64,000 bases of DNA from Arenicola marina. Taxonomy: Eukaryota; Annelida; Polychaeta; Arenicolidae. Below are positions 1 to 64,000 of this stretch, piece by piece. Where the stretch lies: NCBI GenBank assembly GCA_964019135.1, contig OZ025265.1, positions 4,036,318-4,100,317 of the forward strand, in the 5' to 3' direction. Position 1 is the stretch's first letter. Each line of letters begins with the position of its first letter. A program made the position numbers and the translations under genes. Below the pieces are notes generated by a model that saw only the letters and a list, made by a program, of their open reading frames with translations, had not been told where the DNA came from and did not search any database.

Positions 1-2828
1 GAACACGAAAAGTGACGTCACAGTTTATCACCCACAGTCGTTAACCCTGCTATATGTCGACCCCTGGGTATGAAGAAAAAATTCAACGTGTGAATGACGA
101 GGGAAAATTACCTTTTATCCTGGTGTGGTGGCTCATTCAACCATTTCATTGGAGGCTACAAGCCGTGTTAGCTGCTGACGGTGTCAGTCGGGCAACGTGG
201 CAACGGAAATTGGGTGCGTGGAGTTGAGGAACGTTGACGGGTGAGTCATTATAGACGGGCAGATAGTTGGGGTGGTGGTGGAAGGTCAAGATGTAGAAAG
301 GCTGGTCATCAGATCCTGAAGGTGCTGGGTTTGATGTGCGGCCATGCGTTATGTGGAGGGTGCGTGATGTGTGGAGGAAGGGGCCCTGGTGGAGGATGGG
401 GGATGTATGAAGGAAGGGAGCGGGGATGTGATGTGTAGAGGAGGGGGTGATGGCCCAGAGGACTGCCCCACCAATGGTTTCCACTTCCCGAAAGGCTTCT
501 ACAATTGACAATGGTCTAATCAGGACCCGTCGACCTCGACCCTAGCTCTGACACAGGGCCTGCCATATCGTCTTGAGTGTCAACTGGGTCAGCACCTCCT
601 GAGAGGCCCACTGGGTCAAGGACCTTCTGAAAGGGTCTAAATACACGCGCTCCACCATTCGATCGGTGCTATGGTCCGTTCATTCACCTCGCCAAAAGGT
701 GGCGACATGGTTATTATATGCGGGTGACTGACTGCATAATTCCCACATGAACAGAAGGTATAGAGTGTGGCCAGCGCTAATTGTTTATATCAGCCCTTTC
801 ATGAATATACCATGCTCGGCGCTACCGATCTAGTTAGGACTCTATGTTCATATGTCCATGGATAAACCAAAAATGTAAACCATTTTTTTTTTTAAGTTTA
901 TACAAAAATAAAACTTTTTCCGTCCGGGTCAGGGGTCACACAAAGCGCCTTGTGATTCCTTCTTGTGCGACCCGACAATGGCATGGCCGTAGGTTGTTTG
1001 ACATAAAGGCTACTGACTTAATATATCCAAAGATCATTTGTTGTAATTTATGGCGTCAGAGAGCCATATATGGGATGGGAACGTTCGCTTTGCATAAGCA
1101 CACCTGTTTGTCCAGAAGTGTGATTTAAACTAATTGCCCGTGTGTATGCAAGGCAAAGATCCCTTGTCATTCTGCAATTAGTACTTCAGGGATATTGCAT
1201 ATCGGTAACCGAACAGTATCACAAGTATTAAAAGCTCCAAATCAGTCTTCAGTCTATAATTCGATAGTGTCACTACAACACCTTTCCCCCTATATCCACT
1301 CGGGTCTTCACCCACCACGCCGCCACTTCGCTCCCTATCCCTGTCGCCCAGGTGTCATGTGCTCGTCCCGTGGCGATACAAGGCCGGCCTTCACCGTGTC
1401 TGACCCGCATGGGAATGACCGGCCATTGATCACGGGTCCCCTCCCACAAAGGCTGTCGTGTCGCCAGACGGGAACAACTGACGACGGGGCGTGTCCAGGG
1501 TCAGCAAAGGGTGCGTCAAGGACGCCGTCTGGCGGCTTTAGGCAGAGGAATTTATTACTAAGCTCGACATACGACCGATTGTGTGTACATACATTATCGG
1601 GCTTAACGATAACCCGACCTTGGTGTTACGTCTGGGGAAGGTTCAAGGCCGCGTGATGCCTGTCTATACATCATGTCAGCATCAAGGTCGCCTGAACATG
1701 TGTATTTATTACTTTGTATAGTGGAACAGAAATGTGTAGTGTGTGAGCGGTTGCTTTTAAACTTATTGGTTGTGTTCCACTATTTCTTACTGATGTGAAT
1801 AAAAAAAGCTATATATATGCCACCGTAGAGTGGTCAATTTGCCTCTTGGTTATCGAATCCATGATTTCGATGTATATGGTTTCAAGCGACAGACAGCAGT
1901 GGGTCAGCTTCAGAGGGAGGTGGGACACGACAGGCGACACGCACATGGCGGGCGGCCAGTCATCGGAAGTACTTGATCTCACTGAACTAGTCCGGTCCGA
2001 ATGTGTTTGTCTCGAGTCCCAATTAGTTGTCGTGATAGCCGAAGCTATTCCTTGTACGTTAATTGGCCTACGAGATAAAAATGATTGCTTTCAACTTATC
2101 ATGACAATCAGGATGATTACAGCGGCAAGCCAGAGGCTCGCATTGACAGTACTGGAACTGTGTAGTCGTTCTGGTCCGTTGCCCAAATGGACGCCGCGTG
2201 TTAACGCACATACTGTCGTGGATATTATCTGTGCAAATCAATGGAGTACATGGACTTCAGTCTTTATCTCGTGGTGCTTAGAACAATATCACTTCGCATC
2301 CTGTTAGTTCGCGAAAGCGAGCGGACCGCATTGAACAATGAGGTTGGTTCACTGAACAATACAGTCACTTCAAACTCAAGGTCGATTTTCGCCGTAGTTT
2401 ACCAAAGAATAAATATTAAAATATCAATCCCGGATATCAATAAACTTGCATCGTGGTCTTCATAGGACTTCATGACACGTGGAGTTGTCAATGGTACGGA
2501 CCATGACAATGGTCTTCGTCGCGGATTGCCAGCAGGATTGGCGCAAAGTGTGATAGCGACACTTGTCATGTACATATAGACCTGTCCTCATTAGCTCTTC
2601 TTCCTCGAAGCCACACTGCAATGCGCCGTTCTCTACACATGATGGTCTCGGGTCAACTCGATTTGACGGGCTGTGGAAGAATACATGGGACGCGGTTTCG
2701 GTTTCGGGTAGAGTGGGTGGTGATATATAGCGGGGCGGAGACAGCGGGGTGTGAAAGGGGGATTGGGCAGTTATATTACTGGGAATATGGCCACGGAGTA
2801 ACGTCCTTGGCACACACTATGTCCCGCC

Positions 2829-2960
2829 AATTAGGGCGATGGGTATAAATGACATTGGTGAAGAAGGGCATTGCCGCCGCGAAAGGTCTTTCAAGGCCAT
2901 GGAATAAACGTGGCTGCCAATCAGAGGGAGGCTATTGGGTGCATTATTGGACCAATCCCA
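2829..2960 (+). promoter_or_regulatory. TATA box and CCAAT cluster upstream of 27-bp minisatellite, copy A
   Basis: A TATAAA lies at 2844-2849, just after a CCAAT at 2826-2830. Downstream there are four CCAAT elements in both orientations within 40 bases: CCAAT at 2917-2921, ATTGG at 2934-2938, ATTGG at 2946-2950 and CCAAT at 2952-2956. The same arrangement is kept in the duplicate near 31395-31525. A poly-G run and purine-rich sequence follow, then the minisatellite. Promoter activity is inferred from motif clustering only. No downstream coding exon can be seen. Confidence 0.35.
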
Positions 2961-3019
2961 TTACAACGAACGAGGGGCGTGGGGGGGGGGGGAGGGCGGA
3001 GGTGAAGGGGGCTTAATGT

Positions 3020-3320
3020 GATGCATACTCCAAAAAAATGACCAAAAGTTATGAAAATGGCGGAGAAGGAGGGGGAGGGCGAAGTGGGGGGGGGGGGAAG
3101 ATTAATGGCCAGTGCGAGATATAAATTTATATTGTACTTTAGAGCCCTCTCAATTATGAGTGCTTCCCTCTCAACCACGAAATTAATGACAAAAAGTTAT
3201 GAAAATGACGGAGGACGAGGGGGAGGGTGAAGGGGGGGGGTCATTAATGGCCAATGCGAGATATCAATTTACATTGTACTCTATGACTTTAGAACCCTAT
3301 CAACGATGACGTGTTTCGTT
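3020..3320 (+). repeat. Two-unit tandem repeat of about 145 bp next to the minisatellite
   Basis: The stretch holding 'aaaagttatgaaaatg', a poly-G run, 'attaatggcca' and 'tttagagccct' (about 3040-3180) is followed by a diverged second copy (about 3186-3320). The duplicate region in copy B has only one unit before its minisatellite begins. The second unit therefore arose in A or was lost from B. Confidence 0.6.
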
Positions 3321-3342
3321 CTCAACGACACAAGGCAAAGTT

Positions 3343-4990
3343 ATGAGTGACACACGCCATGGCCAGGCTATGAGTGACACACGCCATGGCCATGCCACGA
3401 GTGACACACGCCATGGCCAGGCCATGAGTGACACAAGGCCATGGCCAAGCTATGAGTGACACACGCCATGGCCATGCCACGAGTGACACACGCCATGGCC
3501 AGGCCATGAGTGACACACGCCATGGCCAGGCTATGAGTGACACACGCCATGGCCATGCCACGAGTGACACACGCCATGGCCAGGCCATGAGTGACACACG
3601 CCATGGCCAAGCTATCAGTGACACACGCCATGGCCAGGCCATGAGTGACACACGCCATGGCCATGCCATGAGTGACACACGCCATGGCCAGGCCATGAGT
3701 GACACACGACATGGCCAAGCTATAAGTGACACACGACATGGCCAAGCTTTGGGCGACACGCGCCACAGCCAGGCTAAAGGTGACACCCGCCATGGCCAGG
3801 TTATGGGTGACACACGCCATGGCCAGGCCATGAGTGACACACGCCGCGGCCAGGTTATTGATGACACATGCCATGGCCAGGATATGGGTGACACACACCA
3901 TGGCCATGCTATGGGTGACACATGTCATGACGAGGTTATGAGTGACACACGCCATGGCCTGATTATGAGTGACATACGCCATGGCCAGGTTATGGGGGAC
4001 ACACGCCATGGCCATGTTATTGTGACGCACGCCATGGCCAGGTTATGAGCGACACACGCCATGGCCAAGCTATGAGTGACACACGCCATGGCCAGGTTAT
4101 GAGTGACACATGCCATGGCCAGGTTATGAGTGACACATGCCATGGCCAGGTTATGAGTGACATACGCCATGGCCAGGCTATGGGTGACCCAGGTCATGGC
4201 CAGGTTATGGGTGACACAAGTCATGGCCAGGTTATAAGTGACACATGCCATGGCCAGGTTATGAGTGACACATGCCATGGCCAGGTTATGAGTGACATAC
4301 GCCATGGCCAGGCTATGGGTGACACACGCCATGGCCAGGTTATGGGTGACACAAGCCATGGCCAGGTTATGAGTGACACATGCCATGGCCAGGTTATGAG
4401 TGACATACGCCATGGCCAGGCTATGGGTGACACACGCCATGGCCAGGTTATGGGTGACAAAAGCCATGGCCAGGTTATGAGTGACACATGCCAGGGCCAG
4501 GTTATGAGTGACAGATGCCATGGCCAGGCTATGGGTGACCCAGGTCATGGCCAGGCTATGAGTGACACACGCCATGGCCAAGCTATGAGTGACCCACGCC
4601 ATGGCCAGGTTATGAGTGACATACACCATGGCCAAGCTATGAGTGACACACGCCATCGCCAAGCTATGAGTGACACACGCCATGGCCAGGTTATGAGTGA
4701 AACATGCCATGGCCAGGTTATGAGTGACACATGCCATGGCCAGGTTATAAGTGACACATGCCATGGCCAGGTTATAAGTGACATACGCCATGGCCAGGCT
4801 ATGAGTGACACATGCCATGGCCAGGCTCTGGGCGACATACGCCATGGCCAGGCTACGAATGACGCACGCCATTGCCAGGCTGTGGGTGACAAACGCCACG
4901 ACCAGGTTATGGGTGGCACTCGTCATGGCTTGGCTAAGGCTGACACACGCCATGGCCAGGCTATGGGTGACACACGCTGTGGCCGCCATC
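3343..4990 (+). repeat. 27-bp minisatellite, copy A (about 61 units)
   Basis: Tandem units of 27 bases begin with ATGAGTGACACACG and continue CCATGGCCAGGCT. The most variable positions are near the start (AGTG or GGTG) and the end (GGCT, GGTT or AGCT). Every unit carries the palindrome GCCATGGC. As 27 is a multiple of three, frames on both strands stay open: MSDTRHGQA per unit on plus, and MACVTHSLA or a WPWRVSLIA-type phase on minus. Similar-length open frames on both strands and no conserved start or end argue that these are not real proteins. The array ends at a junction near 4985 that is nearly identical to the one in copy B. Confidence 0.95.
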
Positions 4991-5411
4991 GTTAATCATC
5001 ACCTGTAAACGCATTGCCCTTGCCTGCTCGGGTGACGATGATATTGTGATACTTCTGTGCGGACGGGAGAGGCCGTTAATAGCGTAACAAGGTGGGAATA
5101 CGAGTCTTCGCGGCCCATTACGGTAAGGGTTGGGAGCTAACAGGAGGGACATGCGTGCTGCTTGCGTGTTAGTGTACGTCGGATATGAATCACATCTCAA
5201 CATCTGAGAGCTAGGTAATTTGTCAATCTGACGCTGGAGTCTCAAATTTATCTGGTGTGCCGTTAAAAAATGTAATTGCAAGCTTCAAATCGTGGCTGGT
5301 CGTACAGTCTAGTAACATTGCCATGGTATTTGATATTATGCTGTAGATCGTTTTCTCCACTTGTGTATATGGCCCCGGGGTATAAAACACCAACAAGCCA
5401 GTGTCGCTGCG

Positions 5412-5482
5412 TGCGGGCGGCGGGCGGCGGACGGCGGACGGCGGGCGGCGACTGCTGACGGCGGACGGCGGACGGCAGACTG
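5412..5482 (+). repeat. GC-rich 7-bp microsatellite (GGCGGAC type)
   Basis: About ten imperfect units of GGCGGAC or GGCGGGC. A related but different short GC-rich run occurs in copy B near 34739-34791. The surrounding sequence otherwise differs between the copies here. Confidence 0.8.
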
Positions 5483-6283
5483 CAAACATGCTTGTTAGTG
5501 GTAGATGTAGCAGGCAATAAATACTACAGACAATGATAGACAATCGTATTAAGAAATGACAGACTAATGCACTGGTCGATCCGTCTGTCTGGGGACAAAC
5601 ACGGCTCATATTTATCGGTTGTGTACATGCCTACGATTCATTGTCGATAACCTGCCACTGTCTCAGTCGCTCAACCTCATGTTACGGGGCGATCACGTGA
5701 TGTGGTGGATCGATTTCTGTCCTTATGTTCTGTGGCGAAATGCACGATATCAAACACGATTCCTCAACCTACGAGTTGTGTGATTTCACATATTTAACCT
5801 ATAACGATCTAGATATATTTATCGAATTATACGCTTATGATAATGACAGATTCGTCAACATGGATGACGCCCTCAACCATTGTGAGCCCCGACAACACAT
5901 CCTAGGAAGTGGATGAGGAGCCCAGATTGACGTCCCCTGTTCGCTTGGCGTGTTGCAGCCAGACGCAGAGGGTCTTGGCGACCTGGCTCGGTCACGTACG
6001 CGCTGTCTAAGCTACTTCCATTGCCGCAAGCCTTTTGTACATGGAAATTGGGAGTTCCGGTTGCTTGTCCAGCCCAAAATTCAGATATTTTTTGTTTTTC
6101 TTTCTCGTGACTTCCTAAGGAAATTTGTTACGTCTAGTAACATAATAGATCAATCATCCATATAGTAAAAAATATGCAAATACAGGGTTGTAAATGGTAC
6201 ATAAAATGATATATATACAAGTGTATGGCAATATGACTTACGACTAACCGGCACAACATAACAGGCGTTTCTTAAACGATATA

Positions 6284-6325
6284 TAGTAATCGGACCAGTG
6301 ATTGCGCGGGTACCAGTGATTGCGC
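6284..6325 (+). repeat. Left terminal inverted repeat with doubled 14-mer
   Basis: TA target duplication at 6284-6285, then the element end. The 14-mer ACCAGTGATTGCGC occurs twice, at 6294-6307 and 6312-6325, 18 bases apart. A double site at the end may be a transposase binding array. That role is inferred. Confidence 0.85.
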
Positions 6326-6804
6326 ACTTTATACAAATGAACTCACTTTCGAACGAAATACGACTATAAGCTAAAATAAAAAGTACTCCCAAAGACAGCA
6401 TTCATCAGTGTTTATTCCTCTTGCGAAATCATGTTCCGGGCATGCGCAATTAACACTTCCGGTAATGCAGACGACACAGGTATTCAATTGGGGCGCTACG
6501 ATCGTCTACCCCTCAACACAGGTAAATGTAATAAATACGTCACAAAAAAATAACAAACTGTGGAGAAAAAAAAATTGGGAAAATATATTTTCAGGAAATA
6601 ATTATTTTATTTTTTGGTTATAAGCTTACAAAGGTATTCAATACAAAGTAATCGCTAGAGACGCGCGTATGATCGGAATAAGTGTAGGTCAGACAATCAT
6701 CAGAGTCCATAACAAATAATTATCCGCCTTTAGAAAATTCCGTGGTCAGAAAAATATTTTTTATTACAAACTACAATAGCAACAAAACATTACATTTAAA
6801 GTGA

Positions 6805-8639
6805 TTTTCATACGTTTTCAAAAGGAAGATACCAAAACAACGGCAGCAGGGGTACGCTCCCTTTAACCAAGATGTTTTATTCGCCGCCGTAGTACGTAAT
6901 TTTGAGGAGGGCGGCGTGTCGCGGAGGACGGTATCTCGCATGTATGGCTTACCGGAGTCAACGCTGAGATCGCACACTGTGGACGGACAGTACGCAGGCT
7001 ACGACACGTGCTTCGGGCCGGACAGGTGTCTCACGGATGACCAAGAGGAGACCCTCGTTAACTACTTACCGTGGCTTTCCCCTGACACGTTCTATGCTTA
7101 AAATCTTGGCCACGCAAATCATCAGGCGGTCAGCGCGGGAGACCCTTGTCAACCTGCTGAAAGGGCCCTCAGACAAGTGGGCTAGACGGTTTCTCAAGCG
7201 ACACAGAGAATTAGTGCAGAGGCGCCCTAATCAACTGGAAGCAGCCGGGGCTGACATCCCGTACTCCGCGATAGTTGATTTCTTTCTTCTGTTGGACCGC
7301 ATCCTTACTCAACTGGAAATTAAAGACCTACCAGAAAGAATATTTAACGCGGACGAGACTGGATTCTCCGGAAGACCGGGGGCTCGTGGGAAAGTGGTGG
7401 TGAGAAGGGGCACCAAGCACCCCTACCAACGATCGGTGACATTCAGCGGTCATACGACTGTTCACCTGGCAGCAGCAGCTTCTGGGCGGGTCTTTCCGCC
7501 CCTCATTATCTTTGACAAATCGTTGCCGCACGTTGATTTTCAGGTCCCAGATAATTGGTTGTTTACGTCTTCGGAATCCGGCTACATAAAAACTGACTTC
7601 TTCGAACTTTGGTTTCAGAAATTCTTTTTGCCAAATTGCGGAAGAAACAGACCTGTTCTTTTAGTTGTGGATAACCATGTCAGCCACTTGTCCAATGTTG
7701 TCATCCAAATGACCCGGGAAAATGATGTAGAATTATTGTGTTTGCCACCCCATTCCACCCATCTCATCCAGCCACTCGACTGCGTTTGCTTTGCTCAATG
7801 AAAAGCCCAAGTTGCGCGTATCAGTGTCTCCCTCGGGTATGCTGGGATGAAAACTCTCCCCAAAACGAAATTCTCCAAAGTACTACATCAAGCCATGCTA
7901 CAAATAAGACCCAGTGTTGTCCAATCCTCCTTCAGGTCAACAGGTATTTGCCCCTTTAACAAAAACATAATCCCCGGGACAAGATGCTCCACTGCACCCG
8001 CACCAGAGCCACATGTAGAAGACGATCAATCGTGTGACCAGTGCGGCCAGCAGCTAATCAACCTGCTTGTTAGAATGGGTCTTGTGCCGCCCTCCTTATC
8101 CGATATCTTTCTGCCCCCTCCAGTTCCACAGAAAAGGCGCACGTGAAAGGACAAGTTCAATGGTGCGAGGCTCATAACGACAAAAGAGTTGGCATCTTCT
8201 CCAACAATAGATCCAAAGACACAAACAAACCCAAAACTCAAAAAGACACAAACAACCCCAAAATCCAAAAATCGCAAAAGGCCCCAAGTATTACCCCGCA
8301 AGTCCCAGAGAGTGCAGCTGCACTGATGACTTTGTCCCACTCCCCTCAACCTGGACCTTCAAAGCAGATGTCTGTCAGAAGTAACTGCACAGATACACCA
8401 CAGGTGCACTTGTTGCCGCCTCCCTCCTCACTACAAGGAGCAGAGCAGGATGATGAAACAGTTGTCTGTCTAGTAGTTGTTTCACCAACACTAGTGGGTC
8501 CTGGGTAGGCTGCGACAGCTGTCCTGCCTGGTTTCACGAGGACTGTCTCCCTCGAGGGCAGCGAAAGCCTGCTCAAGTCAGTGTGGCCCATGATGTACCT
8601 TGGCATTGCAATACAATGAGGTGTGGGGATGAAGAGTAA
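6805..8639 (+). pseudogene. Broken pogo/Tigger-like transposase (HTH_psq - DDE_1 - PHD finger)
   Basis: This encoded the transposase that would cut and move the element. The N-terminal part (about 6850-6975) reads as a psq/CENP-B-like helix-turn-helix, with VSRRTVSRMYGLPESTLRSH. The DDE core has its first aspartate in NADETG (codon at 7352), its second in VVDNHVSH (7670) and its third in QPLD (7778). This leaves 35 residues between the second and third, a normal spacing for pogo relatives. After a low-complexity K/P/Q-rich linker (8150-8300) the C-terminus is a PHD finger: CLVC, then GCDSCPAWFHEDC (8508-8546) and WHC (8601-8609), ending at TAA 8637. Breaks visible: no ATG before the first domain (in-frame stop at 6802), a frame change or small deletion near 7060-7075, in-frame TGA at 7799 and 8144, a frame change near 8290-8325 and another near 8476 that splits the first PHD cysteine pair. 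An intron near the start is possible but unproven. Confidence 0.85.
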
Positions 8640-8852
8640 TTGCTATGCTATGCTATGCGTTTTTTTGGGTGATGTCAATTAGTGAGGTATTTTGAGGGTT
8701 TTTTTGGGGTGGGGGCGGGAGGCCATGTCACATAGTGTCTGCCTGCGGACTGCGGCCTGCAATGCACCTGGTAAATTTTCTGGTCTTATCAAGTGTGTTA
8801 TTTATTGGTTTATTCTAAGATCGGATATAGTATGTTGTGGATAACGTGCTGT

Positions 8853-8866
8853 GCGCAATCACTGGT
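8853..8866 (-). repeat. Inner inverted copy of the transposon end 14-mer
   Basis: GCGCAATCACTGGT is the reverse complement of the left-end 14-mer. With its two flanking bases it matches 6292-6307 over 16 bases. It lies about 190 bases inside the right end, so both ends of the element carry two copies but with very different spacing. Confidence 0.8.
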
Positions 8867-9045
8867 CCTGGCGTCTGCCAGCACGGCTCTGGCGTTCTGA
8901 GGTCTGTTTTGCTACTTTAAGTACGCTAATTCGATGCTATTCTAATAAATATTGATAGTAGATGAACGGATTTTTGTCATTATGTGCATTACAGGTATGC
9001 AGTGAATCGCGTTTGTCGAAACTGCTAAGAAACGTGCAATTGCCT

Positions 9046-9069
9046 GCGCAATCACTGGTACAGTGACTA
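9046..9069 (-). repeat. Right terminal inverted repeat and TA duplication
   Basis: The 14-mer GCGCAATCACTGGT at 9046-9059 continues to the outer end GAC at 9065-9067, then TA at 9068-9069. Read inward it matches the left end at about 22 of 27 positions. Confidence 0.85.
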
Positions 9070-9169
9070 TCCATGTACCAATGAGGTTAACTAAATCTCA
9101 ATTATCTTTTTCATTGTGGGGACTTTCCGTTCCAAAATTGCATGTTACTGATTATGTTAATTACCAGTA

Positions 9170-9242
9170 TCAGCTCTAGCTCAGCTGGTAGCACACTGTG
9201 TTTCGGATCAACCGACACCGGTTCAATTCGCAAGCATACTCG
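9170..9242 (+). mobile_element. tRNA-derived SINE head, copy A
   Basis: A box TAGCTCAGCTGG at 9177-9188 and B box GGTTCAATTCG at 9220-9230 have the order and spacing of an internal RNA polymerase III promoter. The rest does not fold as a good tRNA cloverleaf: the anticodon arm is poor and no matching acceptor stem is seen. It therefore fits a tRNA-derived SINE head rather than a functional tRNA. The SINE body probably continues toward 9385, where a deletion boundary is seen in copy B. Confidence 0.6.
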
Positions 9243-9461
9243 ACATTTGAACCTCAACAACCTTGACATTTCTGCAGTCGGTGGCCCGAAGTAGTTGATG
9301 CCACGTGCATATTTGTAACGGACAAACTCTGGCTCTCTTATGGTCAGGATGGGTTTTTTGTCCTTGTATAATGACAATTCATTGGCATGAAAGAATCCAA
9401 GTAAATATATGCGACACTGGTTAATGGCCTTTCGTCCCTTCAATATCAGACCATTGACATT

Positions 9462-9612
9462 ATTATATTTATATATCAATATATATATAATGATTTTCAT
9501 ATATATATATATACAGGGATAGAGGGGGAGTGGATGGAGGGAGAGAGACAGAGAGAGAGGGAGAGAAAGAGGGACGGGAAGAGAGAGATGGAGCGAGGGG
9601 AGAGAGAGATGG
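9462..9612 (+). repeat. AT microsatellite followed by GA-rich microsatellite, copy A
   Basis: An (AT)n tract at 9462-9516 is followed by purine-rich GAGAGA repeats at about 9520-9612. The same pair, with different lengths, is at 36944-37090 in copy B. Confidence 0.85.
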
Positions 9613-10465
9613 CGGGTAGAAGATAGACGGGATGTATATATTAAATCCCAGACGGACAATAAACCGTTATTCATGTTGGCCGCAGTCCCTGCGTGTTGTC
9701 TGCCCAACCCACTCGTGTTTGAAGAGAGGTCGCAGGCTGTAGGGCCATTTCACGAAGTGGGTCAATGGCGACAAGTAATAGCGCCAGTCAAGACGACCAA
9801 CAAGGTTAGATGATGGCCTCTCCCATGGTCCCGTCTCTTTAATGATTCATGGGGACCGATACTAACTTCAAACTTTGGCGTCCTCTCTGTGTCGGGGCTG
9901 AAAGGTCAAACGACACCGTGCAAGAATTACACTAGAATAATGTTAATAAATAAATAATGCCTGCCGGGGACCCGACGTCTGGGTGGCACTGCCGGCCACC
10001 AACACTATGAATATGTGACGGTTGGTGATCTCCCACCTGTTGGACGTTCACCATGTTGATGGGCATGCAGACCGCGTCACTCACACCGCCTTCCGCGCCT
10101 CTGTGACGGGACGGAGTGGGATGTATACGGTTATAATGGTGACAGGGCCGCGGATGGTGGGTCACTGACCGATACAGGATATCAAAGTGTCGGACTCGAA
10201 GACTAATTGCAGTATCTAAGGTCTTGTCTATGCATGGAATCAGCGCCCTACTGCGGGGAAATGTCGAACTAAAGTATGGCTTCGCGGGGCCACGTGTTTG
10301 GCGAATGTCATGTCACTCTGCGGCGTGGGTAGATGGGATAAAGGTGGCTAGGTTAAGATGGGACAACTCTTTGTGATGAGAACTGGGCCACAGGGCTTAG
10401 GGTCTCGCGCCAATGTTTGTTGTATATTGGCCTGTTACGTCTCGGCGCAACCGTGATTTTGGGAA

Positions 10466-12480
10466 ATGAGGGTAAGCCGAACCTACCCATTGGGGACCCG
10501 GGTTATCGTTACAGATAACCGTCAATTTGTTCGGGGTAAGTACGCCAAGTCAATCTCCCACCGCGGGGGGGGGGGGGGGAGGCGCATCACGGACTGCACG
10601 GATATCACTGTCATGTGCCGAAACTAGTCAAACGGTAGTTCAATTTTACCATCACATTGCGTCGTTGGTACTGGCAGAATAAATTGACCCATGTCTTCCG
10701 AACCCTAGACGTATTCTAATATGGGAACATACGCCACCTTACGACTAAGAACCCACTACAGGAGATAGTTAGTGAATTTCAAAGTAGATAATGGTGTCAA
10801 CCGGCACGCATAAATGATTGATTGAACTTACGGGCTCATCAACCTCTCCAAAGTTATATCGCGATGGAATGGAAGCACAAAAATCACAATATTAGTAATA
10901 AATCTAGGAAGAGAGATTTGCCTGCGTGTATGCTTTCACATAAAGAGTATATCTACAAACCTGCAAACCTGACACTTGATCATAACCGGCTACGAGAAGA
11001 AACAAATGCCATGTCGAAATAGTATCTCTATGGACGTACTATGGAGACCAATTACTCTATAGAAATCTCCCTACATATTCTATAGAATTGTTTTTTTTTA
11101 TATCTATTTGCGTTCTATAAAAAATAATTGTTCTGTAGAATTATGTGCAAACGTTTTATAGAAAATCATAATTCTAGAGATTCTTCTAATGGAACTTCTT
11201 TACAGCCAATAGTTATTAAATTTGACGGTCATGCGTGCCTCAGTCGAGGTATTATATGTATTATGTGAATTTAAATGGTATATTGATTACTGTATGAAAA
11301 TATGCAAAATGTGCAACCTGTAAGGGGGTAAAAACTGATCATAGCACATCATCAGATATGCATGACATTACTCTGCCCAGTAAAGAAACAATGTGATACT
11401 GTTTGAATGTTCAAATAAGTTGCACTCTAATCTTAACCTTAACAATATATCATAATCATCTAGTAGTCTTGTATTATCACTATGCGTTACACAAATATAT
11501 GGTTTTGATCACTATGCAGCATTAGGGAATACCGCCAACTGCCGCTGAGGATTCCGAAGTAGGTTCACAGCTGGGTGCCATTGTCGGTGGCAGGGCCTGT
11601 GATCCATAGGTCATCGTCCTACTCAGGTCTCTGGTTGGATATCTGGGAGATCCATCAACCAGGATCCCCTGAGTAAAGTCTGGATCACACCGGTATTCAT
11701 TTGGCGACATTGTCCATGGTGGTTCCCTTAGTTTGGTTATACATGCCTTCTACCTCGTCATTGCCGCAAAGCATTGCTGATTTTCTACAGTGGCGTATGG
11801 GTATTGTGTCACGTGATATGCCGAGTATCTACGTTATTGCTGTGGAATCTTGTCGTGTCCAAATTCAAGCTCAATATATTGGGGAAAAGAAATGAAAAGA
11901 ACAGGCTAGCAATGAGAAAACATTGTCAGATATAACTGAAGGCTAAAATTACAAGCGGGAATTATTAATTCTGACTATTAATGTCGCCTCTCCGTTGGCT
12001 GTCAGTCGTAATGGGCAAGAACACAAAACATTACGTTTAATACGCGTGTGGCATTTCGGAACAGCTGTGGAGTACGATTCAGTTATGGCGCGTCAAGAGT
12101 CTAACCTGCTATCCATTCCATATTGGAACCTGGAAGATTGGCCAACAATGTCCTCCTCCCCATCGACAGTTAGCAACGGCCAACAAAGATAATTACCCTG
12201 CTGGCGGTGATTTCTCCTCCTGCATTGTGACAAATGACTCACTGTGGATAGAAGCACATGCCATCACAACGAAATAGCTAACTGCAGCGCAGTGTCAAGT
12301 GTTGTCCCAGCTTTTCATGCAGCGTGTTCCTGTATCGGCAGGTGTACGGTGTGAACACGGATTGCGGGCATAGATGTACCCTCGGCCACATCCACAGTGG
12401 TCAACTGTGGTCAATATGGGTCCCTGGCCGAATGCCGAGTAGTAAGGTGCGGAGGGCACAATATTCTAACACGGCTCAGT
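10466..12480. other. No gene recognised; unique sequence with AT-rich hairpin-prone patch
   Basis: Past the end of the duplicated block I see no protein family or RNA gene. A poly-G run lies near 10563-10580. Between about 11040 and 11210 there are several TTCTATAGAA-like palindromic motifs in AT-rich sequence. These could be a decayed miniature transposon, but no clear terminal repeats or target duplication can be set. Confidence 0.4.
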
Positions 12481-12544
12481 GATGCCATGTGGGGCCTGGT
12501 CCGCCCGCAGGGGTCGATACGCATGGTGGCCGATTAACGGTCTG

Positions 12545-12640
12545 AGCAGCCAATCATCAGCTCGGTGACCTCGGGCAGACTGACCAATGAGGGGTATCGC
12601 CACGCCCACACTGGTCAGTCTGAACGGGTACTAAAAGGGC
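12545..12640 (+). promoter_or_regulatory. Promoter-like patch with two CCAAT boxes and TATA-like element
   Basis: CCAAT boxes lie at 12550-12554 and 12584-12588, a GC-box-like CACGCCCA at 12601-12608 and a TATA-like ACTAAAAGG at 12630-12638. A perfect 11-base inverted repeat (CAGACTGACCA at 12576-12586, TGGTCAGTCTG at 12612-12622) surrounds the second CCAAT box. The spacing from the TATA-like element to the ATG at 12664 is about 30 bases. The call is motif-based only. Confidence 0.3.
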
Positions 12641-12663
12641 AAAGGCCAGGAACTCGAGGTTCC

Positions 12664-12722
12664 ATGTACCGACGACCTGAGGAGTTACCCACCAACGACG
12701 ATTCCAGGGCCCGAGACATTCT
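12664..12722 (+). CDS. Possible short first coding exon (unknown gene)
   Basis: An ATG at 12664 opens a frame that starts MYRRPEEL and is hydrophilic and acidic/basic-rich. It runs 19 codons plus two bases into a good splice donor, GTAAGG, at 12723-12728. It sits just downstream of the CCAAT/TATA-like patch. No downstream exon could be linked, and no family is recognised. The short distance from the TATA-like element leaves almost no 5' leader, which weakens the case. It could equally be chance. Confidence 0.15.
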
Positions 12723-12854
12723 GTAAGGTATAACCTATAATTTGTGTATTATTCCACATAGTTTGATCTCACAAAATATATTAGATCTTGCTACTGTTTT
12801 GACCTTGTATATACGTTGGCATATATACCAGGCTGGCTGTATTACTGCCGCTCT

Positions 12855-13100
12855 ACCCCTGGCTAACCTTCCCTAATGGCTAATTGCCCAGGATGCCAAA
12901 ATATTCCCTGGTAGCTAATTCCCCAGGATGCTAAACATCCCGTAGTGGCTAATTCCCCAAACTACTTAGCTTCGCCTAGTGCCCTAGTGTCAAATTCCCC
13001 AGGCTGCCAAATATCCCCTAGTGGCTAATTCCCCAGGCTATTAGGATCCCCTAGTGGCTAAGTCCCCAGGCTACAAAATTTCCCCTGGTTTAATCCCGAA
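12855..13100 (+). repeat. Degenerate minisatellite of about 34 bp (six to seven units)
   Basis: The phrases GGCTAATTCCCCAGG and ATCCCCTAGT recur every 30-40 bases with many changes and length differences. It looks old compared with the clean arrays elsewhere in the window. Confidence 0.75.
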
Positions 13101-13880
13101 TCCCCGAATAGCAGATTTGTCATGACGTCATGACGGCGCCAGGTATATTAATGCTTCACAGGTGTGCTAAGATGGCTGAAAACGAAACAGAAACATTCAA
13201 TCACCTATATTTCGATGTCAAGCATAGTCTCAGGATCGGTGTTCTATCGAGTGAAATACAAATGTACAATTGACAATTCAACCGAAACAATGATATTTCT
13301 GTTCAGTACGAAGCCAGCGGCTGGGCTGCTGATCGCAGTATTGCAGTATCGTGATTGTTGATCCCATAGAAGGATGTTCTCCGTTGGTGTCTATCCAAGT
13401 GGGGGGAGGGGGGGGGGATGCTGACAATGGAATTACAACCAGATGAATGACATATTTCAAATTACTAATAATTATTAATTAAACACATCCAACACCGCAA
13501 CACGCCATGCACAGAATTTTGCGATAATAAAATGATGTTCGCATTTTCGTGATCACAGAAAATGTAACGCAATCCTGCCAAAAACCAAAACTGTTACACT
13601 AGTACTTCATCAAAGTCGAGAACATCCATTATGACGGGAGAAATCGTGTTACATATGAAGTATGAGTTTGAACTGTGTTGGGTGCATTAAGATGAAACAA
13701 AACGAGTGTGCGGAGAATAGCGACCCATAATTCTAACACACAGATGCCAAAGTCAAGTTAAGTGGTATCCTTTGCCGCACCAGGCAACAGGAGAAAATCG
13801 ATTGTCTTTGCCAACATGTGCTGGTGACTCTAAACACTTGATCAACAGACAGGGACATGGTCGCTGCCGTAGGATGAAGC
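13101..13880. other. No gene recognised
   Basis: A TGACGTCA palindrome lies at about 13125 (inside ATGACGTCATGACG) and a poly-G run near 13400-13418. I see nothing else that can be supported. Confidence 0.4.
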
Positions 13881-13888
13881 CACGAGAG

Positions 13889-13995
13889 ATAATAATAATA
13901 ATCAGTTTATTGCCAAAAGAACACACAAATTACATTCATTTAGTACATCTTTACAATACATTTATAGTGGCAAGAGCAGAAGCCAAGGGCATGTA
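13889..13995 (-). mobile_element. Probable 3' end of a non-LTR retrotransposon
   Basis: On the minus strand the sequence runs into AATAAA (complement of 13906-13911) and then (ATT)n (complement of 13889-13902). A polyadenylation signal followed by a simple trinucleotide tail is the usual 3' end of some LINE or SINE families. No reverse transcriptase is visible, so this would be a short 5'-truncated copy. Family unknown. Confidence 0.35.
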
Positions 13996-13999
13996 AACA

Positions 14000-15006
14000 T
14001 GTAAAGGCAACAGACTATTCAACAGTGACCGTGTTTTATGAGATTTATGTTCTATGATGAGATCACGGCTATTCATACGTGGGCCTTGTGATCATGAAGT
14101 ATGTATCAAAAGGTATATTTCACACCAACGTTTAAAACCTAGAATAAATCTAAACGTTCTTTATCCTTTAACATGGCATTGCCATCGTAAAAACATAATA
14201 CCAAAAGCACGTCGACAAATACTCGCAAACGAATGATAACAGTCGTAAACAATACACTTGTGCATGTACGCTTATAATGTATAAACATGAACATAGTTTG
14301 TATGCGTATGCACACAGCATTACCCTTGTGCCACTGTGCACAGTTATATACTGACAATATTATAGCTACAGAAGCACCCCGGACCACTAGATAGCTGTCC
14401 GGTAACCAGGCAACATGGTGCTCTCCCCAAACAACAATAAAAATAAAAACAATTTTATAATAGGTCTATAATGAAGGGAAGCCGTTTGCATTATTCACCA
14501 CTAGCGGCGATAGACCCCGACTCCCACACGACCGAGCCCTGCTGAGTGATGGATCTTCCGGCCCACGCGGGGACTACACTGGGAAACAATGAAGCAGGAA
14601 ACCACCGTCGGAACGTCGATCGGTATGACGATAATAGGAAGATTTTGGCGAACGAAATGATTATGTTTCTTTCCGTTTCTATTGTTATTGAATTCCTTAT
14701 TATATTGAATTGCGCGACCCGTGGGCACGTGACGACCCACGCATCGGCGACTCCAATATCTCGTGCAGTAGTTAGTAATTGTAGGCTCTAAATGGCCATC
14801 ACAGACGCTCAAGACACTGACAGTGATGAGTAATTGTTCATGACCTGTATGGGGTCTCTGACACGTGTCGTCACAATGACTTCACCTGACGCATCTTCTG
14901 ATCCTCTATTCAGTAACCAATTACAGCTTATAGCAACACAAATATTGCAGCCGAAAAGAGCGATTCTCTAACCACTATAACAAGGGTTATATGAGTTGAT
15001 TTGATA
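14000..15006. other. No gene recognised
   Basis: Ordinary unique sequence. An A-rich patch lies at about 14432-14463. The short open frames here have no recognisable domains. Confidence 0.4.
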
Positions 15007-15035
15007 TGACGTCACCGTGACGTCACCTTACGTCA
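15007..15035. promoter_or_regulatory. Cluster of three CRE-like sites
   Basis: TGACGTCA at 15007-15014 and 15018-15025, then TTACGTCA at 15028-15035. The starts are 11 and 10 bases apart, about one helical turn each. TGACGTCA is the cAMP response element bound by CREB/ATF bZIP proteins. More weakly related CGTCA motifs follow near 15463-15485. Function is inferred from the motif. Confidence 0.4.
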
Positions 15036-15517
15036 TTGACGGTTAGGAAAATTAGAAACGTAGATTATATTTCTGCGTTTAACCTATTTACGAACTCTTG
15101 TGATGAGAGTAATTGCCTAAGTACATTATGACTTGAAGGAGTGGTCAACGGCTTCAATATTTCATCATTACGGAGACCTGAAGACAGAAAAGAACACAGG
15201 TGACACTGAAGCCGAAGGTAAGATGGAAATTACCTGTATGTTTCCTAGAATTTGGCACACAAAGATCGGATCTGTGTCATGTTTTCTCTCATTTTGACGC
15301 ATTTCTGCAGATGGCCAAAATCCCCTAGTAGGGGGGTCACTCTTCATCTGAGCACCTTGGGGCCCAAACTAAATATCCTACATCAGACAACATATCATCT
15401 GGCGATGAACAAAATGTCAACCATTTAATGAGACGATTCGAGCTATCGAATTGTATTTTTGTAGCGTCATTTAACGTCATTGACGGTGATAATTGTGGCG
15501 TCCTATCGACGCGAAAG

Positions 15518-15727
15518 TGTACGTCCATGTTTAACATACGGACACAATGTACGTCCATGTTTAACATACTGACATAATGTACGTCCATGTTTACCATACG
15601 GACACAATGTACGTCCATGTTTAACATACGGACACAATGTACGTCTATGTTTAACATACGGACACAATGTACGTCCATATTTAACATACGGACACAATGT
15701 ACGTCCATGTTTAACATACGGTCACAA
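15518..15727 (+). repeat. 30-bp minisatellite (seven units)
   Basis: Seven tandem units start TGTACGTCCATGTTTAACAT and end ACGGACACAA, with one to three changes each. The unit length is a multiple of three, which keeps a minus-strand frame open (MLNMDVHCVR per unit). This is a repeat artefact, not a gene. Confidence 0.95.
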
Positions 15728-15729
15728 TA

Positions 15730-17500
15730 GTAAGTAAACGTCAGGACTTTTTCGTTTCAACCTTGACATTTAGACCTTAACCGATCAAACTAACTTGCCT
15801 CGCCATGGTACCATTGTACTATTGCATGTTTTGTTTTACATTGCAACATATTGCTTTTCATTTTTTGCGAAAATCTCAGGATTCTGACTGCAATATTGGG
15901 TGAGAGTAAATGCACGCCAAAGAGGAAAAAAAGCATGGAGAGTTTCACGCTGAGCAATGACTCCGTATCTGTTGGAACTCAACGCATATCACTCCACTAT
16001 CTTCAACAGAAGTCACGACACCATACAAATGCCAACACACCAATATTCTTTGGTTCTTGGAAAGTAAGTCGTGATTTACTACCAAAGAAACGCCATGCAT
16101 GTTTCATCCGTTCATTCTTCATCGTCCCTAGAGCTACCTTTGTCCATTCTACGTAACGGTCTATACCAGGGAGAGTGCAGATACCTTTTAGTATGCGGCT
16201 ATCATTGTGGCGAATACCACGTGACGGTCATGTGACGCACACGCCCCGCGGGGAGTGGCTCTGCATTACGCCATAGTCCGCTTGGGTTGGTATGTCATTA
16301 TGTGCTGGCGGCTATATATAATCCTACATGTGTGTCATCAGTAACACTTCTTTCCTCGTCTTTCCTACATTTGTCCAATGACAATGACTCGCTTTCGGTT
16401 GGAGTGGGACGTTGCTAACACCGGTCTTTATCTTGTTTATGCCGGTGAATGGGCTCACGTTCATCACCCAATAAACCTACATTGCAACAACATGTTGGAC
16501 TCAAATGCCCATACATATTTGTATCCCAAGGCAGCGCATCGGTGCAGACATAATACTTGACCACGACAATATGCTGATACATATGCTTCTGATACAAGAT
16601 ATATACCATGCCTTTACTTCTTTTTTGGTATATTTCAATTGTTTGTATGACATTCACTTAAACAAATATCCGCGTAAACCCTGGATCTAGCAGTAACAAA
16701 TCAAGTAGCATGTTACCCCTGTAATGTATTAAGCTTCAATTCAATAAATTTTATCTGTACTATTGGTGTCAAGCGTGCCTGCGTCCGCCACAATAGAATA
16801 TCCCGAGATACTAATAACTTTCGGATTCTGCCTCACTTGTGAGTCTTGCCAATAGGACATCAAGATATATGACGTTGGTCATCTATAATACGATTTTTTC
16901 CCCAAACATTGGTTCTTGTCTGGCCGAATGACGTCGTCGACAGATGTTTAAATGAACAAGTGGGGCTCCAAATTTACTCCACATTTATTCAATCGAGGCG
17001 ATACTTCGAAGTTTTTTTACATAACAATAATTATACCCGAGAGGCAGTTTGTAGTCTTGGCCACGTGTTCGTCACCGGCCCCGCTGGCTGCCGTGCCGTG
17101 ATGACGCCAACAACGCGTCTATTCACCATCTCAGGCTGTCCGCCCAGGAGGCCAGGAATCCATAGCTCTTGGCCTACGTGACGCCATTTAGGCGTCTTCG
17201 GGGGGAGCTGCCACATCGGTCCTCGTCCAGTTACCAGTAACAACGTGGTGGGGTGACCACCAAAGGAACTAAGTGAAGAAGATATCACTCTTCATGGGAA
17301 GACCAGTTTCGGCGGACAATGGGGACAGCATCCGTCCGCTACCGGCAGACACGTGTCTCCACGACGTGGGGTGATTCCGGTTGTCACTGACAGACAAAAC
17401 CGCCAGATAAACCGGCGGATCAAAATCGCCGGCGCTCCAAGGTCCAGCCTTCTAACGGAATTCGGGATGGCAGATTCAAACATATCGTGATATCCAGGGC
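15730..17500. other. No gene recognised; one TATA-like site
   Basis: A TATATATAAT at 16313-16322 lies in a plausible promoter context, with CACGTGACGG at about 16219 upstream and a pyrimidine-rich stretch downstream near 16340-16375. No exon can be supported. The remainder is unique sequence up to the 72-bp array. Confidence 0.3.
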
Positions 17501-17509
17501 GCTGATGAG

Positions 17510-20500
17510 TCCCGCCACCACTCCGATAGGCGACCCGAGGCCTCGTAATGGCAACCCTCCAGACGGCGGGTCACCGACCAGTCCCGCCACCACTCCGATA
17601 GGCGACCCGAGGCCTCGTGATGGCAGCCCTCCAGACGGCAGGTCACCGACCAGTCCCGCTACCACCCAGATAGGCGACCTGAGGCCTCGTGAAGGCAGCC
17701 CTCCAGACGGCAGGTCACCGACCAGTCCCAACACCACCCAGATAGGCGACCCGAGGCCTCGTGATGGCAGCCCTCCAGACGGCAGGTCACCGACCAGTCC
17801 CGCCACCACCCAGATAGGCGACCCGAGGCCTCGTGATGGCAGCCCTCCAGACTGCAGGTCACCGACCAGTCCCGCCACCACCCAGATAGGCGACCCGAGG
17901 CCTCGTGATGGCAGCCCTCCAGACGGCAGGTCACCGACCAGTCCCGCCACCACCCAGATAGGCGACCCGAGGCCTCGTGATGGCAGCCCTCCAGACGGCA
18001 GGTCACCGACCAGTCCCGCCACCACCCAGATAGGCGACCCGAGGCCTCGTGATGGCAGCCCTCCAGACGGCAGGTCACCGACCAGTCCCGCCACCACCCA
18101 GATAGGCGACCCGAGGCCTCGTGATGGCAGCCCTCCAGACGGCAGGTCACCGACCAGTCCCGCCACCACCCAGATAGGCGACCCGAGGCCTCGTGATGGC
18201 AGCCCTCCAGACGGCAGGTCACCGACCAGTCCCGCCACCACCCAGATAGGCGACCCGTGGCCTCGTAATGGCAGCCCTCCAGACGGCAGGTCACCGACCA
18301 GTCCCGCCACCACCCAGATAGGCGACCCGAGGCCTCGTGATGGCAGCCCTCCAGACGGCAGGTCACCGCCCAGTCCCACCACCACCCAGATAGGCGACCC
18401 GAGGCCTCGTGATGGCAGCCCTCCAGACGGCAGGTCACCGACCAGTCCCGCCACCACCCAGATAGGCGACCCGAGGCCTCGTGATGGCAGCCCTCCAGAC
18501 GGCAGGTCACCGCCCAGTCCCGCCACCACCCAGATAGGCGACCCGAGGCCTCGTGATGGCAGCCCTCCAGACGGCAGGTCACCGACCAGTCCCGCCACCA
18601 CCCAGATAGGCGACCCGAGGCCTCGTGATGGCAGCCCTCCAGACGGCAGGTCACCGACCAGTCCCGCCACCACCCAGATAGGCGACCCGAGGCCTCGTGA
18701 TGGCAGCCCTCCAGACGGCAGGTCACCGACCAGTCCCGCCACCACCCAGATAGGCGACCCGTTGCCTCGTGATGGCAGCCCTCCAGACTGCAGGTCACCG
18801 ACCAGTCCCGCCACCACCCAGATAGGCGACCCGAGGCCTCGTGATGGCAGCCCTCCAGACGGCAGGTCACCGACCAGTCCCGCCACCACCCAGATAGGCG
18901 ACCCGAGGCCTCGTGATGGCAGCCCTCCAGACGGCAGGTCACCGACCAGTCCCGCCACCACCCAGATAGGCGACTCGTGGCCTCGTGATGGCAGCCCTCC
19001 AGACTGCAGGTCACCGACCAGTCCCGCCACCACCCAGATAGGCGACCCGAGGCCTCGTGATGGCAGCCCTCCAGACTGAAGGTCACCGACCAGTCCCGCC
19101 ACCACCCAGATAGGCGACCCGAGGCCTCGTAATGGCAGCCCTCCAGACGGCAGGTCACCGACCAGTCCCGCTACCACCCAGATAGGCGACCTGAGGCCTC
19201 GTGAAGGCAGCCCTCCAGACGGCAGGTCACCGACCAGTCCCAACACCACCCAGATAGGCGACCCAAGGCCTCGTGATGGCAGCCCTCCAGACGGCAGGTC
19301 ACCGACCAGTCCCGCCACCACCCAGATAGGCGACCCGAGGCCTCGTGATGGCAGCCCTCCAGACGGCAGGTCACCGACCAGTCCCGCCACCACCCAGATA
19401 GGCGACCCGAGGCCTCGTGATGGCAGCCCTCCAGACGGCAGGTCACCGACCAGTCCCGCCACCACCCAGATAGGCGACCCGAGGCCTCGTGATGGCAGCC
19501 TTCCAGACGGCAGGTCACCGACCAGTCCCGCCACCACCCAGATAGGCGACCCGAGGCCTCGTGATGGCAGCCCTCCAGACTGCAGGTCACCGACCAGACC
19601 CGCCACCACCCAGATAGGCGACCCGAGGCCTCGTGATGGCAGCCCTCCAGACGGCAGGTCACCGACCAGTCCCGCCACCACCCAGATAGGCGACCCGAGG
19701 CCTCGTGATGGCAGCCCTCCAGACGGTAGGTCACCGACCAGTCCCGCCACCACCCAGATAGGCGACCCGAGGCCTCGTGATGGCAGCCCTCCAGACGGCA
19801 GGTCACCGACCAGTCCCGCCACCACCCAGATAGGCGACCCGTGGCCTCGTCATGGCAGCCCTCCAGACGGCAGGTCACCGACCAGTCCCGCCACCACCCA
19901 GATAGGCGACCTGAGGCCTCGTGAAGGCAGCCCTCCAGACGGCAGGTCACCGACCAGTCCCAACACCACCCAGATAGGCGACCCGAGGCCTCGTGATGGC
20001 AGCCCTCCAGACGGCAGGTCACCGACCAGTCCCGCTACCACCCAGATAGGCGACCCGAGGCCTCGTGATGGCAGCCCTCCAGACGGCAGGTCACCGACCA
20101 GTCCCGCCACCACCCAGATAGGCGACCCGAGGCCTCGTGATGGCAGCCCTCCAGACGGCAGGTCACCGACCAGTCCCGCCACCACCCAGATAGGCGACCC
20201 GTGGCCTCGTGATGGCAGCCCTCCAGACTGCAGGTCACCGACCAGTCCCGCCACCACCCAGATAGGCGACCCGAGGCCTCGTGATGGCAGCCCTCCAGAC
20301 GGCAGGTCACCGACCAGTCCCGCCACCACCCAGATAGGCGACCCGAGGCCTCGTGATGGCAGCCCTCCAGACGGCAGGTCACCGACCAGTGCCGCCACCA
20401 CCAGATAGGCGACTCGTGGCCTCGTGATGGCAGCCCTCCAGACTGCAGGTCACCGACCAGTCCCGCCACCACCCAGATAGGCGACCCGAGGCCTCGTGAT

Positions 20501-21470
20501 GGCAGCCCTCCAGACTGCAGGTCACCGACCAGACCCGCCACCACCCAGATAGGCGACCCGAGGCCTCGTGATGGCAGCCCTCCAGACGGCAGGTCACCGA
20601 CCAGTCCCGCCACCACCCAGATAGGCGACCCGAGGCCTCGTGATGGCAGCCCTCCAGACTGCAGGTCACCGACCAGTCCCGCCACCACCCAGATAGGCGA
20701 CCCGAGGCCTCGTGATGGCAGCCCTCCAGACGGCAGGTCACCGACCAGTCCCGCCACCACCCAGATAGGCGACCCGAGGCCTCGTGATGGCAGCCCTCCA
20801 GACTGCAGGTCACCGACCAGTCCCGCCACCACCCAGATAGGCGACCCGAGGCCTCGTGATGGCAGCCCTCCAGAAGGCAGGTCACCGACCAGTCCCGCCA
20901 CCACCCAGATAGGCAACCCGAGTCCTCGTGATGGCAGCCCTCCAGACGGCAGGTCACCGACCAGTCCCGCCACCACCCAGATAGGCGACCCGTGGCCTCG
21001 TGATGGCAGCCCTCCAGACGGCAGGTCACCGACCAGTCCCGCCACCACCCAGATAGGCGACCCGAGGCCTCGTGATGGCAGCCCTCCAGACGGCAAGTCA
21101 CCGACCAGTCCCGCCACCACCCAGATAGGCGACCCGAGGCCTCGTGATGGCAGCCCTCCAGACGGCAGGTCACCGACCAGTCCCGCCACCACCCAAATAG
21201 GCGACCCGTGGCCTCGTGATGGCAGCCCTCCAGACGGCAGGTCACCGACCAGTCCCGCCACCACCCAGATAGGCGACCCGTGGCCTCGTGATGGCAGCCC
21301 TCCAGACGGCAGGTCACCGACCAGTCGCGCCACCACCCAGATAGGCGACCCTAGGCCTCGTGATGGCAGCCCTCCAGACGGCAGGTCACCGACCAGTCCC
21401 GCCACCACCCAGATAGGCGACCCGTGGCCTCGTGATGGCAGCCCTCCAGAAGGCAGGTCACCGACCAGGG
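17510..21470 (+). repeat. 72-bp minisatellite (about 55 units)
   Basis: Tandem units of 72 bases contain AGTCCCGCCACCACCCAGAT, AGGCGACCCGAGGCCTCGTG, ATGGCAGCCCTCCAGACGGC and AGGTCACCGACC. Units are nearly identical, with recurring variants such as GGC or TGC before AGGTCACC. Because 72 is divisible by three, a proline-rich plus frame (TSPATTQIGDPRPRD and so on, 530 codons) and two minus frames (one of 801 codons) remain open. A two-unit marker (CTGAGGCCTCGTGAAGG with CAACACCACC) recurs at about 17680, 19191 and 19911, that is 21 units and then 10 units apart. This shows block duplication within the array. Confidence 0.95.
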
Positions 21471-21479
21471 CCAGCCATT

Positions 21480-23883
21480 GAGAGCCTCTGGCTGAGGGAG
21501 AGGACAACACGATGCTATTGTCAACACACTTTTGTTCATATGACGTCGACCCCACCCCCCCCCCCCCCCCATAACTCCACGACCGGTTCTGTCAGCCACA
21601 CCTCAAACAAGTAAGGTCGACCGCTAAATGAATAAACATGTGAAATACACAATCATCAATATCCAGGTTTCTTCATAGATAAGGTCCCATAGGTAGCACT
21701 GATGTCCCAATTCGAGCCGTTATTCACAATTCATACTTCGCAATCACTTGAGTACATATAGCTTCTTGTTTCAGTTGCTCACAGTACAACACAGAACAGA
21801 ACAGCCTCAACGATTCTGTCTGCTGCCGCTTGGGGCGCTCTGGTCGGTGTATCGCTTCCGGTGGTTGATCCAGCCTAGAGATCGCGATATTTTTACCCGG
21901 CCTCTGGCTGCCGTACCATATCCCAATTTCTATCATGGGATTAGCTCCAGTCCCGATGCCTGGGGCTTGACTGTGTGCCAGTAGCTACCATGGTATGAGT
22001 GTCTGAACCTTGCTGGCAACCCTAAACAAATCAGGCTTAATTTGAGGCCTCCATTCTATGGTCGGCTGGGAAAGCTTTCTCCATTCATCATTGGTAGAGG
22101 TATGCTATTCTTCTGCTCTACGGGGCGCCGTTTTGTGAACAGAGGCTTGGCATGTTCTGTATCGGTACGTTATGTACATCTAGGCTAGTCTTGGATGGAT
22201 GATTTGATGTTTTCCGACACTCTTGTGCACGCTTAGGTTTAGCCAGGTTATGACTAAGACGTATCGTAATTTAGCTTTTTTATAGGACGACGAGTGTTCT
22301 CACGGGAGATATCTACAGACAGGGCTCTGGGCCGGTTATAAAGTATTATATTGCTACGAATGAAGGACGACCCTGCCACATAAAACGTTCCTTCAGACGG
22401 GGACATTTCAACATCATAAACGCGCAACGCGTTCTGCCCTGTAATAGACCCGTGTGGTCGGCATAAGAGGCTACATCGCGTCACGCACATGTCAAATTAA
22501 CCGCTTACCGAGGCCTCCTTCTTCACAGATAAACTCCTCGTGTCTGGCCGCTGATAACCCAGCTTTCTGACTCACGATGTCATGTCGCTCTCCGTCATGG
22601 CGCGGTTACCCACCATGTTTAAGGCCACAAGCGTCAACTTCTCAGCGGTCTTTAAGGAGACATATCACCGGACGTGCCTATAGACCACGCTTTCGCTGCG
22701 GCCGTTGTTAAGCGAAGCGTGGGGAGATTGCGCTATCCCCGCTAGAGGGCGCTGGTTTGACGGGTCCCCTCACCCCACTGGAGACGGAAACACTGCAACT
22801 TATTCCTTCTTCCATGACGTTATGTTCCTCACGTGAAGGAAAGCGTCGTTTTCTTCCAGCGTCCGCTGCGAACCAGTTCTTTCCTACAGTAACTAGACGT
22901 AGCCTCGTCCGGCGCGATCGACATCCCAGCCACTGGGAATAAACGGCGGGCCTGGACACAGATGCACCAATTGATCCGGCCAAGCCCTGACTGTTATAAT
23001 AACGCTGCCTATCTTCGGCTTTAAAACTGGCGCAGACACTAGCATTTAAAGTCGAGCTCCCGGGCCCAAAAGGGGTCGCCCGATAGCTCAGTTGGTTAAC
23101 TCGCTTAAAGCGTTTAAAGTTTAAGGAACTCTCAATATAATAGACCCCAAAATATTAAGCAATCAAAATAAAATACCGTTAATCCTACTCTTGGATACAT
23201 AGGTCGATGTGATTGATCGCTTGCTTTCATCCTCTTGTTTAATTCTGTATACGTACCTACATGGTTGTACATTGAGTCAACAACGCGTTTGTACTTGTCA
23301 CGAAAGCGTGATTACTTCGCCAGATGGCGCCACTGTTTCACTTGAAGTCTACGGTGTTCGGTATTCTACTGGTTATGATACTTACATATATTAGTTGACG
23401 TAAAGCCGTAATATAATATTACACCTTCTAAGTTAACTTCAGTTAGGTTGGTACCCAATACGTCTGTGCATAACCTGCGCATGTCATCGTATAGGTTCAT
23501 TTCCATAGAGATCGAACATAGCTAAAATATTTGTTTTTGATTGGCACGATATTTATTGCGTTTAACCTGCAACACTCTTCAATTAGAAACTCATAACGTT
23601 GGTAAATTCAGTTGCCTTTCCGCCGTAGAATGATAGAAGGAGAGCAGTATTTTTTTTTACTCCTTTGGACTCACAGAAATTGCATGTTGCGCATGAAAGA
23701 CACTAAGCTTTTTGTTGGAGTATTTTGCCATTTAAATGAACTTAACGAGCGAACAAGATGCCACGATTAGTTGCGAATCACCCTCAATGAGTATCTGTTG
23801 TCGCCCAGTTTTTATCGTCGTGCGCTCAGTCAGGTCACATTGAATACGTCAACACTTCGTAATGCCGGGTGATTGATCAACAT
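21480..23883. other. No gene recognised
   Basis: A poly-C run lies at about 21548-21570. The rest is unique sequence with no recognised domains. A lone tRNA-like A box is listed separately. Confidence 0.4.
23077..23112 (+). mobile_element. tRNA-like 5' fragment (A box only)
   Basis: GCCCGATAGCTCAGTTGG leads into TTAACTCGCTTAAAGCG. This looks like the 5' half of a tRNA, with A box TAGCTCAGTTGG at 23084-23095. No B box follows, so it is a truncated tRNA pseudogene or SINE fragment. Confidence 0.4.
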
Positions 23884-23925
23884 GAACACGACCAGTGACG
23901 TCACAGTTTTTATCACCCACACTCG

Positions 23926-24583
23926 TGTAACAGGCTTTAATATCATAGATTATTCATCATTGGCATGCCATATATTCACTTTTCATTCTCCTACTTGGTG
24001 GCACTATAAATGTTTTCACGTCGCCATGGCCACCTCATTTCATTTCATTTCATTGGCCAATCACTTCATACTCATCGCTCATTGGTCATTACTTGGAGGT
24101 GACATGTGACGCGGGCTTTTGTATCGTGGGTACGATCACTTGCTCGTGATCCGTCGCCGTTGGCATATCGCTGACGGCTTGACTCTTTGTTTCATTTATT
24201 TACCTGTCATTTCTATTACCAGGTATGTACCTCTCATTTTCATTTCAATTTAACTCTTACTTTCATTCATCGATCATATCATTAGACAATCATAAAACCT
24301 AGTATTATAATGGTATCTTCAGTTTATATGATTGTGTCGGACAAAAGTCCTTAACTAGAATTTAGTTATATTTTGTAGCAGCGTTTTATGAACGCCTGCA
24401 CTTGCTCGTGATCCGTCGCCGTTGGCATATCGCTGACGGCTTGACTCTTGTTTCATTTATTTACCTGTCATTTCTATTACCAGGTGTCTAATAAACTACC
24501 CGAATCTACGCTTGGACTATGTTCTTTATGTCCGCCCGTCGATAACTTCAGTGACGGCAGCAACGGCTACCCAAACTGTCACA
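23926..24583 (+). mobile_element. Solo LTR of an LTR retrotransposon (fossil)
   Basis: The 658-base block starts TGTAACAGG and ends ACTGTCACA, with TG and CA termini. It is flanked by CTCG on both sides (23922-23925 and 24584-24587). Copy A lacks exactly this block: its flanks join at about position 37-40. Inside are CCAAT boxes in both orientations near 24050-24090, an AATAAA near 24489 and an internal duplication of about 90 bases (24139-24232 and 24403-24490). No internal coding region accompanies it, as expected after recombination between two LTRs. The short target duplication fits Ty3/gypsy- or BEL-like families, but the family cannot be fixed. It inserted after the segmental duplication. 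Confidence 0.7.
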
Positions 24584-25907
24584 CTCGTTAACCCTGCTAT
24601 ATGTCGACCTCTGGGTATGAAGAAAAAATTCTACGTGTGAATGACGAGGGGAAATTACCTTTTATCCTGGTGTGGTGGCTCATTCAACCATTTCATTGCA
24701 GACTACATTATGTGGGGGCTGCTGACGGTGTCAGTCGGGCAACGTGGCAACGGAAATTGGGTGCGTGGAGTTGAGGAAGGTTGACGGGTGAGTCATTATA
24801 GACGGACAGATAGTTGGGTGGTGGTGGAAGGTCAAGATGTAGAAAGACTGGTCATGGATCTGTCCTGGGTGTGATTTGGAGGTCACAGTTCAGGCTGGGT
24901 TGCTGGGTTAACAAGATGACGGGCGTGTAAGGCCAACGTTAGTGGGTCTGGGTGTAGGAGGGGGGGGGTGGGTGGTCGTGTTGGGGTTGTCCAATGTCAC
25001 TTATATAAGAGGTGTGCGTCGCCGGATTATTAATTCGCTGAGATCGGTGAGGAGGGTGGGGGTGGAGGGTCGAGGGGCGTGGTGGGTGGTGATGTCAGGT
25101 CACAGGACATGTGTGGGGAGAGGGAGGCAGGTGGGTTTGATGTGCGGCCTTGCTTCATGTGGAGAGTGTGTGTTGTGTGGATGAGGGGGAGTGATGCGTG
25201 GAGGATGGGGAGGGGTGTGGAGGAGGGTGCAAACGGTCGGTCTGACCCAAGGGGCCTGCCCCATCAATGGTCTCCAGTTCCCGAAAGGCTCCGACAAATG
25301 AAAATGGTCAAGGACTCGCCGGCCTTGACCTTGGCTCTGACACAGGGCCTGCCTTTTCGTCTCGAGTGTCCACTGGGTCAGCACCTCGTCAGCGGCCCAC
25401 TGGGTCAAGGGCCTTCAATAAGTGCTTCTAAATACACGCACGAAACCATTTGATCGGTGCTATGGTCCGTTCATTCATCTCGTTAAAAGATGGTGACGTG
25501 TTCTTGTGTTAGGGTGGCTGCAGAATTCCCACATGAACAGAAGGTTTAGGATGTGACCACCCCTTTCATGTATATACCATGATCGGTGCTGCCGATGTAG
25601 GCTCTATGTTTATGTGTCTGTGGCTAAACCAAAAATATACGCCGTCCGGGTCAGGGGTCACATACAGCGCCTGTAGATCCTTTGTTGTGAGAACCGACAT
25701 TGGCATGGCCCTAGGATGTTTCAAATCATGGCAACTGATTTAATATATGCAAAGTTCATTTTCTGCAATTTAGGCCGTCAGAAAGCCTACGGGGGCGCTT
25801 ATATAGGACAAGAACGTTCACTTTGCATAGGCGCATCTGTTTGTCCAGAAGTGTGGTTTAGGCTAAATGCCCGTGTTTATGGAAGGCAAAGATCCCTTGG
25901 CATTCTG

Positions 25908-26080
25908 CCATTATTAGTTCCGGGAGATTGCATATGAATCGCCCCCCCCCCCCCCACCTTTATTTACGTGTCATCATACCATTTATAGTTCCGGGAGATT
26001 GCATATCTGTCACCCCCCACCCCCCCTCCCCTTTTCGTGTCATCATAACGTTATTAGTCCTGGGAGATCGCATAGCTCTA
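25908..26080 (+). repeat. Three-unit tandem repeat of about 65-70 bp, copy B only
   Basis: The phrase TTCCGGGAGATTGCATA recurs at about 25917 and 25988, with a related form near 26055 (TCCTGGGAGATCGCATA). The units are separated by C-rich runs and TCATCATA. Copy A has a single unit near 1183-1202. Confidence 0.7.
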
Positions 26081-27039
26081 CGAAACTCAGTGCGCCATCT
26101 TAGCCTTTTTACATTTTAGACTCAAGACTGAAAGTATCTCAAAATTATGATGCATATATGTTTGATATCTCTGTAAAACAACAATTTCAACCTAAAAATG
26201 CGCGGACTATTTTATCGCGCGCGGACGTCCTGGCGAGCTGCTGTCGACATCACACAAAATACCGAACAGCGAACAGACGCGCAGGGATATATGTAACGCC
26301 GGCCACCAACTTCTGCTCTGGTGAACAACTGTGCTACTCTCCGGATAGCCCACAGGCTTTCGGGATTTAAATTAAACACAGAATATACTTATTTGACGTG
26401 GACAAGAGATGGTAGTATACAAATCATATTGCTTTAAAATATTTAAAGCCCAAAATCATCTATAATTCGATGGTGTCACCATAAAACCTTTCTCCCTATA
26501 TCCACCCGGGTCTCCACCCACCACGCCGCCACTTCCCTCCCTTTCCCTGTCGCCCAGGTGTCATGTGCCCGTGCCGTGGCGACACAAGACCGGCCCCCTC
26601 CGTGTGTCTGACCCGCATCGGAATGACCTGGCCATGGATCACGGGTCCCCTCCCACAAAGGCGGTCGTGTCGCCAGACGGGAACAACTGACGACGGGGCG
26701 TGTCCAGGGTCAGCAAGAGGTGCGTCAAGGACGCCGGCTGGAGGCTTTAGGCAGAGGAATTTATTACTAAGCTTGACATACGACCGATTGTTTGTACATA
26801 CATTATCGGGCTTATCGACAACCCGACCTTCGTGTTACGTCTGGGGAAGGTTCAAGGCCGCGTGATGCCTGTCAGGACAGGATGTCAGTATCAAGGTCTA
26901 CTGAAAGTATTTATTCATGAATGGTAGTGGAACAAAAACGTGTAGTGTGTGAGCCATTGCTTTTGAACTTAGCTAAAAGTTTCAGTTTGTGTTCCGCTAT
27001 TTCTGATTGACATAAATTAAATAAAGGGTTGCATATACA

Positions 27040-27700
27040 TGGTGGAAGGCGCGCGATGAGATAAATCGAACCCGGGGATGGCCATGAAGCGCTGACAGAT
27101 TGTACGGGTTGGTTACACTGTCTTACTGGGAGTACAACAACTTGAGAGCACGGCAATGTTTCCCCGTCATTGTACCATCACAGTTCCAGGCATATTCATG
27201 GTGTAGTCCAAGTTTGGTCATCGAGGGTTGGTACCAACATTTCCACATTATTTCTAGAAATACTGACGAGTTAATATTGAAGGGTTACCTAATTCTTCGG
27301 CAATAATTCTTCCCCGATATCATTTTTCGGGGGCTGCATTGTTCTACTTTGGCTAGCATTACCGACGTAAATCACATTTCCGCAATGAATGAGTCAGGTA
27401 CATATTGCACTATCGCCCTTTGCAGATGAAACGACTGTATTACATTATCAAACCTTAAGAGTAATGATGAGACTATTCATTTATTGAACTTGAACTTACC
27501 TCGATTGTCAGCGTCTATCAACCAAGGACGGACGATGGAATAATGGCAACATGACCGCTCCATTGATGACGGGTCCATTCCGCCCACAAAGAAGGCCCTA
27601 TTGCCAGACGGGAACCACTGACAAGAGGGTGTGTCCAGGGTCAGCAAGAGGGACGTCTCCATGTCTCGATGCAATCTTGATGATTCCAATCCTATCGAGG
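27040..27700 (+). repeat. Left unit of an internal duplication in copy B
   Basis: Similar to 28826-29480 in the same orientation. Shared landmarks include GAGATAAATCGAACC against GAAATAAATCGAACC, CAACTTGAGAGCACG, GTTCCAGGCATATTCAT and TTTGGCTAGCATTACCGAC. The two units are about 1.79 kb apart and quite diverged. Copy A lacks both. Confidence 0.7.
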
Positions 27701-28825
27701 GGGGCGTGGCTCTCGGTTTTGAGCCTACTGAGCGGCTGTGCGATTAATCAGGAGTGATTACATTTCAGAAATTGTCAACGTATATTTATACCGAAAAGAT
27801 GTTTTTTCACAATGAAATATCAAATCTTTCCGCTAGACCTCATAGGAACGTTGGTTGTGCAGTAATCATTAGGGAAATTAGTCGTGCTTCATATTGTTGC
27901 TGATTTTTCCTTCCCCTGTGATGAATGGGTAACGGGCTTCATACAGGACGCGGACGGCTGTCGGTCACTGGTGGTTACATTGAAACAAGTATGGACATTG
28001 TTAAGCAGAGGAAACGTGAAATAATATATTGGAGTGCCACGTTTGTGCACAAATTGAACGCGGGCTTACATCACGGAGATGTGAGATGAATGTCATGGTA
28101 ATAAGCGGTGCTTGTGGCTGTGGGAATTGTGTACCAGGGCGGGGTGGACAGCGCTTTGTAAATAATGTCAACGTATCAAGTCTTCAAATGTTAGCCACAG
28201 CACAAGCCTAGACACACCCAGCCAACCAAAGCCACAGGAGTCACGATGGCAAGAGCTGATGCCCGGTCGCTTGTACTTAACATCGCACAATTGCTACTCT
28301 TGTTTAATGTCCGTCAATTTCTATCAAAAATGGTTGTGGAAACCATCGATTAAGCGCCTTCGATCGTGGCGTCATTAAGGCTGCCATGGAGGCAAAGAAG
28401 TGACAAGGTCAGTGACCCATGTGGTATTAATGCGGATATATCTTGCAAAGTGGGTGCATTTGTGGCGCTGACTTATTTTGGGCCTACGGTATATGTGATT
28501 TATTGATGTATTGTCCTGTATTTCATTTACTAATTTATTTAACATGCAGAAATGAATATCAACTTTATTACCTCACTGCCATTATAGAAATGAAATACAT
28601 TTGCAAGCTTATTTAAAACAACTTGTATCTAAATTAGATATCTATCGTCAGCATTTTATGTCTGATATAATATTGTTTTGTGGTGATACAATATTATAGT
28701 GTACTGTTACAACGTACTCGTATGCAACCTTGCAAATATTGGAAATGTACTTGATACATGGTTTGATCTAGTTAACCTCAGGTTAAGAAGCAAGCAACAT
28801 GATATGCAATAATTTATCCACATAA

Positions 28826-29480
28826 TTGGCAGAAGGTTCACGATGAAATAAATCGAACCTGGGAAGCGCTGACAGACTGTAGGGTAACAGGTTGCACTGT
28901 CTTCCTGTGAGTACAGCAACTTGAGAGCACGACAATGTCTTCCCGTCATAGTATCGTCACCGTTCCAGGCATATTCATAATGTAGTCCAAATTTGGTGTT
29001 CGGGGGTTTGTGCCAACGTTTCCACAAATTTATTTCACCTTGACAATTACGTCAATAATTCTTCCGCGATATTATTTTTCGAATGTTTTACTTTGGCTAG
29101 CATTACCGACATAAATCCAAGTTTATCAATGAATACGGCAAGTACATCTTGCACTCTCGCCCTTTAGAGATTCAACGATTGCATTACATTATCAAACACT
29201 AACAGGGATCTCTGATGAGACTATTCAGTCAATGTGATCCTCGAACTAACCTCGATTGTCAGCACCCACCCCCCAAGGACGCACGATGGAATAATGTCAC
29301 ATGATCTCCCAATTGATGACGGATCCACTCCGCCCACAAAGACGGCCCAATTGCCAGTCGGGAACAACTGACTGGGGGGTCTTGCAGGGTCAGCAAGGGG
29401 TGCCTCTCCGTGTCTCCATGTCTCGAAGCAACCTTGATGATTTCAATCTTATCGATGGAAGCGTGGCTCTTGGTTTTGAG
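28826..29480 (+). repeat. Right unit of an internal duplication in copy B
   Basis: Partner of 27040-27700. No coding capacity is recognised in either unit or in the spacer between them. Confidence 0.7.
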
Positions 29481-31394
29481 TCCTTCCGTGGCAAATGGTT
29501 GATACCACATTCTCGAATGTTATATTTCAAGTTACTGAATAAAGTCCATAACTGTCTTGTAATAGAACACGACTTCAGTGACAGCAATTCGGTTGGGTTT
29601 TGGTTGGGTTTTTTTCGCCTAAGGCCACCGTAGAGTGGTCAGTTTGCCCCTTGGCTATCGAATCCATGATTTCGATGTTTATAGTTTCAAGCGACAGGCA
29701 GCAGTGCGTCAGTTTGTCCCTCCTTGAGCTGAATCCGGAATACAACGCCTCGGGGCCCATATTCATTCCATATGCAAGTAGTGTGAGGCCTATCCCTCGC
29801 ATATTATCGCCCATGACTAGGTCGCCGCAGGTTTTATTGTGGGGTTCTCACTCGCCGTCGCCAGTGCAAAGCCTCGGAGACATTGATTTTCAGGCAATTA
29901 TGCTGGAGGAGGCCGCAGGTATTAGTGCATTGTCCGTTAATTCCTCAGCCGCCACCGAGGGTGTGGTGGAGGCGGTATTGGGGTTCGGGGCCAGGAATGG
30001 CGGTGCCAAACACGACAGGCGACACGCACATGGCGGGCGGCCAGTCATCGGAAGTACTTGATCCCTCTGAACTAGTCCGGTCCGAATGCGTTTGTCTCGA
30101 GTCCCAATTAGTTGTCGTGATAGCCGAAGCTATTCCTTGTACGTTAATTGGCCTACGAGATAAAAATGATTGCTTTCAACTTATCATGTCGATCAGGATG
30201 ATTAGAGCGGCAAGCCAGAGGCTCGCATTGACAGTACTGGAACTGTGTAGTCGTTCTGGTCCCATGCCCAAATGGACGCCGCGTGTTAACGCACATACTG
30301 TCGTGGATATTATCTGTGCAAATCAGTGGAGTACATGGACTTCATGAAATCTCGTGGTGCTTAGAACAATATCACTTCGTATCCTGTTAGTTCGCGAAAG
30401 CGAGCGGACCGCATTGAACAATGAGAGTAATCAACAAGAAGATGTGGCCCACTGAACAATACAGTCACTCCAAACTCAAGGTCGATTTTCGCCGTAGTTT
30501 ACCAAAGAATAAATATTAAAATATCAATCCCGGACATCAATAAACTTGCATCGTGGTCTTCATAGGACTTCATGCCACGTGGAGTTGTCAATGGTACGGA
30601 CCATGGCAATGGCCTTCGTAGCGGATTGCCAGCAGGATTGGCGCAAAGTGTGATAGCGACACTTGTCATGTACATATAGACCTGTCCTCATTAGCTCTTC
30701 TTCCTCGAAGCCACACTGGAATGCGTCGTTCTCTACACATGATGGTCTCGGGTCACCTCGATTTCACGGGCTGTGGAAAATAGTACATGGGACGCGGTTT
30801 CGGTTTCGTTTTTCCACGAAATTCTTCATAGAGGTTTGAGGCAAGTTAAAGGGTTGCTATGCGAATTGTGGGTGGGAGGTAGGAGGGGTGGGGGTGGGTA
30901 TTAGCTGTAGCGGAATTGCGACACGATACGAATCACACAACCGGATGGGGGTTCACCAGCGGTTAAGGTAACGGTCGACCTTGACCTGACCTTGAACTTG
31001 ACCCCAAACCGCGGGAGTCCAAGGTGACCATTGTGACGCTCGAGGCGTCCGCGCGTTCCAAAGGTATCATCAGAATGTCTCCCCCACGTGGTTGTGTAGG
31101 TAAGGTGGGCAGTGGTCGTCAATGCTGCCTTACCGCGGGGGACCACGGGGACCTCGGGGTCATTGGCATTCTGGCGGCTCTCCAGCGGTCTGAGAGTGAT
31201 CCTGAAGGTCGGGATATGGCGGAGACAGTGGTGCGAGGCCACGGTGCGGCCAGCGGGGTGGGGGAGGGGGGGGGGGGTAAAGTGGGTGGTGACATATAGC
31301 GGGCAGAGGCCAAGGGGTGTGACAAGGGGGATGGGGCAGTTATATTAATGGGAATATGGCCACGGAGTAACGTCCTTGGCACACACTATGTCTC

Positions 31395-31525
31395 GCCAAT
31401 TAAGGCGATGGGTATAAATGACATTGGCGAAGAAGGGCATTGCCGCCGCGAAACGTCTTTCAAGGCCATGGAATAAACGTGGCTGCCAATCAGAGGGAGG
31501 CTATTGGGTGCATTATTGGACCAAT
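31395..31525 (+). promoter_or_regulatory. TATA box and CCAAT cluster upstream of 27-bp minisatellite, copy B
   Basis: TATAAA at 31413-31418, CCAAT at about 31396-31400 and 31496-31500, ATTGG at 31503-31507 and 31515-31519, CCAAT at 31521-31525. Order and spacing are the same as in copy A. Whether this reflects constraint or simply shared descent cannot be told from two copies. Confidence 0.35.
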
Positions 31526-31749
31526 CCCATTACAACGAACAAGGGGCGGGGGGAGGGCGGAGGTGAAGGGGGCTTAATGTGATGCATACTCAAAAAAAAT
31601 GACCAAAAGTTATGAAAATGGCGGAGAAGGAGGGGGAGGGCGAAGTGGGGGGGGGAAGATTAATGGCCAGTGCGAGATATAAATTTATATTGTACTTTAG
31701 AGCCCTCTCAATTATGAGTGCTTCCCTCTCAACCACGCAAGGCAAAGTT

Positions 31750-34250
31750 ACGAGTGACACACGCCATGGCCAGTCCATGAGTGACACAAGCCATGGCCAG
31801 GCCATGAGTGACACATGCCATGGCCAGGTTATGGGTGAGACACGCCATGGCCAGGCCATGAGTGACACACGCCATGATCAAGCTATGAGTGACACACGCC
31901 ATGGCCAGGTCATGGGTGACTTATGCCATGGGCAGGTTATGGGTGACACGCCATGGTCAAACTATAAGTGACACACGCCATGGCCAGGTTATGGGTGACA
32001 CACGCCATGGCCAGGCCATGAGTGACACACGCCATGGCCAAGCTATGGGTGACACACCCCATGGCCAGGTTATGGGTGACACACGCCATGGTCAACCTAT
32101 AAGTGACACACGCCATGGCCAGGCTATGAGTGACACACGCCATGGCCAGGCTATGGGTGACACACGCCATGGGCAGGCCATGAGTGACACACGCCATGTC
32201 AAGCTATGAGTGACACGCGCCATGGCCAAGCTATGAGTGACACACGCCATGGCCAGGTTATGAGTGACACACGCCATGGCCAGGCTATGAGTGACACACG
32301 CCATGGCCAGGTTATGGGTGGCACTCGTCATGACCTGGCTATGAGTGACACACGACATGGCCAGGCTACGAATGACGCACGCCATTGCCAGGCTATGGGT
32401 GACAAACGCCATGGCCAGGTTATGAGTGGCACTCGTCATGGCTTGGCTAAGGCTGACACACGCCATGGCCAGGCTATGGGTGACACACAACATGGCGAGG
32501 CTATGAGTGACACACGCCATGGTCAGGCTACGGGTGACACACCCCATGGCCAGGTTATGGTGACTCAGGCCATGGCCATGCTATGAGTGACACACGCCAT
32601 GGCCAGGTTATGAGTGACACACGCCATGGCCAGGCTATGGGTGGCACTCGTCATGGCTTGGCTAAGGCTGACACACGCCATGGCCAGGCTATGGGTGACA
32701 CACAACATGGCCAGGCTATGAGTGACACACGCCATGGTCAGGCTACGGGTGACACACCCCATGGCCAGGTTATGGGTGATACACGCCATGGTCAAGCTAT
32801 GAGTGACACACGCCATGGCCAAGCTATGAGTGACACACGCCATGGCCAGGTTATGAGTGACACACGCCATGGCCAGGCTATGAGTGACACACGCCATGGC
32901 CAGGTTATGGGTAACACACGCCGCGGCCAGGTTATGAGTGACACACGCCATGGCCAGGCTATGGGTGACACAAGCCATGGCCAGGTTATGGGTGGCACTC
33001 GTCATGGCCTGGCTATGAGTGACACACGACATGGCCAGGCTACGAATGACGCACGCCATTGCCAGTCTGTGGGTGACAAACGCCATGGCCAGGCTACGAA
33101 TGACGCACGCCATTGCCAGGCTGTGGGTGACAAACGCCATGACCAGGTTATGGGTGGCACTCGTCATGGCTTGGCTAAGGCTGACACACGCCATGGCCAG
33201 GCTATGTGTGACACACAACATGGCCAGGCTATGAGTGACACACGCCATGGTCAGGCTATGGGTGACACACCCCATGGCCAGGTTATGGGTGATACACGCC
33301 ATGGCCAGGTTATGGGTGATACACGCCATGGCCAGGTTAGGGTGACTCAGGCCATGGCCATGCTATGGTTGACATACGCCATGGTCAGGCTATGAGTGAT
33401 ATACGACATGGCCAGGCTACGAGTGACACACGCCATGGCCAGGTTATGAGTGACACACGCCGTGGCCAAGTTATGGGTCACAGACGCCATGGCCAGGATA
33501 TGGGTGACTTACGCCATGGCCAAGCTATGGGTGACACACGCCGTGGCCAGGCTATGGTGACATACGCCATTGCCAGGCTATGAGTGACGCACGCCGTGGC
33601 CAGGCTATGAGTGACATACGCCATGGCCAGGCTATGGGCGACATACGCCATGGCCAGGCTATGAGTGATACACGACATGGCCAGGCTATGGATAACACAC
33701 GCCGTGGCCAGGCTCTGGGCGACATACGTCATGGCCAGGCTATGGGTGACATACGCCATGGCCAGGCTATGGGCGACATACGTCATGGCCAGGCTATGAG
33801 TGATACACGACATGGCCAGGCTATAGATAACACACTCCGTGGCCAGGCTCTGGGCGACATACGCCATGGCCAGGCTATGGGTGACACACGCCGTGGCCAG
33901 GCTATGAGTGACATACGCCATGGCCAGGCTATGGGCGACATACGCCATGGCCAGGCTATGAGTGATACACGACAGGCTATGGATAACACACGCCATGGCC
34001 AGGCTATGAGTGACACACGCCATGGCCAGGCTATAGATAACACACTCCGTGGCCAGGCTCTGGGCGACACACGCCATGGCCAGGCTCTGGGCGACATACG
34101 CCATGGCCAGGTTATGGGTGACATACGCCATGGCCAGGTTATGAGTGACACATGCCATGGCCAGGCTATGAGTGACATACGCCATGGCCAGGCTATGAGT
34201 GACATACGCCATGGCCAGGCTATGGGTGACACACGCTGTGGCCGCCATCG
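31750..34250 (+). repeat. 27-bp minisatellite, copy B (about 93 units)
   Basis: Same unit family as 3343-4990 and the same right-hand junction (ACACGCTGTGGCCGCCATCG), but about 0.85 kb longer. The right half (33570-34210) is dominated by variants with GACATACGCC, GATACACGAC and GATAACACAC arranged in blocks. The middle has a repeated block with GGCACTCGTCATGGC at about 32310, 32430, 32640, 32995 and 33155. These patterns show separate local amplification since the duplication. Frames stay open on both strands only because the unit is 27 bases. Confidence 0.95.
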
Positions 34251-34499
34251 TTAATCATCACGTGTAAACGCATTGCCCTTGCCTGCTCGGGTGACGATGA
34301 TATTGTGATACTTCTGTGCGGACGGGAGAGGCCGTTAATAGCGTAACAAGGTGGGAATACGAGTCTTCGCGGCCCATTACGGTAAGGGTTGGGAGCTAAC
34401 AGGAGGGACATGCGTGCTGCTTGCGTGTTAGTGTACGTCGGATATGAATCACATCTCAACATCTGAGAGCTAGGTAATTTGTGAATCTGACGCTACCGT

Positions 34500-35910
34500 C
34501 TCACGTTTATCTGGTGTACCACAGATATTTGGTATTATGCTGTAGATTATTTGCTCTTTCAGTCGTCGCAATAAACAATTCTAAACTACACAGTGTGGCC
34601 TGCTATGGGGTTAATACCGGTAGTCGTAGATATATAATTAACACCCTTGATCCCATAGGATTAATAGCTTGAACTGACCTCGAACAAAATCCTCCGCATC
34701 GAAGAGTGGCCCGGTAGACGAACACGTGTGTTTGCCAAAAACAGACGGCAGATGGTAGACAGCAGACGCGGAGGCGGAGGCGGAGACGGATGCAAAAAAA
34801 TGGTCTGTTCTCTGCATACTTCACATTTATGCTGCTGAAAAAACCCAACATCCCGTTGTTCAAACACAAGATAATCCACGTAAAGGCAGGACACGGTCTA
34901 ACGATACAATTTTGATCATCCAATGCCAGATTGCCTAGACAAAGGTTTTGTTTTTGTAGAACTGTTGTCGACACAGGTGAGTGTTGACAGTTAACCAGTG
35001 CAAGACAAAGATGGTCGTAATTGGTCGGCAAAACAGCTTCATCATTAAGAAGCGTTTGTGATTGAAAATAGGTCTAGCATAGAGGATGTCCACTACCCAC
35101 ACAGGATAGCCATTTAAATTCCTCTTCCTCTTCTGTAGTGAATTCCAGAAAAGAAACAACTCAATTTGAACGAAAGAACATGCATGTTTGGAAGACCGTA
35201 ATTTGCGTTGTTATGCTGGACATTTTTTAGCAGTTTCCGATCATTAGCGGAACATTATAATTCAGCAGAATAGTTCGTGGACATGAATAGCAGGCATCAC
35301 GAAAGTACCATTCCAGCCGGAAATGAAAGTGAAGAGGCGGTAAGAATTATGTCTTTCCCTTGAACTTCGGTATTGTAGTGTTTCTACATATTTGTCTTTG
35401 ACTCAACTTGTCTGCAGTTGAACGCCTTTTAAATTCCAAATATGTAGTTCAAGCATATTAACATTTCAGTTTTTGCACAGAATAGCTTAGTTTCAGTCGA
35501 TTTAATGTGGCATATAAATATACATGTGATAAATAATGTGATATATGCTTTATCGGGTGTTTCATGAACGTCACACCGATACGCTTATGTCACAACGACT
35601 GATTGACATAACGATTCTGCTACACGACCATCAGCTTAGGTCGACATTGTGTCCAAATGCCGGGTTGTCTGATCATCTATCTTACTGCTTTACACCGATT
35701 TCAGACGCAGACAGATGTTAACGAGTCTTGCCCCATCCCAAACCGTTTCCCTCCGACCCCACCTGCCGCCATGCATCCCCAGAACTTCCCAGGCCATATT
35801 TCGTCCCATTATGTAACATTTGTTTGTTAAATCACGCTAAATCAAGCTAAGCCTGACTTGAATAGTCAGTCGACTTGACGACGTCACCGCTTGACTTTTG
35901 ATGCGTGCCG
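34500..35910. other. Copy-B-specific sequence without recognised genes
   Basis: This block largely replaces copy A's 5240-5490. It contains a short GCGGAG/GCAGAC-type run at about 34739-34791 and otherwise unique AT-rich sequence. No domain, RNA gene or element ends were found. Confidence 0.4.
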
Positions 35911-36843
35911 TTCGTAGTAGATGTAGTATGCAATAAATGCTACAGATAATGATGGCCAATCATATTAAGAAATGACAGACTAATGCACTGGTCGATCCGT
36001 CTGTCTGGGGACAAACACGGCTGATATTTATCGGTTCTGTACATGTGTAAGATTCATCGTCCTTAACCCGCCATTGTCCCAGTCTCTCAACCTCTGGTTA
36101 CGAGGCGATCACGTGACGTGGTGGCACCCATCTTCGCCCCCCCCCCCACCCCCCAGCGCACCCACGCAACCCCCTTTTTATTTCACAATCTTGGATCTGC
36201 CCCTGAATTAATGAACCTCCGTCACTTCTCGTCCCATGAGTGGTGGCAATTGATTAATAGCATCAGACCATGGACAGCCAACTTCCGCTTCGGAGCGAGC
36301 CTTCAAGCGGCATTCCTCAGGGTGTTGATATCCAACACAATCCTCGTCACCATTGTGAGCCCGGACAACATGTCCCCAGGAAGTGGATCAGGAGCCCAAA
36401 TTGACGTCTCCTGTTCGCATGGCGTGTTGCTGCGAGCCCGGGTACAACACGTACACGCTGTCTAAGCTACTTCCATTGCCGCAAGCCTTTTGTACGTGGC
36501 AATTGGGAGTTCCGGTTGCTTGTCCAGTCCAAAATTGAGATATTTGACGTGTCTTCATTGTTCTTTCTCGTGACTTGTTAAGGAAATTTGTTACGTCTAG
36601 TAACATAATAAATCAATTATCCATATAGTAAGAAATATGCAAATACGGGGTTGTAAACGGTACATACAATGATATACATGCAAGAGGTGTGGCAATATGA
36701 CACGATTAAGCAGCACAACATAACAGCCGTTTCTTAAACGATAAACATGTACCAATAAAGTCAACTAAATCTCAATTATCTTTTTCATTGTGCGGACTTT
36801 CCGTTCCAAAATTGCATGTTACTGATTATGTTAATAACCAGTA

Positions 36844-36872
36844 TCGGCTCTAGCTCAGCTGGTAGCACACCA
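36844..36872 (+). mobile_element. Remnant SINE head, copy B (A box only)
   Basis: A box TAGCTCAGCTGG at 36851-36862 as in copy A. The sequence then jumps from GCACAC straight to CATGAAAGAATCC. Relative to A, bases 9197-9385, including the B box, are missing. Confidence 0.6.
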
Positions 36873-36943
36873 TGAAAGAATCCAAGTAAATATATGCGAC
36901 ACTGGTTAATGGCCTTTCGTCCCTTCAATATCAGACCATTGAC

Positions 36944-37090
36944 ATTATTATATATATATATATCAATATATATATATAATTATTTGTATATATATACAGG
37001 GATAGAGGGGGAGTGGATGGAGAGAGAGAGAGAGACAGAGAAAGAGGGAGAGAAAGAGGGACGGGAAGAGCGAGGGGAGAGAGAGATGGC
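36944..37090 (+). repeat. AT and GA microsatellites, copy B
   Basis: Counterpart of 9462-9612, with different tract lengths. Confidence 0.85.
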
Positions 37091-38605
37091 GGGTGAAAGA
37101 TAGTGATAGACGGGATGTATATATTAAATCCCAGACGGACAATAAACCATTATTTATGTTGGCCGCAGTCCCTGCGTGTTGTCTGCCCAACCCACTCGTG
37201 TTTGAAGAGAGGTCGCCGGCTGTAGGGCCATTTCACGAAGTCGGTCAATGGCGACAAGTAATAGCGCCAGTCAAGACGACCAACAAGGTTAGATGATGGC
37301 CTCTCCCATGGTCCCGCCTCTTTATGGATTCATGGGGACCGATGCTAACTTCAAACTTTGGCGCCCTCTCTGTGTCGGGGCTGAAAGGTCAAACGACACC
37401 GTGCGAGAATTACGCTAGAATAATGTTAATAAATAAATAATGCCTGCCGGGGACCCGACGTCTGGGTGGCACTGCCGGCCACCAACAGTATGAATATGTG
37501 ACGGTTGGTGATCTCCCACGTGTTGGACGTTCGCCATGTTGATGATCATGCAGACCGCGTCACTCACACCGCCTTCCGCGCCTCTGTGACGGGACGGTAT
37601 GGGATGTATACGGTTATAATGGTGAACGGGCCGCGGTTTGCGCGTGACTGACCGATACAGGCTATCAAAGTGTCGGACTCGAAGACTAACTGCAGTATCA
37701 AGGGTCTTGTCTATGCATGGAATCAGCGCTCTACTGCGAGGAAATGTGGAACTAAAGTATGGCTTCGGCGGGGCCACGTATTTGGCGGATTTCTCGCACT
37801 CTCTTGTCAGTGGCCAATGTTGACACCAGTTCCGGGAAAAACCCATCCCGGTATACGTGTCAGAAATTGAGATTTTATCATATTACGTTACAGTTTGACA
37901 AATTAGTTTATGTGGCGAAGTTCGGCGGCTTAAAAGCTGAAACTTACTGTGTAAGATCCATTTTAGTTTTCCAATCGTGCGTTGTTTTGCTGCCGCCATT
38001 CACGTTACAGATCTTGTCACTCAGTGGTTATCGCGGTATCAATGCGCGTAACTGATATTTACATAAATAGTTCCAACAAACCAACCGAACTTAATATCTA
38101 TAGACCTTAATCATATGAACTCCAACTATAGAAATACAGCTACAATTTACGAAAACAAAAGGTTCATTTAACAAATAGATACCATCTTGCCTAAAACAAT
38201 ATGTTCGTTAGACCTATCTCCGCCGCAGAGGCGTAATCACTTTGACGACGTCATATCTCCAAGGAAACACGTCGCGCGCAACACTTAGTTACCGGTGCTA
38301 TTGAGCACCACTGTTAGGATTTCGACCAAATATTTAGGTGCAGTTGTGAGTATCATTGTCATCGTTAGATCTCCGTGTTGACTTAATGGCGACGTTTGAA
38401 GTTCTATTCGAGCGAGAAAATACATATGGCATATCATCATATCACTCTGCGGCGTGAGTATATGGGATAAAGGTGGTCAGGGTTAAGATTGGATAACCCT
38501 TTGTGATGAGAACTTGGCCACAGGGCTTATGGTCTTGAGCCAATGTTTGCTGTATATTTGCCAACCGCCATGTCTCGGCGCAACCGTGATTTTGCAAAAG
38601 GAGGG

Positions 38606-39974
38606 CAGGTGTGGGTGGGAAATATAACCCGACTACTCACCCACCCTGCACCATCCAGGGGCGGGCGGTGACCTACCATCTGTATTCAGCGTATCATTAT
38701 AGATATCGGCCTTGGTGATTTATGGGGCAATATCTGGCTGGACACAATGCGCAATGGCGGTGTATGTTATTCATCAGGGTCAATTCACATGACTGCTATA
38801 CAGCTGCGTAGGCGAGTGGCGAGTAGCTATAGTTTTTAGGCCCGGGGGGGAGGGGACGATTTACTTTTATTTTATGATTAAGGGGACTTTTATCCCAGTG
38901 ACGGTGTGTGTCATTCATCAGGGTCAATCTCCCACGGCGTGGTGGCGCCCCACATACGCACTACATAGCGGCACATGCTCCATTTGTACGGCACATCGTC
39001 TAGGAATTGGGTTTACTGAAGGGCAACAGACACAATATTATGACCGTCAACCATCGGCTTATGCCATGAATCGAACCTCCCAATAGCACAGATCAAATTG
39101 GCACAGGCCACGCTGAATTTCGTATTTATTATTCCATGTTTAGCCTCAGCGCAATCCATGCATCATTCATTCAAGGATATAAATCAGTCCCACAGCCAAG
39201 GCACATATATGCACATCAGCTGGTGATTTCATGGGGAGTAGCGAGGGGCAAAATCCTTCGCAGGTGTTGGTCGGCTGTCCAAATATAAACGAAAAGAAAC
39301 ACCGAGAAATACGCATGCTCTAAACGCTAATCGAGACGGGTTGCACATATGGGCAGCGGCCAGCAAAGAGAAGGGTGTTATGGGATTTTGGGGTCTAAAG
39401 AAAATATTTCGTACTGTTGAATCGCAAATGGTCCATCACGAGAGGTGAAAAAGTTGCCGAGGCGTCGTCCGGATCCCCCAGGGACAGTCCTAGCGCCCAC
39501 AAACCCCGGCCCGTTGCCTAAGCAACAGACAAAGGAATCGAGATCCAGGAACCAGGAGCCAGGAATGCTATGGAATTGGCATGACGTTATCCTCAAAAGA
39601 AAAACACACAGGTCTTGAGATAGAACAACAATGGGGAGCAGTGAAACTGGAGTAGGTCTACACTGCATCCCAGCGCAGCTCACAGAGTCACTAGTTTTAC
39701 TAGTTACCCTGAGAAGAGAACTGTGTGGCACTTTACTCGCGGCATCTGAAGTACTTCATGAAAAGATCTCCAAATGGTTTCTCCTTGGGAATTGAGACAA
39801 ATATCGATTAATAAATGACAGCGCTAACTCGACAGTGCCACCAAATGGTATCACTGACCCATTTCATGTCGAGTTAAAGCCATCATTGATTCTCACAGGG
39901 TCGTGCCTTGCCATGATGTAGGGCAGCCAAAGGGTAAAGGGAAGGGAGTGATGAGAATATAGAGTCTGCAGCCG
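38606..39974. other. No gene recognised
   Basis: Unique sequence to the right of copy B. A TATAAAT lies near 39178, but no exon can be linked to it. Confidence 0.4.
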
Positions 39975-40675
39975 CCACTATCCTCGTGTCTATTTACCAG
40001 CCAGGGCTAAAACCATTACGGGTACAAATATGGATGGCGTCACGCGAAATTCACTCCGAATGGTTTCGGCGGTGCAGAAAAGTGAACGGAGCGGCCTTAC
40101 CGGTCCCCGTTTGACCCTTGCTCCCCGCGCCTTTAACGCTTGTATTGACTGCAAACAAACGACCGCCCTGATTGTCATAACACAGTTTGATCACTTGATA
40201 CCGGTCGGCCAATAGCGACCAAACTGTTGCCGTCACTCCAGCCATGCTTGCTGGCATTGATCTTACAGGCCTGTCGAACGTCTGTCTTCACAAGACCAAA
40301 CCATGAATAGGACATATATATTAACTTCAAGTGCATAGAGCATGGCATATTTCAATATTTGTATGGACTCAGTTGATGGCTCACAATGCCCTACATGTCA
40401 CACGGTTAGAGGCCATCCATCCAATTGATGACTAGAGCGGTTCAGTCTCTATCTTGATATCCGCCTTGGAGCCCTATTCGCTCTGTCCACTTCCGGGCGA
40501 AGAGACATCCGGTTTGATGGCGTCACGTGCCTTTAGTGGCGGGGTACACTGGACACGGTGAAAATTAACTTTCAGATCTGACAATGAGTTTATTGACATT
40601 GGTGAATTGCGACCAGACGGATAGCCTATACAGCCCAACGCCTCCCCACCGACCAGTTACCGACCAGTTACCGTT
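39975..40675 (+). repeat. Left arm of a large inverted repeat around the 16-bp array
   Basis: The reverse complement of this stretch matches 59262-59845. Paired landmarks are CTATTTACCAGCC (about 39989) with GGCCGGTAAATAG (59795), GCGGCCTTACCGGTCC (about 40090) with GGACCGGTAAGGCC (59715), CCAAACTGTTGCC (about 40219) with GGCAACAGTTTGG (59643), CGCTCTGTCCACTTCC (about 40480) with GGAAGCGGACAGAGCG (59404), and GCCTCCCCACCGACCAG (about 40640) with CTGGTCGGTGGGGAGGC (59262). The arms are diverged, with small gaps. Confidence 0.8.
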
Positions 40676-40689
40676 ACTGGTCGGTATGA

Positions 40690-41225
40690 GTACTTAGGCG
40701 CCTGAGACAGTGTTATTGCGAAAGGGCCTCGCTCTCTAGCCCGGTCAGGGTCTGCTCGGACTGTCATCGCCCGGTTTAAAACTGTCAGCTATCTGCGCTT
40801 CAAGCAGTAAAAACTCGACTGCGAGCGCCCTTACGATGGAGACTGGAAACCCAAAGAATCAACGCCGGCTGACTCCAATAATCTGCCCTGGTTTGTTGGT
40901 ATTGCCATTTTGTTTGGCTCAGAGGGTCCAGTTGTGGCGATGTGGATCTGAGCGCCGAGCAAATTGGATCTCGGCGATCATGTCAATGTTGAATATTGAT
41001 CTGGCCATTACCAGCCATTCATACCATTCAACCATAACCGCGTGCAAAATCCATACACTATTTAAAGAAAAAAACAGGATACACATTGGTAAACCAACGA
41101 AATTATGTCTTCCATAATGAGCGACCCGGTGAGAGAGTTGGTTTATCCGCCTCCAAAATAACGGCCGTTTAGTTTCCATCTGAGGAACATTTTTAAATGA
41201 CCTTCAGTTGAAATTTTCAGATGGA
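40690..41225. other. No gene recognised
   Basis: Unique sequence between the inverted-repeat arm and the small 42-bp repeat. A 93-codon frame here has no recognisable features. Confidence 0.4.
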
Positions 41226-41360
41226 GTTTCATCTGAAGCAAATGTACCTATCATATTGATGTTAATCTGAAGCAGATGTTTGGGGCTACCCATAATATGG
41301 ATGTTCATCTGAAGCAGATGTTTAGGGCTGCCCAACATATTGGTTTTAATCTGAAGAACG
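41226..41360 (+). repeat. Short tandem repeat of about 42 bp (three units)
   Basis: TTCATCTGAAGC or TTAATCTGAAGCAGATG recurs at about 41228, 41264, 41306 and 41348, with shared GGGCTRCCCA-like and ATATTGATG-like segments between. Confidence 0.7.
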
Positions 41361-42839
41361 TCAGCACGTTCATAAGGAACTTGCTCAAATTTCCATCAAA
41401 TGTACCTTCGACTATCTAAATCCACAACTCTATTTACCCTCAACACACCGTGACAGCAAACCATGTATCATTAATCATATTCAGCATCAACCAAGTGTGC
41501 CCTCAAAGCATTACAACCCTAACTCACTCACCCAAACTCACTGTCTACAACGTCACGCCACTGTATCCTCAACCCACTGAACCCTCAGCCCATTCTACCC
41601 TTAACCCACTGTACCCTCAGCCCACTGTACCCTCAACCCACTGCACCCTTAACCCACTGTACCCTCAACCCACTGTACCATCAACCCACTGTACCCTCAA
41701 CCCACTGTACCCTCAACCCACTGAACCCTCAGCCCATTCTACCCTTAACCCACTGCACCCTCAACCCACTGTACCCTCAACCCACTGTACCATCAACCCA
41801 CTGTACCCTCAACCCACTGTACCCTCAACCCACTGCACCCTTAACCCACTGTACCCTCAACCCACTGTACCCTCAGCCCACTGTACCCTCAACCCACTGT
41901 ACCCTCAACCCACTGTACCCTCAACCCACTCTACCCTCAACCCACTGTACCCTCAACCCACTGTACCCTCAACCCACTGTACCCTCAGCCCACTGTACCC
42001 TCAGCCCACTGTACCCTCAACCCACTGTACCCTCAGCCCACTGTACCCTCAGCCCACTGTACCCTCAACCCATTGTACCCTCAACCCTCTGTACCCTCAA
42101 CCCACTGTACCCTCAACCCACTGTACCCTCAACCCCCTGTACCCTCAGCCCACTGTACCCTCAGCCCACTGTACCCTCAACCCACTGTACCTTCAACCCA
42201 CTGTACCCTCAACCCACTGTACCCTCAACCCACTGTACCCTCAAGCCACTGTACCCTCAACCCACTGTACCTTCAACCCACTGTACCCTCAACCCACTGT
42301 TACAGGTACTTTCAGCCCACTCTACCCTCAACCCACTGTACCTTCAACCCACTGTACTCTCAGCCCACTGTACCCTAAACCCACTGTACCCTCAACCCAC
42401 TCTACCCACAACCCACTGTACCCTCAACCCACTGTTACAGGTACTTTCAGCCCACTCTACCCTCAACCCACTGTACCTTCAACCCACTGTACTCTCAGCC
42501 CACTGTACCCTAAACCCACTGTACCCTCAACCCACTCTACCCTCAACCCACTGTACCCTCAACCCACTGTACCCTCAACCAACTCTACCTTCAACCCACT
42601 GCACCCTCAAACCACTGTACCCTCAACCCACTGTACCCTCAGCCCCACTGTACCCTCAACCCACTGTACCCTCAACCCACAGTACCCTCAACCCACTGCA
42701 CCCTTAATCCACTGTACCCTCAACCCACTGTACCATCAACCCACTGTACCCTCAACCCACTGTACCCTCAACCCACTGAACCCTCAGCCCATTCTACCCT
42801 TAACCCACTGCACCCTCAACCCACTGTACCCTCAACCCA

Positions 42840-45800
42840 CTGTACCATCAACCCACTGTACCCTCAACCCACTGTACCCTCAACCCACTGCACCCTTAAC
42901 CCACTGTACCCTCAACCCACTGTACCCTCAGCCCACTGTACCCTCAACCCACTGAACCCTCAACAGAATGTACCCTCAACCCACTGTACCCTCAGCCCAC
43001 TGTACCCTCAACCCACTGTACCCTCAACCCACTGTACCCTCAACCCACTCTACCCTCAACCCACTGTACCCTCAACCCACTGTACCCTCAACCCACTGTA
43101 CCCTCAGCCCACTGTACCCTCAGCCCACTGTACCCTCAACCCATTGTACCCTCAGCCCACTGTACCCTCAGCCCACTGTACCCTCAACCCACTGTACCCT
43201 CAACCCACTGTACCCTCAGCCCACTGTACCCTCAGCCCACTGTACCCTCAACCCACTGTACCTTCAACCCACTGTACCCTCAACCCACTGTACCCTCAAG
43301 CCACTGTACCCTAAACCCACGGTACCTTCAACCCACTGTACCCTCAACCCACTGTTACAGGTACTCTCAGCCCACTCTACCCTCAACCCACTGTACCCTC
43401 AACCCAATGTACTCTCAACCCACTGTACCCTTAATCCACTGTACCCTCAGCCGACTGTACCCTCAACCCACTGTACCATCAACCCACTGTACCCTTAGCC
43501 CACTGTACTCTCAGCCCACTGTACCCCCAGCCCACTCTACCCTCAGCCCATTGTACCCTCAACCCACTGTACCCTCAACCCACAGTACCCTCAAGCCACT
43601 GTACCCTCAACCCACTGTACCTTCAACCCACTGTACCCTCAACCCACTGTTACAGGTACTTTCAGCCCACTCTACCCTCAACCCACTGTACCTTCAACCC
43701 ACTGTACTCTCAGCCCACTGTACCCTAAACCCACTGTACCCTCAACCCACTCTACCCTCAACCCACTGTACCCTCAACCCACTGTACCCTCAACCAACTC
43801 TACCTTCAACCCACTGCACCCTCAAACCACTGTACCCTCAACCCACTGTACCCTCAGCCCCACTGTACCCTCAACCCACTGTACCCTCAACCCACAGTAC
43901 CCTCAACCCACTGCACCCTTAACCCACTGTACCCTCAACCCACTGTACCATCAACCCACTGTACCCTCAACCCACTGTACCCTCAACCCACTGAACCCTC
44001 AGCCCATTCTACCCTTAACCCACTGCACCCTCAACCCACTGTACCCTCAACCCACTGTACCATCAACCCACTGTACCCTCAACCCACTGTACCCTCAACC
44101 CACTGCACCCTTAACCCACTGTACCCTCAACCCACTGTACCCTCAGCCCACTGTACCCTCAACCCACTGAACCCTCAACAGAATGTACCCTCAACCCACT
44201 GTACCCTCAGCCCACTGTACCCTCAACCCACTGTACCCTCAACCCACTGTACCCTCAACCCACTCTACCCTCAACCCACTGTACCCTCAACCCACTGTAC
44301 CCTCAACCCACTGTACCCTCAGCCCACTGTACCCTCAGCCCACTGTACCCTCAACCCACTGTACCCTCAGCCCACTGTACCCTCAGCCCACTGTACCCTC
44401 AACCCACTGTACCCTCAACCCTCTGTACACTCAACCCACTGTACCCTCAACCCACTGTACCCTCAACCCCCTGTACCCTCAGCCCACTGTACCCTCAGCC
44501 CACTGTACCCTCAACCCACTGTACCTTCAACCCACTGTACCCTCAACCCACTGTACCCTCAACCCACTGTACCCTCAACCCCCTGTACCCTCAACCCCCT
44601 GTACCCTCAGCCCACTGTACCCTCAGCCCACTGTACCCTCAACCCACTGTACCTTCAACCCACTGTACCCTCAACCCACTGTACCTTCAGCCCACTGTAC
44701 CCTCAACCCACTGTACCCTCAAGCCAATGTACCCTCAACCCACTGTACCTTCAACCCACTGTACCCTCAACCCACTGTTACAGGTACTCTCAGCCCACTC
44801 TACCCTCAACCCACTGTACCCTCAACCCAATGTACTCTCAACCCACTGTACCCTTAATCCACTGTACCCTCAGCCGACTGTACCCTCAACCCACTGTACC
44901 ATCAACCCACTGTACCCTTAGCCCACTGTACTCTCAGCCCACTGTACCCCCAGCCCACTCTACCCTCAGCCCATTGTACCCTCAACCCACTGTACCCTCA
45001 ACCCACTGTACCCTCAACCCACTGTACCCTCAACCCACAGTACCCTCAAGCCACTGTACCCTCAACCCACTGTACCTTCAACCCACTGTACCCTCAACCC
45101 ACTGTTACAGGTACTTTCAGCCCACTCTACCCTCAACCCACTGTACCCTAAACCCACTGTACCCTCAACCCACTCTACCCTCAACCCACTGTACCCTCAA
45201 CCCACTGTACCCTCAACCAACTCTACCTTCAACCCACTGCACCCTCAAACCACTGTACCCTCAACCCACTGTACCCTCAGCCCCACTGTACCCTCAACCC
45301 ACTGTACCCTCAACCCAGTGTACCCTCAACCCACTGTACCCTCAGCCCACTCTACCCTCAACCCACTGTACCCTCAGCCCACTGTACCCTCCACCCACTG
45401 CACCCTCAACCCACTGTACCCTCAACCTACTCTACTCCGAACCCACCGTACCCTCAGCCCACTGTACCCATAACCCACAGTACCCGCAACCCACTGTACC
45501 CTCAACCCACTGTACCCTCGATCCGCTGTACGCTCAGCCCAATGTACCCTCAACCCACCCTACCCTCAGCCCACTCTACCCTCAACCCACTGTACCCTCA
45601 GCCCACTCTACCCTCAACCTACTGTACCCTCAGCCCACTGTACCCTCCACCCGCTGCACCCTCAACACAATCTACCCTCAACCCACTCTACCCTCAACCT
45701 ACTCTACCCCCAACCCACCGTACCCTCAGCCCACTGTACCCATAACCCACTGTACCCGCAACCCACTGTACCCTCAACCCACTGTACCCTCCATCCACTG

Positions 45801-46577
45801 TACCCTCAGCCCACTGTACCCTCAACCCACTCTACCCTCAACCAACTGTTCCCTCAGCCCACTCTACCCTCAACCGACTGTACCCTCCATCCACAGTACC
45901 CTCAGCCCACTGTACCCTCAACCCACTGTACCCTCAACCCACTGTACCCTCAACCCACTGTACCCTCAACCCACTGTACCCTCAACCCACTGTACCCTCA
46001 ACCCACTGTAACCTCAACCCACTGTACCCTCAACCCACTGTACCCTCAACCCACTGTACTCTCAACCCACTGTACCCTCAGCCCACTGTACCCTCAACCC
46101 ACTGTACCGTCAAACCACTGTACCCACAACCCACTCTACCCTCAACTCACTGTAACCTCAACCCACTGTACCCTCAACCCACTGTACCCTCAACCAACTG
46201 TACCCTCAACCCACTGTACACTCAATCCACCGTACCCTGAACCCACTGTACCCTCAACCCACTGCACCCACAACCCACTGTACTTTCAACCCACTGTACC
46301 TTCAACCCACTGTACCCTCAGCCCACTGTACCCTCAGCCCACTGTAACCTCAAACCACTCTACCCTCAACCCACTGTACCCTCAACCCACTGTACCCTCA
46401 ACCCAGTGTACCCTCGACCCACCGTACCCTCAACCCACCGTAACCTCAACCCACTGTACCCTCAACAGAATGTACCCTCAACCCACTGTACCCTCAACCC
46501 ACCGTACCCTCAACCCACTGTACCCTCAACCCAATGTACCCTCAACCCACCGTAACCTCAACCCACTGTACCCTCAA
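42840..46577 (+). repeat. First copy of a 5.7-kb superrepeat within the 16-bp array
   Basis: Irregular markers recur 5703-5735 bases to the right: CAACAGAATG at about 42962 and 44175 (to 48667 and 49912), GTTACAGGTAC at about 43353, 44778 and 45107 (to 49057, 50513 and 50842) and CAACAGAAGG at about 46577 (to 52281). Variant order between the markers is also kept, with a few small differences. Confidence 0.85.
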
Positions 46578-48540
46578 CAGAAGGTACCCTGAACCCACTG
46601 AACCCTCAACCCACCGTACCCTCAGACCACTGTACCCTCAACCCAATGTACCCTCAACCCAATGTACCCTCAACCCAATGTACCCTCAACCAACTGTACC
46701 CTCAACCCACTGTACCCTCAACCCACCGTACCCTCAACCCACTATACCCTCAGCCCACTGTACCCTCAAGCCACTGTACCCTCAACCCACTGTACCCTCA
46801 ACCCAATGTACCCTCAACTCACTGTACCTTCAACCCACGGTACTGTCAGCCCACAGTACCCTCAACCCATGGTACCCTCAAACCAATGTACCCTCAACCC
46901 ACTGTACCTTCAACCCACTGTACCCTCAACCCACTGTACCCTCAACCCACTCTACCCTCAACTCACTCTACCTTCAACCCACTGTACCCTCAACCCACTG
47001 TATCCTCAACCCACTGTACCCTCAACCCACTGTACCCTCAACCAACTCTACCTTCAACCCACTGTACCTTCAACCCACTGTACCCTCAACCCGCTGTACC
47101 ATCAACCCAATGTACCCTCAACCCACCGTACCCTCAACCAACTGTACCCTCAACCCACCGTACCCTCAACCCACCGTAGCCTCAACCCACTGTACCCTCA
47201 ACCCACTGTATCCTCAACCCACCGTACCCTCAACCCACTGTACCCTCAACCCAATGTACCCTCAACCCAATGTGTCCTCAACCCAATGTACCCTCAACCA
47301 ACTGTACCAACCCACCGCACCCTCAACCCACCGTACTCTCAACCCAATGTACCCTCAACCCAATGTACCCTCAACCAACTGTACCCTCAACCCACTGTAC
47401 CCTCAACCCACCGTACCCTCAACCCACTATACCCTCAGCCCACTGTACCCTCAAGCCACTGTACCCTCAACCCACTGTACCCTCAACCCAATGTACCCTC
47501 AACCCAATGTACCCTCAACTCACTGTACCTTCAACCCACTGTACTGTCAGCCCACAGTACCCTCAACCCATGGTACCCTCAAACCAATGTACCCTCAACC
47601 CACTGTACCTTCAACCCGCTGTACATTCAACCCACTGTACCTTCAACCCACTGTACCTCAACAGAATGTACCCTCAACCCACTGTACCCTCAACCCACCG
47701 TACCCTCAACCCACTGTACCCTCAACCCAATGTACCCTCAACCCACCGTAACCTCAACCCACTGTACCCTCAACAGAAGGTACCCTGAACCCACTGAACC
47801 CTCAACCCACCGTACCCTCAGACCACTGTACCCTCAACCCAATGTACCCTCAACCCAATGTACCCTCAACCCAATGTACCCTCAACCAACTGTACCCTCA
47901 ACCCACTGTACCCTCAACCCACCGTACCCTCAACCCACTATACCCTCAGCCCACTGTACCCTCAAGCCACTGTACCCTCAACCCACTGTACCCTCAACCC
48001 AATGTACCCTCAACTCACTGTACCTTCAACCCACTGTACTGTCAGCCCACAGTACCCTCAACCCATGGTACCCTCAAACCAATGTACCCTCAACCCACTG
48101 TACCTTCAACCCACTGTACCCTCAACCCACTGTACCCTCAACCCACTCTACCCTCAACTCACGCTACCTTCAACCCACTGTACACTCAACCCACTGTATC
48201 CTCAACCCACTGTACCCTCAACCCACTGTACCCTCAACCAACTCTACCTTCAACCCACTGTACCTTCAACCCACTGTACCCTCAACCCGCTGTACCATCA
48301 ACCCAATGTACCCTCAACCCACCGTACCCTCAACCAACTGTACCCTCAACCCACCGTACCCTCAACCCACCGTAGCCTCAACCCACTGTACCCTCAACCC
48401 ACTGTATCCTCAACCCACCGTACCCTCAACCCACTGTACCCTCAACCCAATGTACCCTCAACCCAATGTGTCCTCAATCCAATGTACCCTCAACCAACTG
48501 TACCAACCCACCGTACCCTCAACCCACCGTACCCTCAACC
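46577..48540 (+). repeat. Nested 1.2-kb duplication within the 16-bp array
   Basis: The marker CAACAGAAGGTACCCTGAAC recurs at about 46577 and 47772. The next several hundred bases of variant order agree, including two almost identical 177-codon frames at 46646 and 47842 (offset 1196). Confidence 0.8.
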
Positions 48541-48542
48541 CA

Positions 48543-51500
48543 CTGTACCATCAACCCACTGTACCCTCAACCCACTGTACCCTCAACCCACTGCACCCTT
48601 AACCCACTGTACCCTCAACCCACTGTACCCTCAGCCCACTGTACCCTCAACCCACTGAACCCTCAACAGAATGTACCCTCAACCCACTGTACCCTCAGCC
48701 CACTGTACCCTCAACCCACTGTACCCTCAACCCACTGTACCCTCAACCCACTCTACCCTCAACCCACTGTACCCTCAACCCTCTGTACCCTCAACCCACT
48801 GTACCCTCAGCCCACTGTACCCTCAGCCCACTGTACCCTCAACCCACTGTACCCTCAGCCCACTGTACCCTCAGCCCACTGTACCCTCAACCCACTGTAC
48901 CCTCAACCCACTGTACCCTCAGCCCACTGTACCCTCAGCCCACTGTACCCTCAACCCACTGTACCTTCAACCCACTGTACCCTCAACCCACTGTACCCTC
49001 AAGCCACTGTACCCTAAACCCACGGTACCTTCAACCCACTGTACCCTCAACCCACTGTTACAGGTACTCTCAGCCCACTCTACCCTCAACCCACTGTACC
49101 CTCAACCCAATGTACTCTCAACCCACTGTACCCTTAATCCACTGTACCCTCAGCCGACTGTACCCTCAACCCACTGTACCATCAACCCACTGTACCCTTA
49201 GCCCACTGTACTCTCAGCCCACTGTACCCCCAGCCCACTCTACCCTCAGCCCATTGTACCCTCAACCCACTGTACCCTCAACCCACTGTACCCTCAACCC
49301 ACTGTACCCTCAACCCACAGTACCCTCAAGCCACTGTACCCTCAACCCACTGTACCTTCAACCCACTGTACCCTCAACCCACTGTTACAGGTACTTTCAG
49401 CCCACTCTACCCTCAACCCACTGCACCTTCAACCCACTGTACTCTCAGCCCACTGTACCCTAAACCCACTGTACCCTCAACCCACTCTACCCTCAACCCA
49501 CTGTACCCTCAACCCACTGTACCCTCAACCAACTCTACCTTCAACCCACTGCACCCTCAAACCACTGTAACCTCAACCCACTGTACCCTCAGCCCCACTG
49601 TACCCTCAACCCACTGTACCCTCAACCCACAGTACCCTCAACCCACTGCACCCTTAACCCACTGTACCCTCAACCCACTGTACCATCAACCCACTGTACC
49701 CTCAACCCACTGTACCCTCAACCCACTGAACCCTCAGCCCATTCTACCCTTAACCCACTGCACCCTCAACCCACTGTACCCTCAACCCACTGTACCATCA
49801 ACCCACTGTACCCTCAACCCACTGTACCCTCAACCCACTGCACCCTTAACCCACTGTACCCTCAACCCACTGTACCCTCAGCCCACTGTACCCTCAACCC
49901 ACTGAACCCTCAACAGAATGTACCCTCAACCCACTGTACCCTCAGCCCACTGTACCCTCAACCCACTGTACCCTCAACCCACTGTACCCTCAACCCACTC
50001 TACCCTCAACCCACTGTACCCTCAACCCACTGTACCCTCAACCCACTGTACCCTCAGCCCACTGTACCCTCAGCCCACTGTACCCTCAACCCACTGTACC
50101 CTCAGCCCACTGTACCCTCAGCCCACTGTACCCTCAACCCACTGTACCCTCAACCCTCTGTACACTCAACCCACTGTACCCTCAACCCACTGTACCCTCA
50201 ACCCCCTGTACCCTCAGCCCACTGTACCCTCAGCCCACTGTACCCTCAACCCACTGTACCTTCAACCCACTGTACCCTCAACCCACTGTACCCTCAACCC
50301 ACTGTACCCTCAACCCACTGTACCTTCAACCCCCTGTACCCTCAGCCCACTATACCCTCAGCCCACTGTACCCTCAACCCACTGTACCTTCAACCCACTG
50401 TACCCTCAACCCACTGTACCCTCAGCCCACTGTACCCTCAACCCACTGTACCCTCAAGCCAATGTACCCTCAACCCACTGTACCTTCAACCCACTGTACC
50501 CTCAACCCACTGTTACAGGTACTCTCAGCCCACTCTACCCTCAACCCACTGTACCCTCAACCCAATGTACTCTCAACCCACTGTACCCTTAATCCACTGT
50601 ACCCTCAGCCGACTGTACCCTCAACCCACTGTACCATCAACCCACTGTACCCTTAGCCCACTGTACTCTCAGCCCACTGTACCCCCAGCCCACTCTACCC
50701 TCAGCCCATTGTACCCTCAACCCACTGTACCCTCAACCCACTGTACCCTCAACCCACTGTACCCTCAACCCACAGTACCCTCAAGCCACTGTACCCTCAA
50801 CCCACTGTACCTTCAACCCACTGTACCCTCAACCCACTGTTACAGGTACTTTCAGCCCACTCTACCCTCAACCCATTGTACCCTAAACCCACTGTACCCT
50901 CAACCCACTCTACCCTCAACCCACTGTACCCTCAACCCACTGTACCCTCAACCAACTCTACCTTCAACCCACTGCACCCTCAAACCACTGTACCCTCAAC
51001 CCACTGTACCCTCAGCCCCACTGTACCCTCAACCCACTGTACCCTCAACCCACTGTACCCTCAACCCACTGTACCCTCAGCCCACTCTACCCTCAACCCA
51101 CTGTACCCTCAGCCCACTGTACCCTCCACCCACTGCACCCTCAACCCACTGTACCCTCAACCTACTCTACTCCGAACCCACCGTACCCTCAGCCCACTGT
51201 ACCCATAACCCACAGTACCCGCAACCCACCGTACCCTCAACCCACTGTACCCTCGATCCACTGTACGCTCAGCCCAATGTACCCTCAACCCACCCTACCC
51301 TCAGCCCACTCTACCCTCAACCCACTGTACCCTCAGCCCACTCTACCCTCAACCTACTGTACCCTCAGCCCACTGTACCCTCCACCCGCTGCACCCTCAA
51401 CACAATCTACCCTCAACCCACTCTACCCTCAACCTACTCTACCCCCAACCCACCGTACCCTCAGCCCACTGTACCCATAACCCACTGTACCCGCAACCCA

Positions 51501-52281
51501 CTGTACCCTCAACCCACTGTACCCTCCATCCACTGTACCCTCAGCCCACTGTACCCTCAACCCACTCTACCCTCAACCAACTGTTCCCTCAGCCCACTCT
51601 ACCCTCAACCGACTGTACCCTCCATCCACAGTACCCTCAGCCCACTGTACCCTCAACCCACTGTACCCTCAACCCACTGTACCCTCAACCCACTGTACCC
51701 TCAACCCACTGTACCCTCAACCCACTGTACCCTCAACCCACTGTAACCTCAACCCACTGTACCCTCAACCCACTGTACCCTCAACCCACTGTACTCTCAA
51801 CCCACTGTACCCTCAGCCCACTGTACCCTAAACCCACTGTACCGTCAAACCACTGTACCCACAACCCACTCTACCCTCAACCCACTGTAACCTCAACCCG
51901 CTGTACCCTCAACCCACTGTACCCTCAACCAACTGTACCCTCAACCCACTGTACACTCAATCCACCGTACCCTGAACCCACTGTACCCTCAACCCACTGC
52001 ACCCACAACCCACTGTACCTTCAACCCACTGTACCTTCAACCCACTGTACCCTCAGCCCACTGTACCCTCAGCCCACTGTAACCTCAAACCACTCTACCC
52101 TCAACCCACTGTACCCTCAACCCACTGTACCCTCAACCCAGTGTACCCTCGACCCACCGTACCCTCAACCCACCGTAACCTCAACCCACTGTACCCTCAA
52201 CAGAATGTACCCTCAACCCACCGTAACCTCAACCCGATGTACCCTCAACCCACCGTAACCTCAACCCACTGTACCCTCAAC
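48543..52281 (+). repeat. Second copy of the 5.7-kb superrepeat
   Basis: Counterpart of 42840-46577. A small length difference (5703 against 5735) shows later gain or loss of two 16-bp units in one copy. Confidence 0.85.
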
Positions 52282-55200
52282 AGAAGGTACCCTGAACCCA
52301 CTGAACCCTCAACCCACCGTACCCTCAGACCACTGTACCCTCAACCCAATGTACCCTCAACCCAATGTACCCTCAACCCAATGTACCCTCAACCAACTGT
52401 ACCCTCAACCCACTGTACCCTCAACACACCGTACCCTCAACCCACTATACCCTCAGCCCACTGTACCCTCAAGCCACTGTACCCTCAACCCACTGTACCC
52501 TCAACCCAATGTACCCTCAACTCACTGTACCTTCAACCCACTGTACCCTCAACCCACTGTACCCTCAACCCACTCTACCCTCAACTCACTCTACCTTCAA
52601 CCCACTGTACCCTCAACCCACTGTATCCTCAACCCACTGTACCCTCAACCCACTGTACCCTCAACCAACTCTACCTTCAACCCACTGTACCTTCAACCCA
52701 CTGTACCCTCAACCCGCTGTACCATCAACCCAATGTACCCTCAACCCACCGTACCCTCAACCAACTGTACCCTCAACCCACCGTACCCTCAACCCACCGT
52801 AGCCTCAACCCACTGTACCCTCAACCCACCGTATCCTCAACCCACCGTACCCTCAACCCACTGTACCCTCAACCCAATGTACCCTCAACCCAATGTGTCC
52901 TCAACCCAATGTACCCTCAACCAACTGTACCAACCCACCGTACCCTCAACCCACCGTACTCTCAACCCAATGTACCCTCAACCCAATGTACCCTCAACCA
53001 ACTGTACCCTCAACCCACTGTACCCTCAACCCACCGTACCCTCAACCCACTATACCCTCAGCCCACTGTACCCTCAAGCCACTGTACCCTCAACCCACTG
53101 TACCCTCAACCCAATGTACCCTCAACTCACTGTACCTTCAACCCACTGTACTGTCAGCCCACAGTACCCTCAACCCATGGTACCCTCAAACCAATGTACC
53201 CTCAACCCACTGTACCTTCAACCCGCTGTACATTCAACCCACTGTACCTTCAACCCACTGTACCCTCAACCCACTGTACCCTCAACCCACTCTACCCTCA
53301 ACTCACTCTACCTTCAACCCACTGTACCCTCAACCCACTGTATCCTCAACCCACGGCACCCTCAACCCACTGTACCCTCAACCAACTCTACCTTCAACCC
53401 ACTGTACCTTCAACCCACTGTACCCTCAACCCGCTGTACCATCAACCCAATGTACCCTCAACCCACCGTACCCTCAACCAACTGTACCCTCAACCCACCG
53501 TACCCTCAACCCACCGTAGCCTCAACCCACTGTACCCTCAACCCACTGTATCCTCAACCCACCGTACCCTCAACCCACTGTACCCTCAACCCAATGTTCC
53601 CTCAACCCAATGTGTCCTCAACCCAATGTACCCTCAACCAACTGTACCAACCCACCGTACCTTCAACCCACTCTACCCTCAATCCACTGTACCCTCAACC
53701 CACTGTACCCTCAACCCACTGACCCATCAACCCACTGTACCCTCAACCCACTGTACCCTCAACCCACTGTACCCTCAGCCCACTGTATACTCAACCCACT
53801 GTACCCTCAACCCACTGTACCCTCAGCCCACTGTACCCTCAACCCACTGTACCCTCAATCCACTCTACCCTCAGCCCACTGTACCCTCAACCCACTGTAC
53901 CCTCAACCCACTCTACCCTCAACCCACTGTACCCTCAGCCCACTGTACCCTCAACCCACTGTACCCTCAATCCACTGTACCCTCAGCCCACTGTACCCTC
54001 AACCCACTGTACCCTCAACCCACTCTACCCTCAACCCACTTTACCCTCAGCCCACTGTACCCTCAACCCATTGTACCCTCAACCCACTGTACCCTCAACC
54101 CATTGTACCCTCAACCCACTGTACCCTTAACCCACTGTACCCTCAACCCACTGTACCCTCAACCCATTGTACCCTCAACCCACTGTACCCTCAACCCACT
54201 GTACCCTCCACCCACTGTACCCTCAACCCACTGAACCCTCAGCCCACTGTACCCTCAACCCACTGTACCCTCAACCCACTCTACCCTCAATCCACTGTAG
54301 CCTCAACCCACTGTACCCTCAACCCAATGTACCCTCAACCCAATGTGCCCTCAACCCTCTGTACCCTCAACCCACTGTATCCTCAACCTACTGTACGCTC
54401 AACCCAATGAGCCCTCAACCCGCTGTACCCTCAACCCACTGTACCCTCAACCCACTGTACCCTCAACCCACTCTACCCTCAGCCCACTCTACCTTCAACC
54501 CACTGTACCCACAACCCACTGTACCCTCAACCCACTGTACCCTCAGCCGACTTTATGCTCAACCCACTGTATCCTCAACCCAATGTACCCTCAACCCAAT
54601 GTACCCTCAACCCTCTGTATCCTCAGCCCACTGTACCCTCAACCCACTGTACCCTCAGCCCACTCTACCTTCAACCCACTGTACTCACAATCTACTGTAC
54701 CCTCAACCCACTGTACCCTCAGCCGACTGTATACTCAACCCACTGTATCCTCAACCAAATGTACCCTCAACCCAATGTACCCTCAACCCTCTGTATCCTC
54801 AGCCCACTGTACCCTCAACCCACTGTATCCTCAACCTACTGTACCTTCAACCCAATGAGCCCTCAACCTGCTGTACCCTCAACCCACTGTACCCTCAACC
54901 CACTGTACCCTCAACCCACTGTATCCTCAACCTACTGTACCTTCAACCCAATGAGCCCTCAACCCGCTGTACCCTCAACCCACTGTACCCTCAACCTACC
55001 GTAGCCCCAGCCCACCGTAACCTCAACCGACTGTACCCTCAACCCACTGTACCCTCAACCCACTGTACCCTCAACCCACTGTAGCCTCAGCCGACTGTAC
55101 CCTCAACCCACTGTACCATCAACCCACTGTACCCTTAGCCCACTGTACCCTCAACCCACTGTACCATCAACCCACTGTACCCACAACCCATTGTACCCTC

Positions 55201-55757
55201 AGCCGACTGTACCCTCAACCCACTGTACCATCAACCCACTGTACCCTTAGCCCACTGTACCCTCAACCCACTGTACCATCAACCCACTGTACCCTTAGCC
55301 CACTGTACCCTCAACCCACCGTACCCTCAACCCACTGTATCCTCAACCTACTGTACCTTCAACCCAATGAGCCCTCAACCTGCTGTACCCTCAACCCACT
55401 GTACCCTCAACCCACTGTACCCTCAGCCGACTGTACCCTCAACCCACTGTACCATCAACCCACTGTACCCTTAGCCCACTGTACCCTCAACCCACTGTAC
55501 CATCAACCCACTGTACCCTTAGCCCACTGTACCCTCAACCCACCGTGCCCTCAACCCACTGTACCCACTGTACCCTCAACCCACTGTACCATCAACCCAC
55601 TGTACCCTTAGCCCACTGTACCCTCAACCCACCGTGCCCTCAACCCACTGTACCATCAACCCACTGTACCCTTAGCCCACTGTACCCTCAACCCACTGTA
55701 CCCTCAACCCACTGTACCATCAACCCACTGTACCCTTAGCCCACTGTACCCTCAACC

Positions 55758-57190
55758 CACCGTACCCTCAACCCACTGTATCCTCAACCTACTGTACCTT
55801 CAACCCAATGAGCCCTCAACCTGCTGTACCCTCAACCCACTGTACCCTCAACCCACTGTACCCTCAGCCGACTGTACCCTCAACCCACTGTACCATCAAC
55901 CCACTGTACCCTTAGCCCACTGTACCCTCAACCCACTGTACCATCAACCCACTGTACCCTTAGCCCACTGTACCCTCAACCCACTGTACCATCAACCCAC
56001 TGTACCCTTAGCCCACTGTACCCTCAACCCACTGTACCATCAACCCACTGTACCCTTAGCCCACTGTACCCTCAACCCACCGTGCCCTCAACCCACTGTA
56101 CCCTCAACCCACTGTACCCTCAACCCACTGTACCATCAACCCACTGTACCCTTAGCCCACTGTACCCTCAACCCACTGTACCATCAACCCACTGTACCCT
56201 TAGCCCACTGTACCCTCAACCCACTGTACCCTCAACCCACTGTACCATCAACCCACTGTACCCTTAGCCCACTGTACCCTCAACCCACCGTACCCTCAAC
56301 TCACTGTATCCTCAACCTACTGTACCTTCAACCCAATGAGCCCTCAACCTGCTGTACCCTCAACCCACTGTACCCTCAACCCACTGTACCCTCAGCCGAC
56401 TGTACCCTCAACCCACTGTACCATCAACCCACTGTACCCTTAGCCCACTGTACCCTCAACCCACTGTACCATCAACCCACTGTACCCTTAGCCCACTGTA
56501 CCCTCAACCCACTGTACCATCAACCCACTGTACCCTTAGCCCACTGTACCCTCAACCCACCGTGCCCTCAACCCACTGTACCCACTGTACCCTCAACCCA
56601 CTGTACCATCAACCCACTGTACCCTTAGCCCACTGTACCCTCAACCCACCGTGCCCTCAACCCACTGTACCATCAACCCACTGTACCCTTAGCCCACTGT
56701 ACCCTCAACCCACTGTACCCTCAACCCACTGTACCATCAACCCACTGTACCCTTAGCCCACTGTACCCTCAACCCACCGTACCCTCAACCCACTGTATCC
56801 TCAACCTACTGTACCTTCAACCCAATGAGCCCTCAACCTGCTGTACCCTCAACCCACTGTACCCTCAACCCACTGTACCCTCAGCCGACTGTACCCTCAA
56901 CCCACTGTACCATCAACCCACTGTACCCTTAGCCCACTGTACCCTCAACCCACTGTACCATCAACCCACTGTACCCTTAGCCCACTGTACCCTCAACCCA
57001 CTGTACCATCAACCCACTGTACCCTTAGCCCACTGTACCCTCAACCCACTGTACCATCAACCCACTGTACCCTTAGCCCACTGTACCCTCAACCCACCGT
57101 GCCCTCAACCCACTGTACCCTCAACCCACTGTGCCCTCAACCCACTGTACCATCAACCCACTGTACCCTTAGCCCACTGTACCCTCAACC
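55758..57190 (+). repeat. 1017-bp superrepeat at the right end of the 16-bp array
   Basis: The block from GTATCCTCAACCTACTG and AATGAGCCCTC at about 55775 recurs at about 56792. The marker CACCGTGCCC at about 56082 recurs at 57099. Both offsets are 1017. Units here are rich in the CATCAAC and CTTAGCC variants, unlike the rest of the array. The second copy breaks off near 57190. Confidence 0.8.
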
Positions 57191-57602
57191 CACCGTGCCC
57201 TCAACCCACTGTACCATCAACCCACTGTACCCTCAACCCACCGTGCCCTCAACCCACTGTACCCTCAACCCACTGTACCCTCAACCCACTGTACCCTCAA
57301 CCCACTGTACCCTCAACCCACTGTACCCTCAGCCCACTGTACCACCAGCCCACTGTACCCTCAACCCACTGTACCCTCAGCCCATTGTACCCTCAACCCA
57401 CTGTACACTCAACCCATTGTACCCTCAACCCACTGTACCCTCAACCCACTGTACCCTCAACCCACTGTACCCTCAGCCCACTGTACCACCAGCCCACTGT
57501 ACCACCAGCCCACCGTACCCTCAACCTACTGTACCACCAGCCCACCGTACCCTCAACCCACTGTACCCCCAGCCCACCGTACCCTCAACCCACTGTACTA
57601 TC

Positions 57603-58510
57603 AGACCGGCCCTAGTTGACCCGTATGTTGTGTCAATGGACTAACAGGGACGATATTACACAGGGGAACGGCAACCCACATATTGCGGCCAGAAGGGTGC
57701 TCTAATGCAATGTCGAACATTAACCAATGCGTCGTGACGATTTGAAAGGAATGTCTATTGCAGAAAAAAGAAAATAATGCAGATGTCTCCAGTTCGGTTG
57801 CTCTGATACCAGTAAAACTCACCCCACGAGATCCCACGAGACCTTACCATATTGCAATTAGCAGTAGACATTTAGGAGCCGGATCAAGAGGAAATGACGC
57901 CTGTATCACGACAACACTCCAGCAGGAGTCGAATTGTCTGTCTGTATAATGCGTCAATGGTGCATTCTCATCACGTGGCTGGTGATGTGAATCGTCAGGT
58001 TATAAAACCAACGCCTGCTTCAATATCAAGGCGATAACACGAAGGCAGTGTCTCTAGTTGAGACGGAGGCGTTGTTACAACCATCATGGTAGCTTACATA
58101 CCATGTCAGAGACAATTCCATCTTGGGCCCCCGCGGCCAGTAGACCTATCCAGGCTGTCAATCATTCACTGACGTCACTGTTGCCGTTTTCCAATCATGT
58201 GGTGCATAAAGGTCTGCGTTAGTTCGGACAAACAAGTCGGAGAAACAAAGCAGCATGTCACTTTCGTCTCAGTTTCAGAGATGAGCACTTCTCACTTGTA
58301 CCTACCATCGGCTAGGATTGTCAATTTCATACTCACGATTAGGGAAAAGGGCTCAAACGTGGGCGGGGCTTAGTGTCGGAGTGTGGATCGGTCTATTTCG
58401 ACACGCTGCATAATTATGTTGGTTCTGAAGGGAGCATAGCATTTTCCTGATGTCGTATGAGTGGCATACAACCCCGCTACAGTGGCCATGTTTAAAACTA
58501 TTTTAACAAC
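57603..58510. other. No gene recognised
   Basis: Unique sequence right of the giant array. A TATA-like CATAAAGG lies near 58205. No exon is supported. Confidence 0.4.
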
Positions 58511-58514
58511 GTCA

Positions 58515-58916
58515 AAGTTGCATGTCGAGCTCTTTCCCGCCAAAACTAATGAGGTCAAAATACATATAAGAATCAGTCCTTGAATCATTCAAGACTTCTT
58601 TTATCTATACTCCACCCATACCAGACTGCCAAATAGTGTCTTTTAGCCTTGTCCGTGATATCAATTTACCACAAGTTTTCATTTTAGTGGTAAACGTCAT
58701 CAGTTTGTGTGCTTCGCGATGCTTTGGTATAAGTAGCAGTGCCGCGACCGAGTTCTGTGGTGTCCCGGGATAGACACGTTTGCCACACCACAGCCGAAAC
58801 GGCGATGTTTATCGGGTATCTAAATCTATAGAATGAAACAATCGAGTTTTCGGCAAATTGTGATATAAATTTCGCCTAGGCTCAGTTTTGGCGGGAAAGA
58901 ACTCCACATGCAACTT
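58515..58916. mobile_element. 402-bp MITE-like element with 33-bp terminal inverted repeats
   Basis: The left end (58515-58547) and right end (58884-58916) are inverted copies matching at 31 of 33 positions. They start AAGTTGCATG on the left and end CATGCAACTT on the right. The flanks AACGTCA (58508-58514) and AACGTCT (58917-58923) look like a 7-base target duplication with one change. Both ends contain TTTGGCGGGAAA, a textbook E2F/DP site, facing opposite ways. No open frame is inside, so it would be non-autonomous. A TATAAG at 58728-58733 lies between the ends. The superfamily is not certain. Confidence 0.6.
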
Positions 58917-58923
58917 AACGTCT

Positions 58924-59261
58924 AAGTGTTCAAATGTCAACATTTTATGGTGTACCAAAGGCAAGATTGATCGTCTATCACGCTAGAACTCAATGCCAGG
59001 AGCTGCGCATTATCTCTGATCCAAGATAGTTGACTACATATCATGGATAGTTGGCACATATCGGTGAAGTAGTATGAATAAAATTGCTTCGAACTGGCTA
59101 CTAGATGCCAACGTTTTTATGGCCAAATCGATCATCAAATTGTACTGCATCGTTAACTCAAATGTTAATCTTTGGTATATTATCCACAATATCAGAAATT
59201 GGCCGGTTAGATTTGCATCAGCATATTTAACATATGGCGGACTACGTTATTCTCACGGAAA
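58924..59261. other. No gene recognised
   Basis: Unique AT-rich sequence between the MITE-like element and the right inverted-repeat arm. Confidence 0.4.
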
Positions 59262-59845
59262 CTGGTCGGTGGGGAGGCGTTAGACTATAATGGCTACCCG
59301 TCTGGTCGCAATACACCTGTGTCAACAGAGTTATTGTCAGTTCTGAAAGTTTATTTCCTGTTTCCCGCGACCAAACCACTTAAGGCAAGTGGTGCCATCA
59401 GCCGGAAGCGGACAGAGCGAGGAGGGCACCAAGGCGGCCATAGGACTACCGGCTGAACAATCACAGCAATGGAAAGCATTTGGCCGTATGACATATGTAC
59501 GGGGTGAACGCCCCGCGAAGCATCAACGGAGTCCGTGTTAACACTGTGATATATTGCACTCTGGCCATTCAGTCTTCCAATTTATGGTTTGATCCTGTGA
59601 AGACAGGCGTTCAACTGGCCTGTAAGGTCAATGCAGGAGTGAAGGCAACAGTTTGGTCGCAGTTGGCCGGCCGGTATCCAGCACTAAAGGATTGAGGAGC
59701 AAGAGTCAAGCGCGGACCGGTAAGGCCACCCCGTTCACTTTCCTGCACTGGCCGAAACCAGTCTGTGTGATGGAAAAGGCTCTAGCTCTGGCCGGTAAAT
59801 AGAGACGCAGCCTAAAAATGATGGTGGCTGCAGACCATGTGGGGT
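59262..59845 (-). repeat. Right arm of the large inverted repeat
   Basis: Inverted partner of 39975-40675. It is slightly shorter because of small deletions. The two arms are about 18.6 kb apart and enclose the 16-bp array and the MITE-like element. Confidence 0.8.
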
Positions 59846-59904
59846 GCGAGTTGGAGCATACCCGCAAGCAAGCTATATTCGACCAGTAAGGCGTTTTTGC
59901 AACG

Positions 59905-60031
59905 GGCGGATCTAGGAATTTGCCAAGGAGAAGGACTGCTCTCTGAAAACTTGCGACCGGGGGGGGGGGCATGCTCGGAGGAGTCGACTTTAACAGCGTA
60001 TGTTCAGGTCCCCCCCCCCCCTAGATCCGCC
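59905..60031. repeat. Small hairpin element with 12-bp arms and opposed poly-G/poly-C runs
   Basis: GGCGGATCTAGG at 59905-59916 and its exact reverse complement at 60020-60031 enclose a poly-G run (59959-59970) and a poly-C run (about 60010-60020). It may be a tiny foldback element. No clear target duplication is seen. Confidence 0.5.
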
Positions 60032-60420
60032 GCTGTGATACATGCATTAATTAGGCCGGTCTTATTTAGGAAAGAGGTGAATACCAGTTTTTGAACACAT
60101 TATAACAATGAAACCAATGTTTATTTAGCAATTAAAATTTTATCTTATCTTATCCCACCCAAATTATATGAATCCATTAAATTATTATTAATATTGAGAA
60201 CAATTTAAATTAAAGCTCTTTGAACAGTTGTTTCCTGGCCCCACTTAGGATCCACCAATTGACGACCGTGGGGAAGGGGTTTGATGTGGACCCGGTCCAC
60301 GCCGCCTCAGATGGCGCTCTTTCTCAACAGGGGCGCCTGAGATGGCCTATATGTTGCATTGAAAAATGGCATTCATCTTCAAACCCCCCAGTTGTCATTT
60401 TGTTACTGCGCCGCCCCCCC

Positions 60421-60451
<31 letters not shown>

Positions 60452-61500
60452 AGGATTCATGCACACGCCCCTGCTATTATACATCTGATCATGCATGTGA
60501 ATGCTGCCCGACCCACGATTCACTGACAGCGCAGTCTGGCTCTGGCAGTCTCTGCAATCACACTTCACAGTCATTGACCACACACACTCACTCAGTGACG
60601 TTTTGACACATACTATGACTGAAAAACCGTTTACGTTTACCTTTTCCGCCCGCATGCAGATATATTTTTGAATATTCATAAGAACTGCATAGTCACGGAA
60701 CCGGAAGCGTCAAACGGGTGTGAATTACAAAAACCAGTGAGAGGTGAGTTCGGGTATGCATGACCGAACAGGGATAATGTGTTCCGATAGTGCGGTCAAG
60801 TGGAACATTTTAGGTCAAGTTTGTACATTTTTACATGGACATTTCTCCCCACCCGGAGAAGAATCACGAGAATGTCTAACATGGAGTCCAGGCCCAACAA
60901 TACGTAAAATATATATCAAGTAGTATTTCCACCTGCAACAAATCTGTAAATAATATTATAGCCACTGGAATAAAATAACGAACCCGTATCCATTGATTTA
61001 TTTTATGGTGCTGTTTAACTATTTTAATGATTTGTGGAGTTCAGCAAGTGCAATATTCACACGGATTTTGCGTTCGGTTTATATTGATCCGCACATGAGC
61101 GGAAAGTATGAGTGCGCATGCTCCAAATATCTGCGCCGATTACTCCGGTCGCATATCCGAACTCATCCAGTGTGTCCAGAGATCACCATAAATTGGCATA
61201 TATTGGATTAGTATGATGCCATATTGCATTGTTTTAACGTTGTAATATATCAGTCGATGTGTTTTCATTGCCAATGAAAAGCCATTGGAGGTTATAGCAG
61301 TGCTGCAGAGTTAACAGCCACACCAGCATACTACATTTTATTTTTGGCATGTGCGATGACATTGACATAATCTGTCGATTGTGGCGACGTGAGCTGTGAT
61401 TGACTCTGTGCCGAGGTCGTCAGGAAACAGAGATGGCAGTGAGATGGTCGGGGACGCCGGAGGACGGGTTATGATGGGCTCGGAGGGCCGTTCCTACATG
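60032..61500. other. No gene recognised; poly-C and CA runs
   Basis: A long C-rich run (about 60413-60440) is followed by (CA)n up to about 60452. The rest is unique sequence with no supported gene. Confidence 0.4.
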
Positions 61501-61504
61501 TGCT

Positions 61505-61562
61505 CGTTTTCCTATAAATGGACGAGTATTTCCATCACAAGACCGAACGGTCTGCAGGAGAC
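61505..61562 (+). promoter_or_regulatory. TATA box just upstream of the 56-bp array
   Basis: CCTATAAATGG has TATAAA at 61513-61518. A start site would be expected near 61543-61548 (CATCACAAG). The array begins about 20 bases further on. A GC-rich stretch lies upstream (61380-61500). The call rests on the motif and position only. Confidence 0.4.
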
Positions 61563-64000
61563 ATCTGGGTGAGACACCTGAGAATGACGCCTCCTATCCC
61601 TGCAGCCCCTTCCAGCTGATCTGGGTGAGACACCTGAGAATGACGCCTCCTATCCCTGCAGCCCCTTCCAGCTGATCTGGGTGAGACACCCGAGAATGAC
61701 GCCTCCTATCCCTGCAGCCCCTTCCAGCTGATCTGGGTGAGACACCCGAGAATGACGCCTCCTATCCCTGCAGCCCCTTCCAGCTGATCTGGGTGAGACA
61801 CCCGAGAATGACGCCTCCTATCCCTGCAGCCCCTTCCAGCTGATCTGGGTGAGACACCCGAGAATGACGCCTCCTATCCCTGCAGCCCCTTCCAGCTGAT
61901 CTGGGTGAGACACCTGAGAATGACGCCTCCTATCCCTGCAGCCCCTTCCAGCTGATCTGGGTGAGACACCCGAGAATGACGCCTCCTATCCCTGCAGCCC
62001 CTTCCAGCTGATCTGGGTGAGACACCCGAGAATGACGCCTCCTATCCCTGCAGCCCCTTCCAGCTGATCTGGGTGAGACACCTGAGAATGACGCCTCCTA
62101 TCCCTACAGCCCCTTCCAGTTGATCTGGGTGAGACACCTGAGAATGACGCCTCCTATCCCCACAGCCGCTTCCAGCTGATCTGGGTGAGACACCCGAGAA
62201 TGACGCCTCCTATCCCTACAGCCCCTTCCAGCTGATCTGGGTGAGACACCCGAGAATGACGCCTCCTATCCCTGCAGCCCCTTCCAGTTGATCTGGGTGA
62301 GACACCTGAGAATGACGCCTCCTATCCCTGCAGCCCCTTCCAGCTGATCTGGGTGAGACACCCGAGAATGACGCCTCCTATCCCTGCAGCCCCTTCCAGT
62401 TGATCTGGGTGAGACACCCGAGAATGACGCCTCCTATCCCTGCAGCCCCTTCCAGTTGATCTGGGTGAGACACCTGAGAATGACGCCTCCTATCCCTACA
62501 GCCCCTTCCAGCTGATCTGGGTGAGACACCCGAGAATGACGCCTCCTATCCCTGCAGCCCCTTCCAGCTGATCTGGGTGAGACACCCGAGAATGACGCCT
62601 CCTATCCCTGCAGCCCCTTCCAGCTGATCTGGGTGAGACACCCGAGAATGACGCCTCCTATCCCTGCAGCCCCTTCCAGCTGATCTGGATGAGACACCCG
62701 AGAATGACGCCTCCTATCCCTGCAGCCCCTTCCAGCTGATCTGGGTGAGACACCCGAGAATGACGCCTCCTATCCCTGCAGCCCCTTCCAGCTGATCTGG
62801 GTGAGACACCCGAGAATGACGCCTCCTATCCCTGCAGCCCCTTCCAGCTGATCTGGGTGAGACACCCGAGAATGACGCCTCCTATCCCTGCAGCCCCTTC
62901 CAGCTGATCTGGGTGAGACACCCGAGAATGACGCCTCCTATCCCTGCAGCCCCTTCCAGCTGATCTGGGTGAGACACCTGAGAATGACGCCTCCTATCCC
63001 TGCAGCCCCTTCCAGCTGATCTGGGTGAGACACCCGAGAATGACGCCTCCTATCCCTGCAGCCCCTTCCAGCTGATCTGGGTGAGACACCCGAGAATGAC
63101 GCCTCCTATCCCTGCAGCCCCTTCCAGCTGATCTGGGTGAGACACCCGAGAATGACGCCTCCTATCCCTGCAGCCCCTTCCAGCTGATCTGGGTGAGACA
63201 CCCGAGAATGACGCCTCCTATCCCTGCAGCCCCTTCCAGCTGATCTGGGTGAGACACCCGAGAATGACGCCTCCTATCCCTGCAGCCCCTTCCAGCTGAT
63301 CTGGGTGAGACACCCGAGAATGACGCCTCCTATCCCTGCAGCCCCTTCCAGCTGATCTGGGTGAGACACCCGAGAATGACGCCTCCTATCCCTGCAGCCC
63401 CTTCCAGCTGATCTGGGTGAGACACCCGAGAATGACGCCTCCTATCCCTGCAGCCCCTTCCAGCTGATCTGGGTGAGACACCCAAGAATGACGCCTCCTA
63501 TCCCTGCAGCCCCTTCCAGCTGATCTGGGTGAGACACCCGAGAATGACGCCTCCTATCCCTGCAGCCCCTTCCAGCTGATCTGGGTGAGACACCCGAGAA
63601 TGACGCCTCCTATCCCTGCAGCCCCTTTTAGCTGATTTGGGTGAGACACCCGAGAATGACGCCTCCTATCCCTGCAGCCCCTTCCAGCTGATCTGGGTGA
63701 GACACCTGAGAATGACGTCTCCTATCCCTGCAGCCCCTTCCAGCTGATCTGGGTGAGACACCCGAGAATGACGCCTCCTATCCCTGCAGCCCCTTCCAGC
63801 TGATCTGGGTGAGACACCCGAGAATGACGCCTCCTATCCCTGCAGCCCCTTCCAGCTGATCTGGGTGAGACACCTGAGAATGACGTCTCCTATCCCTGCA
63901 GCCCCTTCCAGCTGATCTGGGTGAGACACCTGAGAATGACGTCTCCTATCCCTGCAGCCCCTTCCAGCTGATCTGGGTGAGACACCCGAGAATGACGCCT
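61563..64000 (+). repeat. 56-bp minisatellite (about 43 units, runs off the window)
   Basis: Tandem 56-base units contain CTGATCTGGGTGAGACAC, CCGAGAATGACGCC, TCCTATCCCTGCAG and CCCCTTCCAG. Units are highly similar, differing mainly at C/T in CACCYGAG, GACGYCTCC and CCAGYTGAT. Each unit contains a donor-like GGGTGAGA and acceptor-like pyrimidine tracts ending CTGCAG and TTCCAG. The unit has stop codons and 56 is not a multiple of three, so no long frame exists. The right end is outside the window. Confidence 0.97.

Follow-up and report, generated by a model that had tools for sequence, protein, structure and literature searches.

A locus-specific 16-bp minisatellite array of about 1000 units in Arenicola marina with predicted weak and probably incidental G-quadruplex potential

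Does a long tandem repeat with regularly spaced G runs on one strand owe its internal duplications to G-quadruplex (G4) folding, or is the folding potential incidental to the unit that was amplified? The question arises at a 16-bp array in a stretch of 64,000 nucleotides from Arenicola marina (the window). A first-pass annotation had described its minus strand as an unbroken quadruplex-prone track that could stall replication and would explain the block duplications inside it. According to our analysis the array is very probably an ordinary, locus-specific minisatellite with incidental, weak G4 potential, which would have grown by slippage and unequal exchange.

TRF resolved the array into 999.6 copies of a period of 16 with 87% matches, in agreement with the roughly 1000 units of the first-pass annotation. 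For the coordinates of all features see Table 1. Decomposition into units gave 1001 pieces, partial ones included, of which 977 are exactly 16 nt long. The plus-strand consensus unit, TGTACCCTCAACCCAC, is present 335 times; on the minus strand, which is G-rich, it reads GTGGGTTGAGGGTACA in a different rotation. As a head-to-tail repeat with a unit of 10–99 bp the array is a minisatellite in the size class used in PMC12130307. Its nested block copies, studied here in one assembly, carry recurring unit variants. It was the longest single array met in the analysis; since none of the stretches sampled elsewhere exceeded 10 kb, longer arrays could not show up there.

Table 1. Features of the 16-bp array, in positions of the window.
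Feature	Position	Strand	Remarks
16-bp minisatellite array, ~1000 units	41558..57598	.	TRF, unit decomposition and genome matches
Left edge, where single unit-like pieces (CCCTCAAC, CCCTCAAAG) precede the regular array	41420..41557	.	sequence, by eye
Span with ten 23-bp variant units (TGTTACAGGTACTYTCAGCCCAC)	42298..50860	+	common to block copies
Largest internal block duplication, copy A, 2935 bp	43552..46486	+	99.5% identity to copy B, lag 5735
Largest internal block duplication, copy B	49287..52221	+	
995-bp block	46460..47454	+	second copy 47656-48650 (98.6%)
794-bp block	55383..56176	+	second copy 56400-57193 (99.5%)

Exact matches to two consecutive units in the 867-Mb genome numbered at least 92, all within the array. 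Allowing up to three mismatches yielded at least 835 forward matches, all on C20 among the matches listed, and at least four reverse matches. The latter four lie on C4 and belong to a different repeat built on GAGGCTGGAGTGGGTT. A dispersed satellite was therefore rejected, no second copy being present among the matches listed. A genome-wide count of C runs spaced periodically over five tracts carried no information, with 7528 and 8158 matches versus 7761 and 8046 for the reversed control. An origin from telomeric repeats was discarded as well: the window contains neither TTAGGG nor CCCTAA in three consecutive copies, and the array is located approximately 4.08 Mb into its 33-Mb contig. Nor is it a coding repeat, because every plus-strand frame is interrupted many times along the array, and the longest open segment comprises 760 out of approximately 5300 possible amino acids. 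Three perfect units (48 bp), worked out by hand, do provide a plus-strand frame devoid of stop codons.

On the minus strand the GGG runs are separated by loops of four (TTGA) and six (TACAGT) nucleotides, which confirms the 4-6-4 loop pattern of the first-pass annotation. The hundreds of G3+N1-7 matches expected from it were also found. We counted 291 non-overlapping motifs on the minus strand and none on the plus strand, 5.6 times as many as in shuffled sequences (means of 51 and 52 for mononucleotide and dinucleotide shuffles, 50 of each kind), so the regularity of the G-run spacing is well beyond chance. The track is not unbroken, however. The motifs chain into 161 separate stretches covering 10379 of 16041 bp (65%), and the longest of these extends over 387 bp. 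Both C3/G3 tracts are intact in 671 of the 1001 pieces, one in 309 and none in 21. Runs of intact units have a mean length of 2.9 and a maximum of 24, compared with a longest run of 15.4 (sd 3.2) for shuffled order; block copying alone could be the cause of this difference.

Predictor scores no higher than those of shuffled sequence had been named beforehand as an outcome speaking against the quadruplex track, and G4Hunter gave this outcome. Its mean was 1.07 in the array and 1.09–1.11 in composition-matched shuffles, and the share of 25-nt windows scoring at least 1.2 was 27.5% as opposed to 40–42%. With RNA folding parameters, two units prefer a quadruplex (-6.9 kcal/mol) over hairpins (-2.6 kcal/mol). 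The gain from RNA quadruplex folding amounted to 5.5 kcal/mol per 200 nt in 40 array windows versus 17.9 kcal/mol in shuffles (one per window), a comparison to which we give little weight because shuffling lengthens the G runs and the energies used apply to RNA. Among the 1650 consecutive four-tract sets, all loops are within 7 nt in 913 and within 4 nt in 10. To judge from the sequence, quadruplexes with loops of 4, 6 and 4 nt would be weak and interrupted at most. The i-motif potential suggested for the plus strand found no support for the neutral-pH form: the published rule C5(N1-19C5)3 (PMC5605235) has no match in the array, and 1634 of 1653 tracts are exactly three bases long.

Block duplications are present in the assembly, as had been claimed. 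About 14 of 2935 sites distinguish the two copies of the largest block, and numerous blocks of differing lag and identity are nested in one another. For comparison, we analyzed further arrays of the genome. In 10-kb stretches taken at 5 Mb from each of 18 contigs (180 kb in total), tandem repeats make up 44.5% of the sequence, and three of the 18 stretches consist of repeat from end to end; the contrast in repeat content between distal and mid-contig stretches is based on five of the latter.

The block test comprised 13 hand-chosen arrays, namely the 16-bp array, four further arrays in the window and eight sampled elsewhere; among those left out are arrays in L014, L019, L021, L023 and L027, the 82-bp array of L018 and the 38-bp array of L026. 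We required a duplicate at least 500 bp away with a score more than twice the best of eight unit-order shuffles. Nine of the 13 arrays are free of any G4 motif. Distant block duplicates were observed in six of these nine, including all five longer than 5 kb, and the other three (27a, 27b and 56) did not reach twice their null. A first version of the test (lag of at least five units, three nulls) had placed eight of the nine at twice the null or above. It was rerun in the stricter form because several best lags equalled the minimum allowed and possibly reflected plain local likeness. The nulls of both versions are somewhat low, since fixed-length chunks make arrays with indels lose phase. The 16-bp array, which is also the longest of those tested and has a low null, obtained the strongest score of the 13 (49 times the best null, followed by 11.9 times). 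The L018 stretch contains 80 minus-strand motifs with loops of up to 3 nt, and its 12-bp array is therefore a better G4 candidate than the 16-bp array; it was unremarkable in the block test (ratio 5.8).

If consecutive minus-strand quadruplexes stalled replication and thereby caused the block duplications, the motif excess and the strong block score would both be expected. PMC5491262 also describes the G4 minisatellite CEB1 as unstable in yeast without Pif1. The same work, however, associates the instability of yeast G4 minisatellites with short loops: the forms of CEB1 that cause it have single- or zero-nucleotide loops, loops of up to 3 nt are generally more prone, and one loop of at least 4 nt stabilised a yeast array regardless of its melting temperature. 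None of the 1650 four-tract sets of our array has all its loops within 3 nt. The density of G4-competent sequence was 0.631 at 68 ends of 17 hand-chosen blocks and 0.648 (sd 0.038) at random positions, the ends being nested and non-independent and the true breakpoints possibly lying elsewhere. Since G4-free arrays contain block duplicates as well and the short-loop-rich L018 array does not stand out, the stalling explanation of the first-pass annotation is unsupported and, in our estimate, quite improbable. It is very improbable, too, that many weak adjacent quadruplexes jointly slow replication forks over 16 kb and create a G4-dependent rearrangement hotspot despite their long loops.

A function of the array that needs the G-rich strand, for instance as a chromatin or replication-timing element, appears extremely unlikely. 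The strand asymmetry is strong (GC skew of -0.70 to -0.74 between 42 and 56 kb, measured in steps of 2 kb), but any skewed unit yields such asymmetry, and the G runs are not preferentially conserved. Deviation from the consensus is 6.0% at tract positions versus 6.8% elsewhere in the unit, and 12.3% versus 12.9% among the 130 distinct 16-nt variants; of 88 triplet pairs, 29 and 38 show better conservation. With tract and non-tract positions deviating alike, there is no visible selection on the G runs. A Pfam search of 20 ORFs of the window (18 of the 193 ORFs of at least 60 amino acids outside the arrays and two in the 72-bp array) recognised only two pieces of transposase, and Rfam gave no match. 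Blocks of 99.5% identity among near-identical units are hard to assemble, and misjoined repeat reads might have produced part of the large duplications. This is highly unlikely as well, because the differences between the two largest copies and the nesting of blocks of varied lag and identity do not resemble a single misjoin.

We thus favour an ordinary minisatellite. A short C-rich/G-rich seed would have expanded by replication slippage and, later, through unequal exchange or duplication of blocks; other arrays of the genome appear to have grown likewise. The G-run spacing would be a by-product of whichever unit was amplified. Our observations suggest nothing in favour of quadruplex folding having built the array or serving a role in it. 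Several points sit less well with an ordinary minisatellite, namely the motif excess, the top block score, the three G4-free arrays below twice their null, the run of 24 intact units, the quadruplex preference with RNA parameters and the length of the array.

By itself the array matters little, long minisatellite arrays being numerous in the genome. In tandem repeats, agreement with G3+N1-7 is a consequence of the unit, and its weight should depend on how long the loops are, whether the tracts are conserved and how G4-free arrays compare. With tandem arrays in nearly half of the sequence sampled at 5 Mb, the genome would lend itself to asking whether stability is any lower in G4-prone arrays than in the others.

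Like the 16-bp array, human CEB1 and CEB25 are GC-rich tandem repeats in which one strand carries the G runs and might form quadruplexes. The difference lies in the loops, which are short in the instability-causing forms of CEB1 and 4 and 6 nt long here; moreover, folding and instability of CEB1 have been measured, whereas the 16-bp array was judged from its sequence. The insulin-linked polymorphic region (ILPR VNTR), according to PMC12852952, also combines a G-rich repeat with a C-rich partner strand. It is located in a promoter and its folding has been studied, whereas the 16-bp array has tracts of nearly always three bases and no recognised gene nearby. Arrays of the same genome differ in that most of those tested contain no G4 motif. 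The 12-bp array of L018, the 34-bp array of L016 and the 30-bp array of L029 are likewise long and contain internal block duplicates.

The 16-bp array is very probably an ordinary minisatellite that grew by slippage or unequal exchange and whose predicted G-quadruplex (G4) potential is incidental, weak and interrupted. The about 1000 units described in the first-pass annotation were confirmed by Tandem Repeats Finder (999.6 copies) and by cyclic alignment to the consensus, which yielded 1001 pieces, 977 of exactly 16 nt and 138 distinct. The commonest unit on the plus strand is TGTACCCTCAACCCAC (335 copies). Mean identity to the consensus per 50 units ranges from 0.91 to 0.96 along the array and is slightly higher near the left end. 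As judged by eye, the left edge is gradual, with a few unit-like pieces, and the right edge is sharp at ~57598. The window lies at 4.04–4.10 Mb on a 33.0-Mb contig of the 867-Mb assembly. Exact two-unit matches in the assembly number at least 92, and all reported ones are inside the array. Allowing up to three mismatches gave at least 835 forward and at least 4 reverse matches; the forward ones among the matches listed are all on contig C20. The four reverse matches, on contig C4, belong to a different minisatellite built on GAGGCTGGAGTGGGTT and not to a second copy of the array.

The SINE-like element has at least 61 matches including itself (40 of 4661 first-look candidates scored), and the best other matches listed are 84–89% identical. 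It has at least dozens of copies, some in short tandem runs (e.g. C4:12528664-12529752). For the left flank of the 16-bp array there is a single short relative, on the opposite strand ~19 kb away. A Pfam search covered 20 open reading frames, 18 of the 193 of at least 60 aa outside the arrays and two in the 72-bp array; only two, which overlap, matched, to DDE transposase and Tc5/CENP-B-type DNA-binding domains. The 72-bp array lies where G+C is 64–69% (2-kb windows 18–20 and 20–22 kb). Each of its strands has long but broken open frames, reaching 562 and 809 aa, and Pfam matched neither the 562-aa plus frame nor a 518-aa minus frame. Searches of the window found no tRNA, and no Rfam family passed the gathering threshold. 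Two segments of ~10–14 kb (window 1–10500 and 24580–38600) are collinear copies, with pieces 78–98% identical; in each lies an array of one shared 27-bp unit, with 61 copies in one segment and 93 in the other.

Features of the window and one sampled array (L018, a 10-kb stretch elsewhere in the genome)
Feature	Position	Details	Source
DDE transposase piece	window 6805–7798	DDE_1, E 2e-17; Tc5 and CENP-B N-terminal DNA-binding	Pfam
72-bp array	window 17508–21468	55 copies	
16-bp minisatellite array	window 41558–57598	period 16, 999.6 copies, 87% matches	Tandem Repeats Finder
SINE-like dispersed element, ~260 bp	window ~58138–58400	right flank of 16-bp array	
56-bp array	window 61563–64000, runs off window end	43.5 copies, 98% matches	
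L018 array	L018 1–5683	12-bp unit ATACCCGGCCCC; 87 G4 motifs	

Tandem repeats occupy 43% of the window, 44.5% of eighteen 10-kb stretches, each at the 5-Mb point of a different large contig (L013–L030), and 11.8% of five 5-kb mid-contig stretches (L031–L035). Three of the eighteen (L015, L016, L020) consist of repeat throughout, so arrays reaching 10 kb or more are common in this sample. Units in the 5-Mb sample are diverse, from 12 to ~80 bp long and in some cases near 175 bp, and the longest arrays reach at least 10 kb. The A. marina genome looks array-rich, and this small sample suggests that its chromosome arms may be rich in minisatellites. An excerpt of PMC12130307 gives 2.65% minisatellites for a published earthworm assembly, a figure obtained by different methods from our 44.5%, which comes from a small, mostly distal sample. 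G4-rich arrays occur in two of the eighteen stretches, L018, with 80 minus-strand motifs with loops of at most 3 nt, and L026 (38-bp unit, 25 G4 motifs); G4 potential therefore does not make the 16-bp array exceptional.

A separate contig carries mitochondrial COX1. The piece L036 has the gene order ND3, ND2, COX1, COX2, ATP8, COX3 and, translated with the invertebrate code (the five AGA codons of COX1 as serine), is open. Besides COX1, Pfam recognised ND3, ND2, COX2 and COX3, and ATP8 only below the cut-off. In annelids, COX3 typically comes after ATP8 while ATP6 lies elsewhere, and the order in L036 thus suggests an annelid.

The minus strand of the 16-bp array had been described as an unbroken G4-prone track. 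It does match the G3+N1-7 rule, with 291 non-overlapping motifs versus 51–52 in shuffles (50 of each of two kinds), a consequence of the even spacing of G runs by the unit. The track is not unbroken: the motifs form 161 separate chains covering 10379 of 16041 bp, the longest being 387 bp. Among 1653 G3+ tracts, 1634 are exactly GGG; both tracts are intact in 671 of the 1001 pieces, one in 309 and none in 21, and runs of intact units average 2.9 (longest 24). Loops usually read TTGA or TACAGT, and all loops are at most 7 nt in 913 of 1650 consecutive four-tract sets, at most 4 nt in 10 and at most 3 nt in 0. Scores no higher than in shuffled sequence, named beforehand as a refutation, were obtained with G4Hunter (mean 1.07 versus 1.09–1.11; windows of at least 1.2, 27.5% versus 40–42%) but not with the rule-based count. 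The suggested plus-strand i-motif potential found no support in the neutral-pH rule as excerpted from PMC5605235 (0 matches in the array). Tract positions deviate from the consensus in 6.0% versus 6.8% elsewhere over all units, and in 12.3% versus 12.9% among 130 distinct 16-nt variants; in these two comparisons, 29 and 38 of 88 triplet pairs surpass the real tracts in conservation. There is no sign of selection keeping the G-run pattern.

Block duplications are indeed present in this assembly. The largest is 2935 bp (99.5% identical, lag 5735); next come blocks of 995 bp (98.6%), 798 bp (99.8%) and 794 bp (99.5%), along with numerous smaller nested blocks. The nesting, together with general knowledge of minisatellites, suggests that replication slippage and unequal exchange would have enlarged the array. 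That G4 on the minus strand caused the duplications, as the first-pass annotation proposed through stalling, is improbable, with loop length, block ends and arrays without G4 motifs all speaking against it. For 68 block ends, the density of G4-competent sequence within 25 bp was 0.631 versus 0.648 at random places (sd 0.038), giving no sign of enrichment; these ends represent 17 blocks hand-chosen among 60 of 97 duplication rows, nested blocks are not independent, and the actual breakpoints may lie elsewhere. We also scored distant duplicates (lags of at least 500 bp) in 13 hand-chosen arrays, taking as criterion a score more than double that of the highest among 8 unit-order shuffles. Six of nine arrays lacking a G4 motif on either strand exceeded it, including all five longer than 5 kb; of the others, 27b reached 1.9 times the null, and 27a and the 56-bp array did not rise above it. 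The 16-bp array had by far the highest ratio (49; next 11.9), although it is also the longest of the 13 and has a low null. This high score takes a little weight from the reading as an ordinary minisatellite and gives slightly more weight to a G4 cause and to the still less probable reading that weak adjacent G4s act jointly and make the array a G4-dependent rearrangement hotspot. L018, whose short-loop motifs are many, reached 5.8. This block score does not stand out, although the motifs make L018 a better candidate for G4 instability than the 16-bp array.

Loop length separates the array from known unstable systems. According to an excerpt of PMC5491262, the minisatellite G4s that caused instability in yeast had short loops, and lengthening one CEB1 loop to 2–3 nt brought instability to low or background levels; citing previous work of their own, its authors add that one loop of at least 4 nt stabilised an array independently of Tm. 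A 2025 review (PMC12650012, in excerpt) puts the cost of each added loop nucleotide at ~2 °C in K+. The loops of the 16-bp array are mostly of the 4- and 6-nt class. With no four-tract set in which all loops are at most 3 nt, it differs from the CEB1 arrays found unstable in yeast, whose G4s have short loops.
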